Both the position numbers and the translations under genes were made by a program. The notes under the pieces were generated by a model. It made no database searches and had not been told where the DNA came from. It saw only the letters and a program-made list of their open reading frames with translations. Shown in pieces: positions 1 to 64,000 of a DNA stretch of 64,000 bases (within the stretch, counting starts at the first letter, position 1; each line of letters starts with the position of its first letter). The DNA is from Anadara kagoshimensis (Eukaryota > Mollusca > Bivalvia > Arcoida > Arcidae). The stretch is taken from contig CM037862.1 in assembly GCA_021292105.1 (NCBI GenBank), forward strand, positions 4,572,895-4,636,894. Reading direction: 5' to 3'.

Positions 1-250
1 AACTAGAAAAACTGTGAGCCACAAGCTCACAGAAAATAGCCCCGCTCCAAATAATCCATCGGATCAAATTTTTAAATAGGAGGCGCACATTTACATTATA
101 TCACAAAGATTGTGTGAAAGTTTCATGAAAATCCATTGAAGGGTTTAGGAGGAGTTGCGGATAAGAGATGGATACCCTAAGGTGTAACGGAACGACGGAC
201 AGACACCCCTATTACTATATACCCTCCATTTTTTATGCAGGGGTATAATT
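1..250 (+). repeat. dispersed 240-bp repeat, copy 1 (cut by window start)
   Basis: This segment is repeated with about 90% identity at 1,811-2,055. It ends in a GC-rich hairpin just before a GGGGTATAAT terminus. A degenerate stretch before the hairpin (gacggacagacacccc) is typical of a dispersed repeat seen in many marine invertebrate genomes, as I recall it. No coding capacity is visible. The class (SINE, MITE or other) cannot be decided from two copies, one of which is clipped by the window edge. Confidence 0.6.
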
Positions 251-345
251 ACTAACCCTTTGAAATTTAAAATTGGTAAATTTTACAGGTCATATGTGCA
301 TTTTATTTTGTAACTGCGTATATGTTTGCTACAAACTATAGAGAC
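251..345. repeat. duplicated flank of the 240-bp repeat
   Basis: About 95 bp, from the post-hairpin sequence to 'ctatagagact', recur at 2,050-2,165 and 38,458-38,562. Here the block runs straight into the minisatellite at 366, whereas at the other two sites it continues into different DNA. It is therefore a third, truncated copy of the 1.5-2.3 kb module. Confidence 0.7.
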
Positions 346-365
346 TATATGACTAGAGGGATGGT

Positions 366-1235
366 TACTGCCCGTCCAAAGTCGGGATACATTTTTACAT
401 TATACCCAGTTTCTGTCCAAAGTTGGGGATGTATTTTTACATTATATCCCCTGCCCGTCTAAAGTCAGGATACATTTTTACATTATACCCAGTTTCTGTC
501 CAAAGTTGGGGATGCATTTTTACATTATATCCCCTGCCCGTCTAAAGTCAGGATACATTTTTACATTATACCCAGTTTCTGTCCAAAGTTGGGGATGCAT
601 TTTTACATTATATCCACTGCCCGTCCAAAGTCGGGATACATTTTTACATTATACCGAGTTTCTATCCAAAGTTGGGGATGCATTTTTACATTATATACAG
701 TGTCCATCCAAAGTCTGGATACATTTTTACATTATATCCAGTTTCTGTCCAAAGTCGGGGATGCATTTTTACATTATATACAGTGTCCATCCAAAGTCTG
801 GATACATTTTTACATTATACCCATTTTCTGTCTAAAGTCTGGATACATTTTTACATTATACCCAGTTTCTGTCCAAAGTCGGGATACATTTTTACATTCT
901 ATCCAGTGTCCATCCAAAGTCTGGATACATTTTTACATTATACCGAGTTTCTGTCCAAAGTCGGGATACATTCTTACATTATAACAAGTTTCTGTCAAAA
1001 GTCGGGGATGCATTTTTACATTATACCAAGTTTCTATCAAAAGTCGGTGATGCATTTTTACATTGTATCCACTGCCCGTCCAAAGACTGGATACATTTTT
1101 ACATTATACCCAGTTTCTGTCCAAAGTCTGGATACATTTTTACATTATACCCAGTTTCTGTGTAAAGTCGAGGATGCATTTTTACATTAAATCCAGTGCC
1201 CGTTCAAAGTCGGGATACATTTTGACATAAGTAGT
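366..1235. repeat. 41/42-bp minisatellite, about 21 units
   Basis: Tandem units of 41-42 bp share a core reading catttttacattata followed by ccagtttctgtccaaagt. Two unit types alternate (ending gggata or ggggatg), giving an 83-bp higher-order dimer in the left half. Because 83 is not a multiple of three, the array translates openly in three overlapping frames; these open frames are artefacts. Related short arrays occur at 8,758-8,840 and 42,431-42,660. Confidence 0.9.
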
Positions 1236-1242
1236 ATATAAG

Positions 1243-1400
1243 TTAGCTAGCTAAACAGGAGGTGCTTACCCTTCCGGAGCACCCAGCCTTACTTCCCTGG
1301 TAGAAGTTAACGTGTCTAACCTAACTTGTCAGTTCCAAGGTTTTTACTTTGCTTCTGGATTGTTATTTGGACATTGTTAGTATGTTTTTCTTATAAAGAC
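1243..1400 (+). repeat. PLE-associated terminal repeat, plus orientation
   Basis: One member of a roughly 150-bp family that recurs on both strands through the window. It contains gctagctaaacagg, then a short stem (ggtgct / agcacc), then ttccctggtagaagtt and a stretch ending in a gtatgtttttc-like tail. At better preserved loci (21.3, 22.7, 25.0 and 26.9 kb) the same block directly follows PLE reverse-transcriptase C-terminal coding sequence, so it is probably the PLE 3' region. Here it stands alone. Confidence 0.65.
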
Positions 1401-1527
1401 ATTATTTGGACATACACAAAATACAAATAAAACAATGTTTAGAAACACTTAACAATCAGATTGAAAATTTATTTAAAATCAGAATGAAACCATATCAATA
1501 TAAAAAAATTACAATATTAAATCAAAA

Positions 1528-2330
1528 GTACCCAGCAGGGAATGAATCATTCAAACTCCGCCATATGTGCAGTAAAGAATAATGTTTATTCTGTAATTTA
1601 CATTTAAAAGTCGTTTGATCATTTGTCATTTGCTAACATATAAAAATAAGACAAATTAGAGTTAATTATGTGTAAGCTTGGATAATCGATTAAAGATAAG
1701 ATATATATGTTAGAATACATTTGTTGACGCATCACTACAGTTAAAGTTAAGGTTAATGGAATATATGTACATATATGACTAGAGGGATGGTTAGGTAATG
1801 CTTACGAAACGAAACTAGAAAAACTGTGAGCCACAAGCTCACAAAAAATACCCCCCGCTCCAAAAAATCCATCGGGTCATATTTTAAATAGGAGGCGCAC
1901 ATCTACATTATATCACAAAGATTGTGTGAAAGTTTCATGAAAATCCATTAAAGGGTTTAGGAGGAGTTGGGGATAAGAGATAGATACCCTAAGGTGTAAC
2001 CGAAGGACGAACAGACACCCCTATCACTATTTACCCCCACTTTTTAAGCGGGGGTATAATTATTAACCCTTTGAAGTTCGGTTAAAATTGGTATATTTTA
2101 CAGGTCATATGTGCATTTTATTTTGTAACTGCGTATTTGTTTGCTACAAACTATAGAGACTTAGGTAGCAAATTGTAGGACGTGACTTGAAAAATTGAGT
2201 ACATATTTCGAGGTTTAAAAAAATATCACCATGTCACTTAACCTGGGGTCAAAAGACAACATTTGATGATTTGTAAAAGTGTAAAAAGTGCAAAAGTGAA
2301 GAATTGTAAAAGGTTAACTTCATCACAAAT
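1528..2330. repeat. left end of the large duplicated unit (copy A)
   Basis: The sequence from 'agtacccagcagggaatg' matches 38,168-38,735 over several hundred bases. Copy B lacks the internal 240-bp repeat (1,813-2,055), so B preserves something close to the empty site. After about 2,330 the two copies diverge completely until 6,533/39,983. No gene is recognised here. Confidence 0.85.
1813..2055 (+). repeat. dispersed 240-bp repeat, copy 2
   Basis: Near-identical to positions 1-250. It ends in an accccc/gcggggg hairpin and the terminus ggggtataat. It is absent at the corresponding site in copy B near 38,452, which reads directly from cttacgaaacga into attattcaccctttg. That makes it a presence/absence insertion between duplicates. 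A clean target-site duplication is not obvious. Confidence 0.65.
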
Positions 2331-5275
2331 AAAAAGTATTTAAATAAACAAACAATTCTAAAACCCTATATAGTATATACATGTACACTATATCATGACG
2401 CTACACATATCCTTTAATATATTAATGTATATACCGCCTCTTTGTGTCAAGTATTCATGTATTTTTGTTCTGTTGGTGTACAATGCTTTCATGTGATTAT
2501 ATAACTTGCTTTATGTGTCAAATGATAAAAACATTAAAAATTAAAAAAATTCTAAAAGCTGCTTAGTTCATTTAAAATGTTTCTCCCTTAAATGCTGAAA
2601 CTGTTTTCAGAAATATACCATAATAAATACATCGCCTTTGTAGGTTAAACACGTGACCTTTTACCAGGGAAGTAAGGCTAGGTGCTTTGAAAGGGGAAGT
2701 AACTCCTATTACATCCGTCATGTATGTAATTATTATTAAGAATGCAATGAACATAGCCAGGCTAATTTTATACTTATTAACAATAGTGTGTTGACTGAAA
2801 ATAAAACTTTTTTATTTCTGTGGTTGTCATTCCTAATACAATACAATTGTAACAATATTTTCCCTCCGTATGTGGTTTTTAAAATTATTTATTTATTTAT
2901 TTATTTATTTTTTGCAGAAAGTGTAAATAAAAGATATATCAAAGTATGTTCGTGAAAACCTATGGTGATATTGTGAAGGAATGAAAACTATCTCATTCCT
3001 CAGTAATTTCATACGTCGTATGCCTCTGGTATATCTTCTTTCTTCAGAGCACTCTCTCTGTCTCAATTCCCTGGTGGAACTTCACGTATTAAATTGTCAG
3101 TTTCAAAGCTAATACTTTGATTTGGGATTGTGATATGGACATGTCTGGGTATGTATGTTTTTTATTTAAAATTCATTGTTCGTGTGTTTTTTTGCATTTG
3201 TAAAGTTATTAATACGTTTAATACTTTTATTCAAACAATGCACAAGCTTTAAAACGTTAAGGTCTCAGTTTCTAATACCCGAAGAGAGTTTGCGGTTATT
3301 TTGCCAAGCACCTTACAGATTGCCAACATGACAGTTTATCATACTTTGTGATGGGAAGGTACAGCCATGATGAATGTTTATAATTCATATGCAAATAACC
3401 AACGGGACATTTTGTATTTCATATGCAAATAAGCTTTCTTTCTCAAGTGTATATAAATGTATATTTTTGTATTCTGTATTTTGTACTAAACACCACATTG
3501 ATAATAAAATGTGTAATAAAGTTTAGAGTCGTGTTGCAATATATATAAAAATGAAATTTTACGTGTATCGAGAAAGAAAATGTCAAATGAGTGTTTCCAA
3601 ACAAGTTTTAAACATAGGTCTATAGTATACATTGTGAATTTAAATAGGTCACAAATCCAATCTTTATTTGTTCATTGAGTCAGGTAATATGTAATAATGC
3701 AAACAACCCTCTCCAAACTTGAATTTTGAAAACTCAATCTATGGGGGAGTTAGATATTTTGACGCATCGGGTCCACCAAAAAATTAAGTAATAACCAATT
3801 AAAAGCTATATTGGTCATAAGCAAAGGTTGAAACTACCATTAATTAATGTTATCATATAAAGGCTAACTATTGAGACTGAAAACTACCATTAATTAATTA
3901 TGTCATATGACTACAAAAACACCAAAATAACCGATTGTTGACGTCATATTACATGTATTTTCATTTTTCACTGCCAACCTTTCGTTGACGTCGCTGTACT
4001 ACATGGTCAACACTTCTTAACTTGCGTTTGTGTGGGATGTTTTCGAAAATGTTTACGCCGCGAATTCCCGAAATAATACCGTTTTTTACAGAAAAAAATG
4101 AAGTGATATGTTTCCATATCAAATGGAAATAATGATTCCGCATTAACATTAGAGATTAGTACGTGATGCTGCGAAATCCATTCGGCACTGTCATCGCTGT
4201 TTTAAACAAAATAATTAAGCAGGAATTGACCATTTGATATAACACTTGTTATCCTCCCTAGAGTCCGGATATTAACCAGATGACCGAGGATAATCTTCTG
4301 TTCGGTAGCATTTGTTCATAATTGAATCAAGGCAGACCTTTTTGAATATTGCAATTGTTCATAGTAACATAACAGTAGAGTATTTGGTACAACTGAAAGA
4401 TCTGCAGCTGACTTGGGTAGAGGCTGAGACGAAGGCAAATAACAGATCTGAATGGTGAAATATTGTATTGACCCTATGCTACACCAGGGGCGAAAGGGAT
4501 TGTTAGGTAGGTAATTAGGTACAATGCATTTTTGTACGATTTCAGGTTACTGTGTCACGGTGATACTTGTATATATTATGTCATGGTAACTAGCCGTTGT
4601 TCAGAATATCTTGTGGGAACATTGCATTTACACATTTTTCACAAAGTCACGTTTTCATTTCTGCTTGATTTTACACATGTTTTTAATTATTATTTTTCAT
4701 TTCGGCAGTCATAATTGCTTCACCTATGCCAGTAAATATGAAGATTTGTTGGCAATTTTAACTTTGTTCAGAGAGAATTTTAGTTAGTTCTGTGGCTGGT
4801 GATATTTAGTAAGTTTTCATCAGTTATTTGTTTAAAGCACACTTCCTCTCTCCGTGGAAAGAAAAGGACAACAGATTTAAGTCTGGCCATCGCTAGGTGT
4901 AATCAAAAGTCGAATTACGGAAGTCATATTTTTTTTTTTTTCAGAAATGAAATTCATTCTAGCGAGATAGTCATCAAGTGCGGAACTGAAATCCACCTTA
5001 TTTACGATATTGTTCTTTCATTGCATATCGTTTGTTATTTTTGTAATGCATAATATGTCAAATATTTTGATGGGTTTCTAAATGAAATGTTAAATGAGGT
5101 ACCACTATCCAGAATGATGTTGATTATTGAAAAATAAGTTTTAAAATAATTTCCAAAATGGACCACACATGTCCTTTATGACATTGCATGTTCTATAAAA
5201 TAAAGTTTCTTCTTTCCTAAAAGATGGAAAACGGATAGAGTCGCGATATTATTACAAACGGTTATAAATGAGTTA
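2331..5275. other. unassigned AT-rich DNA with degraded repeats
   Basis: No supportable gene is seen. The stretch contains a decayed minus-strand terminal repeat at about 2,643-2,740, a decayed plus-strand one at about 3,045-3,165, and a (TTTA)n tract at 2,886-2,911. A 23-bp near-repeat (tcatatgcaaataa type) lies at about 3,385-3,432, and the paired motif 'aaactaccattaattaat' occurs at about 3,831 and 3,881. Short open frames here have no recognisable similarity and no splice context. Confidence 0.6.
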
Positions 5276-5378
5276 AAGTGTGTGTGTGTGTGTGTGTGTG
5301 GTGTGTGTGTGGTGTATGTGTGTGTGTGTGTGTGTATGTGCGTGTGTGTTGTGTGTGGTGTGTGTGTGTGTGTGTGTA

Positions 5379-5415
<37 letters not shown>

Positions 5416-5418
5416 GTT
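5276..5418. repeat. (TG)n microsatellite
   Basis: About 140 bp of interrupted TG repeats with occasional GGTG, TATG and CGTG variants. His/Thr- and Cys/Val-rich open frames on the two strands are artefacts of the repeat. Confidence 0.97.
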
Positions 5419-5669
5419 CAAGTCATGTAATACCAATAACTCGTAAAAACAATCACACTCATGGAATCTTAATGTTAAAAATAGAAAAACTCATATATAT
5501 ATATGATATTAAACTCCCGCCAATCACGACCACACGATACATGTATAATGCTATTACATAATCTTGATTGTAACCTCTATAGTAACACCAAATACTTGTA
5601 TTTATGTATATCTGCACGACACTTTCCCTGATTAAAAAAGAGAAAGCAACAACACTTTTAACTTGAAAA

Positions 5670-5730
5670 ATGGACAACACAGTTCTACACAAATGGGTGA
5701 TTTATATTTCATTATTTCTTCTAAGTTCTG
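5670..5730 (+). CDS. candidate first coding exon (signal peptide)
   Basis: An ATG at 5,670 opens a 20-codon stretch with a short polar start followed by a hydrophobic run (VIYISLFLLSS), then a near-perfect donor, CTG|GTAAGT, at 5,731. This is the layout of a first exon of a secreted protein, ending in phase 1. I could not find a convincing second exon: the best acceptor (5,872, tttatttacag) leads to an in-frame stop after four codons. It may be an orphaned exon or a chance match. Copy B has no counterpart. Confidence 0.3.
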
Positions 5731-6065
5731 GTAAGTAAAACAAAAGCTTTACTTTTAGTTATTTTTTTTATTTCAGTTTATTTATTTATACCCGTATTAT
5801 GATGTCTAAACCGTGGCGTTTATTAAAATGATATATATTGCGAAATATTAAACCGTGGCGTTTTATTTACAGAATGTATATTGTGAAATATTATTTAAAA
5901 TAAGTGTTGACTTTTTAAAGAAATATCTCTTCCTGTATGCAATCCATACAATGCCGTTGTCGATAAGGCTCGAATCGGCACTAGTTATTATATTAATAAA
6001 TTCAATCTTTATGATTGGCTAAACGGTAACACGTGACCATTGGATCTTACATCATATACTACGGA
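5731..6065. other. unassigned AT-rich DNA with a short tandem duplication
   Basis: An approximately 45-bp unit (taaaccgtggcgttt followed by tgtatattgcgaaatatta) is duplicated in tandem at about 5,808-5,905. Nothing else is recognised. Confidence 0.5.
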
Positions 6066-6506
6066 TTTTCCGGTGAATATCAAATTCAGTGTACGTCATC
6101 GGTTTTTGTTGAGGTTTTCCGTAAAATGATTAGAACGTCATCAATTAAATGTACGCAAGTGATTGTGTCTTGTTATTTTTTCATAGAATGATAAGGTTAT
6201 GGCATTATCAATTTACAATGTAGTGTGTAATTGATTGTGTCTCATCCGGAATGACTTTTTTTTCATAGAATCAGACTTAAAAGGTCAATGCGGGATAATT
6301 TTAGTGTCATCAACCAGGGTGGACAGGGAAATCTAACATTGGTAAATTAGTTAGATTGTCTGGTCACGGCTTTAAGAAAACATTGTAAACCGAAGTGCCA
6401 CAGTGCCTCAATTATATAAAAAAACAGTTATGGAGTTTTTAGTTGTTGTATATTATACAATTATGGACTTTTAGTGGTTGTATATGGTGTGATATTCACC
6501 GGAAAA
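6066..6506. mobile_element. possible MITE with 17-bp inverted termini
   Basis: TTTTCCGGTGAATATCA at 6,066-6,082 is a perfect inverted match to 6,490-6,506, enclosing about 440 bp with no coding sequence. Imperfect internal direct repeats (gattgtgtc followed by ttcatagaat) occur at about 6,160 and 6,235. The true outer ends and a target-site duplication are not clear. It lies just left of the point where homology to copy B resumes. Confidence 0.45.
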
Positions 6507-6532
6507 ATAAATATTGATCGAGGCGACAGCCG

Positions 6533-8505
6533 AGGTATATGCGATTCGATATATATGTTTTATATGTAATGGAAAAGGTGAATAAAATAAAGAGAATGGT
6601 AGTTTTAAATCGTTATAAAGAAGGTGGACTTAAAGATCCACAAATATTGTCCGTCTGTCGTGCAATGAAAATGTCCTGGTTACTGAAAGTATTAGGTCCA
6701 CTAAATCAGTCAGCCTGGAAAATTCTTCTGGTAGATAAACTAGAACAGTTGCAGGGGATAAGTTACTACAATTACATAAAGATGGATTTATTAAAGTATC
6801 AATTCAATTTAATTCGTTGTGGTAGTCAGTTTTTAAACGTTGATCAGTTATTCAAGAGTCCCCTACCGCAACCTCTAATAACATTTATTACAATGCTTAT
6901 GGTTCAATCCACATATACCTATAAAAAATGATATTTTTGAAAACCATGTTAAAAATGTCTGTTTTGTATCAATGATCTTAAAAATTATAAAGGCAAATTA
7001 TTGACGTTTGAAGAGTGCAAGGCAACCTTTAGTTTATCATTGAACTATTTTCATACATTATTATGTTTCATGCTTTCAGGAGAGACCTGTGCTTCTATAC
7101 TCCCTAAGACAATACTAGCGTAGCACTAGTCCTGAAGGAAAAATAATAATGTTTAGTACATCAACTGACACTTTAATGCATTGTGTATTCTAACCATTGC
7201 TGACCTTTCAATTAACAGTCAGACATTTAGACACAAGACAATTCCAATTGTGTAGTGTACAATCTGGTCAGATATGAATTTATCTTTGTCCTCGTCGTCC
7301 AATCTTGACGCCAGGTTTGTTTACAAATTTGCGTTCTTGTTCCCACGGTGGCGAGTGCAAAAGTATAGTTGCCGTCTAAAAAACAATAGTACCTTGCTGT
7401 CAACGGTACTATACTCGTTGCAAACGACAGACAGAAACTATATAAAATACATATCCAATTGATTTCCTACAATTTATTATGTGATGTACTGTATAATGAA
7501 CTTATTAGTTCTTTGCTAAAATCTTGGAGAAAAACTTTAAAAGAGACTAACATAAATATGATAGATCAGATTACAAACAAGCACAAAGACCTTTTAAAAT
7601 CTTACAGAAAAATAACAAAAGGCTTTTATAAAATATTTGTGACGAATATAAAAGAACATCATATCCATATCAATAATCGTCGAACAATAAACCCAATATT
7701 AACCTTGAGAGACATTTTTGGGATCAAACATACCAGATACCTTTTTTATATAACAGACAATTCAAAACTGCAATTCTATCAATTAAAAATAAAACATAGA
7801 ATATACTTTACAAATATCAAAACGATGAAATGTTAACTTATTGAAACCTAACTTTATACTTTTTGTGGTGAATTTAAAGATACAGTCCAACATAATTTCT
7901 ATAAATGCAATACATCGTATACCAAAAATATCTGGCTATTCTTTAACGAAAAACTTAAGAACACAAAATTCTGAAATTTCCAAAACAACATCGGAATTTA
8001 TATTTGGTGTCCAAACATCGAAGCAACCACTCAACTTGTGTCTGCTACTTACTAATTCTTAGTTGCACCTTTGAAGAATGAATAAAAATAACTAAATGTT
8101 CGTTCATGTTTAGAAACTTTTACAAAAAAATTATTTAATTTTCGGTATCACTGTAATATCCCGGAAAGAGAGATCGAAAATCAAATATTTGGAATGAAAT
8201 CGACTCAATATTAAATCTGTAAAGTGTATAATGATCCCTCTTAGCAATCACAAGTCTGTTTTTTTAGATTAACCTCAATTTAACCATACATAATTTTTTC
8301 AGATATAAGTGCTTCATTATTATTTTATTGTTATTATTGTTATTTTTCTTATTTAAGATATTTAAAAAAGAGAACTGCCCATAAAATATTGTACTGTACT
8401 TGTATTATTGTATAAGTATTATCATTGTATTGTTCAAGTGAGTTTGTTTTGTAACAATATTATATTAATGACTGTTATGTAATTTTGTGTCAAATAAAAA
8501 ATATG
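6533..8505 (+). pseudogene. decayed L1/Tx1-type LINE, ORF2 C-terminal half (copy A)
   Basis: The plus strand encodes, in broken frames, the part of ORF2 downstream of the reverse transcriptase catalytic core. First comes a block around RYKEGGLK (6,604-6,640), homologous to YEKGGLKMIDI in the intact element at 18.2 kb. A continuation follows at about 6,965-7,115 and then another block at 7,459-7,836. Last, at about 7,846-7,905, is the C-terminal CCHC motif (C-x2-..H-x4-C type; clearer in copy B). The 3' end is near 8,505, after an A-rich tail. Stops and frameshifts make it non-functional. About 350 bp at 7,105-7,455 do not fit ORF2 and may be an insertion. Confidence 0.75.
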
Positions 8506-8757
8506 AATCAGAATCATTCGTCCTTAAAGTAGTAAATGTACATTAATTCATCTTTCTCAAATTATAATTACATATGTAGTACAATTTGATCTTTTATAAT
8601 ACAAGTTTAATGTACATATCAGCTATACTTAATTATGTTTGTATTTCTATTGACAATATAGATATAAGTGTTTTATTTTGGTCTTTAAATTCTAGCTTTA
8701 TAAAATTGGAATAATTATTTAATATTGACTATATGTCTATAGATTTTGATCTGTTAA

Positions 8758-8840
8758 GGTATACCTTTTGACATTATATCCAGTGTTCGCCCAGAGTTGG
8801 GGATACCTTTATACATTATATCCAGTGTTTCCCCAGAGCT
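8758..8840. repeat. two-unit relic of the about 42-bp minisatellite
   Basis: Two units read 'acattatatccagtgtt..cccagag' and belong to the same family as the array at 366-1,235. The homologous site in copy B (42,431-42,660) carries five or more units, so the locus has changed copy number since duplication. Confidence 0.75.
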
Positions 8841-8945
8841 TACTAATATTCTTTGTTACATATTTTAGTATCTCGTATTGCTAACGACAATTTTAGTTTT
8901 TTCACAGTGATGTTTAAGGCAGGTGTTGCTCTTTTTATATTTTAG

Positions 8946-9099
8946 TGGTACCGACAATGCTCATTGCTTATTGTTACATGTGCAGTTATGGGTATTATAA
9001 ACTTTTTTAAGCCTAGTGAAGCACATCGTGTTGTGGGTCATATGCTTACTATAGATACTGTTGTTACAGCTCAAGCTACAGCTACTACAACTTTTACAC
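8946..9099 (+). CDS. candidate internal exon conserved in both duplicates (copy A)
   Basis: An acceptor-like pyrimidine/T-rich tract ending in tttag at 8,945 and a strong donor, CAC|GTAAGT, at 9,100 bound 154 nt. One frame is open throughout. It encodes a hydrophobic run (LLIVTCAVMGII), then KPSEAHR, then a Thr/Ala-rich end (TAQATATTTF). The copy B homologue at 42,758-42,911 keeps both splice signals and length, but its first codon is TAG in this frame. I do not recognise a family. A signal-anchor or signal-peptide region followed by a Thr-rich stalk is one reading. No partner exon was found. Confidence 0.3.
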
Positions 9100-9780
9100 G
9101 TAAGTTATATTCTTCAACCTTTTCACTATGTTCTTCTTAATTCCATGAAGTGACAGGCAAGCTACTGCTACGACACTACTCCTTAAATATCAACATAAGA
9201 TATATGAATGTCGGGATTAAAGTCGTATACCTAACAAAAGCCAAACTTCGAAAGTGTTAGAGATATCTTGTAATTTTTAGTGAATCTGGCATGGCGAATT
9301 ACTACTCTGGCATCGGAGTTAGTATTTTGCCATAGCGAATTGCAAAATCCCCCTTATTCGCTTTCGTACACAAGAGCCAGTCAACACAACAATAAATGAA
9401 TGCAATTACGTGAGATAAAAGTATAATCCAAATAATGATAAGAAAGGGGTAACGACTTTATTGGAAATGATATAAAAGCCAATAGACATATAGTGGAATT
9501 GTCCCATATGGTTCCAGGACTTATCGTGGTACAATGTCACATTTCTAAAACATAAATTGCGGTTCACTCATGCTACCTAAATATACCAGAGCGGAAATAC
9601 CATTTCCTTTTACTCGTTATTTTTTTTCGAAGTCTTTTAACAATACTGTATTATTGTAGTTAGGACAGTTAAAAATTAAAAAAGTAAAGAGATACTATAC
9701 ACACATTACTGGAGACCACCGTAACATTGTATCTATATATTTAATACATGTCTGAAGTCAAGGTAACAGCATTAATTTTT
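9100..9780. other. unassigned; partly replaced in copy B
   Basis: No gene is seen. Homology to copy B holds to about 9,415. The next roughly 355 bp (9,416-9,770) are replaced in B by about 670 bp of unrelated sequence (43,215-43,888), after which homology resumes. Confidence 0.6.
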
Positions 9781-10260
9781 TTATTTGACTCAACAACTTA
9801 AATATCAATGTTCACATCACCTGCTATATTGCACAAAATAGAAATTCTGTATATTAACTATGGTGTATATGTTAAAGTGTAAGTTAAACGATTTTCGATA
9901 ATTTGAATATAAATAGTAAATGCCGTAATTAAAACAATGTCGAAAACCCCGTAAACGTACATGGTCTCCTTTTCGAGATATACGTGGTGAAACCTCAAAT
10001 TTTGCACCTGGAAAAATTTGTAATCAAGCCTGTACAGGCAACCTCCGGTTTTCGACGATCACACTTGTGGCGTCATCAATAAGTACATGTAGCGCGAAAG
10101 TGCGCGTGATGCACTAACAACTGTTTGGGTTACAACGACTGAAAGGTTATTTGACTCAACAAGTTAAATATCAATGTTCACATCACCTGCTATATTGTAC
10201 AAAATAGAAATTTTGTATATTAACTATGGTGTATATATTAAATATGTCTACATAAGATCA
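9781..10260. repeat. approximately 100-bp direct repeat flanking 260 bp private to copy A
   Basis: 'gactcaacaa.ttaaatatc' through 'aactatggtgtatat' occurs at about 9,786-9,882 and again at 10,151-10,246, separated by about 265 bp. Copy B has one copy only (43,910-43,997) and lacks the spacer. The structure is consistent either with insertion plus duplication in A or with deletion between direct repeats in B. Confidence 0.7.
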
Positions 10261-10270
10261 GTGACATCAT

Positions 10271-10760
10271 CTTGTTTTATGGCTGGGGATTTATGTAATT
10301 TTGGTCCAACAGAGAAGCATGATTCTAATGTTTCTAAAGAATCATAACTACCAAAAAAGTTTATTCAATAAAATTCTAGTTGCAACAAAATTTGAGTATA
10401 AAGGAGGAAGATAATTCCAAAGTATGTTTTGCCTCTAATTTATACTGTCTTGTGTTGTAGTAATCCTGCTTCCTTTGGTATAGTTTAGTTTTATAATCTC
10501 AGGCTGTATTTTTATCAGCTTTAAATGAAAAAAAAAATAAATGAATTTCTTACACTATATATACCTAGGAGTAGACTATAGTTAAGCGTGTCACATGAAT
10601 GATAATTACTGTGTCATGTTCTTTGTTTCATTAACATTCCACTAGGTAAATAAGGCCGGGTGCTCTATAATAGCAATCTTGTTTTATGGCTGGGGATTTA
10701 TGTAATTGGTCCAACAGAGAAGCATGCTTCTACTATTTCCAAAGAATCATAACTTCCAGT
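10271..10760. repeat. approximately 80-bp direct repeat pair, period about 407 bp
   Basis: 'cttgttttatggctggggat' and the following ~60 bp occur at about 10,271 and again at 10,678. Both members are present in copy B (about 44,027 and 44,427), so this duplication predates the large one. Between them, at about 10,632-10,670, is a minus-strand fragment of the PLE terminal repeat (aaataaggccgggtgctct). Confidence 0.7.
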
Positions 10761-11832
10761 TTTATTGGCTATTTAATTACAAAGTATATTTTTTTTATTA
10801 TACCACTTAAATGTCACCGGTCACCAAAAACCGAATTTTTTTTAGTACTATTTTCCGAAAGATTACATCATAAAAAGTCGATTTAGCCACAAATAACATT
10901 TTTTAATCATATCTGTCCTTTTCTACAGCGTAAATTAAAGTCCTGAAACTGTTGAAAAACTGTGTTATTTCCCTTAGGTAGTAAAAGGGCACAAAACCGG
11001 AAGTGACGCAGAAGGTGTTATCCCAGCTATTTAGTAAATGAAGCTTGTATAGTGAACTGCATTTATTACCCAGATTTATCGAAAATATTTTTTAGTGTTT
11101 TTATATATTTATTTATTGTTTTAGCATTGGGTATTTCAGTTTCCTTCAGCAGAAAAAAATAATAAAAAATAAACATAATAATAAGAAATAAATAAAGAAA
11201 AAAATATATTTGTGTTTGCTCTAAGTATGATATACTATTTACTAATACTTCAGTTACAAAATATAATTTTACATTTCTTTTGGAATTTATTTATTTATTT
11301 ATTTATCTATATCTATTTATCACAACAAATAATAAACGAACCCAAATTTCTGTTTTTTATTGAAAATATTGTTCATATTAATTTTCATTAATATTTAATA
11401 TCATTTTTTTTTTACATATCTCTGATTTATTTATACATTAATTAATTAATTAAGTTATTCATTTATTTATTTATTTTTATCTATTATAAGGAATAATTAA
11501 AAAAAACAAAAATTTTTGTTTTTTATTAGTACCGCTATATTATGACCTCAAAGTGATTTTAATTCATATTTGTTTTAGAAACTGTCCCATTTTTAAATCC
11601 TTCTTAGATTAAAATCAAATATTTATTTACCCATGTAGTGAATTAAAAATTCACGTTTTCGGATAGAATCTGGGTCCAAGACCTGTAGTTTTTTGTACAA
11701 AGAAATATCAAAATAAAGGTTTAAAAATATTTTTTTATTGTCTCTCAAATAAAAATTCACCCTATTATTACTAAATATGAAAACAATGTCAATTCAGTAG
11801 CTTCCTATTCCTTATTTGCAGTACGTTTAATA

Positions 11833-11871
<39 letters not shown>

Positions 11872-12412
11872 CATCATCATCATTATTGTTTCCATGATAA
11901 AATAAAACAAAATCATATAATAACTTTATTACGCTTTATTTTAATGGGATGAATATAACGTCATCAAAATGTGATACCAGTGGGATTACGCTCGACTAAC
12001 TAAGTACTCAAAACTCGAGTGAAACTTCTTTCATTTATTCACAATAAAATTAAAATCGTTCAAAGTGTGATTTACACCCCCTCACATGCCAGTAATTAAG
12101 AGGTTATCAATATGCTACACTGGGAAACATCCTATTTAGAAGTAGACATTTACCACCAGTAATTAACAGAGTTTACCTTACAATATGCAACATTAATTGA
12201 CACGTGCGTATATCTTTATGATATACCCGGTAAATGGTATTTGTCATTTTTGATGGATTCTGAAAATCAAATAAATTAAAGTTAAATTAGATTAGTTAAT
12301 TTGAGCAAGACGTACGTCTCTGTTTGAACGTGTAAATTGGTGAACTGATTGAATAACGAAATTAAATTAATTTTGAAAATTATAATTGTTTAAAATCTAT
12401 ATATAAATCTAT
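10761..12412. other. AT-rich intergenic DNA with simple repeats
   Basis: No genes are recognised. It contains (TTTA)n at 11,284-11,310 and 11,460-11,478, and a (TAA)n/(ATC)n tract at 11,829-11,885. Copy B (44,500-46,250) is collinear but differs strongly in tract lengths, including a longer (TTTA)n at 45,028-45,105 and an (ATT)n at 45,415-45,475 not present in A. Confidence 0.7.
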
Positions 12413-12656
12413 AAGCTCACTAGGATAGATGACATTAACACGTTTAGGATTGTTAAGAGACAGAACGTCATCTATATATCTGTATGTTGAGTTGAATTAT
12501 TTAGCAACAGTTTCTCTCCAGATATAACAAGGTTCTGCATAAATTCTGTTTCATACCAATAACAAAACAAATCAGCAAGCAATGGTGCACAGTTTGTACC
12601 CATTGGTATACCGATTGTTTGCTGAAAAACTATATTACCAAACACAACAAATACGT
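12413..12656 (-). pseudogene. Penelope-like element RT, downstream part (copy A, left of LINE)
   Basis: Read on the minus strand, it encodes reverse transcriptase motif B (QTIGIPMGTNCAPLLADLF), then in a shifted frame motif C (YRYIDDVLSLNNPK). This order and wording are diagnostic of PLEs. The reading frame is interrupted. Upstream coding sequence resumes at 20,118 after the LINE. Copy B (46,252-46,496) is uninterrupted at this point. Confidence 0.85.
12646..12656. repeat. target-site duplication, left
   Basis: AACAAATACGT, repeated at 20,118-20,128. Copy B carries a single AACAAATATGT at the empty site (about 46,483-46,496), followed by the same ttatctatc. The 11-bp pair defines the LINE insertion exactly. 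Confidence 0.85.
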
Positions 12657-12968
12657 GATGAACGATCACGTGATATGAATGGTCAACACGTTCTTTAGAT
12701 CGTAGAGGGTTTTTGGCCAAAATACCTAGGAATTGCAGTTTTGTTTGGGTGAGCGATCAGATTGAATGCTGCATCATAAAATTAAGAAGAACTGTGTGAG
12801 TTTAAATTTGAAAATTTTGTAGTCATTTAAGGTTTTTTTTAACCTTTTCATAATTGTTTGAGTAAACAAAGGACAAAAGTGAACTGTTCTCAGTATATAT
12901 ACTGTATTTAGTATATATATACTACATCGAGTGTATATCGTTTAAACTAACGCAGGTGTGTGATATTA

Positions 12969-14174
12969 ATGCAAAGTATGTCAGGTAAAAACTCTAATGT
13001 GACAAACTGTGTAATCCCATCTGAAGTTAGCATGGCGTTACAGCAACTTCCAATAATACAACATTCACTTCGGGATATTCAGCTTCAGTTAACAGAAATA
13101 AATTCCCTAAAAAGTACCGTATCCCAACTAAAAGCAGAAATATGGGAAGCTGATGGCATCGACCATAGGCTTGCTAATACATCCGACCAAACACAAGAAA
13201 ATACTTCGGATATAGAACTACTTAAGTCTTTCAACTCTGAACTCAGAGAAGAGGTTGATCTTTTAAAATCAGTAGTTATTAAACTTGACAAAAAAGTAAG
13301 AGAACAAGAAGGAGAAATAATTGATTTAAAATCAAGGTCAATGAAGGAAAACATCTTGATTCATGGTCTAGCTGAGGAAAAAGGCGAAAATTTAAAGGTT
13401 CGGGTAAACGAATTATTACGATCGCATCTTGGTATTGATGTAAAATTTGTAAGGATTCATAGGAATGGGGGCAAACCGGGACAAGCTCAACCCAGATCTA
13501 TAACTGGAAGACTTGTCGACTATGAACAAAAAGACCAAATCTTGAAACTTCAAAGAAGTAAAATTAATAGTGAAACATCCTTGCCCTTTCGCATCACACC
13601 GCAATCACCACCTACAGTAAATGAAAATCGAAAAAAGCTTCTAGACTTGAACTCTAAATACAGAACAGGGGGTGTAAATACTCGAGTGGTTGGAAACAAA
13701 CTTATTTATCCGTCCGGTAAAGTATATAACGACAAAGTTACGGTCCCTACAGCTAAGGACGTTTTATGCTTGGATCAAAATGACAAAGATAAGTTAAATG
13801 AGATCTCATCTGTAGAAACCGAAGTGATAAACGACAACGGTAATAAATTCTTGGCGATTTGTGCACCAACTGATAAATACATGCAAGTCAGAAATCTTTA
13901 CAAGAAAGTATGTGGAGACCAAAGATATGCCGGTGCTGATCACAAAATTATGGCATATAGTATTCTGGACGAACAGGGTGAATTACACGAGTCCTACTGT
14001 GACGACAACGAACATGGTGCAGGAAGACGTATACTGAAAAAGTTAAAAGATAACAATAAAATTAACGTTTCAGTAGTGGTAGTTCGATTCTTTAGTGGAA
14101 CTCATATTGGCCCTCGCAGGTTTTCTATAATGGAAAATCTAGCCATGGAAGCTACAAGGCAATTGGCATGTTAG
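12969..14174 (+). CDS. LINE ORF1 protein with coiled coil, RRM-like core and C-terminal UPF0029/IMPACT-like domain
   Basis: 401 residues from the first ATG (12,969); an in-frame stop at 12,948 blocks any upstream ATG, and a second ATG lies at 12,978. Residues about 25-125 are Leu/Glu/Lys-rich with heptad character (coiled coil, probable multimerisation). About 126-200 resembles the RRM-like RNA-binding core of L1-type ORF1 (MKENILIHGL..., then RIHR, then a GRLVDYEQKDQIL strand/helix). About 205-255 resembles the ORF1 C-terminal subdomain (NENRKKLLDL, then NKLIYPSGKVY). Residues about 283-399 match the UPF0029 (IMPACT/YigZ) fold signature: FLAICAP, DHKIMAYSI, a CDDNEHGAGRRIL block at about 344-356 (codons near 14,001) and VVVVRFFSGTHIGPRRF at about 369-385. 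In the family these are the conserved DDGE.AG, VvV.RyygG..LG and RF positions. Here E-to-N and Y-to-F changes are seen. The role of the extra domain is unknown. Confidence 0.85.
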   Translation: MQSMSGKNSNVTNCVIPSEVSMALQQLPIIQHSLRDIQLQLTEINSLKSTVSQLKAEIWEADGIDHRLANTSDQTQENTSDIELLKSFNSELREEVDLLKSVVIKLDKKVREQEGEIIDLKSRSMKENILIHGLAEEKGENLKVRVNELLRSHLGIDVKFVRIHRNGGKPGQAQPRSITGRLVDYEQKDQILKLQRSKINSETSLPFRITPQSPPTVNENRKKLLDLNSKYRTGGVNTRVVGNKLIYPSGKVYNDKVTVPTAKDVLCLDQNDKDKLNEISSVETEVINDNGNKFLAICAPTDKYMQVRNLYKKVCGDQRYAGADHKIMAYSILDEQGELHESYCDDNEHGAGRRILKKLKDNNKINVSVVVVRFFSGTHIGPRRFSIMENLAMEATRQLAC

Positions 14175-15610
14175 ATACGTCTTAATTCTAATCTATTAAT
14201 GTATTAAACCCATTACATTCTCGTGAAGAGCTATAGACACCATCGGTTTATTTCCGGATACAAATCAGATCCGCATCGGTTTTCCTTTTTACAGTTATTT
14301 AGTCTAATAGTCTTCCGTCTGGAAAATTGCAACAATACAGTCTCTTCACATGGATGTAACGGGCGTGTAATCAAACAGTATACAGGTACGCAACAAAGTG
14401 TATTTATAAATAAGTGTTTATTCATACATATGTGAATGTATATTGGTTTTAGATCTGCATACCGATACATGAATATGGAAATAAATACCTGTATAGTGTT
14501 TGTTATGATTAGCACATGTATATATGCATCTCATATTCAAGCTTGATTTTAATTAGTTCCCAGTCCTGGGTGCCTTTACTAAAATCTTCCGAATATTTAT
14601 TTATTTTCACATTTTTTCATTTATTTATTTATGTATTTAAAACCCAAAGTTGATTTTCTATATTGATGCAATTTTGAACTTTTGATCTTGTTGTAAATAT
14701 TAACAAAGCCTTAGAGTGTTGTGCTTTCCCATGTGGTATCTGTATTTATATTTCTGCATATTTTTGTATACATATAGACATGTTGGTATGTGTATGTGCA
14801 GGTGCGTAGATATGTTTATCACTATGTGCAATGTGTATACATATATATGCATGTGTATACATATATTTATTAAGATTTATTGCATATTCATATGTATAAG
14901 TTTATATATATGGGTATGTGTACACATTTGCATATAATCATGGCAATCCGTAACTTCTCGGTTTTTTTTTGCATCTGTGCACATGCACATGCATGCTTAT
15001 GTTTTTGTTATGTATGTGTACATGTTGGTATATGCATATGTATACATATAGTAAATATTAACAACATGCACATGCATACATGCACACACTATGTTGTAAC
15101 ACAGCCTTAGTTTAATGATTTATATAATATATTTAGTGTATGTGCATGTATGCATATGTATGTTTGTATGTGTATATAAATGTGAACTGTTACACAGAAG
15201 ACGGGAGTTCAGATATGTATCATATTGATTTTAGGTATTTTGGTTAAAACAAAAATCCTCTTTGAAACATGAAAGTACAAATAAATTTTGTACTTTTTTT
15301 TACACTACAATCACCTTTACACAAACACACACCACACATCATGTCAACCCCTTGGATTTTCCTCATGTTCAGTATAACCAGTAAAAAATGGTTCAACAGT
15401 TTTAAGAGTGTAGTTAGTATTAAATCACAAGTATGCCTTATCTGTGTTATAAATGAACAATTTAGTCAGGTACCCCTTAATAATAATGAATTTTTGCAAT
15501 TAAATATTGTATATCTTCTTCATATTTATTCCCAAGACCGCTCAGTTCGAAGTGAGATATCCTTTTGTATTGTAATTCATATCACTAGAATTATTTGATT
15601 CAACCCAATC
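14175..15610. other. long ORF1-ORF2 spacer of the LINE
   Basis: 1.44 kb without a supportable gene, unusually long for an L1/Tx1 inter-ORF region. From about 14,740 to 15,190 it is rich in alternating purine-pyrimidine motifs (tgtgtatacatatatgcatg type), which can adopt non-B DNA. It could hold an internal promoter or translation-initiation signal for ORF2, or be a secondary insertion; the sequence alone does not decide. Short open frames on both strands here are not recognised. Confidence 0.6.
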
Positions 15611-18600
15611 ATGGAATCGCATAACAATTTCACAATACTCACTGCGAACTGTAGAGGTCTAAAGGATTATGAAAAGCGTAGGGATGTGTTGAACTTCCTG
15701 AGGTCAAAATCCTATAATATAAATTATACTGCTTACAAGAAACTCATTTGGTAGACAATTTACATTGGGTAATAAGATCAGAATGGGGTGGAGAAATTAT
15801 TCTAAATTCGGTTACATCAAACTCAAGAGGGGTAGGCATTTTATTTAATAATAACTTTGAGTATAATATACACCAAATTAAGAAAGATAATGATGGGAAT
15901 TATATTGCTGTTGACTTGACTATTGATAAGATGAGAGTAACACTGATTAATATATATGCTCCAAATGAGGATAACCCCCAATTTTTCTCAAATATAACAA
16001 AACTTCTCCAAGATTTTGAAAATGAATATTGTATCATAAATGGTGATTATAATTTAGTTCAGAGTCAAGAACTGGACACCTTTGGCTACCTCCATCACAA
16101 TAATCCAAAAGCAAGAAATGTTGTCATAAATATGAAAGAAGAATTTAATCTCATGGACCCTTTTAGAGAACTATATCCAGAGGAAAGAAAATATACTTGG
16201 CGAAAAAAACAACCATTAAAACAAGGTAGACTCGACTTCTTCCTTATATCAGAAAATTTTATGTCCAAAGTCATAGATGTCAAAATCAATCCTAGTTATA
16301 GGTCTGACCATTCATCTGTCTGCTTATCATTAAAATTAAATGAATTCGTTAAAGGTAGAGGCCTTTGGAAGTTCAACAATTCCCTACTAGCAGATAAAAA
16401 CTATATAGATATAGTAAAAAAATGTATAAAAGATATAAAAATACAATATGTAGTTCCTGTTTATAACATAGAACAAATTAATGAAATAAGTAATGATGAT
16501 ATACAATTTACTATTACAGATCAACAATTTTTGAAGCTGCTTTGCTTGAAATTAGGGGAAAAACCATATCATACTCATCTCATCGCAAAAAAATGTCTAT
16601 CCAAAAAGAGAAACAGATAATTGATGAAATTACTAGACTAGAAAGTAACCCCCTATCTAACTTTAATGAAATTAATAATAGAAAGAAAGATTTAGAGGAA
16701 CTACGTAAAGAAAAAAAAAGGAACTCTGTTAAGGTCCAAAGCAAGGTGGGTAGAGGAAGGTGAAAAACCAACAAAATATTTTTGTAATCTGGAATCCAGA
16801 AATTTTGTTAGTAAAATAATTCCGAAAATTATAAAAGAGGATAACTCTATAATTACTGATCAAAAAGAAATCTTAGCAGAAACAAAACAATATTACTCCA
16901 ATCTTTACAATAGAAATAATGATGAGCATGGTATGGATCTCAAATATTTACTCAAAGGTATTACAGATATAAATATTTTAACTGAAGATCAAAAGCAAAG
17001 TTTAGAGGGGGAATTAACAAACACAGAAATTCATAATGTTTTGAAAAAAATGAAAAATTTGAAAAGCCCAGGTTCAGATGGTTTCACAGCTGAATTCTTT
17101 AAATTCTTTTATAATGACCTAGTAAGCTTTTTAAGACGTTCATTAAATGAGGGATTTCAAACTGGAAAAATGTCAATTACACAACGTCAGGGTATTATAA
17201 CTTGTTTACCTAAAGGGGACAAGCCAAAGCAGTTTCTAAAAAATTGGAGACCAATATCACTGTTAAATGTTGTATATAAAATAGCATCTGGCTGTATAGC
17301 TGAAAGATTGAAAAGGGTTTTACCATTTATTATTTCGGAAGACCAGACAGGATTTATCAGTGGCAGATATATTGGTGAAAACACTAGACTAATTTATGAC
17401 TTAATGCAATATACAGAGGAAAAACATATACCAGGTCTACTTTTAATGATTGATTTCGAGAAGGCCTTTGATTCAGTTTCTTGGGTTTATATAGATAAAG
17501 TGCTAGATTTTTTCAATTTTGGCGAATCTTTTATAAAATGGATTAAAATATTTCGACAAGATATTATGTCAGCAGTTCTACAAAATGGATTTGTTTCTGA
17601 ATTTTTTAATATAACAAGAGGTTGTCGTCAAGGGGACCCTATTTCACCCTATATCTTCTTAATGTGTGCTGAGATCCTGTCTATTCTTTTGAAAAATAAT
17701 AAAAATATCAAAGGTATAAAAATTGGTGATGAAGAATTTAAACTTTCACTTTTTGCAGATGACACTACTGTCATACTGGATGGAACAGAGTCATCACTAC
17801 AAGAAACTTTACATGTCCTAGATGACTTTGCATTGCTGTCTGGTTTAAAAATTAATAATAATAAAACAAGAGCAATGTGGATTGGATGTAATAAATACAA
17901 TGGTGAAACTTTTAATCATCGCTTTAAACTAGATTGGAACCAAGGTCCGTTTACATTGCTTGGAGTAAAATTTTCTGTTGATTTAGACAAAATGATAAAA
18001 ATAAATTATGATGAGAAATTACAAGATATTGAAAAAAGCTTAAAACAATGGTCAAAAAGAATTTTAACTCCTTTAGGTAGAATAACGGTATTGAAAACAT
18101 TGATAATTTCTAAATTAAACCATCTATTTATTGCTCTTCCAAATCCACCATTGGAAATAATAACAAAACTGAATAAGATGTTTTATAACTTTATATGGCA
18201 ACATAAAAATGATCGCATAAAAAGAGAGTTAATGTCACAGAGCTATGAAAAAGGAGGCTTAAAAATGATAGATATTAAACATTTTATAGCATCACTCAAA
18301 ATAACATGGATCAGGCGACTACTTCAAATTGAATCTAAATACAAAAAGTTATTTGAGATTTCATATTCTAAGATTGATAATTTCTTAAAGTATGGAAATG
18401 ATTATTTTAATAAAATAAAACAAAATAATCCTAATAATTGCTTTTGGAATAATGTTTTTGATGCCTGGAATTCTTTGTCTATGAGACAAAAACCTGAAAA
18501 TTTAAATGATGTTAAAGATGTAAGTATCTGGTTCAATAATGATATCTGTATAAATAACAGCCCAGTATTCTTCAGATCTTGGTCTGACAGTGGCATACAT

Positions 18601-19419
18601 TTCATAAAAGATTTCCTTAATGAGGATGGAAAATTAATTTCATACAGAGAATTTACTAGAAGGTATGTGGCTGTCAGGGCAAACTTTGTTGAATATCTTG
18701 GTATAAAGTCCACCATTGAATCATATATTAAAAAACTGAATATACAAAACCAACCAGTCAATTTATTACAAGTTGATATACCATACTTTTTCAGAATAGT
18801 ACTTAAAAGTAAAAAAGGGAGTAAGGACTTTTACAATGTTTTTAATAATAACAACCCAACTGTTATAAGTCAGGAAAAATGGAAATCCATTTTAGATTTA
18901 GATATTGACTGGAAATCACTATATATCACCCCCTTTAAAAGTTGTAAAAATACCAAATTACAATGGTTTCAATACAGGATAAACCAAAGAATAATTTCTA
19001 CAAATGATTTCTTATTTAAAATTAATCTAAGAGATAATAATCTCTGTACCTTCTGTAACAATACAGCTGAAAAAATAGAGCATCTGTTTTGGTATTGTGA
19101 GATAATTAATAACTTTTGGATGCAATTAGAGGATTTTATATTTCAAAAAATAAACCGCTACATTAATATTTATAGGGAAAGTGCTATCTTTGGACATATT
19201 AACCAAAAAGAGAGAAATAAACCTCAAAATTTTCTACTTTTAACTACCAGACAGTACATATATAAGTGCAGAATTGATAAAAAACTACCAAATTTAATTA
19301 CATGGAAAATTAGTATTAAATATCAACTTGATATCGAAAAGATCATTGCAATAAAAAATAATCTTTATGACAAATTTCTGGAATTTTGGGATCCATGGAT
19401 AATTATCTTTGATGAATGA
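15611..19419 (+). CDS. LINE ORF2: APE endonuclease, reverse transcriptase, CCHC (three frameshifts)
   Basis: The start ATG at 15,611 begins the endonuclease (TILTANCRGL, then QETH, INIYAPNED, GDYN at about 16,041, RLDFFLIS, SDHSS). The RT follows (NWRPISLLN at 17,246; motif A MIDFEKAFDS at 17,446; motif B GCRQGDPISP at 17,622; motif C FADDT at 17,753). A C-terminal CCHC (CTFC, then H and C) lies at about 19,047-19,100. The combined length of about 1,270 codons is normal for the group. Frames break three times: between 15,705 and 15,733 (frame 2 to 1), at the T5 run 16,528-16,532 (1 to 3) and at the A9 run 16,711-16,719 (3 to 1). Everything downstream of 16,720 is one 830-codon open frame. The breaks may be real inactivation or consensus errors. 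Confidence 0.88.
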
Positions 19420-19589
19420 TTTAATGTCTCCATCCAGCATGACTGTAGTTTTGGTACTGTAGAAGTGAAAATAAAAATATACCATCATGATGTATAATGT
19501 ACATGTATGTCTCATAATGCTTAAAACTATACCTGTATGAAAATGTTAATATACATTTTGTTTCTGAATGTTGTAGGGGTTGACACAAA

Positions 19590-19633
<44 letters not shown>

Positions 19634-20117
19634 TAAACCAAAACCCAGACAAAACTGAAAAGGAAACATGACCCTGTATTTTTTGTTTACTTGGTTACTT
19701 AAAGAAGGGATTAATCTAGCTTAAATTTAACGAATGTTCATTTGATATATTGATCTTTTTTATTGCCACTTTTGAAAGTTTTAAATTCTAATAACATCTT
19801 TCTAATTAATTGTATTGCTATATTTTCAAATACTAGTAAACTTATTCTAAAAAGCTTAAGTGATACTCGTTTAATAGTTGCTTGAATAAGGACCCCCACC
19901 CCTATTAATCAGATGTGCCTTACTACTAAATCTAGATTAATCCCTAGAATGATCAAATACTACACAATTATATATATATATATATATTTATATATCTCTT
20001 ATGTATGTCAGACTGTCCTATTGTTACCCGGCAAGTGAACCCAGTGGCCCCAACCCTGGCACTTGACCATCCCTTATTTAATGTCTGGGGCAATAAAAAA
20101 CACAAATTACAAAAAAA
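19420..20117 (+). other. LINE 3' UTR and tail
   Basis: Contains an (AC)n microsatellite at about 19,590-19,630, a (TA)n run at 19,970-19,990 and a GC-richer patch at about 20,030-20,090. AATAAA is followed by cacaaattac and an A run that meets the right target-site duplication. No coding sequence. Confidence 0.75.
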
Positions 20118-20128
20118 AACAAATACGT
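20118..20128. repeat. target-site duplication, right
   Basis: AACAAATACGT, identical to 12,646-12,656 and immediately preceded by the LINE A-rich tail. Confidence 0.85.
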
Positions 20129-20683
20129 TATCTATCAAAAACTTCAACATTTTGTTGATAGTATCTTCAGTATATTTTTGTTTGGAATCCGTATGGTGCT
20201 TGACAAAATAACCAGAATCCCTGTTCAGCACCATATATTTGTATCTTGGTTTACCGCTTTTGTAAAAGAAAGACAAATGAATAATTTCTTTACGACGTTC
20301 TTTCAGTTTAGAATGAGGGATAGTGGTCTATATTGTAGATAAATCAAATGTTTTTGTATTCCGAAACCGCCGTCTAGTGCTGTAAAATTAAAACTGGTAT
20401 AATATGTAATTTATACTTTTTGCATGAGATAAAGTATTAGAAGCAAGATGTTCAAGTAATTCTTCAGATTTTTTGAGAATCCACATTTGGTTGATTCCAG
20501 ATGTAGAATATACTTTTTCTGAATAAGACTGAAGACCATCTTTGACGATTGTCAAAATTTGTATCAGAGTTACCGATAATGATTTAGTAGTACATTTAGA
20601 TGAGCCTGCTATATTACTTTCCTTGTATGGATTTTTATGGAGTTTAGGAATCCAATACCTTTAAGGAAGATCATTTATCTTAA
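20118..20683 (-). pseudogene. Penelope-like element RT, upstream part (copy A, right of LINE)
   Basis: Minus-strand continuation of the fragment at 12,413. In broken frames it carries the degraded motif A region (STI.TTIPHSKLK) near 20,310-20,345, then SGINQMWILK near 20,490, and WIPKLHK near 20,640-20,660. These correspond in order to the copy B fragment at 46,497-47,036. It ends abruptly at 20,683, where B continues for a further 2.2 kb. Confidence 0.8.
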
Positions 20684-20990
20684 CATGCAGCTTTAGAAAC
20701 CTACCCGTTTTTAAATGATGCCACATTCTAATTTGTTTGGAAATAAAATGCCAACCCCTTCACTATTTGCTGTACCATGTGAAAAATGGATTTCAGACCC
20801 CCATTCGTCTGTTCATTACATAACTAAATCAGGTGTGGGTGTGTTTCTTCTAAAAATATAATTGAGGAAGGGAAATTCTTTTTCAGGAAGTTGCATATAT
20901 TATTACGTTTAAGAGTGTCCCCAAGGAATTTAGATTGTATGATATTATTTCAAAAGATAGATGATACATCAGTGTGATTACTGAGTAATC
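20684..20990 (-). pseudogene. 5' remnant of an older LINE ORF2 (endonuclease N-terminus), copy A
   Basis: On the minus strand, broken frames give FLGDTLKR, then EETH (the QETH-type endonuclease motif), then NEWGSEI and a GILFPN stretch. These match the start of the ORF2 endonuclease seen at 15.6-15.9 kb. In copy B the same element runs on to about 47,420. Here it is cut at 20,683 and joined directly to PLE sequence. Confidence 0.7.
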
Positions 20991-21091
20991 GTAAAACCAA
21001 TACCATGTTGCTTTATTAACACAGTATGATACGAATAATTACTTCATTGTACAAAACTTTTAAAGCTCGATATTATAATAAAGTTATATTT

Positions 21092-21430
21092 GACATATTA
21101 AAACTTGTTGATTCAGGGATATAGCAAGCCTAGGATTATCAAGACCCTCAAAACGTTTATGGCTGCCATCACAGTACTGTTGGTGATTTTGATGTCTCTG
21201 TATTTAGGATCGTCATTGATATATTTGACGTCCCAAAGTTCCACGTTCCTTTCACATATTTTCGATTACACACGTGGCGTATGTAGCTAGCTAAACAGGA
21301 GATGCTTACTATTCCGTAGCACCCGGCCTTACTTCCCTGGTGGAAGTTCACTTATCTTACCTAACTTGTCAGTTCCAAAGTTTATACTTTGATTCTGTAT
21401 TGTGATTCGGTATGTTTGTTGTTGATATCT
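21092..21430 (+). pseudogene. PLE RT C-terminal end plus terminal repeat, plus strand (copy A)
   Basis: The plus-strand frame beginning GYSKPRIIKTLKTF corresponds to the end of the PLE reverse transcriptase (QGY..xRLxxxxKKF in relatives), and runs to about 21,287. The shared terminal repeat follows (gctagctaaacagg, stem, ttccctggtggaagttc, ttgtgattcgg). It faces the minus-strand copy at 22,570-23,700, so about 1.1 kb lies between two inverted PLE ends. Copy B: 49,630-49,960. Confidence 0.7.
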
Positions 21431-22569
21431 ATATAAGTCGAGATGTGATTAACCGGCAACTGTATAACACGAAAGTATATGCTTAGGGGTAAAAGATTAA
21501 CCGAAAACCGATATAGGAGAGATAAAATGATGGCGTAGTTATAAATGATCCATATCAAAATACCATTTCATGATTATGTTTAAGTTATTTAAAATAGTTT
21601 GTGTATTTGTGTGAATAATGGGAAACAACACCTAGAAATCTGTTTAAACCCAAAAACAAGACACAAGTCACATAGAGATGTTAAGATCAACTACATGTAC
21701 AAACTTACCAATCCATGTTCAATTCACAATCTCAAAAGCAAAGTAAACATTTTTGAAAACTGGCAAATTAAGTAAATCAATGTTAGTGAGCCTAACTAGC
21801 TACACAAAGTGTTAAATCAAGAATTACTGGTATGCCAACTAAAAATACCCCATTCATAAATTGCAATAGACAAAGAATCACTGTGGTATCAGAACTTTGG
21901 TCTGTCATTATATTGAAATATCGATGTTAGTATATTAGTTGCCTACCATATGATGTACGTGCCTTAGAAACTTCTCCAGTTTATTTGTCTGTTGAGAAAT
22001 GAACTTCAATATGTCAGATAGCCAGTTGAGCAAATTGCATCCATGAGTAAATTTAAACTTATATAATTTTTGATGGAAACCGCTGGAATGATTTGGACCT
22101 TTAAATTGAAAGAAGACCTTTGTTTTCTGGAAAATTAATAGTTTTGAGATTTAATTCATAAATAACAAAATAAGAATTGAAATACTGATATTAACCCCAT
22201 TGTACCGGTTTTCTCTCTCTTTATTTCAAATGTTCCATGTCTTTACTATTCAAATCAACTATGTCGTTTTAAAAAAGGTTACACAAAATAATCTTTTGTC
22301 TGATAGATTTGTTCAGATGACAGTTACATGAACCATAAGTTTTCAAGCTTCTATGTTTTTTCGGTTGATTGAAAATATGTGTACAAAGGTTTTATTATTT
22401 CACGTCAATGTGATTCATGACCTCCGGGTTAGTCAAACAACCTTTCAAATACGATAGGGCGATATGGATTGCTGTTATAAGCAGATGATGAATGGTTTTA
22501 CTATTTCGGTTTATCACATATGTTACAAACTATCAAAAGAAATACTTAAAATCAAAAACAAACATACTC
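21431..22569. other. spacer between inverted PLE ends; no gene seen
   Basis: Almost identical (about 99%) to 49,961-51,110 in copy B. It contains one more degraded terminal-repeat-like stretch (about 21,700-21,810: 'ccatgttcaattcacaatc', 'gctacacaaagtg'). No coding potential is recognised. Confidence 0.6.
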
Positions 22570-23700
22570 ATCAATGTCCGAATTACAATCCAGAAGCAAA
22601 GTAAAAAACTTGGGATCTGAGAAGTCAGGTTAGATACGTAAAATTCCATCAGGGAAGTGAGAACGAGTGCTCCGGAAGGGTAAGCACTTCCTGTTTAGTT
22701 AGCTACACCCGCCATATGTGTTATCAAAAATACGTGAAAGGAACATTTAACTATGGAACGTCAAATATATCCAGGACAATTCTGGACACTGAGACATCAG
22801 ACTATTCAACAACTCTGTGATTACAGACATAAAACTTTTTGAGGGTCTTAATAAGCCCAGGTTTGCAATATCCCTAAGTCAACAATTTATTTGCAACCAG
22901 CCTACTTTGTTGTACAAAATCCCAGTGGTGGGAACAGGCTTTAACAGAGCGTATTAATTGGGAAACAAATACACCATAAGCAGGAGAAGCAGGTATATCG
23001 TTATATAGAAAAGGAAAGTTGACACTAGAAAAATTTAAGTCATCACCTGTGTCATAAAGTTTCAAAGTTAACCTTCCGTGGGCGTGATCATTCCGGTAAA
23101 AGTCTAAATATGCAACAAAACTCCCTGGGATAGACAACGTTCACATAGTCTCCAAATTTAGGATTGTTAAGAGACAGAACATCATCTATATATTTGTATG
23201 TTGAGTTGAATGATTTGGCGACAGTCTTCTTTCCAGATTTGCTGACATTTCATAATAACAAAAACAACAAAAATGTTATCTATCAAACTCTCCAACATTT
23301 TTTAAGTTATCTTCAGTTTTTGTTTGGAATCCGTATGATGCTTGACAAAATAACCAGAATCCATGTTCAGAACCAGATAATTGTATCTTGGCTTATTGTT
23401 TTTCTAAAAAATGACAAGTGAATAATTTCTTAAAGACGTTCTTTCAATTAAGAATGAAATATAGTGGTATATAGTGTAGAAGACTCAAATGCTTTTTAAT
23501 CTATTTACACGAGATAATGTATTAGAAGCAAGATGTTCAAGTAATTCTTTAGAATTTTGAAGAATCAACATTTGTTGATTCCACATGCAGTAGATATATT
23601 TTTTAAATAAGACTCAAGACCATTTTTGAAGATTGTCAAAATTTTTGTATTACCGATAATGACTTAGTAGTACATTTAAATGAGCCTGCTATATATCTTT
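22570..23700 (-). pseudogene. Penelope-like element, RT C-terminal half with terminal repeat (copy A)
   Basis: Minus strand: a WIL.KSKELLEHLAS-type block lies near 23,500-23,570, YRYIDDVLSLNNPK near 23,160-23,200, and the frame at 22,874-23,137 encodes AYLDFYRNDHAHGRLTLKLYD, then NFPFLYNDIPASPAYGVFVSQLIR. That last order is the classic PLE RT thumb region. The terminal repeat follows at 22,570-22,870. Motif B and the N-terminal RT core are deleted or shifted. Copy B: 51,110-52,240. Confidence 0.85.
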
Positions 23701-24639
23701 TCTTGAATCGATTTATATTTTTATTAATAACTTATAAATACATCTTATTTATATTTCAACATTGAATTTATTTCTTGAATATTGTTTTGGTGTTTTTACC
23801 ATATACAAGTAACAACCATGTTCATTAGCTTTTTAATCATACTGCGTCCTTACTTCATACACCCTTAAACAGTAAATGATTCAAACTTTGATATCATATA
23901 CAGTGACAAATTTACAAAGTGCGATGTGGTGGAGATGAGCCACATTTAAGTCTGTGTAAAAATGAAACAGAACAATCAATTTAAAGAGTAGAAAAATGTT
24001 TATAAATACACAAAAAAGTTTAAAAAAATAATATTTAACACTAAAAATATGATCACAGATTATAAATGGAACAACATGTCCACTGAAAGACTTGAAGCAG
24101 CAAACCTTACTTACTAACAATCTTGGATTGATTCTGTCTATCAGGATATGCCCTGTATATTATATATAGCAATACTAATTAACAAACCTCTAATTAAAAT
24201 ACATAATCTATGTTCCTATTATACATAAAACAATCAGTATTACCATTAAAGTGTTCAAAAAAGTCAATTCAGAGAAAAATATTTTACCAGATAAACCAAA
24301 GAAAAAACTATGAATGATATGAATTTAATTAGCAAAGTTTCCAAGTTATCGAAATCAATTCGATCAAGTATGAGTTAAAATATAATGGCTTGGTTTTAAA
24401 TTGTTATTATTGATGTTTAATCTGATTTTTACAAGATCGTTATTTCCAGTATTTAAGCTGGACTAGCTTAATCAACCAACACCCATCAAATTTTGCAATA
24501 TTAGTCCACCTTGATAGAAAGATTGTTTATTAGACATTCCTAAGATTGGAACACATACATTTAATCAACAGGATGTGTTCTTACAATTAACAAAATTGAT
24601 TGTCAGGTGTTCGGATAGAATAACTTTTCCTTTTCTATG
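23701..24639. other. unassigned AT-rich DNA
   Basis: Collinear with copy B 52,241-53,179 with only scattered differences. No gene, RNA gene or named repeat recognised. Confidence 0.6.
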
Positions 24640-25120
24640 CAATAATATTCCTGCTTATTCTGTTTATGGTGTATTTGTTTCCTAATTAATACGCTATAGT
24701 ATATACGTAGAGCTTGTTCCTACTACAAGGACTTTGTACAAACGAAGCAGGCTACTTGTAAATAAATTGTTGACGGGAACATTACAAACCTAGGCTTATC
24801 AAGGCCCTCAAAAAGTTTTATGGCCATCATCACAGTATTATTGATACGTTTATCACAGTATTATTGATGCGTTTATGTCTCTGTGTCCAGGATTGCCCTG
24901 GATATTTTTGACGTTCCATAGTTCCGTGTTTCTTTCACACAATTTTGATTACACACGTAGCGGGTGTAGCTAGCTAAACAGGGGGTGCTTACGCTTCCGT
25001 AGCACCCGGCCTCACTTCCCTGGTGGAAATTTGTGTGTCTAACCTAACTTGTCAGTTCCAAAGTTTTTACTCTAATTCTGGATTGTGATTCGGGTATGGA
25101 TTAGATGGATTAGTACGTTT
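24640..25120 (+). pseudogene. PLE RT C-terminal end plus terminal repeat, plus strand, second copy (copy A)
   Basis: A plus-strand degenerate frame (AYSVYGVFVS.LIR, then SRLLVNKLLT, then the KPRLIKxLKK-type end) at about 24,655-24,830 is followed by the terminal repeat at 24,965-25,120 with a perfect six-pair stem (ggtgct / agcacc). It faces the minus-strand copy at 26,770-27,640. Copy B: 53,180-53,660. Confidence 0.75.
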
Positions 25121-25387
25121 GTTTTTGTTTATGATACCTGGAAAGATTATACCTGAATCGTTTTCTGTTGCCTTGAATTTAGAATTTTTAATAAGTAAAC
25201 TGATTGTAAAAATACTTGAAATATTTAGCATAAAAATCTAGTGTTATTGGATACCTTACTGACCATGGGAGCATGACGGAATTATATAATTTTAAAAAAT
25301 AGCACTTTAAATAAACTTTACCACCGGTCATTTAATTGTATTCTTTTTTGTCAATTCTTCTGTTTTTTTCGTGTCAAATATAATTAA

Positions 25388-25389
25388 TT

Positions 25390-25421
<32 letters not shown>

Positions 25422-25474
25422 TTTATTTATTTATTTATTATTATTTATTATTATTATTATTAATTAATTTATTT

Positions 25475-25522
<48 letters not shown>

Positions 25523-25580
25523 TTATTATTAATTGATTAATTAATTTATTTATTTATTATTTACTTATTTATTAATTAAA
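25388..25580. repeat. (TTTA)n / (TTAAT)n tetranucleotide array
   Basis: About 190 bp of interrupted TTTA repeats. Length and interruptions differ in copy B (53,930-54,125), as expected for a mutable microsatellite. Confidence 0.95.
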
Positions 25581-25977
25581 TAATGGTGCATTATAAGCCG
25601 ATTCAGGATGGTAGAAACTTGTTAGGTATTGATGTTTGATTAATTGATATTATTTGAACCAGGGTGGTCAGACGGCTTTTTTTAAAAGTATTTATAAATT
25701 TAATAACATCATTTACTTTATACAAATTTTTAGTTTTCATTTTATTTTTGGTCACATTTTCAATCCAAGATGCATCTTTATATTTTCTTCATCATCGAAA
25801 AAAATGGCCTTTGAAATACACACATTTATTTTTTTCAAATTTCTACTTTTCGTTTGTTTCTTCGTCACATATTCAGTCTAAGATTCATTTATACATTTTC
25901 TTCATCATCGGAAAAATTAGTCTTTAGAATACATTGTATGGAAATCTGGGCTCTTGTTGGACTGAAAATTATCAAAA

Positions 25978-25983
25978 TCACAT

Positions 25984-26026
<43 letters not shown>

Positions 26027-26043
26027 TTATTTTTTATTTATTT

Positions 26044-26075
<32 letters not shown>

Positions 26076-26082
26076 TTCTTTA
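25978..26082. repeat. (TTTA)n array
   Basis: About 105 bp of TTTA repeats; copy B equivalent at 54,527-54,605 is shorter. The Tyr/Leu/Phe/Ile open frame through it is artefactual. Confidence 0.95.
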
Positions 26083-26384
26083 CTAGCATTAGATACTGAC
26101 ATATGTCAATAAGTTAACTTGGTAAAAATCTTCCAAATTGCATAAATGTCTGCCTGTGTTGTATTTGAAGCCGGTTCCAAGTTTCGATGTTACGTTGAAT
26201 TTTTTGCAGCATGTGCTGTCTGTAAGAGTTTCATTATAATTTAATATCAAAATTTATTATAAAATTTTAACAAGCGACCATTAATTCTCGTATATTTGAT
26301 AAATAATCGTCACATATATTTGGTTGTGCCTAAGCTTACATTCAGAAATTCTGGGTCTCCACTCAGTTTGATTATAGTATTCGT

Positions 26385-26735
26385 ATGGTTCTGGATCAAA
26401 TAAATTCAGCTTTACGCCAATTTATTAATTTTAAAGTTGACTATTTCTTCCCAAAATAATGGCGAATTATATTACACACACAGGTGCACGTCAGAGTCGT
26501 TAATGGTTTGCCTATTTATCATATCATGCGTCTCTACATCAGCATTATTAGTACTGTCCACCATGTTAGTTAATACAACGGTTACTTTACTGACGTCACA
26601 TTCGAATCAGCCTCGATATGGATCGCTTCACTTACAGCTACCCAGAGAAGGCCCGCTTTAACTTTCTTATTTAGTCATTAATTTTGATGCAGTTTTCGAT
26701 ATTGTGATATTAAAATGGTATTTAAAACAAATATG
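26385..26735 (+). repeat. approximately 350-bp dispersed element, plus orientation
   Basis: Shares most of its length, as an inverted copy, with 34,925-35,290. Common blocks are 'acgccaattt', 'caggtgcacgtcagagtcgt', 'actgtccaccatgttagtta', 'tgacgtcac' and 'ttaattttgatgcag'. The similarity is about 75-80% by eye. Non-coding. It is probably a non-autonomous transposon; ends not defined. Copy B: about 54,905-55,250. Confidence 0.7.
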
Positions 26736-26769
26736 AAATAAGAAGTTTTAGTTTTGGATTGTGATTCGG

Positions 26770-27640
26770 ACATAATCCAAAACAAACATACTAACCCATG
26801 TCTGAATCAAAATCCAGAAGCAAAGTAAAAACTTTGGAACTGACAAGTTAGGTTATACACGTGAACTGCCACCAGGGAAGTGAGGCCGGGTGCTCCGGAA
26901 GGGTAAGCACCTCCTGTTTAGCTAGTTACACCCGTCACGTGTGTAATCAAAATTGTGTAAAAAGAACATTGAACTATGACACGTCAGATATATCCAGGGC
27001 AATCCTGGACACAGAGACATCAAACTTATCAACAATACTGTAATGACGGCAATAAAACTTTTTGAAGGCCTTGATATGTATAGGCTTGTAATATCCCTGA
27101 GTCAACAATTTATTTGCAAGCAGCCTACTTCGTTGTACAAAGTCCCCGTAGTTGGAACAATCTCCATCATAGCATATTAACTGGGAAACAAATACACCAT
27201 AAGCAAGAGAACCAGGTATATTGCTGCATAAAAAAGACAGTTGACAATAGCAAAATTGAAGTCATTACGTTTGCCATAAAGTTTCAAATGTAGCCTTTCG
27301 TGTGCGTCATAATTCAGGTATGTTTATATATGAAGCAGAAATTGAAGAATCAGGCGTGCTTTTATTTCTAGCTCTCTAGAATAGATGATGTTTACATAGT
27401 CTCCAAATTTAGGATTGTTAAATGACATTACGTCATCTATATAGGAATGATTTGGCGCCAGTCTTGTCTCCAGATTTAACAAGGAACTGCATAAATCCTG
27501 CTCCATAGGAATAAAGAAACAAATCAGAAAGCATCGGTGCTCAGTTTGTACCCATTGATATACCGATTGTTTGCTGAGACTATATTACCAACACAACCAA
27601 TATGATATCTATCAAAAATTCAAACATTATGTACATAAAT
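26770..27640 (-). pseudogene. Penelope-like element, RT C-terminal part with terminal repeat (copy A)
   Basis: Minus strand: a motif B remnant lies near 27,540-27,590 (QTIGISMGTN-like), SYIDDVMSFNNPKFGDYVN near 27,400-27,445, then LAYGVFVSQLI and SRLLANKLLTQGY near 27,110-27,220. The terminal repeat spans 26,770-27,060. Multiple frame breaks. In copy B (55,290-56,145) the motif B and motif C segments fall in one frame, showing small indel differences between copies. Confidence 0.82.
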
Positions 27641-28025
27641 CAGTATGTTTCTTTTTGATTGCATAATCAGTGGTTCCAATATAGTTGTCTAATAATCTCT
27701 TGTCTTATTGTTTCAGAAATCATGTTAAATAGTAAATTGTTTCTTTTTTATAGTTGTTGTTGCCATACTTTTTATTGGTCATTTTATCATATCATTTTTA
27801 CGCTCATCGGGTCTTTAGAAATCATTGAATAATTAAATCAAACATATTATATCCAAGTTTTATTCAGGATTTTCTTATTTATATTGGTTTTTTATGGTTC
27901 TGATCCAAACATATCTTTTGTATGCCAATTTTATTGTATCCGCACTTTCATAATTGAGAAAGCTACATATATTTATATAGATTAAACAATAAATAAAAAC
28001 TTGTATATTGTTATATCAGCTGCTT
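27641..28025. other. region downstream of the lectin gene; no gene seen
   Basis: AT-rich, near-identical in copy B (56,146-56,536). Nothing recognised apart from A/T runs. Confidence 0.6.
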
Positions 28026-28031
28026 TTTATT
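28026..28031 (-). terminator. AATAAA polyadenylation signal of the lectin gene
   Basis: AATAAA on the minus strand, 76 nt past the stop codon at 28,107-28,109. A matching signal follows the copy B gene at about 56,537. Confidence 0.5.
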
Positions 28032-28106
28032 AGGCATTTCGACAAAAAATTATTTTGTCATTACAAACAGCACATTTGGTATGTGTACTGTCTGATGCTC
28101 TGTTTC

Positions 28107-30932
28107 TTACACGGCAGCCTTTTCACAAATAAATCTTTGTGCGTCGGAGCATACCAAGTCATTCCATTTATAGTAAAATAAGTTTATAAAACCCATGCAA
28201 TTTTCAACACCACGTTGATTGTGTTCGGCTCTCCTGCGCCCCAGTCTGTAAAATTAAAGGCAGTGCCGGATCCCCATTTGAATGTTCCCTCGGTAGCCAC
28301 ATCATTACCACTCGTCCAAAAGTGTTGATAATTCTTCTCAACTGAATTTTATAATGATAATACAATAATAATATTCCATTGATACATGAATGTTTAGTTT
28401 TAAATCCTTCATTATCAAAGCGTTTTGTCTAATACAAACTGTGAAGTTAGTGGAAAAACTTTGACTTTAAATAAACTACAATGTAGTTGTTCTCAAACTG
28501 ATACAAGTCTCAACATTAGCTTGTGACATTTTTCAAAAACAAATTCTTTAATGTGTCTAAATTATTGTAACCACTTTCACTGTAATTAAACTTTGTTTTC
28601 TTATATACAATCGACACTTTTATAATTTAAACTAACCTGGAATCAATCGCATACAATGCGATTTAAGGAAATGATTCTCTTTTTCTGTTTCTACCGATAC
28701 CAATGAAGCACCGACCGATGAGCAATAGGCCTGAATATACGTCAATGTTAAAATATTTTATTAAATATAAAAATGTTTTTTAAGACATAAGGAATGGTGT
28801 AAATATTTTGAAAATATAATGAACATTAACTTTTTTCATTTACTTGGTTGCGTTGTCTGTTACCAAGTAAATATTTATTATTTGCAAACCCTTTACAATT
28901 TGCAAATATTTTGGCATTGAAATGTATTTTGAAATATTAAACAAGAAAATGCACATCAAACATATCATTAGAACATTTAAACCCTGATCTTACTTGTAGA
29001 AAACGTTATTTAATAAGTATCTATGAGTTTTATGTCTTTCATTCTTTCTTTTTTAATCTTGTTTTAGTTGTAATTTACTTGTATGTAATTGTTATAGTCT
29101 GATAAATTAAAATCTAATTGAGTGAATCTATTTTACCTTAGCATCTTGCCATGTTTTTAATTCAGTCGAAAACAAATAGCAGCTATTATCAAATTCCTGC
29201 CAACCACATTTGCATTGGCAACCTGAAATATACACACAGTAAACCTGAACTTGAAATCTTTATTAAGTTACAGTGTTTTATGTAAATGTCATGTGTTTAT
29301 TTTGATTATACATGTATGTCTTGCATAGTAATTTCAAACTGGCACATGGCTTAACATTAAAACGAATAGCTTCGCTGTTGATTCAATTTGCTATCCTTGA
29401 CTCACCCTTGTTCATATTACCAAATAAATACACTTAAGATGTTATTTCTAAAATATTTGAAATAAATAAGTCAAATATTCTTACAAATACTTTTAACGAC
29501 ATTAAGGATCCATATCAAAATTAAATGTGATGTTGATTTTACATTATGACAATTAACATGAAACTCTTTTCTAAAAGAACTGTATACTTACAACAAAACA
29601 CCACATCTAAAACAGAAAAATTGTGATATTTATTTATTTATTAGTTTGCTTAAGCTTTGATATCATTGCTTATAACAATACACATGTTGTTCAATAAGAT
29701 TTTATCTTAGTAAATAAGAATAATTAACAGGTAAAATTAATCGTTGTTCCATGTTGCATAAACCAAATAGTTTATCTAAGTATATAAAGTCGAACAGAAA
29801 TGTCATCATATCACGTGTCCTTTCTATAATGATTGTATAAATACAAGCACGTATTCATCCTATTCATGCTTTTCAAATTGTCTTATTATGAAATCTTTTT
29901 TTTCCAGGTCCGTGTAAATATTGTTTCGATACTGATAAAGATAGCAAATAACATTTTGAAAATAAAGGAATTGGCGATAAGCCATACATGTTTCATTATC
30001 TTGATAAACCCTATAATTATAATTCTTCAAGATTATGTCAGATTACAAAACAAATATATCAATAGGACCCTGAAAATATTGTTAGCTTATTCTATTGTTG
30101 AAATTCAAACAAGCTTTAAGGCAAAAAAATATTTTTTTGCTTACAACACATCACAATTTGCAAGGGTAGTAGGAGCTTTGTCGCTTTTTAAGACATCAAC
30201 ACATGTACATTCAATCGAGTGATCAACATCTCGTAACACGTTTAAAATTTTCCAAAAGTAAGTAATTGACGGGCGATGAAATAACATTTAGCTTGTGACA
30301 ATATATCATTATATTTAAACAATACCATTGCAGCTTCACTTTAAGATATTACAAATATAACACCTGTCACTGCTTAAGACTCTATTGTGTTAAGTCTTAT
30401 TATTAAGGGATAGTTAGTTACATCAAAAACAAACATTCTAATCCATGTCCGAATCACAATCTAGAAATAAAAACTAACAAGTTAGGTTTAGAATGAGAAG
30501 TTCCAACAGGGAAGTGAGACCGGGTGTTACGGAAGGGTAAGCACCTCCTCTTTAGCTTGCTACACCCGTCACGTGTGTAATCAAAATTGTGTGATAGAAA
30601 CATGGAACTATAGCACGTCAAATATATACAAGACTATCCTGGACACGGAGATGTTAGAGTTATCAACAACACTGTGACGACGGCCATCTTACATCTTAGG
30701 GTAGAAGAATTTACTTGTATTCTGACATAGATTTGGCATGAAACAAGCTGGGTATAGCTTGATTAACAGTTTTGGGTTCAGATTGAAACTATCACTCAAA
30801 CAAACATGTAATTTGCAAAAACATATTTGCATGATAGATTTTTGTTTGAATATGGATGTTAACTTAGGTATTACCAGTATTAAGTGTGGCTAGCAGTACC
30901 ACCAGTACAGAGAACTGTATAGTATTCATCAT
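28107..30932 (-). CDS. secreted C-type lectin, five coding exons (copy A)
   Basis: Exons on the minus strand: 30,932-30,875; 29,606-29,592 (15-nt micro-exon); 29,222-29,137; 28,730-28,637; 28,341-28,107. Every junction is GT/AG and phases agree (1, 1, 0, 1). The product is about 161 aa: a signal peptide (about 1-19, hydrophobic VLVVLLATL), a Cys-rich leader, then one long-form C-type lectin domain. It has CGW..(SCY) at 30-40, WQDAKAYC at 49-56, a LVSVETEKEN helix, WTSGNDVATEGTF at 93-105, an EPN motif at 122-124 (family hallmark of mannose-type Ca-dependent sugar binding), WND at 143-145 and the final FICEK at 154-158. Copy A has a 2-bp duplication (28,221-28,222) right after EPN that shifts the frame; without it the domain reads through. 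A secreted recognition role is inferred from family. The gene is flanked by PLE debris, and intron 1 contains a PLE terminal repeat. Confidence 0.8.
29592..29606 (-). other. 15-nt micro-exon of the lectin gene (copy A)
   Basis: A polypyrimidine tract and AG (ttttctgttttag) precede 15 nt, and a consensus donor GTAAGT follows. It joins phase-1 ends on both sides, adding Asp-Val-Val-Phe-Cys between signal peptide and lectin domain. Perfectly conserved in copy B (58,097-58,111). Confidence 0.6.
30425..30690 (-). repeat. PLE terminal repeat inside lectin intron 1 (copy A)
   Basis: Minus-strand member of the terminal-repeat family, containing caacagggaagtgag, the gggtgt..gtaagcacc stem (imperfect here) and gctacacccgtcacg. 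It ends near 'gacggccat', the decayed PLE coding end. Copy B: 58,930-59,195, almost identical. Confidence 0.75.
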
Positions 30933-31063
30933 TTTCTCTAAAGAAAGAAACCTGTAATATAAAGATAAACTACCAAATGCAAATACACATTAAAACTAGC
31001 GACAAAAAGCTACACCCTCTGATAACTGTATTTTCTTCTTTTACAGTCAATTTTTAGGGTTGA

Positions 31064-31073
31064 TTTTTATATA
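31064..31073 (-). promoter_or_regulatory. TATA-like element upstream of the lectin gene
   Basis: TATATAAAAA on the minus strand, about 130 bp upstream of the lectin start codon, at a plausible distance for a 5' UTR of about 100 nt. In such AT-rich DNA a chance match is likely. Confidence 0.3.
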
Positions 31074-32784
31074 TTTGTTCAAAATATTCTTACATATTAT
31101 TTATTATTAAACAAAGCCCTAAACGTTTTACATTTTGAACACATTATTCTCTGTCAGTTTTCTAAATAAATCTAGTTGTGTCTAGTTGCTTGCTATAAAA
31201 TGTACTTTAGTGTTGTCAAGCATTCATAGTAACAGGAACATCTTCTATAAAATTTCAATTGGTAGACTTTTAAGTTGTTTCGCAATACAAGTGTAATTTT
31301 AAACAACCTATATTGTGGTATTTTGATTCTTATTCTTTGTGCGCATTCCTAACTAGGTATTTCGGTTACTTACAAAAAATTCAGGATTTTTAGCAATGAA
31401 TTTTAATGCAATTTGAAAGAAAATATTAAACATATAATATATAACTTTATTATATAGCATTATATGCACCGCATAGAAATATATTGATAAATCCCGAGGT
31501 GTAAGCGCGCAATATATATCGATATTTGCACGCAAACTTTGTTCCAGTCCGATGTTTCCCGAATCAGTTTTTCATATTGCATGCTTTGTCACATGACGTT
31601 ATTGCTTATGACGTCCTACAATTGTTGTTACATGGCTGACGACGTCATGGCTGTGTTGTTATCGTATTGCGCTAGTTCTTACATCCGTATACAAGAGCTA
31701 GTGCGATATTGATGTAGTGTAAACGAAATGATACTTTTAGATAAAGTACTACTGGTAGGCAACCGAAATTTATTTTGCTATATAATAAAAATTGGTACTC
31801 GCAAGCTCGTGCAAATGTCGAGTCAACTCGGGACAACATTTCACGATATCAGCTCAATAACCCTATATTATCAAATATTTGGAAAAATACTACGAAATAT
31901 TTAGTACTGAGATGTAATTCCAACCTTACAATTTTTGTTTATGATGTATTTTGTTGTTATAATTATCTATTACTATATAACTGATGTAGAAATATTGTAA
32001 ACATCATATACCGGTATTTTGTAGACATGTGGATGTAATCTTTATTATGCTTATTTGTATAATCATTTTTGTTATGCTCAAATAATAATAATAAATTGTA
32101 AAAAATATACATGTGTATATAAATTTAAAATCATGAAATATAGAATCAAGCAGTTATGCACAAACATTATGTTATATTTGAAATCACTTAAAAGTAATTA
32201 TAAGTCTTCTACATATATTTTCGTTTCTTCGCAATACGAATACATACAAATGAAACAAAAATCATAGTGTCAGTATCGCTAACGCCGTATTGTGTTAAGA
32301 CCCTAGACACGAAAAATATGAGCCAAAATAGTCTACAAAATCTTTTGGCGCTGAAGCAGTTTCAACACACTATACAGACGTTTAGTGTCCATTCAGTTTC
32401 TACATGTTGTTGAAAGAGTACAATATGTACATGTATATATCTAACCAAACCTCCACTCATACATATATTATATTACTCTTACCTTTAACTGTTCAGGAGT
32501 GCCAACTTGTGCTTGATCACAATTCAACATACCTGTATTCTTCTTATATATACTATCTTGTATTCGATTATCTAACCAGATACACTCCTTTCTAATTTGT
32601 CAAATCTATATTGCATCATTGTTTTCTGTTTGGTCTGTATTATATCATGACTAACTCCTAATTCTTTAATTTAATGTATATAAATCTCGATTTTTAAATA
32701 AAATTATATCATATTTATGATATATGATATATAGTAAACTTATAACTCATTTCTCGTTAAAAACCTTGTATTGTGGTTTATAGC
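31074..32784. other. lectin upstream region; otherwise unassigned
   Basis: Apart from the sites listed, no gene is seen. Several 60-70 codon open frames are identical in both copies, but they have no recognisable similarity and lie in a block where the two copies hardly differ at all, so their conservation carries no weight. Confidence 0.55.
31594..31712. promoter_or_regulatory. cluster of CRE-like sites and a hairpin upstream of the lectin gene
   Basis: Three or four ATGACGT/GACGTCAT motifs (CREB/ATF half or full sites) lie in about 55 bp (31,594-31,650). An imperfect inverted repeat of about 20 bp follows (atcgtattgcgctagttctt with its complement, 31,661-31,712). They lie about 660-780 bp upstream of the lectin start and are conserved in copy B. 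Regulatory function is inference; the hairpin may equally be a transposon end. Confidence 0.3.
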
Positions 32785-32786
32785 TA

Positions 32787-33490
32787 CAGTGAAACCTCTC
32801 TAAACCGGACACTCTCTAAACCGGACAGATTATTTGGTCCCGAATTTATCCTTCTTTATTTTAACTAACAAAAACCTCTCTAAACCGGACACTCTCTATT
32901 CCTGACGCCCGGACAAATTTTCAGTCCCAAGTTGCTTATGTCCTTAAAATTGAACCTCTCTAAACCGAACAATATTTTGATTTATTTTGCTTTAATTACA
33001 TTTACTTGTTTTTTCTTTTTAAATAGATTCGTTTTAAACATTTTGTAAAAATATTCAATTATGTACGTTTAAAAATTATATTTTTTGTTTTTTTTTATTC
33101 TTATATTAAAATATTTGGTATTTAATTCAATTATTCATGGACACAAATTTAATTTTAAAATATTTTTTATCTCTATAAAAATTATTTTATTTGATTTTTT
33201 TCTTATTGTGTTTTTTCTTTGTTATTTAAATTTGTTTACTTATTTATTTCGGACACCGGACAAATTTTCTGTCCCTAGTTGCTTATGTCCTTAAATTTGA
33301 ACCTCTCTAAACTGGACAACATTTTGATTAATTTTTCTTAAATTACATGTACTTAGTTTTTTAATTTTTAAATAGATTCGTTTTAAACATTTTGTAAAAA
33401 TATTCAATTATGTACATTAAAAGTTGTATTTTTTTGTCTTTTTATTCTTATATTAAAATATTTGGTATTTAATTTAATTTGTTTTTCTCT
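32787..33490 (+). mobile_element. pogo/Tigger-like terminus with internal 347-bp duplication (copy A)
   Basis: After a TA dinucleotide the sequence starts CAGTGAAACCTCTCTAAACC, which resembles pogo/Tigger inverted termini. The motif cctctctaaaccggac then recurs five times to 33,315. Two copies of a segment from acaaattttc to ggtatttaatt lie at about 32,912-33,128 and 33,259-33,477 (period about 347 bp). No transposase and no matching inverted terminus at the right side are visible. Copy B starts at 61,291. Confidence 0.5.
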
Positions 33491-33599
33491 TGTTTTTCAT
33501 TTTTTGATTGTGTCAAAACACTGCTTTTTTGGTTGTTGTTCCCTCTAAACATTCCTGATAACAGTTATTGTTTACAACCAATGCTTTATTACATATTTG

Positions 33600-33960
33600 A
33601 CATACCATAGTTCCTTGTTCCTATTATTTTCAGTTTTCATTACACGCTTGAAGATTTTAGCTTCTTTGGCCATTCTTTCTCAAACTCAAAAGTTACAATA
33701 TTACAATATTTTTATTTACAAAACGTGTATTGCAGTTGGTTAATGATATGCATATACGACTCCATTCGTTTCTTTCTTTTTATACACATCGTTGTTGTTA
33801 CACCTATCATTGCCACATCATAGGACCTCCGTCTCTCTTGTATACACATACATGTATAACAGTGGTGGGTGCGGCTAGCTAAACAGGAACTGCTAACCCT
33901 TCCAGATACTCAGCCCTAACTCCCTGGTGAAGTTTACATGTTTAATTTAACTTGCTGGTT
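33600..33960 (+). repeat. diverged PLE end and terminal repeat, plus strand (copy A)
   Basis: 'tgacataccatagttccttgttcc' followed by gcggctagctaaacagg, ccagatactcagcc and tccctggtgaagtttac matches the 24.9-25.1 kb copy at a lower level. The stem is lost. Copy B: 62,100-62,460. Confidence 0.6.
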
Positions 33961-34372
33961 AAAAAAATACTTCAATTGTGGTTTAGATAGGTATTTATGC
34001 TTTGTCGTTTTGTTCATATCCAAACGCTTTTATTACATTTATTTCTCATTGTTTCATTACAAATCCTCTTGGTATACACATCTTTTTATTTGTTTTTTTA
34101 TACATAAATGCATTTCGTCATGAATTAGTATAATTGTTTTTATTGATACAAACATGTCATTAATCTTTGATAATTATTTTAATGTGTTCTCATCGGAAGA
34201 CCAATTTTTACGATACTGTTTCCGAAAATATTTACAAAATGCAATTTTCAAGAGGTCTCAAGAAAAGTGGTCCTATAAGGAGAAAATGGTCAATGAAAAA
34301 TAGGGAAAACTAAAATTGACCACTGCACATGTAACTGATGATATATTTGAACACCGTTGACACTAATTGCTA
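33961..34372. other. unassigned
   Basis: AT-rich, no gene recognised. Copy B carries a small 11-bp insertion (atatacaagca) at about 62,550 relative to this copy. Confidence 0.5.
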
Positions 34373-34445
34373 TGGTTAACTCACTGAGTAGCTAGGACGC
34401 TTTGTAGCCTGTACGATATGAGTTCAAATCCCACCCGGATTTTGT
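34373..34445 (+). ncRNA. tRNA-like sequence, probable SINE head (copy A)
   Basis: A box A-like stretch (TAACTCACTGAGTAGCTAGG) and a good pol III box B (AGTTCAAATCC) are spaced as in tRNA genes and followed by a T-rich stretch. Acceptor and T stems do not pair, so it is not a functional tRNA. Copy B: 62,879-62,950, with one C fewer after box B. Confidence 0.5.
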
Positions 34446-34924
34446 TTTTATTTTTTTTTTATTTTTTATAAATTTCCATTGTTAAATTGTGCCTTTTTTG
34501 CAAATATGTGATTTTCAAACATTTTTTTCTTTCGAAACACACTTCTTCATAGAATATAAAGCCAGGTTATATTTTTATACAATAAATCTAGACATGTATC
34601 ACCCGTAATGTTAGTGAAGCGAGATGTTAGTTCATTACTCTAGTTTCTCTGTTTATTGTATCAAGATGAAATATTAACATTATAGATGTTAAGGTTTGTT
34701 CAGTATATATTATACAGGTGAAAACTTCACAAAACTTTACTACTTCTCTCTGCTTATTTTTGTTGTTTTCTGTCACAATTAGTGCCAGAATAACTCATAA
34801 TGATTTAGTAGTACATTAAGAGAACCGTGCTAAATGTATATACCTTTGCTTTTATAGATTTGTGTGTAAATACGGACTAAGTACAAGTAAGGAAGATCAA
34901 GAAATTATTTTTAGAAAGGTACTA
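34446..34924. other. unassigned
   Basis: A T-rich start possibly belonging to the SINE tail, then AT-rich DNA with 'taatgatttagtagtacatt' (34,799), a short PLE-derived string also found at 20,580 and 23,660. Confidence 0.5.
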
Positions 34925-35290
34925 ATTAAAGAGTACCTGTAACGAAAATTTTTATTCGATATCACAAAATCGAAACTGCATCAAAATTGATGACCAAATA
35001 AGAAAGTTATAGCGGTTTGAAGGCCTTGAATTGTGCCTTGTTTTTGGAAACGACCCACATTGAGGCTGATCCGTGTGTGACGTCATATAAGTAACCTTTG
35101 GAGTAACTAACGTGGTGGACAGTATAAATAATGCTGATGTAGCGACGTATAATATGATGGATGGACAAAACTTTAACGACTCTGACGTGCACCTGTATAT
35201 GTTATATGATTCGTAATTATTTTGGGAAGACATAGAAAACCTTATAGCTGATAAAATTGGCGTTTAGTTGTATTTATTCCATCCAGAAAC
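34925..35290 (-). repeat. approximately 350-bp dispersed element, minus orientation (copy A)
   Basis: Inverted relative to 26,385-26,735 and sharing the same blocks. Begins with 'gagtacctgtaacgaaaat' and contains a tgacgtcat palindrome. An overlapping 93-codon open frame on the minus strand arises from the repeat and is not considered a gene. Copy B: 63,435-63,800. Confidence 0.7.
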
Positions 35291-36689
35291 AGACCGCGAA
35301 AATGTGATCAAACTGAGTTCTAAATGTTAGCCTAGACATAACCAAATACATGAGACGAGTATTATTTATTAAATATAGGAAAATTAATTGTCACTCGTCA
35401 ATTTTAAAATCAATTGAATTTTATTATTAAATCATACAGAACCTGCTACAGACAGCACACCCTGCTAAATTTTCAACCATACATCGCTGAAACGTGGCAC
35501 AGGCTTCAAATACAACACAGGCAGTCGTTCGAGCAATTAAATATTTTTTACTAAGTTAACTTATTGACAAAAGTTCAATATATAATGCTCATAAACTTGA
35601 GTTACGGGAGTATGAATAGACTGATAAGACTGACAGTATTATCTAATTTTAAAATAACAGTAGAATCCTAAAAGAATTATGTTGTTAGGTGGCTGATCAG
35701 CCGGAATAACACACTTGTTTTGTACCTGCTTTACAAATCGAAATCCTAAAGCAAGGCATAAACTTTGAAAACTGTCAAATTTCGTTAAACACGTGAACTT
35801 TCATCAGGTAAGTGAGACCAGGTACTTAGTGAGGGTACACACTCCCTGTTTAGCTAGCTATACACATAATGTGTTAAATCAGATTTGAGAGTGAAAAGCC
35901 TCTATATTGAAAGTGAAATAATTATAAAATTCTATGAGTAAACAGCTCTGTGCTACACGTGGTTCGCGTAATATGCCGACGTTTTCCATGGTTTGCTGCT
36001 TTGCTTTTGAGGTTATGGCTTAAACAACGGTACGTATATTTAGGCTTGATTTCATAATATACTGGAGTGTTTATGTTTTTGATATCTACATTTGTCTATT
36101 TTATTTCTCTAAAATATTGAAAATGAAATGTAAAGATAACAACTCAGACGTAGGATAACTTATTGCTAAGATACATTAAACAACAGATAAAAACATGAAA
36201 TCGGAGCGACAGGTGGTTGTTCGTTATAAAAATAACATTGTATATATAATGTCAAAAATATTTATGAATCATCGCCTGGAACTTCACAATTCTTCTTAGC
36301 TTGTCTATACTACGGGAACATAATACAACGAAAATGCTGCTTTTAAATAAAATGTTGACCAATGGATAATGCAAGCGTAAGCTTATCAGGGCACTTAAAT
36401 AGTTGTATGGCCGTCATTACAGTATTGTTGGTAAGTTTGATGTCTGTGTGTCCAGAATTGTCCGCGATATATTTTACGCCCTAATGTTCCATGTTTCTTT
36501 CACTTTTATATGAAATAAAAATTTAGAATGAAAGGAATAAGGAAATATGTGACGTCAAATACATCTAAGTATAGGGTCCTTTATAGAATATACAGAACAT
36601 CATTGCAAATGAAATGGGAACATGGTAGGAAATATAATACATATAATTGCAACTAGAATAAGCAATGATTGAAGATACCTAATTAACAA
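35291..36689. other. end of visible duplication and unassigned DNA
   Basis: Homology to copy B can be followed to 35,490, where copy B reaches the window end. A minus-strand terminal repeat lies at about 35,715-35,885, and a fragment of PLE C-terminal coding (plus strand, 'gcttatcagggcacttaaatag' onward) at about 36,370-36,505. No gene recognised. Confidence 0.6.
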
Positions 36690-36935
36690 AATAACGTTGA
36701 AACAACGTTGATACAAGGTTTATTCCTACTTTGAATCAACGTGGAAAACAGGTTGTATTTGCAAAATGTTTTGACGTTGAAAAACCTACGTTGAATCAAC
36801 GTCGGATATCAACTATGTTTCAACGTTGTATTCCTTTTTGATTTAAGGTTTATAATGGCGTTGTTTCAACGCTTTTACAGCAATGATGTAAACAGTGTTT
36901 TCAATGTTGTTCACATGTTGTTTGACGTCGATCGC
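36690..36935. repeat. CAACGTTG palindrome-rich tract
   Basis: At least eight occurrences of aacgttg / caacg-type octamers (for example aacgttgaaacaacgttg and ttgaatcaacgt) in about 245 bp, in both orientations. Decayed tandem palindromes of this kind are a recurring invertebrate repeat. Non-coding. Confidence 0.75.
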
Positions 36936-37008
36936 CAGGTATAGGTGGTGAAATGGCCGAAAGTCTAACCTTGTAGTGTATTCAGGACAATAAACTTCAA
37001 GGGTTTTT

Positions 37009-37132
37009 TAACAAGTCACGCCTGTCTGGGGGCATCAATATTTAGGTCTTTTCACAAGGACTCCGAGACTTCCATTTCTAAATGTAGAAATCTTCGTGAA
37101 GAACAGTCACTATCTATGTAACCCAGAGAGTC
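37009..37132 (-). repeat. SINE fragment
   Basis: Matches the body of the SINE at 37,571-37,871: 'aagtcacgcctg', 'aggtcttttc..aaggac' and 'aatct..gaagaacagtca'. The tRNA-like head and the tail are missing. Confidence 0.6.
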
Positions 37133-37570
37133 TTTAATTGTCAAAATGGGGTTTGCAACTGTTACACGTCAATAACGCTTAACGTGTGTGAAGAACGTTT
37201 TGTAAAACGTTAATGTAACAAATCCCCATCTTTCATGATTCCATATCCATGGGAAAAAGTGTTCCACACAAATGTTAGAGGTTATCACGTGATATAGCGG
37301 TGAACCCCATTACAAAGGGCAATCACAAACAACTGAAATAAGAAATTTTTTTTTAAATTTACTTTTGATTATGTCGCCCTGTTGCCCCTCTACTGTCTGG
37401 AGCATATTTCAATGCGGATAATATAACGGCCTTTACTGATTCCGATGTTCTTTTTTCTGTTGCCAAAACTGACGCTGAAATTAGAAATGATGACGTAGAC
37501 ATGTCAAAAAATATACTTAATCTTGATGTACATTGAATACATGACAAATTGCACATGTGAGACAAGTGGC

Positions 37571-37871
37571 TGATTGAGTGGTTGAATGAGGTTTTACGTC
37601 CCAGTCAAAGATATTTCGCATATATTGAGACGTCGCAAGATATAGGCGAAAAAGCTTTTGCATTGCTTTCAGGGCAATGTACTGGTAGGGATTTTGAACC
37701 TGTCACGCCTGACTTTGGGCATTGGTTTCAGGTCTTTTCCGAAGGACCCCGGGGCTTTCATATCTGAATCAATAAATCTTGGCGAAGAACAGTCATTTGA
37801 CTGTATTTGAACCCCTACATCTCACCAGATAGGAAGCGAGAACTTTACCCGGTGAACTATTTTGGTGAGGC
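37571..37871 (-). mobile_element. tRNA-headed SINE
   Basis: On the minus strand a tRNA-like head has a box A-like AAATAGTTCACCGGGTAAAG and a box B GGGGTTCAAATAC (complement of 37,803-37,815). A body of about 200 bp follows, then a tail containing ATTCAACCACTCAATC near 37,575. About 300 bp overall. The structure is that of a tRNA-derived SINE; it may belong to one of the molluscan families but I cannot name it safely. A second body fragment lies 440 bp to the left in the same orientation. The 61-codon open frame at 37,582 lies within it and is not a gene. Confidence 0.65.
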
Positions 37872-38167
37872 AAGGGATGATTGTTAAATCTGAACACTTA
37901 ATCTCATATTTTATGATGGTTGTCATGATTACGTTCTTGACAAATGTAATCGCATATTTTCTCTGCTTCATAGATACAATTGCAAAAAAATACAAATGAT
38001 ACCATTGCGATTCAAAGCAATATTTGGAGATATAAAGATGCAGTTGCAAAAAAATGTATGGAAATAAACAATACATGATTGTCAATAATTTACAACCATT
38101 CCTGAAACCCAAGACACAATGGCAACTAAAATGAACCGATTTCAAGAAATAAAGATGTTACCTCATA

Positions 38168-38735
38168 AGTATCCAGCAGGGAATGAATCATTCAAACTCC
38201 GCCATATGTGCAGTAAAGAATAATGTTTATTCTGTAATTTACATTTAAAGTCGTTTGATCATTTGTCATTTGCTAACATATAAAAATAAGACAAATTAGA
38301 GTTAATTATGTGTAAGCTTTGATAATCGATTAAAGATAAGATATATATGTTAAAATACATTTGTTGACGCATCACAACAGTTAAAGGTAAGATTAATGGA
38401 ATATATGTACATATATGACTGGAGGGATGGTTAGGTGTATATGCTTACGAAACGAATATTATTCACCCTTTGCAGTTCGGGCAAAATTGGTAAATTTTAC
38501 AGGTCATATGTGCATTTTATTTTGTAACTGCGTATATGTTTGCTACAAACTATAGAGACTTAGGTAGCAAATTGTAGGACGTGACTTATAAAATTGAGAA
38601 CATGTTTCGAGGGTCAAAGAATATCACCATGTCACTTAACCTGGGGTCAAAGGACAACATTTGATGATTTTAAAAGCATAAAAAGAGCAAAAGTGAAGAA
38701 CTGTGAAAGGTTAAATTCATCACAAATAAAACTTA
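38168..38735. repeat. left end of the large duplicated unit (copy B)
   Basis: Homologous to 1,528-2,330 without the 240-bp dispersed repeat. It marks the start of the second unit, giving a tandem period near 36.6 kb at this end. Confidence 0.85.
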
Positions 38736-39555
38736 GGATAGCCAAGTCCAAATTGTGCGTTGGTTTTAATTTTTGAGACCTTCCGCGGTAAATAAAAAGG
38801 GATTACTTTTTGGCAAGTGTCTGAACCCGAAAAAAATTCGCCATTTTCAGAATCGTTTTTATACCTATAAAATAAATAATAAACATTTCTAGCTACGAAT
38901 ATGATGCAAGCGTGTGGGAAATTAACTAAACTTTCTACATGGATAAAAAGTTCGAGATAAAACGCAACATTTACTAAAAATTACTGATATCCCGACGATA
39001 ACCGATTTCGCTTGACAATGAACAAAAATTTCTTCTCCATTTTTGAAACTGGTACGTTTTTTGTGTAAAGAATAGTTTTCCTAAAAATTTTAATACAATG
39101 TCAGAAATATTAATATAGTATCCGCCAGTAAATTATCGTACTTGGTGCATGAGGGTTAAATATGCGAAAATCGCAAAAATTCAACAGCATAATTTCAGTA
39201 CGTCTTATTGTCAATGAAAACAAATATGGCCGCGACCTTGATAAACATGGTTCCAACGTAATGACGTAAACAACGTTCCCCGTGTCAAATATATAGGTCA
39301 ACTGTCTACTGTATACACAGTACACGCAATGTACAGTCCTGTCGAAAGTTGAACACTGAGCTCACAAGAAGAAGTCAAAGCTCGACTACCAAGTGCCTAA
39401 GGGATGGAAAGGTAGCGGCCGAAAAGCTGCCGAGATATAGATGACAACTGCTGTCGATATAAAGACCAAACGAGGGACCAATATGGGCTGTCAATTCGGC
39501 ACTAGTTCGTTAGCTGGGTACTAAACGTTGGACAGGTCTGTACTGTATTTATCGA
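38736..39555. other. unassigned, private to copy B
   Basis: No similarity to copy A 2,331-6,532 by eye. Somewhat less AT-rich from 39,220 to 39,530. No gene recognised. Confidence 0.5.
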
Positions 39556-39590
39556 TTTATCGATTAATTATTTTATTTATTTATTTATTT

Positions 39591-39652
<62 letters not shown>

Positions 39653-39825
39653 TTTTGCAAGAGCCATCCTCACCTGCATGTGTTTGTTGGTGGAGATAAA
39701 CTTTTTTTCATTTAGGACTCCAACAGGAATAAATAAATAAGGCCTACATTAAATAAATAAATCAGAGATTCTACAGAGAATTAGGTTATAGCTAGGATAC
39801 AAAATGTTTTGCAGGTTAGAGATAA

Positions 39826-39869
<44 letters not shown>

Positions 39870-39965
39870 AAGTAAATAAAATCAGAAATTTTACAGAAAA
39901 TTAAGTTAAATCTGGTACTCAATATGTCAGTAGTTTAAATAAATAAATAAATCAGAAATTTTACA
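39556..39965. repeat. (TTTA)n facing (AAAT)n with three 'cagaaattttacag' units
   Basis: A TTTA array (39,566-39,655) is followed by its complement-like AAAT arrays (39,723-39,760, 39,823-39,880, 39,936-39,950). Each AAAT array is followed by a related unit (atcagaaattttacagaaaattaagtt, then a variable end), at about 39,760, 39,880 and 39,950. This is a composite minisatellite abutting the LINE remnant, and the opposed arrays can form a hairpin. Confidence 0.75.
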
Positions 39966-39982
39966 AATAATTAAGTTAAAAC

Positions 39983-41950
39983 TGGTATATGCGATCCGAT
40001 ATATATGCTTTATATGTAATGGAAAAGGTGAATAAAATAAAGAGAACAATAGTTTTAAATCGTTATAAAGAAGGTGGACTTAAAGTTCCACAAATATTGT
40101 CCGTCTGTCGTGCAATGAAAATGTCCTGGTTACTGAAAATATTAGGTCCACTAAATCAGTCAGCCTGGAAAATTCTTCTGGTAGATAAACTAGAACGGTT
40201 GCAGGGGATAATTTACTACAAATACATAAAGATGGATTTATTAAAGTATCAATTTAATTTAATTCGTTGTGGTAGTCAGTTTTTAAACGTTGATCAGTTA
40301 TTCAAGAGTCCCCTACCGCAACCTCTAATAACATTTTATTACAATGCTTATGGTTCAATCCACATATACCTATAAAAATGATAATTTTGAAAACCATGTT
40401 AAAAATGTCTGTTTTGTATCAATGATCTTAAAAATAACGAAGGCAAATTATTTACGTTTGAAGAGTGCAAGGCAACCTTTAGTTTATCATTGAACTATTT
40501 TCATACAGTATTATGTTTCATGTTTTCTTGAGAGATCTGTGCTTCTATACTCCCCAAGACAATACTAGCGTAGCACTAGTCCTGGAGGAAAAATAATAAT
40601 GTTTAGTACATCAACTGACACTTTAATGCATTGTGTAATCTAACCATTGCTGACCTTTTAATTAACAGTCAGACATTTAGACACAAGGCAATTCCAATTG
40701 TGTAGTGTACAATCTGGTCAGATATGAATTTATCTTTGTCCTCGTCGTCCAATCTTGACGCCAGGTTTTTTACAAACTTGTGTTCTCGTTCCCACGGTGG
40801 CGCGTGTAAAATTATAGTTGCCGCTTAAAAAACAATAGTACCTTGTTGTCAACGGTACTATACTCGTTGCTAAGGACAGACAGAAACTATATAAAATACA
40901 TATCCAATTGATTTCCTACAATTTATTATGTGATGTACTGTATAATGAACTGATTAGTTCTTTGCTAAAATCTTGGAGAAAAACTTTAAAAGAGACTAAC
41001 ATAAATATAATAGATCAGATTACAAACAAGCACATAGACCCTTTTAAAATCTTACAGAAAAATAACAAAAGGCTTTTATAAAATATTTGTGACGAATATA
41101 AAAGAACACCATATCAATGGTCGTGGAACAATAAACCCAATATCAACATTGAGTGACATATTTGGGATCAAACATACCAGATACCTTTTTTATATAACAG
41201 ACAATTCGAAACTACAATCCTATCAATTAAAAATAAACCATCGAATATACTTTACAAATATCAAATCGATGAAATGTAAACTTATTGAAACCGAACTTTA
41301 TACTTTTTGTGGTGAATTTAAAGATACAGTCCAACATAATTTCTATAAATGCACATACATTGTATACCAAAAATATTTGGCTATTCTTTAACCAAAAACT
41401 TAATTACACAAAATTATGAAATTTCCAAATCAACATCGGAATTTATATTTGGTGTCCAAAAATCGAAGCAACCGCTCAACTTGTGTCTGCTACTTACTAA
41501 TTATTATTTGCACCTTTGAAGAATGAATACAAATAACTAAATGTTCGTTCATGTTTAGTAACTTTTCAAAAAAATTATTTAATTTTCGGTATCACTGTAA
41601 TATCTGTAAGGAGAGATCGAAAATCAAATATTTGGAATGAAATCGACTCAATATTGAATCTGTAAAGTGTATCATGATCCCTCTTAGCAATAACAAGTCT
41701 GTTTTTTAGATTATCCTCAATTTAACCATACATAATTTTTCAGATATAAGTGCTTCATTATTATTTTTATTGTTATTATTGTTATTTTATTATTTAAGAT
41801 ATTTAAAAAAGAGAACTGCCCATAAAATATTGTACTGCACTTGTATTGATGTATAAGTATTATCATTGTATTGTTCAAGTGAGTTTGTTTTGTAACAATA
41901 TTTTATGAATGACTGTTATGTAATTTTGTGTCAAATAAAAATATGAATCA
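39983..41950 (+). pseudogene. decayed L1/Tx1-type LINE, ORF2 C-terminal half (copy B)
   Basis: Counterpart of 6,533-8,505, differing by a few percent. The frame at 39,989-40,375 contains RYKEGGLKVPQ. The frame at 41,089-41,391 is cleaner than in A and ends with the CCHC motif (TFCGEFKDTVQH, then C). Frame breaks remain, so it is non-functional. Confidence 0.75.
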
Positions 41951-42430
41951 GAATCATTCGTCCTTAAAGTAGTAAATGTACATTAATTCATCTTTCCCAA
42001 ATTATAATTACATATGTAGTACAATTTGATCTTTTATAATACAAGTATAATGTACATATCAGCTATACTTTATTATGTTTGTATTTCTATTGACAATATA
42101 GATATAAGTGTTTTATTTTGGTCTTTAAATTCTAGTTTTATAAAATTGGAACAATTACTTAATATTGACTATATGTCTATAGATTTCGATCTGTTAAGGT
42201 TCTTCTTGTTTTAATTTGTTAAGGTCCTTCTTGTTTCATCCTTAGTGTTACATTTATCGTACACGAGATAAGAGACCGATTAATAATGTTCAATCTAAGG
42301 TTGGCTCTCTAAGCCTCGACGAGTCATTTTGGCAAAATAAGGGATCAATGACTCCATAGTCTCTTTAAGAATGACCAATGAGATTATCGTTAATTCGGTA
42401 AATTATAAAATATACAACCATGTTAACAAT
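41951..42430. other. copy B region with a 225-bp private segment
   Basis: Collinear with 8,506-8,757 up to about 42,200. About 225 bp (42,205-42,430) are then absent from copy A and precede the minisatellite. No gene seen. Confidence 0.6.
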
Positions 42431-42660
42431 TTTGCCCAGAGTCGGGGGTACCTTTCAACATTATATCCAGTGTTCGTACAAAGTCGGGGATACCTTTTGA
42501 CATTAATCTAGTGTTCGACTAGAGTCGTGAATATATTTTGACATTATATACATTGTTCGCCAAGAGTCAGGGATACCTTTTGACATGATATCCAGTGTTC
42601 GCCCAGAGTTGGGGATACCTGTGTACATTATATCCAGTGTTTGCCCGGAGTTTACTAATA
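42431..42660. repeat. about 42-bp minisatellite, five or more units (copy B)
   Basis: Units read 'acattatatccagtgttcg' then cccagagt.ggggatacctttt. Copy A has two units at the same place (8,758-8,840). Same family as the array at 366-1,235. Confidence 0.85.
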
Positions 42661-42757
42661 TTCTTTGTTACATATTTTAGTATCTCGTATTGCTAACGAC
42701 AATTTTAGTTTTATCACAGTGATGTTTAAGGCAGGTGTTGCTCTTTTTATATTTTAG

Positions 42758-42911
42758 TAGTACCGACAATGTGCATTGCTTATTGTTACATGTGCAGTTA
42801 TGGGTATTATTACCTTAATCAAGCCTAGTGAAGCACATCGTGTTATGGGCCATATGCTTACTATAGATACTGTTGTTACAGCTCAAGCTACAGCTACTAC
42901 AACTATTACAC
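42758..42911 (+). CDS. candidate internal exon conserved in both duplicates (copy B)
   Basis: Same 154-nt length, acceptor (attttag) and donor (CAC|GTAAGT) as 8,946-9,099. The open frame begins one codon in (the first codon is TAG) and encodes YRQCALLIVTCAVMGII, KPSEAHRVMGHM and a Thr-rich end. Family not recognised and no partner exon found, so it may be a relic. Confidence 0.28.
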
Positions 42912-43214
42912 GTAAGTTATATTCTTCAAGCTTTTCACTATGTTCTTCTTAATGCCACGAAGTGACAGGCAAGCTACGGCACTACTCCTTAAATATCAAC
43001 ATAAGATATACGAATGTCGGGATTAAGGTCGTATACCTAACAAAATCCAAACTTCGAAAGTGTTACAAATATCTTGTAATTTTTAGTGAATCTGGCATGG
43101 CGAATTACTACTCTGGCATCGGAGTTAGTATTTTGTCATAGCGAATTGCAAAATCCCCCTTATTCGCTTTCGTACACAAAATCCAGTCAACACAACAATA
43201 AATGAATGCAATTA

Positions 43215-43888
43215 CAGATGGGTTCGGCTATAACGAAGGCAAGGGGACAGTATCGTTGATTTCGTTATAGGCATATTTCGTTACAAACATTTCTCCATTT
43301 TGGAGAGGATCGTAGATGGTGAAGAAATGAGTTATCACCCTTTTCTGAGTGTGTATTGCATCAACCGGAAGTAAAGAACGTTAAAAGAAATTAAAGCTAA
43401 TAGATGATTTAAATGCTTAATTTTCAAATTAAAATATAATTTTATACAGTTTTTTTTTTAAAAATGTTTAGGAATCAATCATGATTTTGACGCATATAAA
43501 TAACTACGTAAAATTAAGCATTTAAAAATCCATTAGTTTTACTTGCCGATAAAGTTCAATCTCCCGGGACTCTGGGCAGTAGAAAATGATAATAAAAACA
43601 ACAAACACAGGACTACAGTATATTTACATTTATTCAATTAGAAATAAAAATAACAATCAATAGAGGAAAATAATAATAAATTGCTTACATTGATTTTAAC
43701 TTTTTATCATTAAATATACAAGTATAAACTGAATAATTCTTATTACCGGTCACGACACGTGTTGCAATAACACTTTTCTACATTTAAAGGATCAATTTAC
43801 CTTAAATAGTGACATTATAGTTTGACAGTTTACTTTACGAAATCTCATGCCGATATACTTCAGTGATCACAACTTAAGATCGTGGGAC
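43215..43888. mobile_element. copy-B-private segment with pogo-like terminus and hairpin
   Basis: Begins after TA with CAGATGGGTTCGGCTATAACG and includes 'ttcgttataggcatatttcgt', wording typical of pogo/Tigger-like termini. Inside, 43,390-43,430 and 43,505-43,548 form an inverted repeat (taatagatgatttaaatgcttaatttt and its complement). No matching right terminus or transposase is seen, so this may be a truncated element. It replaces 9,416-9,770 of copy A. Confidence 0.4.
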
Positions 43889-45068
43889 AGTATTGATTTT
43901 TTTTATTTGACTCAACAACTTAAATATCAATGTTCACATCACCTGCTATATTGTACAAAATAGAAATTATGTATATTAACTATGGTGTATATGTTAAATA
44001 TGTCTACATAAGATCAGTGACATCATCTTGTTTTATGGCTGGGGATTTATGTAATTTTGGTCCAACAGAGAAGCATGATTCTAATGTTTCTAAAGTACCA
44101 AAAAAGTTAATTCAATAAAATTCTAGTTGCAACAAAATTTGAGTATAAAGGAGGAAGATAGTTCCAAGATCTGTTTTGCCTCTAATTTATACTGTCTTGT
44201 GATGTAGCAATCCTGCTTCCTTTGGTATACTTTAGTTTTATAATCTCAGGCTGTATTTTTATCAGTTTTAAATGAAAAAAAAATAAATGAATTTCTTACA
44301 CTATATATACCTAGGAGTAGACTATAGTTAAGCGTGTCACATGAATGATGATTACTGTGTCATGTTCTTTGTTTCATTAACATTCCACCAGGTAAATAAG
44401 GCCGGGTGCTCTAGAATATCAATCTTGTTTTATGGCTGGGGATTTATGTAATTGGTCCAACAGAGAAGCATGATTCTACTATTTCCAAAGAATCATAACT
44501 TCCAGTTTCATTGGCTATTTAATTACAAAGTATATTTTTTTATTATACCACTTAAATGTCACCGGTCACCAAAAACCGAATTTTTTTAGTACTATTTTCT
44601 GAAAGATTACATCATAAAAAGTCGATTTAGCCACAAATAACATTTTTAATCATATCTGTCCTTTTCTACAGCGTAAATTAGAGTCCTGAATCTGTTGAAA
44701 AACTGTGTTTTCTCCCTCTCCCTTAGGTAGTAAAAGGGCACAAAACCGGAAGTGACGCAGAAGGTGTTATCCCAGCTTAGTAAATGAAGCTTGTATAGTG
44801 AACTGCATTTATTACCCAAATTTATCGAAAATAACTTCTAGTGTTTTTATATATTTATTTATTGTTTTAGCATTGGGTATTTCAGTTTCCTTCAGCAGAA
44901 AAAAATAATAAAAAATAAACATAATAATAAAATAAATAAAGAAAAAAAACTATATTTGTGTTTGCTCTAAGTATGATATACTATTTACTAATACTTCAGT
45001 TACAAAACATAATTTACATTTCTTTTGGAATTTATTTATTTATTTATTATTTATTTATTTATTTATTT

Positions 45069-45099
<31 letters not shown>

Positions 45100-45416
45100 T
45101 CACAACAAATAGTTAAAAAAAAAATTCCGTTTTTAATTTAAATATTTTTAACATTAATTTTTATTAATATTTTATATCATTTTAATTATTTGTACATATC
45201 TCTGATTAATTAATTAATTAAGTTATTCATTTATTTATTTATTTTTATGTTTTTATCATATCATAAGGAATAATAAAAAACCAAACTTTTTGTTTTTTAT
45301 TTTAAAAAATCTTTTTTTCTCTCTAGTACAGCTATATTATGACCTTAAAGAGATTTTAATTCATATTTGTTTTAGAAATTGTCCCATTTTTAATTCCTTT
45401 TTAGATTAAAATCAAA

Positions 45417-45472
<56 letters not shown>

Positions 45473-46251
45473 TACCCATGTAATGAATTAAAAATTCAGA
45501 TTTTCGGATAGAATCTGGGTCCAAGACCTGTACTTATTTGTACAAAGAAAATATCAAAATAAAGGTTTAAAAATAATTTTTTATTGTCTCTCAAATAAAA
45601 TATTCACCCCAGTATTACTAAATATGAAAACAATGTCCATTCAGTAGCTTCCTATTCCTTATTTGTAGTAAGTTTAATAAATAATAATAATAATAATAAT
45701 AATAATGATAATCATCATTATTGTTTCCATAATAAAATAAAAAAAATCATATAATAACTTTATTACCCATCATTTTAATGGGATGAATATAACGTCATCA
45801 AAATGTGATACCAGTGGGATTACGCTCGACTAACTAAGGACTCAAAACTCGAGTGAAACTTTCTTTCATTTATTCACAATAAAATTAAAATTGTTCAAAG
45901 TGTGATTTACACCTCCTCACATACCAGTAATTAAGAGATTATCAATATGCTACATTTGGAAACATCCTATTTAGAAGTAGACATTTACCACCAGTAATTT
46001 ACAGAGTTTACCTTACAATATGCAACATTAATTGACACGTGCGTATTCCTTTATGATATACCCGGTAAATGTTATTTGTCATTTTTGATGGATTCTGAAA
46101 ATCAAATAAATTAAAGTTAAATTAGGTTAGTTAATTTGAGCAAGACGTACGTCTCTGTATGAACGTGTGAATTGGTGAATTGATTGAATAATGGAATTAA
46201 ATTAATTTTGAAAATTATATTTGTTTAAAATCTATATATAAATCTATAAGC
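43889..46251. other. copy B equivalent of 9,781-12,412; no gene seen
   Basis: Collinear with copy A apart from the single (not doubled) 100-bp repeat and altered simple-repeat tracts: (TTTA)n at 45,028-45,105, (ATT)n at 45,415-45,475 and (TAA)n at 45,678-45,710. Confidence 0.7.
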
Positions 46252-47415
46252 TCACTAGGATAGATGACATTTACAAGTTTAGGATTGTTAAGAGACAGAA
46301 CATCATCTATATATCTGTATGTTGAGTTGAATTATTTAGCGACATTTTCTCTCCAGATATAACAAGGTTCTGCATAAATTCTGTTTCATAACAATAACGA
46401 AACAAATCAGCAAGCAATGGTGCACAGTTTGTACCCATTGGTTTACCGATTGTTTGCTGGAAAACTATATTACCAAACACAACAAATATGTTATCTATCG
46501 AAAACTCCAACATTTTGTTGATAGTATCTTCAGTATATTTTTGTTAGGAATTAGTATGGTGCTTGACAAAATAACCAGAATCCCTGTTCCGCACCAGATA
46601 TTTGTATCTTGGTTTACCGATTTTGTAAAAGAAAGACAAATGAATAATTTTTTTAACACGTTCTTTCAGTTTAGAATGAGGGATAGTGGTCTATATTGTA
46701 GATAAACCAAATGTTTTTGTATTCCGAAACGGCCGTCTAGTGCTGTAAAATTAAAACTGGTATAATATGTAATTTATACTTTTTGCATGAGATAAAGTAT
46801 TAGAAGCAAGATGTTCAAGTAATTCTTCAGATTTTTTGAGAATCCACATTTGGTTGATTCCAGATATAGAATATACTTTTTCTGAATAAGACTGAAGACC
46901 ATCTTTGACGATTGTCAAAATTTGTATCAGAGTTACCGATAATGATTTAGTAGTACATTTAGATGAGCCTGCTATATATCTTTCCTTGTATGGATTTTTA
47001 TGGAGTTTAGGAATCCAATACATTTAAAGAAGATCAAGATCTTCCTCTTTAAGATTGATACCGAAAGACTCGAGAACTCCCCTATGGTTGGAAAGAACTT
47101 CATCTTTAGTAAAATTAGTTCTAGTATATTTAGGGTTTTTTCGATATACTATCTAAACCAAGCTCCTATATAAGACATTCAAGCTAGAATCGCTTACAAA
47201 CCAGAATAGTGTTGTTGGAAGCCTCATCAGCTGGACAACACCATATTTGTAGTGTATGTATGTTAGAATTGCATTGATTTCTAGATCCTCGAGTACTGAA
47301 GACGCTTTAGTATTCATAGACCCTTTAAGTTTGGCAATCCTAGATTTGAAGAATTTGTCTTCATAAAAGAGTGGCATTTGATCTTCTGAATACAGCATTT
47401 AGTTTGAAAAAGGTC
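46252..47415 (-). pseudogene. Penelope-like element RT, uninterrupted empty-site copy (copy B)
   Basis: Minus strand, N- to C-terminal: a block with YIHYKYGVVQLMRLPTTLF (47,200-47,265), SNHRGVLESFGINLKEEDL (47,035-47,090) then a TAA, YWIPKLHKNPYKERYIAGSS (about 46,960-47,020), SGINQMWILK, a degraded motif A (STI.TTIPHSKLK), motif B GKPMGTNCAPLLADLF (46,400-46,450) and a shifted motif C (YIDDVLSLNNP) near 46,290. Several stops and frameshifts. The first block continues only in copy B. No GIY-YIG endonuclease could be recognised downstream. Confidence 0.85.
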
Positions 47416-47419
47416 AGTC

Positions 47420-49480
47420 ACTGATATGCAAGATCAAATGATTTCTTAAAACAACAATATTTTCATTTAGATTTATTATTAAGAATTCTTTTGATTCCCC
47501 ATTTTCTGGTTTTTGTGAAAACATATTTTGTTCAACCCTAAAGATAAAGACCCCATTTTTTTAATATGTATTTATCAGTCCGAATATCTTTTATAAGGCG
47601 GTTAGGTGTATGAAAAAGGGGTATTAATAAAATAGTTTAGATAATGCTAAGGGTTTGGTAATGAGAATTTTACCTATTAATGTTAAATCTCTCATTCTCC
47701 ATAAGTTCAATGTGCCTTTCAAGTCAGATAGTTTAGAGTTTAGTGTTTTTCCTAGAATGTAATTTCCATTGTCAGTTTTGTTTAGATTTACCTTTAACCC
47801 TGCCAAATTTTGAAATTGTCCTGAATGTTGTATAAATTTGTTAGGTAAATTAAACCAGAGATAGTTCTTATATTTTCACCAATATATCTATCTTTTATAG
47901 CATAGCGAGTGTGATCAGAATTCATTAATTTAGGTTAAAATGTTTAAATTTTCTTTTCTAATATTTTTGATAATATATTCTTGTCAAAATTCAATATTGT
48001 ATAAAGGTGTTCAATTTTTCAGATAAATTTATCTTTGTCTTTTTGTCAAGAAAGTTATTACCCTTCGTTTTGTTCACTTGATAAGGATCTCTTTTGAAAA
48101 CTATAAACTATAGTTAAGCTGTCTAGAACAAGCTCAGAGATATCATTCTAAAATGCAACATAAAATTCTGTTTCAAAACTATCTGTACTTGGTGATTTCC
48201 CTACCTTAACCTTGAAAGTGTTGATTATATCTGTACATTCTTGTAAAGTAATTTCACTCTCTAGTGTTTGTTTTTCAATTTCATCATATTTGTAATTGCT
48301 GCAGGTTTTGGTAAATTTTGCTAAGTTAATGTTAAATTCTTCGGGGCTAGTTCATTCAGAGAGGTGTAAAGGTTTTCATAAAAGTCTTTGGAGGGGGTAT
48401 AAAATTTCTAATTTATTTGTTGTAGAATTTCCATTTGTGACAAGTATACTAATAGATTTATTTTTGAAGTGTTTTTTACCAATGAAAGGAAGTATTTTGT
48501 ACATCTTTCTGAATTTGCAAACCACTTTGCTTTAGATATCAAAAGTAGATTTAGCTTTTGTTTTAATTCTTTTTTAAGATTTTTTTCTTTAGATTTTTTA
48601 GAAAATTTGATTATTTTACCTCTGAGATCGCATTTTACCATGTTCCATTTTAAATGTTTATCTGCCATATTTTCATATTTGTCTTTACGATTAGTTATCT
48701 TCTTTGTATAGCGTTTATAATAAGGTTTATGAAATGTTTATCTTCTAGTAGATATGAATTAAATTTCCAGAAACCAGGACCATGTTTGTCGATGAGTGAT
48801 CCATTAATTTTAGATTTAATATGCTATGATCAGACAAGATGGAGGGTTTAATGTAACTTTCTGCAAAGGGTGTGAGGAAATAAGGGATACTCCAGAAGTC
48901 TAGTCTAGTCTGAAAAATAGGGTTGCATTTATGGTAAGCGAAAAGTTGTGTATTGGGATTAAGTTTGCCCCAGATATCGACAATGTCAAATTCTTCCATC
49001 TATTAGAATGTTTCTATAATTTAAAAATGGTTCTGTTTCCCCCGTATGTATCAATCTTTTAATCTAAGACAATGTTAAAGTCCCCCTGTATGAGCTTTTT
49101 ATCAGTATGAATTGTAAATGTCATTAGTAAATCACTTCAAAGTTGGCATTGTTCCAATGGATGGTTTTTTGTTGGTGCATATATATTGATCAACATGAAA
49201 ATTGTTTCATTTATCTTAACATGCAGCTTTAGAAACCTACCCGTTTTTAAATGATGCCACATTCTAATTTGTTTGGAAATAAAATGCCAACCCCTTCACT
49301 ATTTGCTGTACCATGTGAAAAATAGATTTCAGATCCCCATTCGTCTGTTCATTACATAACTAAATCAGGTGTGGGTGTGTTTCTTCTAAAAATATAATTG
49401 AGGAAGGGAAATTCTTTTTCAGGAAGTTGTATATCTTATTACGTTTAAGAGTGTCCCCAAGGAATTTACATTGTATGATA
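47420..49480 (-). pseudogene. older inverted LINE ORF2 (endonuclease plus partial RT), copy B
   Basis: Minus strand: an N-terminal EETH region near 49,400; GTANSEGVGILF near 49,290-49,330; an endonuclease end with RLDFWSIPYFL, then LSDHSILNLKL (48,745-48,999); the post-endonuclease linker WNMVKCDLRGKI, then KAKWFANSERCTKYF (48,408-48,668); an IGENIRTI RT block near 47,870-47,900; and LKGTLNLWRMRDLTLIGK (47,624-47,806). The RT catalytic boxes are mostly lost. Only 20,684-20,990 of it survives in copy A. Confidence 0.78.
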
Positions 49481-49629
49481 TTATTTCAAAAGATAGATGA
49501 TACATCAGTGTGATTACTGAGTAACCGTAAAACCAATACCATATTGCTTTATTAACACAGTATAATACGACTAATTACTTCATTGTACAAAACTTTTAAT
49601 GCTCGATATTATAATAAAGTTATATTTGA

Positions 49630-49960
49630 CATATTAAAACTTTTTGATTCAGGGATATTGCAAGCCTAGGATTATCAAGGCCCTCAAAACGTTTATGGCT
49701 GCCATCACAGTACTGTTGGTGATTTTGATGTCTCTGTGTCCAGGATCGTCATTGATATATTTGACGTTCCAAAGTTCAACGTTCCTTTCACATATTTTCG
49801 ATTACACACGTGGCGGATGTAGCTAGCTAAACAGGAGATGCTTACTATTCCGTAGCACCCGGCCTTACTTCCCTGGTGGAAGTTCACTTAACTTACCTAA
49901 CTTGTCAGTTCCAAAGTTTATACTTTGCTTCTGTATTGTGATTCGGACATGGGTTAGTAT
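49630..49960 (+). pseudogene. PLE RT C-terminal end plus terminal repeat, plus strand (copy B)
   Basis: Counterpart of 21,092-21,430. GYCKPRIIKALKTF is followed by the terminal repeat with gctagctaaacagg. Confidence 0.7.
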
Positions 49961-51109
49961 GTTTGTTGTTGATATCTATATAAGTCGAGATGTGATTAAC
50001 CGGCAACTGTATAACACGAAAGTATATGCTTAGGGGTAAAAGATTAACCGAAAACCGATATAGGAGAGATAAAATGATGGCGTAGTTATAAATGATCCAT
50101 ATCAAAATACCATTTCATGATTATGTTTAAGTTATTTAAAATAGTTTGTGTATTTGTGTGAATAATGGGAAACAACACCTAGAAATCTGTTTAAACCCAA
50201 AAACAAGACACAAGTCACATAGAGATGTTAAGATCAACTACATGTACAAATTTACCAATCCATGTTCAATTCACAATCTCAAAAGCAAAGTAAACATTTT
50301 TAAAAACTGGCAAATTAAGTAAATCAATGTTAGTGAGCCTAACTAGCTACACAAAGTGTTAAATCAAGAATTACTGGTATGCCAACTAAAAATACCCCAT
50401 TCATAAATTGCAATAGACAAAGAATCACTGTGGTCTCAGAACTTTGGTCTGTCATTATATTGAAATATCGATGTTAGTATATTAGTTGCCTACCATATGA
50501 TGTACGTGCCTTAGAAACTTCTCCAGTTTATTTGTCTGTTGAGAAATAAACTTCAATATATCAGATAGCCAGTTGAGCAAATTGCATCCATGAGTAAATT
50601 TAAACTTATACAATTTTTGATGGAAACCGCTGGAATGATTTGGACCTTTATATTGAAAGAAGACCTTTGTTTTTTGGAAAATTAATAGTTTTGAGATTTA
50701 ATTCATAAATAACAAAATAAGAATTGAAATACTGATATTAACCCCATTGTACCGGTTTTCTCTCTCTTTATTTCAAATGTTCTATGTCTTTACTATTCAA
50801 ATCAACTATGTCGTATTAAATAAAGGTTACTCAAATAATCTTTCGGCTGATAGATTTGTTCAGATGACAGTTACATGAACCATAAGGTTTCAAGCTTCTA
50901 TGTTTTTTAGGTTGATTGAAAATATGTGTACAAAGGTTTTATTATTTCACGTCAATGTATGCTTGGATTCATGACCTCCGGGTTAGTCAAAGAATCTTTT
51001 AAATACGATAGGGCGATATGGATTGCTGTTATAAGCAGATGATGAATGGTTTTACTATTTCGGTTTGTCACATATGTTACAAACTATCAAAAGAAATACT
51101 TAAAATCAA
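49961..51109. other. spacer between inverted PLE ends (copy B); no gene seen
   Basis: About 99% identical to 21,431-22,569, with a 7-bp insertion (tgcttgg) near 50,960. Confidence 0.6.
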
Positions 51110-52240
51110 AAACAAACATACTCATCCATGTCCGAATTACAATCCAGAAGCAAAGTAAAAAACTTGGGATCTGAGAAGTCAGGTTAGATACGTAAAATTC
51201 CATCAGGGAAGTGAGAACGAGTGCTCCGGAAGGGTAAGCACTTCCTGTTTAGTTAGCTACACCCGCCATATGTGTTATCAAAAATACGTGAAAGGAACAT
51301 TTAACTATGGAACGTCAAATATATCCAGGACAAGTCTAGACACTGAGACATGAGACTATTCAACAACTCTGTGATTACAGACATAAAACTTTTTGAGGGT
51401 CTTAATAAGCCCAGGTTTGCAATATCCCTAAGTCAACAATTTATTTGCAACCAGCCTACTTTGTTGTACAAAATCCCAGTGGTGGGAACAAGCTTTAACA
51501 GAGCGTATTAATTGGGAAACAAATACACCATAAGCAGGAGAAGCAGGTATATCGTTATATAGAAAAGGAAAGTTGACAATAGAAAAATTTAAGTCATCAC
51601 ATGTGTCATAAAGTTTCAAAGTTAACCTTCCGTGGGCGTGATCATTCCGGTAAAAGTCTAAATATGCAACAGAACTCCCTGGGATAGACAACGTTCACAT
51701 AGTCTCCAAATTTAGGATTGTTAAGAGACAGAACATCATCTATATATCTGTATGTTGAGTTGAATGATTTGGCGACAGTCTTCTCTCTAGATTTGCTGAC
51801 ATTTCATAATAACAAAAACAACAAAAATGTTATCTATCAAAATCTCCAACATTTTTTAAGTTATCTTCAGTTTTTGTTTGGAATCCGTATGATGCTTGAC
51901 AAAATAACCAGAATCCATGTTCAGCACCAGATAATTGTATCTTGGCTTATCGTTTTTCTAAAAAATGACAAGTGAATAATTTCTTAAAGACGTTCTTTCA
52001 ATTAAGAATGAAATATAGTGGTATATAGTGTAGAAGACTCAAATGCTTTTTATACTATTTACACGAGATAATGTATTAGAAGCAAGATGTTCAAGTAATT
52101 CTTTAGAATTTTGAAGAATCAACATTTGGCTGATTCCACATGCAGTAGATATATTTTTTAAATAAGACTCAAGACCATTTTTGAAGATTGTCAAAATTTT
52201 TTTGTTACCGATAATGACTTAGTAGTACATTTAAATGAGC
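51110..52240 (-). pseudogene. Penelope-like element, RT C-terminal half with terminal repeat (copy B)
   Basis: Counterpart of 22,570-23,700. The frame at 51,428-51,691 again encodes AYLDFYRNDHAHGRL to VFVSQLIR, with three or four amino-acid differences from copy A. Confidence 0.85.
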
Positions 52241-53179
52241 CTGCTATATATCTTTTCTTGAATCGATTTATATTTTTATTAATAACTTATAAATACATCT
52301 TATTTATATTTCATTGAATTTCTTGAATATTTTTGGTGTTTTTACCATATACAAGTAACAACCATGTTCATTAGCTTTTTAATCATACTGCGTCCTTATA
52401 TACCCTTAAACAGTAAATGATTCAAACTTTGATATCATATACAGTGACAAATTTACAAAGTGCGATGTGGTGGAGATGAGCCACATTTAAGTCTGTGTAA
52501 AAATGAAACAGATCAATCAATTTAAAGAGTAGAAAAATGTTTATAAATACAAAAAAGTTTAAAAAATAATATTTAACACTAAAAAATATGATCACATATT
52601 ATAAATGGAACAACATGTCCACTGAAAGACTTGAAGCAGCAAACCTTACTTACTAACAATCTTGGATTGATTCTGTCTATCAGGATATGCCCTGTATATA
52701 TTATATATAGCAATACTAATTAACAAACCTCTATTTAAAATACATAATTTATGTTCCTATTATACATAAAACAACCAGTATTACCAATTAAAGTGTTCAA
52801 AAAAGTCAATTCAGAGAAAAATATTTTACCAGATAAACCAAAGAAAAAACTATGAATGATATGAATTTAAGTAGCAAAGTTTCCAAGTTATCCAAATCAA
52901 TTCGATCAAGTATGAGTTAAAATATAATGGCTTGGTTTTAAATTGTTATTATTGATGTTTAATCTGATTTTTACAAGATCGTTATTTCCAGTATTGAAGC
53001 TGGACTAGCTTAATCAACCAACACCCATCAAATTTTGCAATATTAGTCCACCTTGATAGAAAGATTGTTTATTAGACATTCCTAAGATTGGAACACATAC
53101 ATTTAATCAACAGGATGTGTTCTTACAATTAACAAAATTGATTGTCAGGTGTTCGGATAGAATAACTTTTCCTTTTCTA
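52241..53179. other. unassigned AT-rich DNA (copy B)
   Basis: Collinear with 23,701-24,639; no gene recognised. Confidence 0.6.
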
Positions 53180-53660
53180 TGCAATAATATTCCTGCTTAT
53201 TCTGCTTATGGTGTATTTGTTTCCTAATTAATACGCTATAGTATATACGTAGAGCTTGTTCCCACTACAAGGACTTTGTACCAACGAAGCAGGCTACTTG
53301 TAAATAAATTGTTGACGGGAACATTACAAACCTAGGCTTATCAAGGGCCCTCAAAAAGTTTTATGGCCATCATCACAGTATTATTGATACGTTTATCACA
53401 GTATTATTGATGCGTTTATGTCTCTGTGTCCAGGATTGCCCTGGATATTTTTGACGTTCCATAGTTCCGTTTTCTTTCACACAATTTTGATTACACACGT
53501 AGCGGGTGTAGCTAGCTAAACAGGGGGTGCTTACGCTTCCGTAGCACCCGGCCTCACTTCCCTGGTGGAAATTTGTGTGTCTAACCTAACTTGTCAGTTC
53601 CAAAGTTTTTACTCTAATTCTGGATTGTGATTCGGGTATGGATTAGATGGATTAGTACGT
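53180..53660 (+). pseudogene. PLE RT C-terminal end plus terminal repeat, plus strand, second copy (copy B)
   Basis: Counterpart of 24,640-25,120; the six-pair ggtgct/agcacc stem is retained. Confidence 0.75.
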
Positions 53661-53929
53661 TTGTTTTTGTTTATGATACCTGGAAAGATTATACCTGAAT
53701 CGTTTTCTGTTGCCTTGAATTTAGAATTTTTAATAAGTAAACTGATTGTAAAAATACTTGAAATATTTAGCATAAAAATCTAGTGTTATTGGATACCTTA
53801 CTGACCATGGGAGCATGACGGAATTATATAATTTTAAAAAATAGCACTTTAAATAAAACTTTACCACCGGTCATTTAATTGTATTCTTTTTTGTCAATTC
53901 TTCTGTTTTTTCGTGTCAAATATAATTAA

Positions 53930-53934
53930 TTAAT

Positions 53935-53965
<31 letters not shown>

Positions 53966-54125
53966 TTGATTTATTGATTTATTTTTTATTTATTTATTTA
54001 TTAATTATTTATTTATTATTTATTTATTTATTTATTTATTATTTATTTATTTATTTATTATTTATTAATTAATTGATTAATTAATTAATTTATTTATTTA
54101 TTTGTTTATTTACTTATTTATTAAT
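53930..54125. repeat. (TTTA)n array (copy B)
   Basis: Interrupted TTTA repeats, with different internal order from 25,388-25,580. Confidence 0.95.
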
Positions 54126-54526
54126 TAAATAATGGTGCATTATAAGCCGATTCAGGATGGTAGAAACTTGTTAGGTATTGATGTTTGATTAATTGATATT
54201 ATTTGAACCAGGGTGGTCAGACGGCTTTTTTAAAGTATTTTAAATTTAATAACATCATTTACTTTATACAAATTTTTAGTTTTCATTTTATTTTTGGTCA
54301 CATTTTCAATCCAAGATGCATCTTTATTTTCTTCATCATCGAAAAAAATGGCCTTTGAAATACACACATTTATTTTTTTTAAAATTTCTACTTTTCGTTT
54401 GTTTCTTCGTCACATATCAGTCTAAGATTCATTTATACATTTTCTTCATCATCGGAAAAATTAGTCTTTAGAATACATTGTATGGAAATCTGGGCTCTTG
54501 TTGGACTGAAAATTATCAAAATCACA

Positions 54527-54527
54527 T

Positions 54528-54566
<39 letters not shown>

Positions 54567-54605
54567 TTAATTTATTTATTTATTTATTTATTTATTTATT
54601 ATTCT
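54527..54605. repeat. (TTTA)n array (copy B, second)
   Basis: About 80 bp, shorter than its counterpart at 25,978-26,082. Confidence 0.95.
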
Positions 54606-54904
54606 TTACTAGCATTAGATACTGACATATGTCAATAAGTTAACTTGGTAAAAATCTTCCAAATTGCAAATGTCTGCCTGTGTTGTATTGAAGCCGGTTC
54701 CAAGTTTCGATGTTACGTTGAATTTTTTGCAGCATGTGCTGTCTGTAAGAGTTTCATTATAATTTAATATCAAAATTTATTATAAAATTTTAACAAGCGA
54801 CCATTAATTCTCGTATATTTGATAAATAATCGTCACATATATTTGGTTGTGCCTAAGCTTACATTCAGAAATTCTGGGTCTCCACTCAGTTTGATTATAG
54901 TATT

Positions 54905-55250
54905 CGTATGGTTCTGGATCAAATAAATTCAGCTTTACGCCAATTTATTAATTTTAAAGTTGACTATTTCTTCCCAAATAATGGCGAATTATATTACACA
55001 CACAGGTGCACGTCAGAGTCGTTAATGGTTTGCCTATTTATCATATCATGCGTCTCTACATCAGCATATTAGTACTGTCCACCATGTTAGTTAATACAAC
55101 GGTTACTTTACTGACGTCACATTCGAATCAGCCTCGATATGGATCGCTTCACTTACAGCTACCCAGAGAAGGCCCGCTTTAACTTTCTTATTTAGTCATT
55201 AATTTTGATGCAGTTTTCGATATTGTGATATTAAAATGGTATTTAAAAAA
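54905..55250 (+). repeat. approximately 350-bp dispersed element, plus orientation (copy B)
   Basis: Counterpart of 26,385-26,735, with a few single-base indels. Confidence 0.7.
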
Positions 55251-55289
55251 TATGAAATAAGAAGTTTTAGTTTTGGATTGTGATTCGGA

Positions 55290-56145
55290 CATAATCCAAA
55301 ACAAACATACTAACCCATGTCTGAATCAAAATCCAGAAGCAAAGTAAAAACTTTGGAACTGACAAGTTAGGTTATACACGTGAACTGCCACCAGGGAAGT
55401 GAGGCCGGGTGCTCCGGAAGGGTAAGCACCTCCTGTTTAGCTAGTTACACCCGTCACGTGTAATCAAAATTGTGTAAAAAGAACATTGAACTATGACACG
55501 TCAGATATATCCAGGGCAATCCTGGACACAGAGACATCAAACTTATCAACAATACTGTAATGACGGCAATAAAACTTTTTGAAGGCCTTGATATGTATAG
55601 GCTTGTAATATCCCTGAGTCAACATTTATTTGCAAGCAGCCTACTTCGTTGTACAAAGTCCCCGTAGTTGGAACAATCTCCATCATAGCATATTAACTGG
55701 GAAACAAATACACCATAAGCAAGAGAACCAGGTATATTGCTGCAAAAAAAGACAGTTGACAATAGCAAAATTGAAGTCATTACGTTTGCCATAAAGTTTC
55801 AAATGTAGCCTTTCGTGTGCGTCATAATTCAGGTAGTTTTATATATGAAGCAGAAATTGAAGAATCAGGCGTGCTTTTATTTCTAGCTCTCTAGAATAGA
55901 TGATGTTTACATAGTCTCCAAATTTAGGATTGTTAAATGACATTACGTCATCTATATAGGAATGATTGGCGCCAGTCTTGTCTCCAGATTTAACAAGGAA
56001 CTGCATAAATCCTGCTCCATAGGAATAAAGAAACAAATCAGAAAGCATCGGTGCTCGGTTTGTACCCATTGATATACCGATTGTTTGCTGAGACTATATT
56101 ACCAACAAACCAATATGATATCTATCAAAAATTCAAACATTATGT
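55290..56145 (-). pseudogene. Penelope-like element, RT C-terminal part with terminal repeat (copy B)
   Basis: Counterpart of 26,770-27,640. The frame at 55,839-56,069 joins a motif B remnant (MGTNRAPMLSDLFLYSYGA) to SYIDDVMSFNNPKFGDYVN without a break, unlike copy A. Confidence 0.82.
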
Positions 56146-56618
56146 ACATAAATCAGTATGTTTCTTTTTGATTGCATAATCAGTGGTTCCAATATAGTTG
56201 TCTAATAATCTCTTGTCTTATTGTTTCAGAAATCATGTTAAATAGTAAATTGTTTCTTTTTTATAGTTGTTGTTGCCATACTTTTTATTGGTCATTTTAT
56301 TATATCATTTTTACGCTCATCGGTCTTTAGAAATCATTGAATAATTAAATCAAACATATTATATCCAAGTTTTATTCAGGATTTTCTTATTTATATTGGT
56401 TTTTATGGTTCTGATCCAAACATATCTTTTGTATGCCAATTTTATTGTATCCGCACTTTCATAATTGAGAAAGCTACATATATTTATATAGATTAAACAA
56501 TAAATAAAAACTTGTATATTTGTTATATCAGATGTTTTTATTAGGCATTTCGACAAAAAAATTATTTTGTCATTACAAACAGCACATTTGGTATGTGTAC
56601 TGTCTGATGCTCTGTTTC

Positions 56619-59437
56619 TTACACGGCAGCCTTTTCAAATAATCTTTGTGCGTCGGAGCATACCAAGTCATTCCATTTATAGTAAAATAAGTTTATAAAA
56701 CCCATGCAATTTTCAACACACGTTGATTGTTCGGCTCTCCTGCGCCCCAGTCTGTAAAAATTAAAGGCAGTGCCGGATCCCATTTGAATGTTCCCTCGGT
56801 AGCCACATCATTACCACTCGTCCAAAGTGTTGATAATTCTTCTCAACTGAATTTTATAATGATAATACAATAATAATATTCCATTGATACATGAATGTTT
56901 AGTTTTAAATCCTTCATTATCAAAGCGTTTTGTCTAATACAAACTGTGAAGTTAGTGGAAAAACTTTGACTTTATATAAACTACAATGTAGTTGTTCTCA
57001 AACTGATACAAGTCTCAACATTAGCTTGTGACATTTTTCAAAAACAAATTCTTTAATGTGTCTAAATTATTGTAACCACTTTCACTGTAATTAAACTTTG
57101 TTTTCTTATATACAATCGACACTTTTATAATTTAAACTAACCTGGAATCAATCGCATACAATGCGATTTAAGGAAATGATTCTCTTTTTCTGTTTCTACC
57201 GATACCAATGAAGCACCGACCGATGAGCAATAGGCCTGAATATACGTCAATGTTAAAATATTTTATTAAATATAAAAAATGTTTTTTAAGGACATAAGGA
57301 ATGGTGTAAATATTTTGAAAATATAATGAAACATTAACTTTTTCATTTACTTGGTGCGTTGTCTGTTACAAGTAAATATTTATTATTTGCAAACCCTTTA
57401 CAATTTGCAAATATTTTGGCATTGAAATGTATTTTGAAATATTAAACAAGAAAATGCACATCAAACATATCATTAGAACATTTAAACCCTGATCTTACTT
57501 GTAGAAAACGTTATTTAATAAGTATCTATGAGTTTTATGTCTTTCATTCTTTCTTTTTTAATCTTGTTTTAGTTGTAATTTACTTGTATGTAATTGTTAT
57601 AGTCTGATAAATTAAAATCTAATTGAGTGAATCTATTTTACCTTAGCATCTTGCCATGTTTTTAATTCAGTCGAAAACAAATAGCAGCTATTATCAAATT
57701 CCTGCCAACCACATTTGCATTGGCAACCTGAAATATACACACAGTAAACCTGAACTTGAAATCTTTATTAAGTTACAGTGTTTTATGTAAATGTCATGTG
57801 TTTATTTTGATTATACATGTATGTCTTGCATAGTAATTTCAAACTGGCACATGGCTTAACATTAAAACGAATAGCTTCGCTGTTGATTCAATTTGCTATC
57901 CTTGACTCACCCTTGTTCATATTACCAAATAAATACACTTAAGATGTTATTTCTAAAATATTTGAAATAAATAAGTCAAATATTCTTACAAATACTTTTA
58001 ACGACATTAAGGATCCATATCAAAATTAAATGTGATGTTGATTTTACATTATGACAATTAACATGAAACTCTTTTCTAAAAGAACTGTATACTTACAACA
58101 AAACACCACATCTAAAACAGAAAAATTGTGATATTTATTTATTTATTAGTTTGCTTAAGCTTTGATATCATTGCTTATAACAATACACATGTTGTTCAAT
58201 AAGATTTTATCTTAGTAAATAAGAATAATTAACAGGTAAAATTAATCGTTGTTCCATGTTGCATAAACCAAATAGTTTATCTAAGTATATAAAGTCGAAC
58301 AGAAATGTCATCATATCACGTGTCCTTTCTATAATGATTGTATAAATACAAGCACGTATTCATCCTATTCATGCTTTTCAAATTGTCTTATTATGAAATC
58401 TTTTTTTTCCAGGTCCGTGTAAATATTGTTTCGATACTGATAAAGATAGCAAATAACATTTTGAAAATAAAGGAATTGGCGATAAGCCATACATGTTTCA
58501 TTATCTTGATAAACCCTATAATTATAATTCTTCAAGATTATGTCAGATTACAAAACAAATATATCAATAGGACCCTGAAAATATTGTTAGCTTATTCTAT
58601 TGTTGAAATTCAAACAAGCTTTAAGGCAAAAAAATATTTTTTTGCTTACAACACATCACAATTTGCAAGGGTAGTAGGAGCTTTGTCGCTTTTTAAGACA
58701 TCAACACATGTACATTCAATCGAGTGATCAACATCTCGTAACACGTTTAAAATTTTCCAAAAGTAAGTAATTGACGGGCGATGAAATAACATTTAGCTTG
58801 TGACAATATATCATTATATTTAAACAATACCATTGCAGCTTCACTTTAAGATATTACAAATATAACACCTGTCACTGCTTAAGACTCTATTGTGTTAAGT
58901 CTTATTATTAAGGGATAGTTAGTTACATCAAAAACAAACATTCTAATCCATGTCCGAATCACAATCTAGAAATAAAAACTAACAAGTTAGGTTTAGAATG
59001 AGAAGTTCCAACAGGGAAGTGAGACCGGGTGTTACGGAAGGGTAAGCACCTCCTCTTTAGCTTGCTACACCCGTCACGTGTGTAATCAAAATTGTGTGAT
59101 AGAAACATGGAACTATAGCACGTCAAATATATACAAGACTATCCTGGACACGGAGATGTTAGAGTTATCAACAACACTGTGACGACGGCCATCTTACATC
59201 TTAGGGTAGAAGAATTTACTTGTATTCTGACATAGATTTGGCATGAAACAAGCTGGGTATAGCTTGATTAACAGTTTTGGGTTCAGATTGAAACTATCAC
59301 TCAAACAAACATGTAATTTGCAAAAACATATTTGCATGATAGATTTTTGTTTGAATATGGATGTTAACTTAGGTATTACCAGTATTAAGTGTGGCTAGCA
59401 GTACCACCAGTACAGAGAACTGTATAGTATTCATCAT
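56619..59437 (-). CDS. secreted C-type lectin, five coding exons, damaged last exon (copy B)
   Basis: Exons: 59,437-59,380; 58,111-58,097; 57,727-57,642; 57,235-57,142; 56,846-56,619. The first four are identical or nearly so to copy A, with all splice signals intact. The last exon is 7 nt shorter overall. One T is lost before the WTSGND block, one G is lost in TGGGGA and one T is gained in AATTTT. Relative to copy A it lacks the 2-bp duplication after EPN (so it reads EPNNQ) but loses one G just after. A 3-nt loss also removes the Cys codon of the final FICEK. As written the reading frame is not open. The indels sit mainly in short homopolymers, so sequence error and genuine pseudogenisation are both possible. 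In either case it is a duplicate of the copy A gene. Confidence 0.7.
58930..59195 (-). repeat. PLE terminal repeat inside lectin intron 1 (copy B)
   Basis: Counterpart of 30,425-30,690 and essentially identical, so the insertion predates the duplication. Confidence 0.75.
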
Positions 59438-61290
59438 TTTCTCTAAAGAAAGAAACCTGTAATATAAAGATAAACTACCAAATGCAAATACACATTAAAA
59501 CTAGCGACAAAAAGCTACACCCTCTGATAACTGTATTTTCTTCTTTTACAGTCAATTTTTAGGGTTGATTTTATATATTTGTTCAAAATATTCTTACATA
59601 TTATTTATTATTAAACAAAGCCCTAAACGTTTTACATTTTGAACACATTATTCTCTGTCAGTTTTCTAAATAAATCTAGTTGTGTCTAGTTGCTTGCTAT
59701 AAAATGTACTTTAGTGTTGTCAAGCATTCATAGTAACAGGAACATCTTCTATAAAATTTCAATTGGTAGACTTTTAAGTTGTTTCGCAATACAAGTGTAA
59801 TTTTAAACAACCTATATTGTGGTATTTTGATTCTTATTCTTTGTGCGCATTCCTAACTAGGTATTTCGGTTACTTACAAAAATTCAGGATTTTTAGCAAT
59901 GAATTTTAATGCAATTTGAAAGAAAATATTAAACATATAATATATAACTTTATTATATAGCATTATATGCACCGCATAGAAATATATTGATAAATCCCGA
60001 GGTGTAAGCGCGCAATATATATCGATATTTGCACGCAAACTTTGTTCCAGTCCGATGTTTCCCGAATCAGTTTTTCATATTGCATGCTTTGTCACATGAC
60101 GTTATTGCTTATGACGTCCTACAATTGTTGTTACATGGCTGACGACGTCATGGCTGTGTTGTTATCGTATTGCGCTAGTTCTTACATCCGTATACAAGAG
60201 CTAGTGCGATATTGATGTAGTGTAAGACGAAATGATACTTTTAGATAAAGTACTACTGGTAGGCAACCGAAATTTATTTTGCTATATAATAAAAATTGGT
60301 ACTCGCAAGCTCGTGCAAATGTCGAGTCAACTCGGGACAACATTTCACGATATCAGCTCAATAACCCTATATTATCAAATATTTGGAAAAATACTACGAA
60401 ATATTTAGTACTGAGATGTAATTCCAACCTTACAATTTTTGTTTATGATGTATTTTGTTGTTATAATTATCTATTACTATATAACTGATGTAGAAATATT
60501 GTAAACATCATATACCGGTATTTTGTAGACATGTGGATGTAATCTTTATTATGCTTATTTGTATAATCATTTTTGTTATGCTCAAATAATAATAATAAAT
60601 TGTAAAAAATATACATGTGTATATAAATTTAAAATCATGAAATATAGAATCAAGCAGTTATGCACAAACATTATGTTATATTTGAAATCACTTAAAAGTA
60701 ATTATAAGTCTTCTACATATATTTTCGTTTCTTCGCAATACGAATACATACAAATGAAACAAAAATCATAGTGTCAGTATCGCTAACGCCGTATTGTGTT
60801 AAGACCCTAGACACGAAAAATATGAGCCAAAATAGTCTACAAAATCTTTTGGCGCTGAAGCAGTTTCAACACACTATACAGACGTTTAGTGTCCATTCAG
60901 TTTCTACATGTTGTTGAAAGAGTACAATATGTACATGTATATATCTAACCAAACCTCCACTCATACATATATTATATTACTCTTACCTTTAACTGTTCAG
61001 GAGTGCCAACTTGTGCTTGATCACAATTCAACATACCTGTATTCTTCTTATATATACTATCTTGTATTCGATTATCTAACCAGATACACTCCTTTCTAAT
61101 TTGTCAAATCTATATTGCATCATTGTTTTCTGTTTGGTCTGTATTATATCATGACTAACTCCTAATTCTTTAATTTAATGTATATAAATCTCGATTTTTA
61201 AATAAAATTATATCATATTTATGATATATGATATATAGTAAACTTATAACTCATTTCTCGTTAAAAACCTTGTATTGTGGTTTATAGCTA
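59438..61290. other. lectin upstream region (copy B)
   Basis: Nearly identical to 30,933-32,786, including the CRE-like cluster (about 60,095-60,155) and hairpin. No further gene seen. Confidence 0.55.
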
Positions 61291-61995
61291 CAGTGAAACC
61301 TCTCTAAACCGGACACTCTCTAAACCGGACAGATTATTTGGTCCCGAATTTATCCTTCTTTATTTTAACTAACAAAAACCTCTCTAAACCGGACACTCTC
61401 TATTCCTGACGCCCGGACAAATTTTCAGTCCCAAGTTGCTTATGTCCTTAAAATTGAACCTCTCTAAACCGAACAATATTTTGATTTATTTTTCTTTAAT
61501 TACATTTACTTGTTTTTTCTTTTTAAATAGATTCGTTTTAAACATTTTGTAAAAATATTCAATTATGTACGTTTAAAAATTATATTTTTTTTTTTTTTTA
61601 TTCTTATATTAAATATTTGGTATTTAATTCAATTATTCATGGACACAAATTTAATTTTAAAATATTTTTTATCTCTATAAAAATTATTTTATTTGATTTT
61701 TTTCTTATTGTGTTTTTTCTTTGTTATTTAAATTTGTTTACTTATTTATTTCGGACACCGGACAAATTTTCTGTCCCTAGTTGCTTATGTCCTTAAATTT
61801 GAACCTCTCTAAACTGGACAACATTTTGATTAATTTTTCTTAAATTACATGTACTTAGTTTTTTAATTTTTAAATAGATTCGTTTTAAACATTTTGTAAA
61901 AATATTCAATTATGTACATTAAAAGTTGTATTTTTTTGTCTTTTTATTCTTATATTAAAATATTTGGTATTTAATTTAATTTGTTTTTCTCTTGT
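61291..61995 (+). mobile_element. pogo/Tigger-like terminus with internal duplication (copy B)
   Basis: Counterpart of 32,787-33,490, with small T-run differences. Confidence 0.5.
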
Positions 61996-62099
61996 TTTTC
62001 ATTTTTTGATTGTGTCAAAACACTGCTTTTTTGGTTGTTGTTCCCTCTAAACATTCCTGATAACAGTTATTGTTTACAACCAATGCTTTATTACATATT

Positions 62100-62460
62100 T
62101 GACATACCATAGTTCCTTGTTCCTATTATTTTCAGTTTCATTACACGCTTGAAGATTTTAGCTTCTTTGGCCATTCTTTCTCAAACTCAAAAGTTACAAT
62201 ATTACAATATTTTTATTTACAAAACGTGTATTGCAGTTGGTTAATGATATGCATATACGACTCCATTCGTTTCTTTCTTTTTATACACATTGTTGTTGTT
62301 ACACCTATCATTGCCACATCATAGGACCTCCGTCTCTCTTGTATACACATACATGTATAACAGTGGTGGGTGCGGCTAGCTAAACAGGAACTGCTAACCC
62401 TTCCAGATACTCAGCCCTAACTCCCTGGTTGAAGTTTACATGTTTAATTTAACTTGCTGG
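62100..62460 (+). repeat. diverged PLE end and terminal repeat, plus strand (copy B)
   Basis: Counterpart of 33,600-33,960. Confidence 0.6.
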
Positions 62461-62878
62461 TTAAAAAAATACTTCAATTGTGGTTTAGATAGGTATTTAT
62501 GCTTTGTCGTTTTGTTCATATCCAAACGCTTTTATTACATTTATTTCTCATATACAAGCATTGTTTCATTACAAATCCTCTTGGTATACACATCTTTTTA
62601 TTTGTTTTTTATACATAAATGCATTTCGTCATGAATTAGTATAATTGTTTTTATTGATACAAACATGTCATTAATCTTTGATAATTATTTTAATGTGTTC
62701 TCATCGGAAGACCAATTTTTACGATACTGTTTCCGAAAATATTTACAAAATGCAATTTTCAAGAGGTCTCAAGAAAAGTGGTCCTATAAGGAGAAAATGG
62801 TCAATGAAAAATAGGGAAAACTAAAATTGACCACTGCACATGTAACTGATGATATATTTGAACACCGTTGACACTAAT

Positions 62879-62950
62879 TGCTATGGTTAACTCACTGAGT
62901 AGCTAGGACGCTTTGTAGCCTGTACGATATGAGTTCAAATCCACCCGGAT
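62879..62950 (+). ncRNA. tRNA-like sequence, probable SINE head (copy B)
   Basis: Counterpart of 34,373-34,445. Box B AGTTCAAATCC is retained and one C after it is missing. Confidence 0.5.
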
Positions 62951-63434
62951 TTTGTTTTTATTTTTTTTTTTATTTTTATAAATTTCATTGTTAAATTGTG
63001 CCTTTTTTGCAAATATGTGATTTTCAAACATTTTTTTCTTTCGAAACACACTTCTTCATAGAATATAAAGCCAGGTTATATTTTATACAATAAATCTAGA
63101 CATGTATCACCCGTAATGTTAGTGAAGCGAGATGTTAGTTCATTACTCTAGTTTCTCTGTTTATTGTATCAAGATGAAATATTAACATTATAGATGTTAA
63201 GGTTTGTTCAGTATATATTATACAGGTGAAAACTTCACAAAACTTTACTACTTCTCTCTGCTTATTTTGCTGTTGTTTTCTGTCACAATTAGTGCCAGAA
63301 TAACTCATAATGATTTAGTAGTACATTAAGAGAACCGTGCTAAATGTATATACCTTTGCTTTTATAGATTTGTGTGTAAATACGGACTAAGTACAAGTAA
63401 GGAAGATCAAGAAATTATTTTTAGAAAGGTACTA

Positions 63435-63800
63435 ATTAAAGAGTACCTGTAACGAAAATTTTTATTCGATATCACAAAATCGAAACTGCATCAAAATTGA
63501 TGACCAAATAAGAAAGTTATAGCGGTTTGAAGGCCTTGAATTGTGCCTTGTTTTTGGAAACGACCCACATTGAGGCTGATCCGTGTGTGACGTCATATAA
63601 GTAACCTTTGGAGTAACTAACGTGGTGGACAGTATAAATAATGCTGATGTAGCGACGTATAATATGATGGATGGACAAAACTTTAACGACTCTGACGTGC
63701 ACCTGTATATGTTATATGATTCGTAATTATTTTGGGAAGACATAGAAAACCTTATAGCTGATAAAATTGGCGTTTAGTTGTATTTATTCCATCCAGAAAC
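63435..63800 (-). repeat. approximately 350-bp dispersed element, minus orientation (copy B)
   Basis: Counterpart of 34,925-35,290 and almost identical. Confidence 0.7.
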
Positions 63801-64000
63801 AGACCGCGAAAATGTGATCAAACTGAGTTCTAAATGTTAGCCTAGACATAACCAAATACATGAGACGAGTATTATTTATTAAATATAGGAAAATTAATTG
63901 TCACTCGTCAATTTTAAAATCAATTGAATTTTATTATTAAATCATACAGAACCTGCTACAGACAGCACACCCTGCTAAATTTTCAACCATACATCGCTGA

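Follow-up and report, generated by a model that had tools for sequence, protein, structure and literature searches.

Open reading frame 1 (ORF1) proteins of LINEs have been arranged in a scheme of types I–V, in which zinc knuckle, PHD and esterase domains occur as additions; UPF0029 is not named in the part of that account that describes the types (PMC4120745). The ORF1p of L1 binds RNA, with the RRM and the CTD acting together (PMC4120745), and in mouse, L1 ORF1p co-sediments with polysomes and still has ribosomal proteins bound when RNase has been applied (PMC10289378). The UPF0029 or 'ancient' domain spans bacteria to animals (PMC7140605, PMC4503747). Its function is called unknown in a review (PMC7140605) and likewise in PMC4503747. 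Invariant residues cluster on one side of the domain in both Yih1 and YigZ (PMC4503747), and Yih1 and its relative IMPACT associate with ribosomes (PMC7140605). A search of the open-licence literature found no paper that links UPF0029 or IMPACT with a LINE.

The DNA analysed here, termed the window, is a 64,000 nucleotide stretch of the bivalve Anadara kagoshimensis. It carries an L1-like LINE whose ORF1 protein is a type II (L1-type) ORF1p with a C-terminal UPF0029 'ancient' domain. A sequence-only reading of the window had held that the described ORF1 types add zinc knuckles, PHD or esterase domains and not UPF0029, which agrees with the type I–V scheme as described (PMC4120745).

The ORF1 protein

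12,969–14,174, + strand: ORF1, 401 codons from ATG, with coiled coil, RRM, CTD and UPF0029 (Pfam, predicted structure)
13,347–13,604, + strand: RRM of the L1 ORF1p type, residues 130–215
13,842–14,153, + strand: UPF0029/IMPACT 'ancient' domain, residues 295–398 of the 404 aa frame (Pfam envelope, fold match)

The open frame that holds ORF1 (12,960–14,174, 404 aa) is intact in the window copy. The predicted structure displays, in order, a coiled coil situated ahead of the RRM, an L1-type RRM, an L1-type CTD and a UPF0029 fold. In the model the RRM and CTD match L1 ORF1p folds, and a structure match to the UPF0029 fold is found for the predicted C-terminal domain. The UPF0029 family (PF01205) is matched by hmmscan with an E-value = 3.2e-19 and 69.3 bits vs a gathering cut-off of 27. 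No Pfam L1 ORF1 model is among the four families listed by hmmscan at E up to 1; the fold match stands. The sequence-only reading had placed a UPF0029 domain at the C-terminal end of a LINE ORF1, behind a coiled coil and an RRM-like core. Both of these are present in the predicted structure together with an L1-type CTD, and the profile search with PF01205 and the fold comparison with YigZ and IMPACT that it had suggested are both significant. That this is a LINE ORF1 with a true UPF0029 domain is virtually certain.

The RWD domain (PF05773) was not detected in ORF1 by hmmscan at E up to 1, and its absence had been correctly read from the sequence. Since there is no N-terminal RWD domain, ORF1 carries the domain of IMPACT but is not itself an IMPACT protein.

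The LINE insertion and its target site

12,657–20,117, + strand: whole LINE insertion (5′ UTR, ORF1, spacer, ORF2, 3′ UTR, A-rich tail), delimited by the flanks joined in the second copy
15,611–19,419, + strand: ORF2 (endonuclease, reverse transcriptase, zf-RVT), from a three-frame translation; frameshifts split it into several frames
12,646–12,656, + strand: left target-site duplication AACAAATACGT, 11 bp
20,118–20,128, + strand: right target-site duplication AACAAATACGT, 11 bp, immediately 3′ of the A-rich tail, its first two A's common to the tail
46,469–46,494, + strand: empty target site in the second copy of a segmental duplication (window self-comparison)
12,472–12,656 and 20,129–20,276, − strand: putative Penelope-like reverse transcriptase gene split by the insertion (motif)

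ORF2 matches the Pfam families Exo_endo_phos_2 (4.2e-5), RVT_1 (4.4e-34) and zf-RVT (1.5e-7). The nearest PDB chains are human L1 ORF2p (4e-63), with R2 at 2e-25. By this PDB similarity, which does not tell the L1 and Tx1 clades apart, the element appears to be L1-like. The window copy itself is probably immobile because its ORF2 is frame-shifted.

The insertion is 7.5 kb long, holds both ORF1 and the L1-like ORF2, and ends in an A-rich tail followed by the 11 bp target-site duplication. Its flanks, 12,000–12,659 and 20,106–20,673, are found uninterrupted at 45,834–47,036 with 95–96% identity and without the insertion. This second copy belongs to a large duplication within the window, with up to 98.4% identity over 14.9 kb (20,671–35,490 vs 49,207–64,000, 98.4%; another part, 6,534–12,659 vs 39,984–46,494, aligns in pieces at 90–95%). 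The first copy contains 12,657–20,117 and the second copy does not; the LINE insertion postdates the large duplication.

A different reading is that ORF1 is no LINE gene at all, but a host gene or exon, or the product of a chimeric assembly, and that the ORF2 nested close to it is unrelated. The long spacer of 1.44 kb between ORF1 and ORF2, the higher GC content of ORF1 (0.37, vs 0.29 in ORF2) and a short CA-rich repeat on either side of ORF2 would fit it. However, the empty site spans both ORFs, diverged ORF1 families are found with the same downstream ORF2 and the same A tail within single target duplications, and there are over 100 genomic matches and the same ORF1 in other species. This reading is refuted for practical purposes.

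Several other features of the window were observed. The large duplication (6,534–12,659 and 20,106–35,490 vs 39,984–64,000) may represent a genuine tandem duplication, or the assembly may have retained both haplotypes. The gene that received the insertion, on the opposite strand, is one we take to be a Penelope-like reverse transcriptase from the motif GIPMGTNCAPLL; relatives of it are situated at 22,550–27,660 and 51,100–56,170. A repeat array at 367–1,228 has copies approximately 83 bp apart that are 82–88% alike. The 3′ UTR of the LINE contains (AC)24 at 19,583–19,630 and (TA)13 at 19,969–19,995, and the stretch between them is absent or different in other copies, e.g. L019. L021, a genomic copy with a different ORF1 family, begins GATCACGTGATAT, and the start of the window element is near-identical, GATCACGTGATATG; the remainder of the two 5′ modules cannot be aligned. 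The shared start is a possible conserved 5′ terminal motif. There were no Rfam matches in 12,500–20,300.

Copies in the genome and in other species

The genome (1.115 Gb, 36 contigs) shows at least 106 ORF1 matches, with 103 of 972 first-look candidates scored, and at least 150 places over the PF01205 cut-off, with 150 of 275 candidates scored and all 150 passing; at least one of these places is bacterial. Twenty long stretches were examined, 19 of them distinct. Over its entire length the window element aligns collinearly with L012 (99.0%) and L014 (97.3%). L010 matches the window flanks as well and is a duplicate of the same insertion, not an independent one. Eleven stretches (L018–L028) represent eight diverged ORF1 families.

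An L1-like endonuclease on the same strand lies downstream of the UPF0029 domain in 18 of the 19 distinct stretches. Among the 11 stretches with a diverged ORF1, 10 have the endonuclease and nine the reverse transcriptase (RT); L025 has neither and L026 the endonuclease only. Ten loci were checked for target-site duplications, of which L010 repeats that of the window. Convincing duplications were found in six of the nine independent loci: the window (11 bp), L014 (17), L019 (12), L021 (15), L027 (15) and, read by eye, L012 (approximately 11 bp). None was convincing in L016, L022 and L023.

All 26 open ORF1 frames that were read, mostly selected as open from the genome matches, have the UPF0029 domain at the C terminus, the very diverged families included. 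The domain is a regular constituent of ORF1 in this group of LINEs. A comparison of 97 proteins gave 55 with both RRM-CTD and UPF0029, 30 with RRM-CTD only, many of which are cut fragments, 11 with UPF0029 only, six of which are IMPACT, and one with neither. Six proteins (P0082, P0084, P0085, P0087, P0092, P0096) stop at about the CTD and look like ORF1s that lack the domain.

A protein search with the full-length ORF1 retrieved 51 relatives, with identities of up to 49% across most of the protein, and a Tegillarca granosa relative is 63% identical over a part. A profile search gave 93 matches. The named sources of ORF1 with UPF0029 are all bivalves (Saccostrea echinata, Saccostrea cucullata, Ostrea edulis, Crassostrea virginica, Crassostrea gigas, Pinctada imbricata and Tegillarca granosa); most relatives carry no species name, and the range may exceed bivalves. 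Other matches cover the RRM part but not the UPF0029 domain; they include P0095 of the coral Paramuricea clavata and several unnamed proteins. A region search with the domain alone yielded no matches among 30 candidates, taken as a limit of that search since the full-length ORF1 gave 51. Viral contigs, prokaryote genome contigs and phages yielded no relatives, which is little informative as these collections contain no animal genomes. The recurrence of the domain in other genome copies, in proteins of other bivalves and in units bounded by target-site duplications speaks against a chimera or a separate host exon, either of which would have undone the earlier reading.

Five gene models from Ostrea edulis and Saccostrea that bear the names 'protein IMPACT homolog' or 'IMPACT-like' (P0032, P0036, P0041, P0047, P0072) match the LINE ORF1 or pieces of it, and these names are therefore misleading. 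A 'protein IMPACT homolog' is also among the candidates of a Crassostrea gigas salinity study (PMC5989259). P0036 and P0054 display a second precomputed domain, PF28159, beside UPF0029; the Pfam copy used here gave none for P0054.

Exchange of ORF1 between elements

15,267–15,302, + strand: junction zone, 36 bp (DNA alignment of elements with other ORF1 families)

Five ORF1 families (the window, L019/L020, L021/L022, L023 and L026/L027) share only 34–60% identity per domain, whereas the ORF2 DNA of the other four is 89–94% identical to that of the window. Upstream of the junction the DNA is unrelated between ORF1 families, and downstream it is 77–87% alike up to the ORF2 start. The similarity starts abruptly, approximately 310–345 bp ahead of ORF2, at 15,267 (L019, L020, L023), 15,296 (L026, L027) or 15,302 (L021, L022). 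L018 shows the opposite pattern, with the ORF1 nearest to that of the window (57–66%) but an RT just 50% identical. When RT and ORF1 trees of 11 loci are compared, each rejects the topology of the other (AU p = 7.5e-5 and 1.4e-41). The simplest reading of these alignments and trees is that elements have swapped their 5′ halves (ORF1 modules), through recombination or template switching.

Two other explanations were rejected. Hyper-divergence of ORF1 alone would not put the RT and ORF1 trees in conflict and, because they do conflict, is insufficient. A CA-rich 12 bp repeat that flanks ORF2 (15,321 and 19,589) suggested an ORF2 nested inside an ORF1-only element; this is rejected because elements with other ORF1s share the 3′ module to the same A tail, and the target duplications enclose the entire unit.

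Comparison of the ORF1 families with one another shows saturated dS (undefined or 1.4–3.2), with dN at 0.25–0.69 in UPF0029, 0.26–0.68 in the RRM and similar values in the CTD and coiled coil (Nei-Gojobori, own script). With dS saturated and the dN ranges matching, purifying selection on UPF0029 is about as strong as on the RNA-binding core.

Origin of the domain

The alignment shows a short DDGExxAG loop in the ORF1 domains and in IMPACT alike; the loop of bacterial YigZ is two residues longer. R387 and F388 are present in 100% and 93% of ORF1s and in all seven IMPACT sequences, vs G/L in 6/6 YigZ. A tree of 69 domains (117 columns) places all 56 ORF1 domains beside IMPACT and apart from YigZ. 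Support is 99/100 for the YigZ split, 86/95 for the branch to five IMPACT and 64/53, which is weak, for ORF1 monophyly. The tree contains no animal IMPACT because the host's own IMPACT gene was not isolated; genome searches with PF01205 (150 of 275 candidates scored) and with an IMPACT query (138 of 290 scored) were swamped by copies of ORF1. Loop, residues and tree together make it probable, and fairly strongly so, that a eukaryotic gene of the IMPACT/Yih1 type was the source of the domain, without the RWD. The sequence-only reading had proposed capture of a cellular UPF0029 domain by a LINE lineage; this is supported, and the likely source is narrowed to a eukaryotic IMPACT-type gene.

Three candidates for the host IMPACT were rejected: C22:147631 is a bacterial-type YigZ, and C4:33470408 and C4:5462190 are ORF1 fragments by context. 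The YigZ frame lies in 29% GC DNA of contig C22 (728,465 bp) at 147,100–148,500 (L039), beside a frame that is presumably a DHH phosphoesterase by its appearance. C22 may derive from a symbiont that was assembled along with the host, or from contamination.

Possible role of the domain

It is proposed that trimers of ORF1p would coat the element RNA via the RRM and CTD, while UPF0029 may dock to a protein or ligand and in this way tether the nascent ribonucleoprotein particle to the translation machinery (the ribosome or ribosome-bound factors). Docking would favour packaging of RNA under translation and would use the conserved pocket of the ancient domain, not a basic RNA-binding face. The docking step is put forward tentatively. 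In its favour are the ribosome association of Yih1 and IMPACT (PMC7140605) and the behaviour of mouse L1 ORF1p towards polysomes and ribosomal proteins (PMC10289378). Against it, the Yih1 region sufficient for binding Gcn1, actin and the ribosome is mapped around the RWD and linker (PMC4503747), and ORF1 is without that region. As a whole, the explanation that joins an L1-like LINE ORF1, an IMPACT-type domain and docking is the best available and is held with moderate confidence.

The conserved family residues bear on a second reading, in which the domain keeps an ancestral YigZ/IMPACT ligand-binding or enzymatic activity and uses it in the course of retrotransposition, with RNA ends, nucleotides or some other ligand as the target. 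The residues H, DDxE, AG, R and G are common to ORF1 (73), IMPACT (7) and YigZ (6), and in up to 73 ORF1 domains they are near invariant (D348 97%, D349 93%, E351 99%, A354 97%, G355 100%, R376 95%, G384 100%). However, H328 is kept in just 77%, and retained activity of this kind is considered somewhat unlikely.

The domain is electroneutral, with a median net charge of 0 in 73 ORF1s and +1 in the window copy, compared with +6 for the RRM and +4 for the CTD; this composition argues against plain RNA binding by UPF0029. It bears equally on the idea of a structural add-on that merely stabilises the trimer or shares RNA binding beside the CTD. UPF0029 does directly follow the CTD, and some other LINEs have an ORF1 with a PHD or zinc-knuckle addition (PMC4120745), but the domain is not basic and its conservation peaks at the pocket motif and is not surface-wide, as far as the alignment shows. 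Such an add-on is a doubtful explanation.

IMPACT and Yih1 inhibit Gcn2 through competition for Gcn1 (PMC4503747, PMC5054600), so that ORF1p might blunt GCN2/eIF2alpha signalling in the same manner and let translation of the element continue under stress. But the competing part is the RWD, which inhibits when overexpressed alone (PMC7140605), and none was detected in ORF1 (hmmscan, E up to 1). A stress-response antagonist is improbable, and the caution of the earlier reading, which had called this idea weak without an RWD, was right.

The docking proposal can be extended to include the exchange of 5′ halves. ORF1p would dock on translating ribosomes (or GCN1-type factors) via the shared pocket, and in addition a single successful ORF2 would be combined in turn with different ORF1s from a fast-diverging pool, as might be expected of an ORF1/IMPACT half caught in an arms race against its host. 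This combination is decidedly unlikely as a whole.

Comparison with known systems

With this element a captured cellular translation-regulator domain joins the list of ORF1 add-ons. Capture of domains by LINEs is already known (PHD, esterase, viral helicases). A LINE group that keeps the domain at saturating synonymous divergence is a natural experiment on its role: retrotransposition can serve as the readout, in place of the weak phenotypes that follow loss of IMPACT or YigZ. The bivalve gene models are a warning that a 'protein IMPACT homolog' can be a transposon protein. The elements also show ORF1 halves swapped between elements with nearly the same ORF2.

Human L1 ORF1p (2yko, 2w7a, 2ldy), a type II protein, has the same order of coiled coil, non-canonical RRM and CTD as the window ORF1, but lacks the additional C-terminal UPF0029 of approximately 115 residues. 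IMPACT/Yih1 (RWD plus UPF0029) resemble ORF1 in fold, loop lengths and R387/F388; however they have the RWD, which ORF1 lacks, and in ORF1 the domain is fused to an RNA-coating transposon protein. The YigZ family (1vi7, 2cve) shares the UPF0029 fold and the H, DDxE, AG, R and G residues with ORF1, but the DDGEPSGTAG loop of YigZ is two residues longer and G/L replace R387/F388. ORF1 ends at UPF0029, without the second YigZ domain.

Among LINEs, insect elements with captured helicases (TRAS ORF2, Jockey ORF1) have likewise gained and kept a foreign domain (PMC5563155). The TRAS/Jockey helicase is of viral origin (PMC5563155), whereas the domain of the bivalve LINE belongs to a cellular translation-regulator family. 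In CR1/L2 LINEs, ORF1 types have likewise been exchanged between lineages in a reticulate manner (PMC4120745). Unlike CR1/L2, the bivalve elements appear to have exchanged ORF1 between closely similar ORF2s, with the junctions in one 36 bp zone upstream of ORF2.
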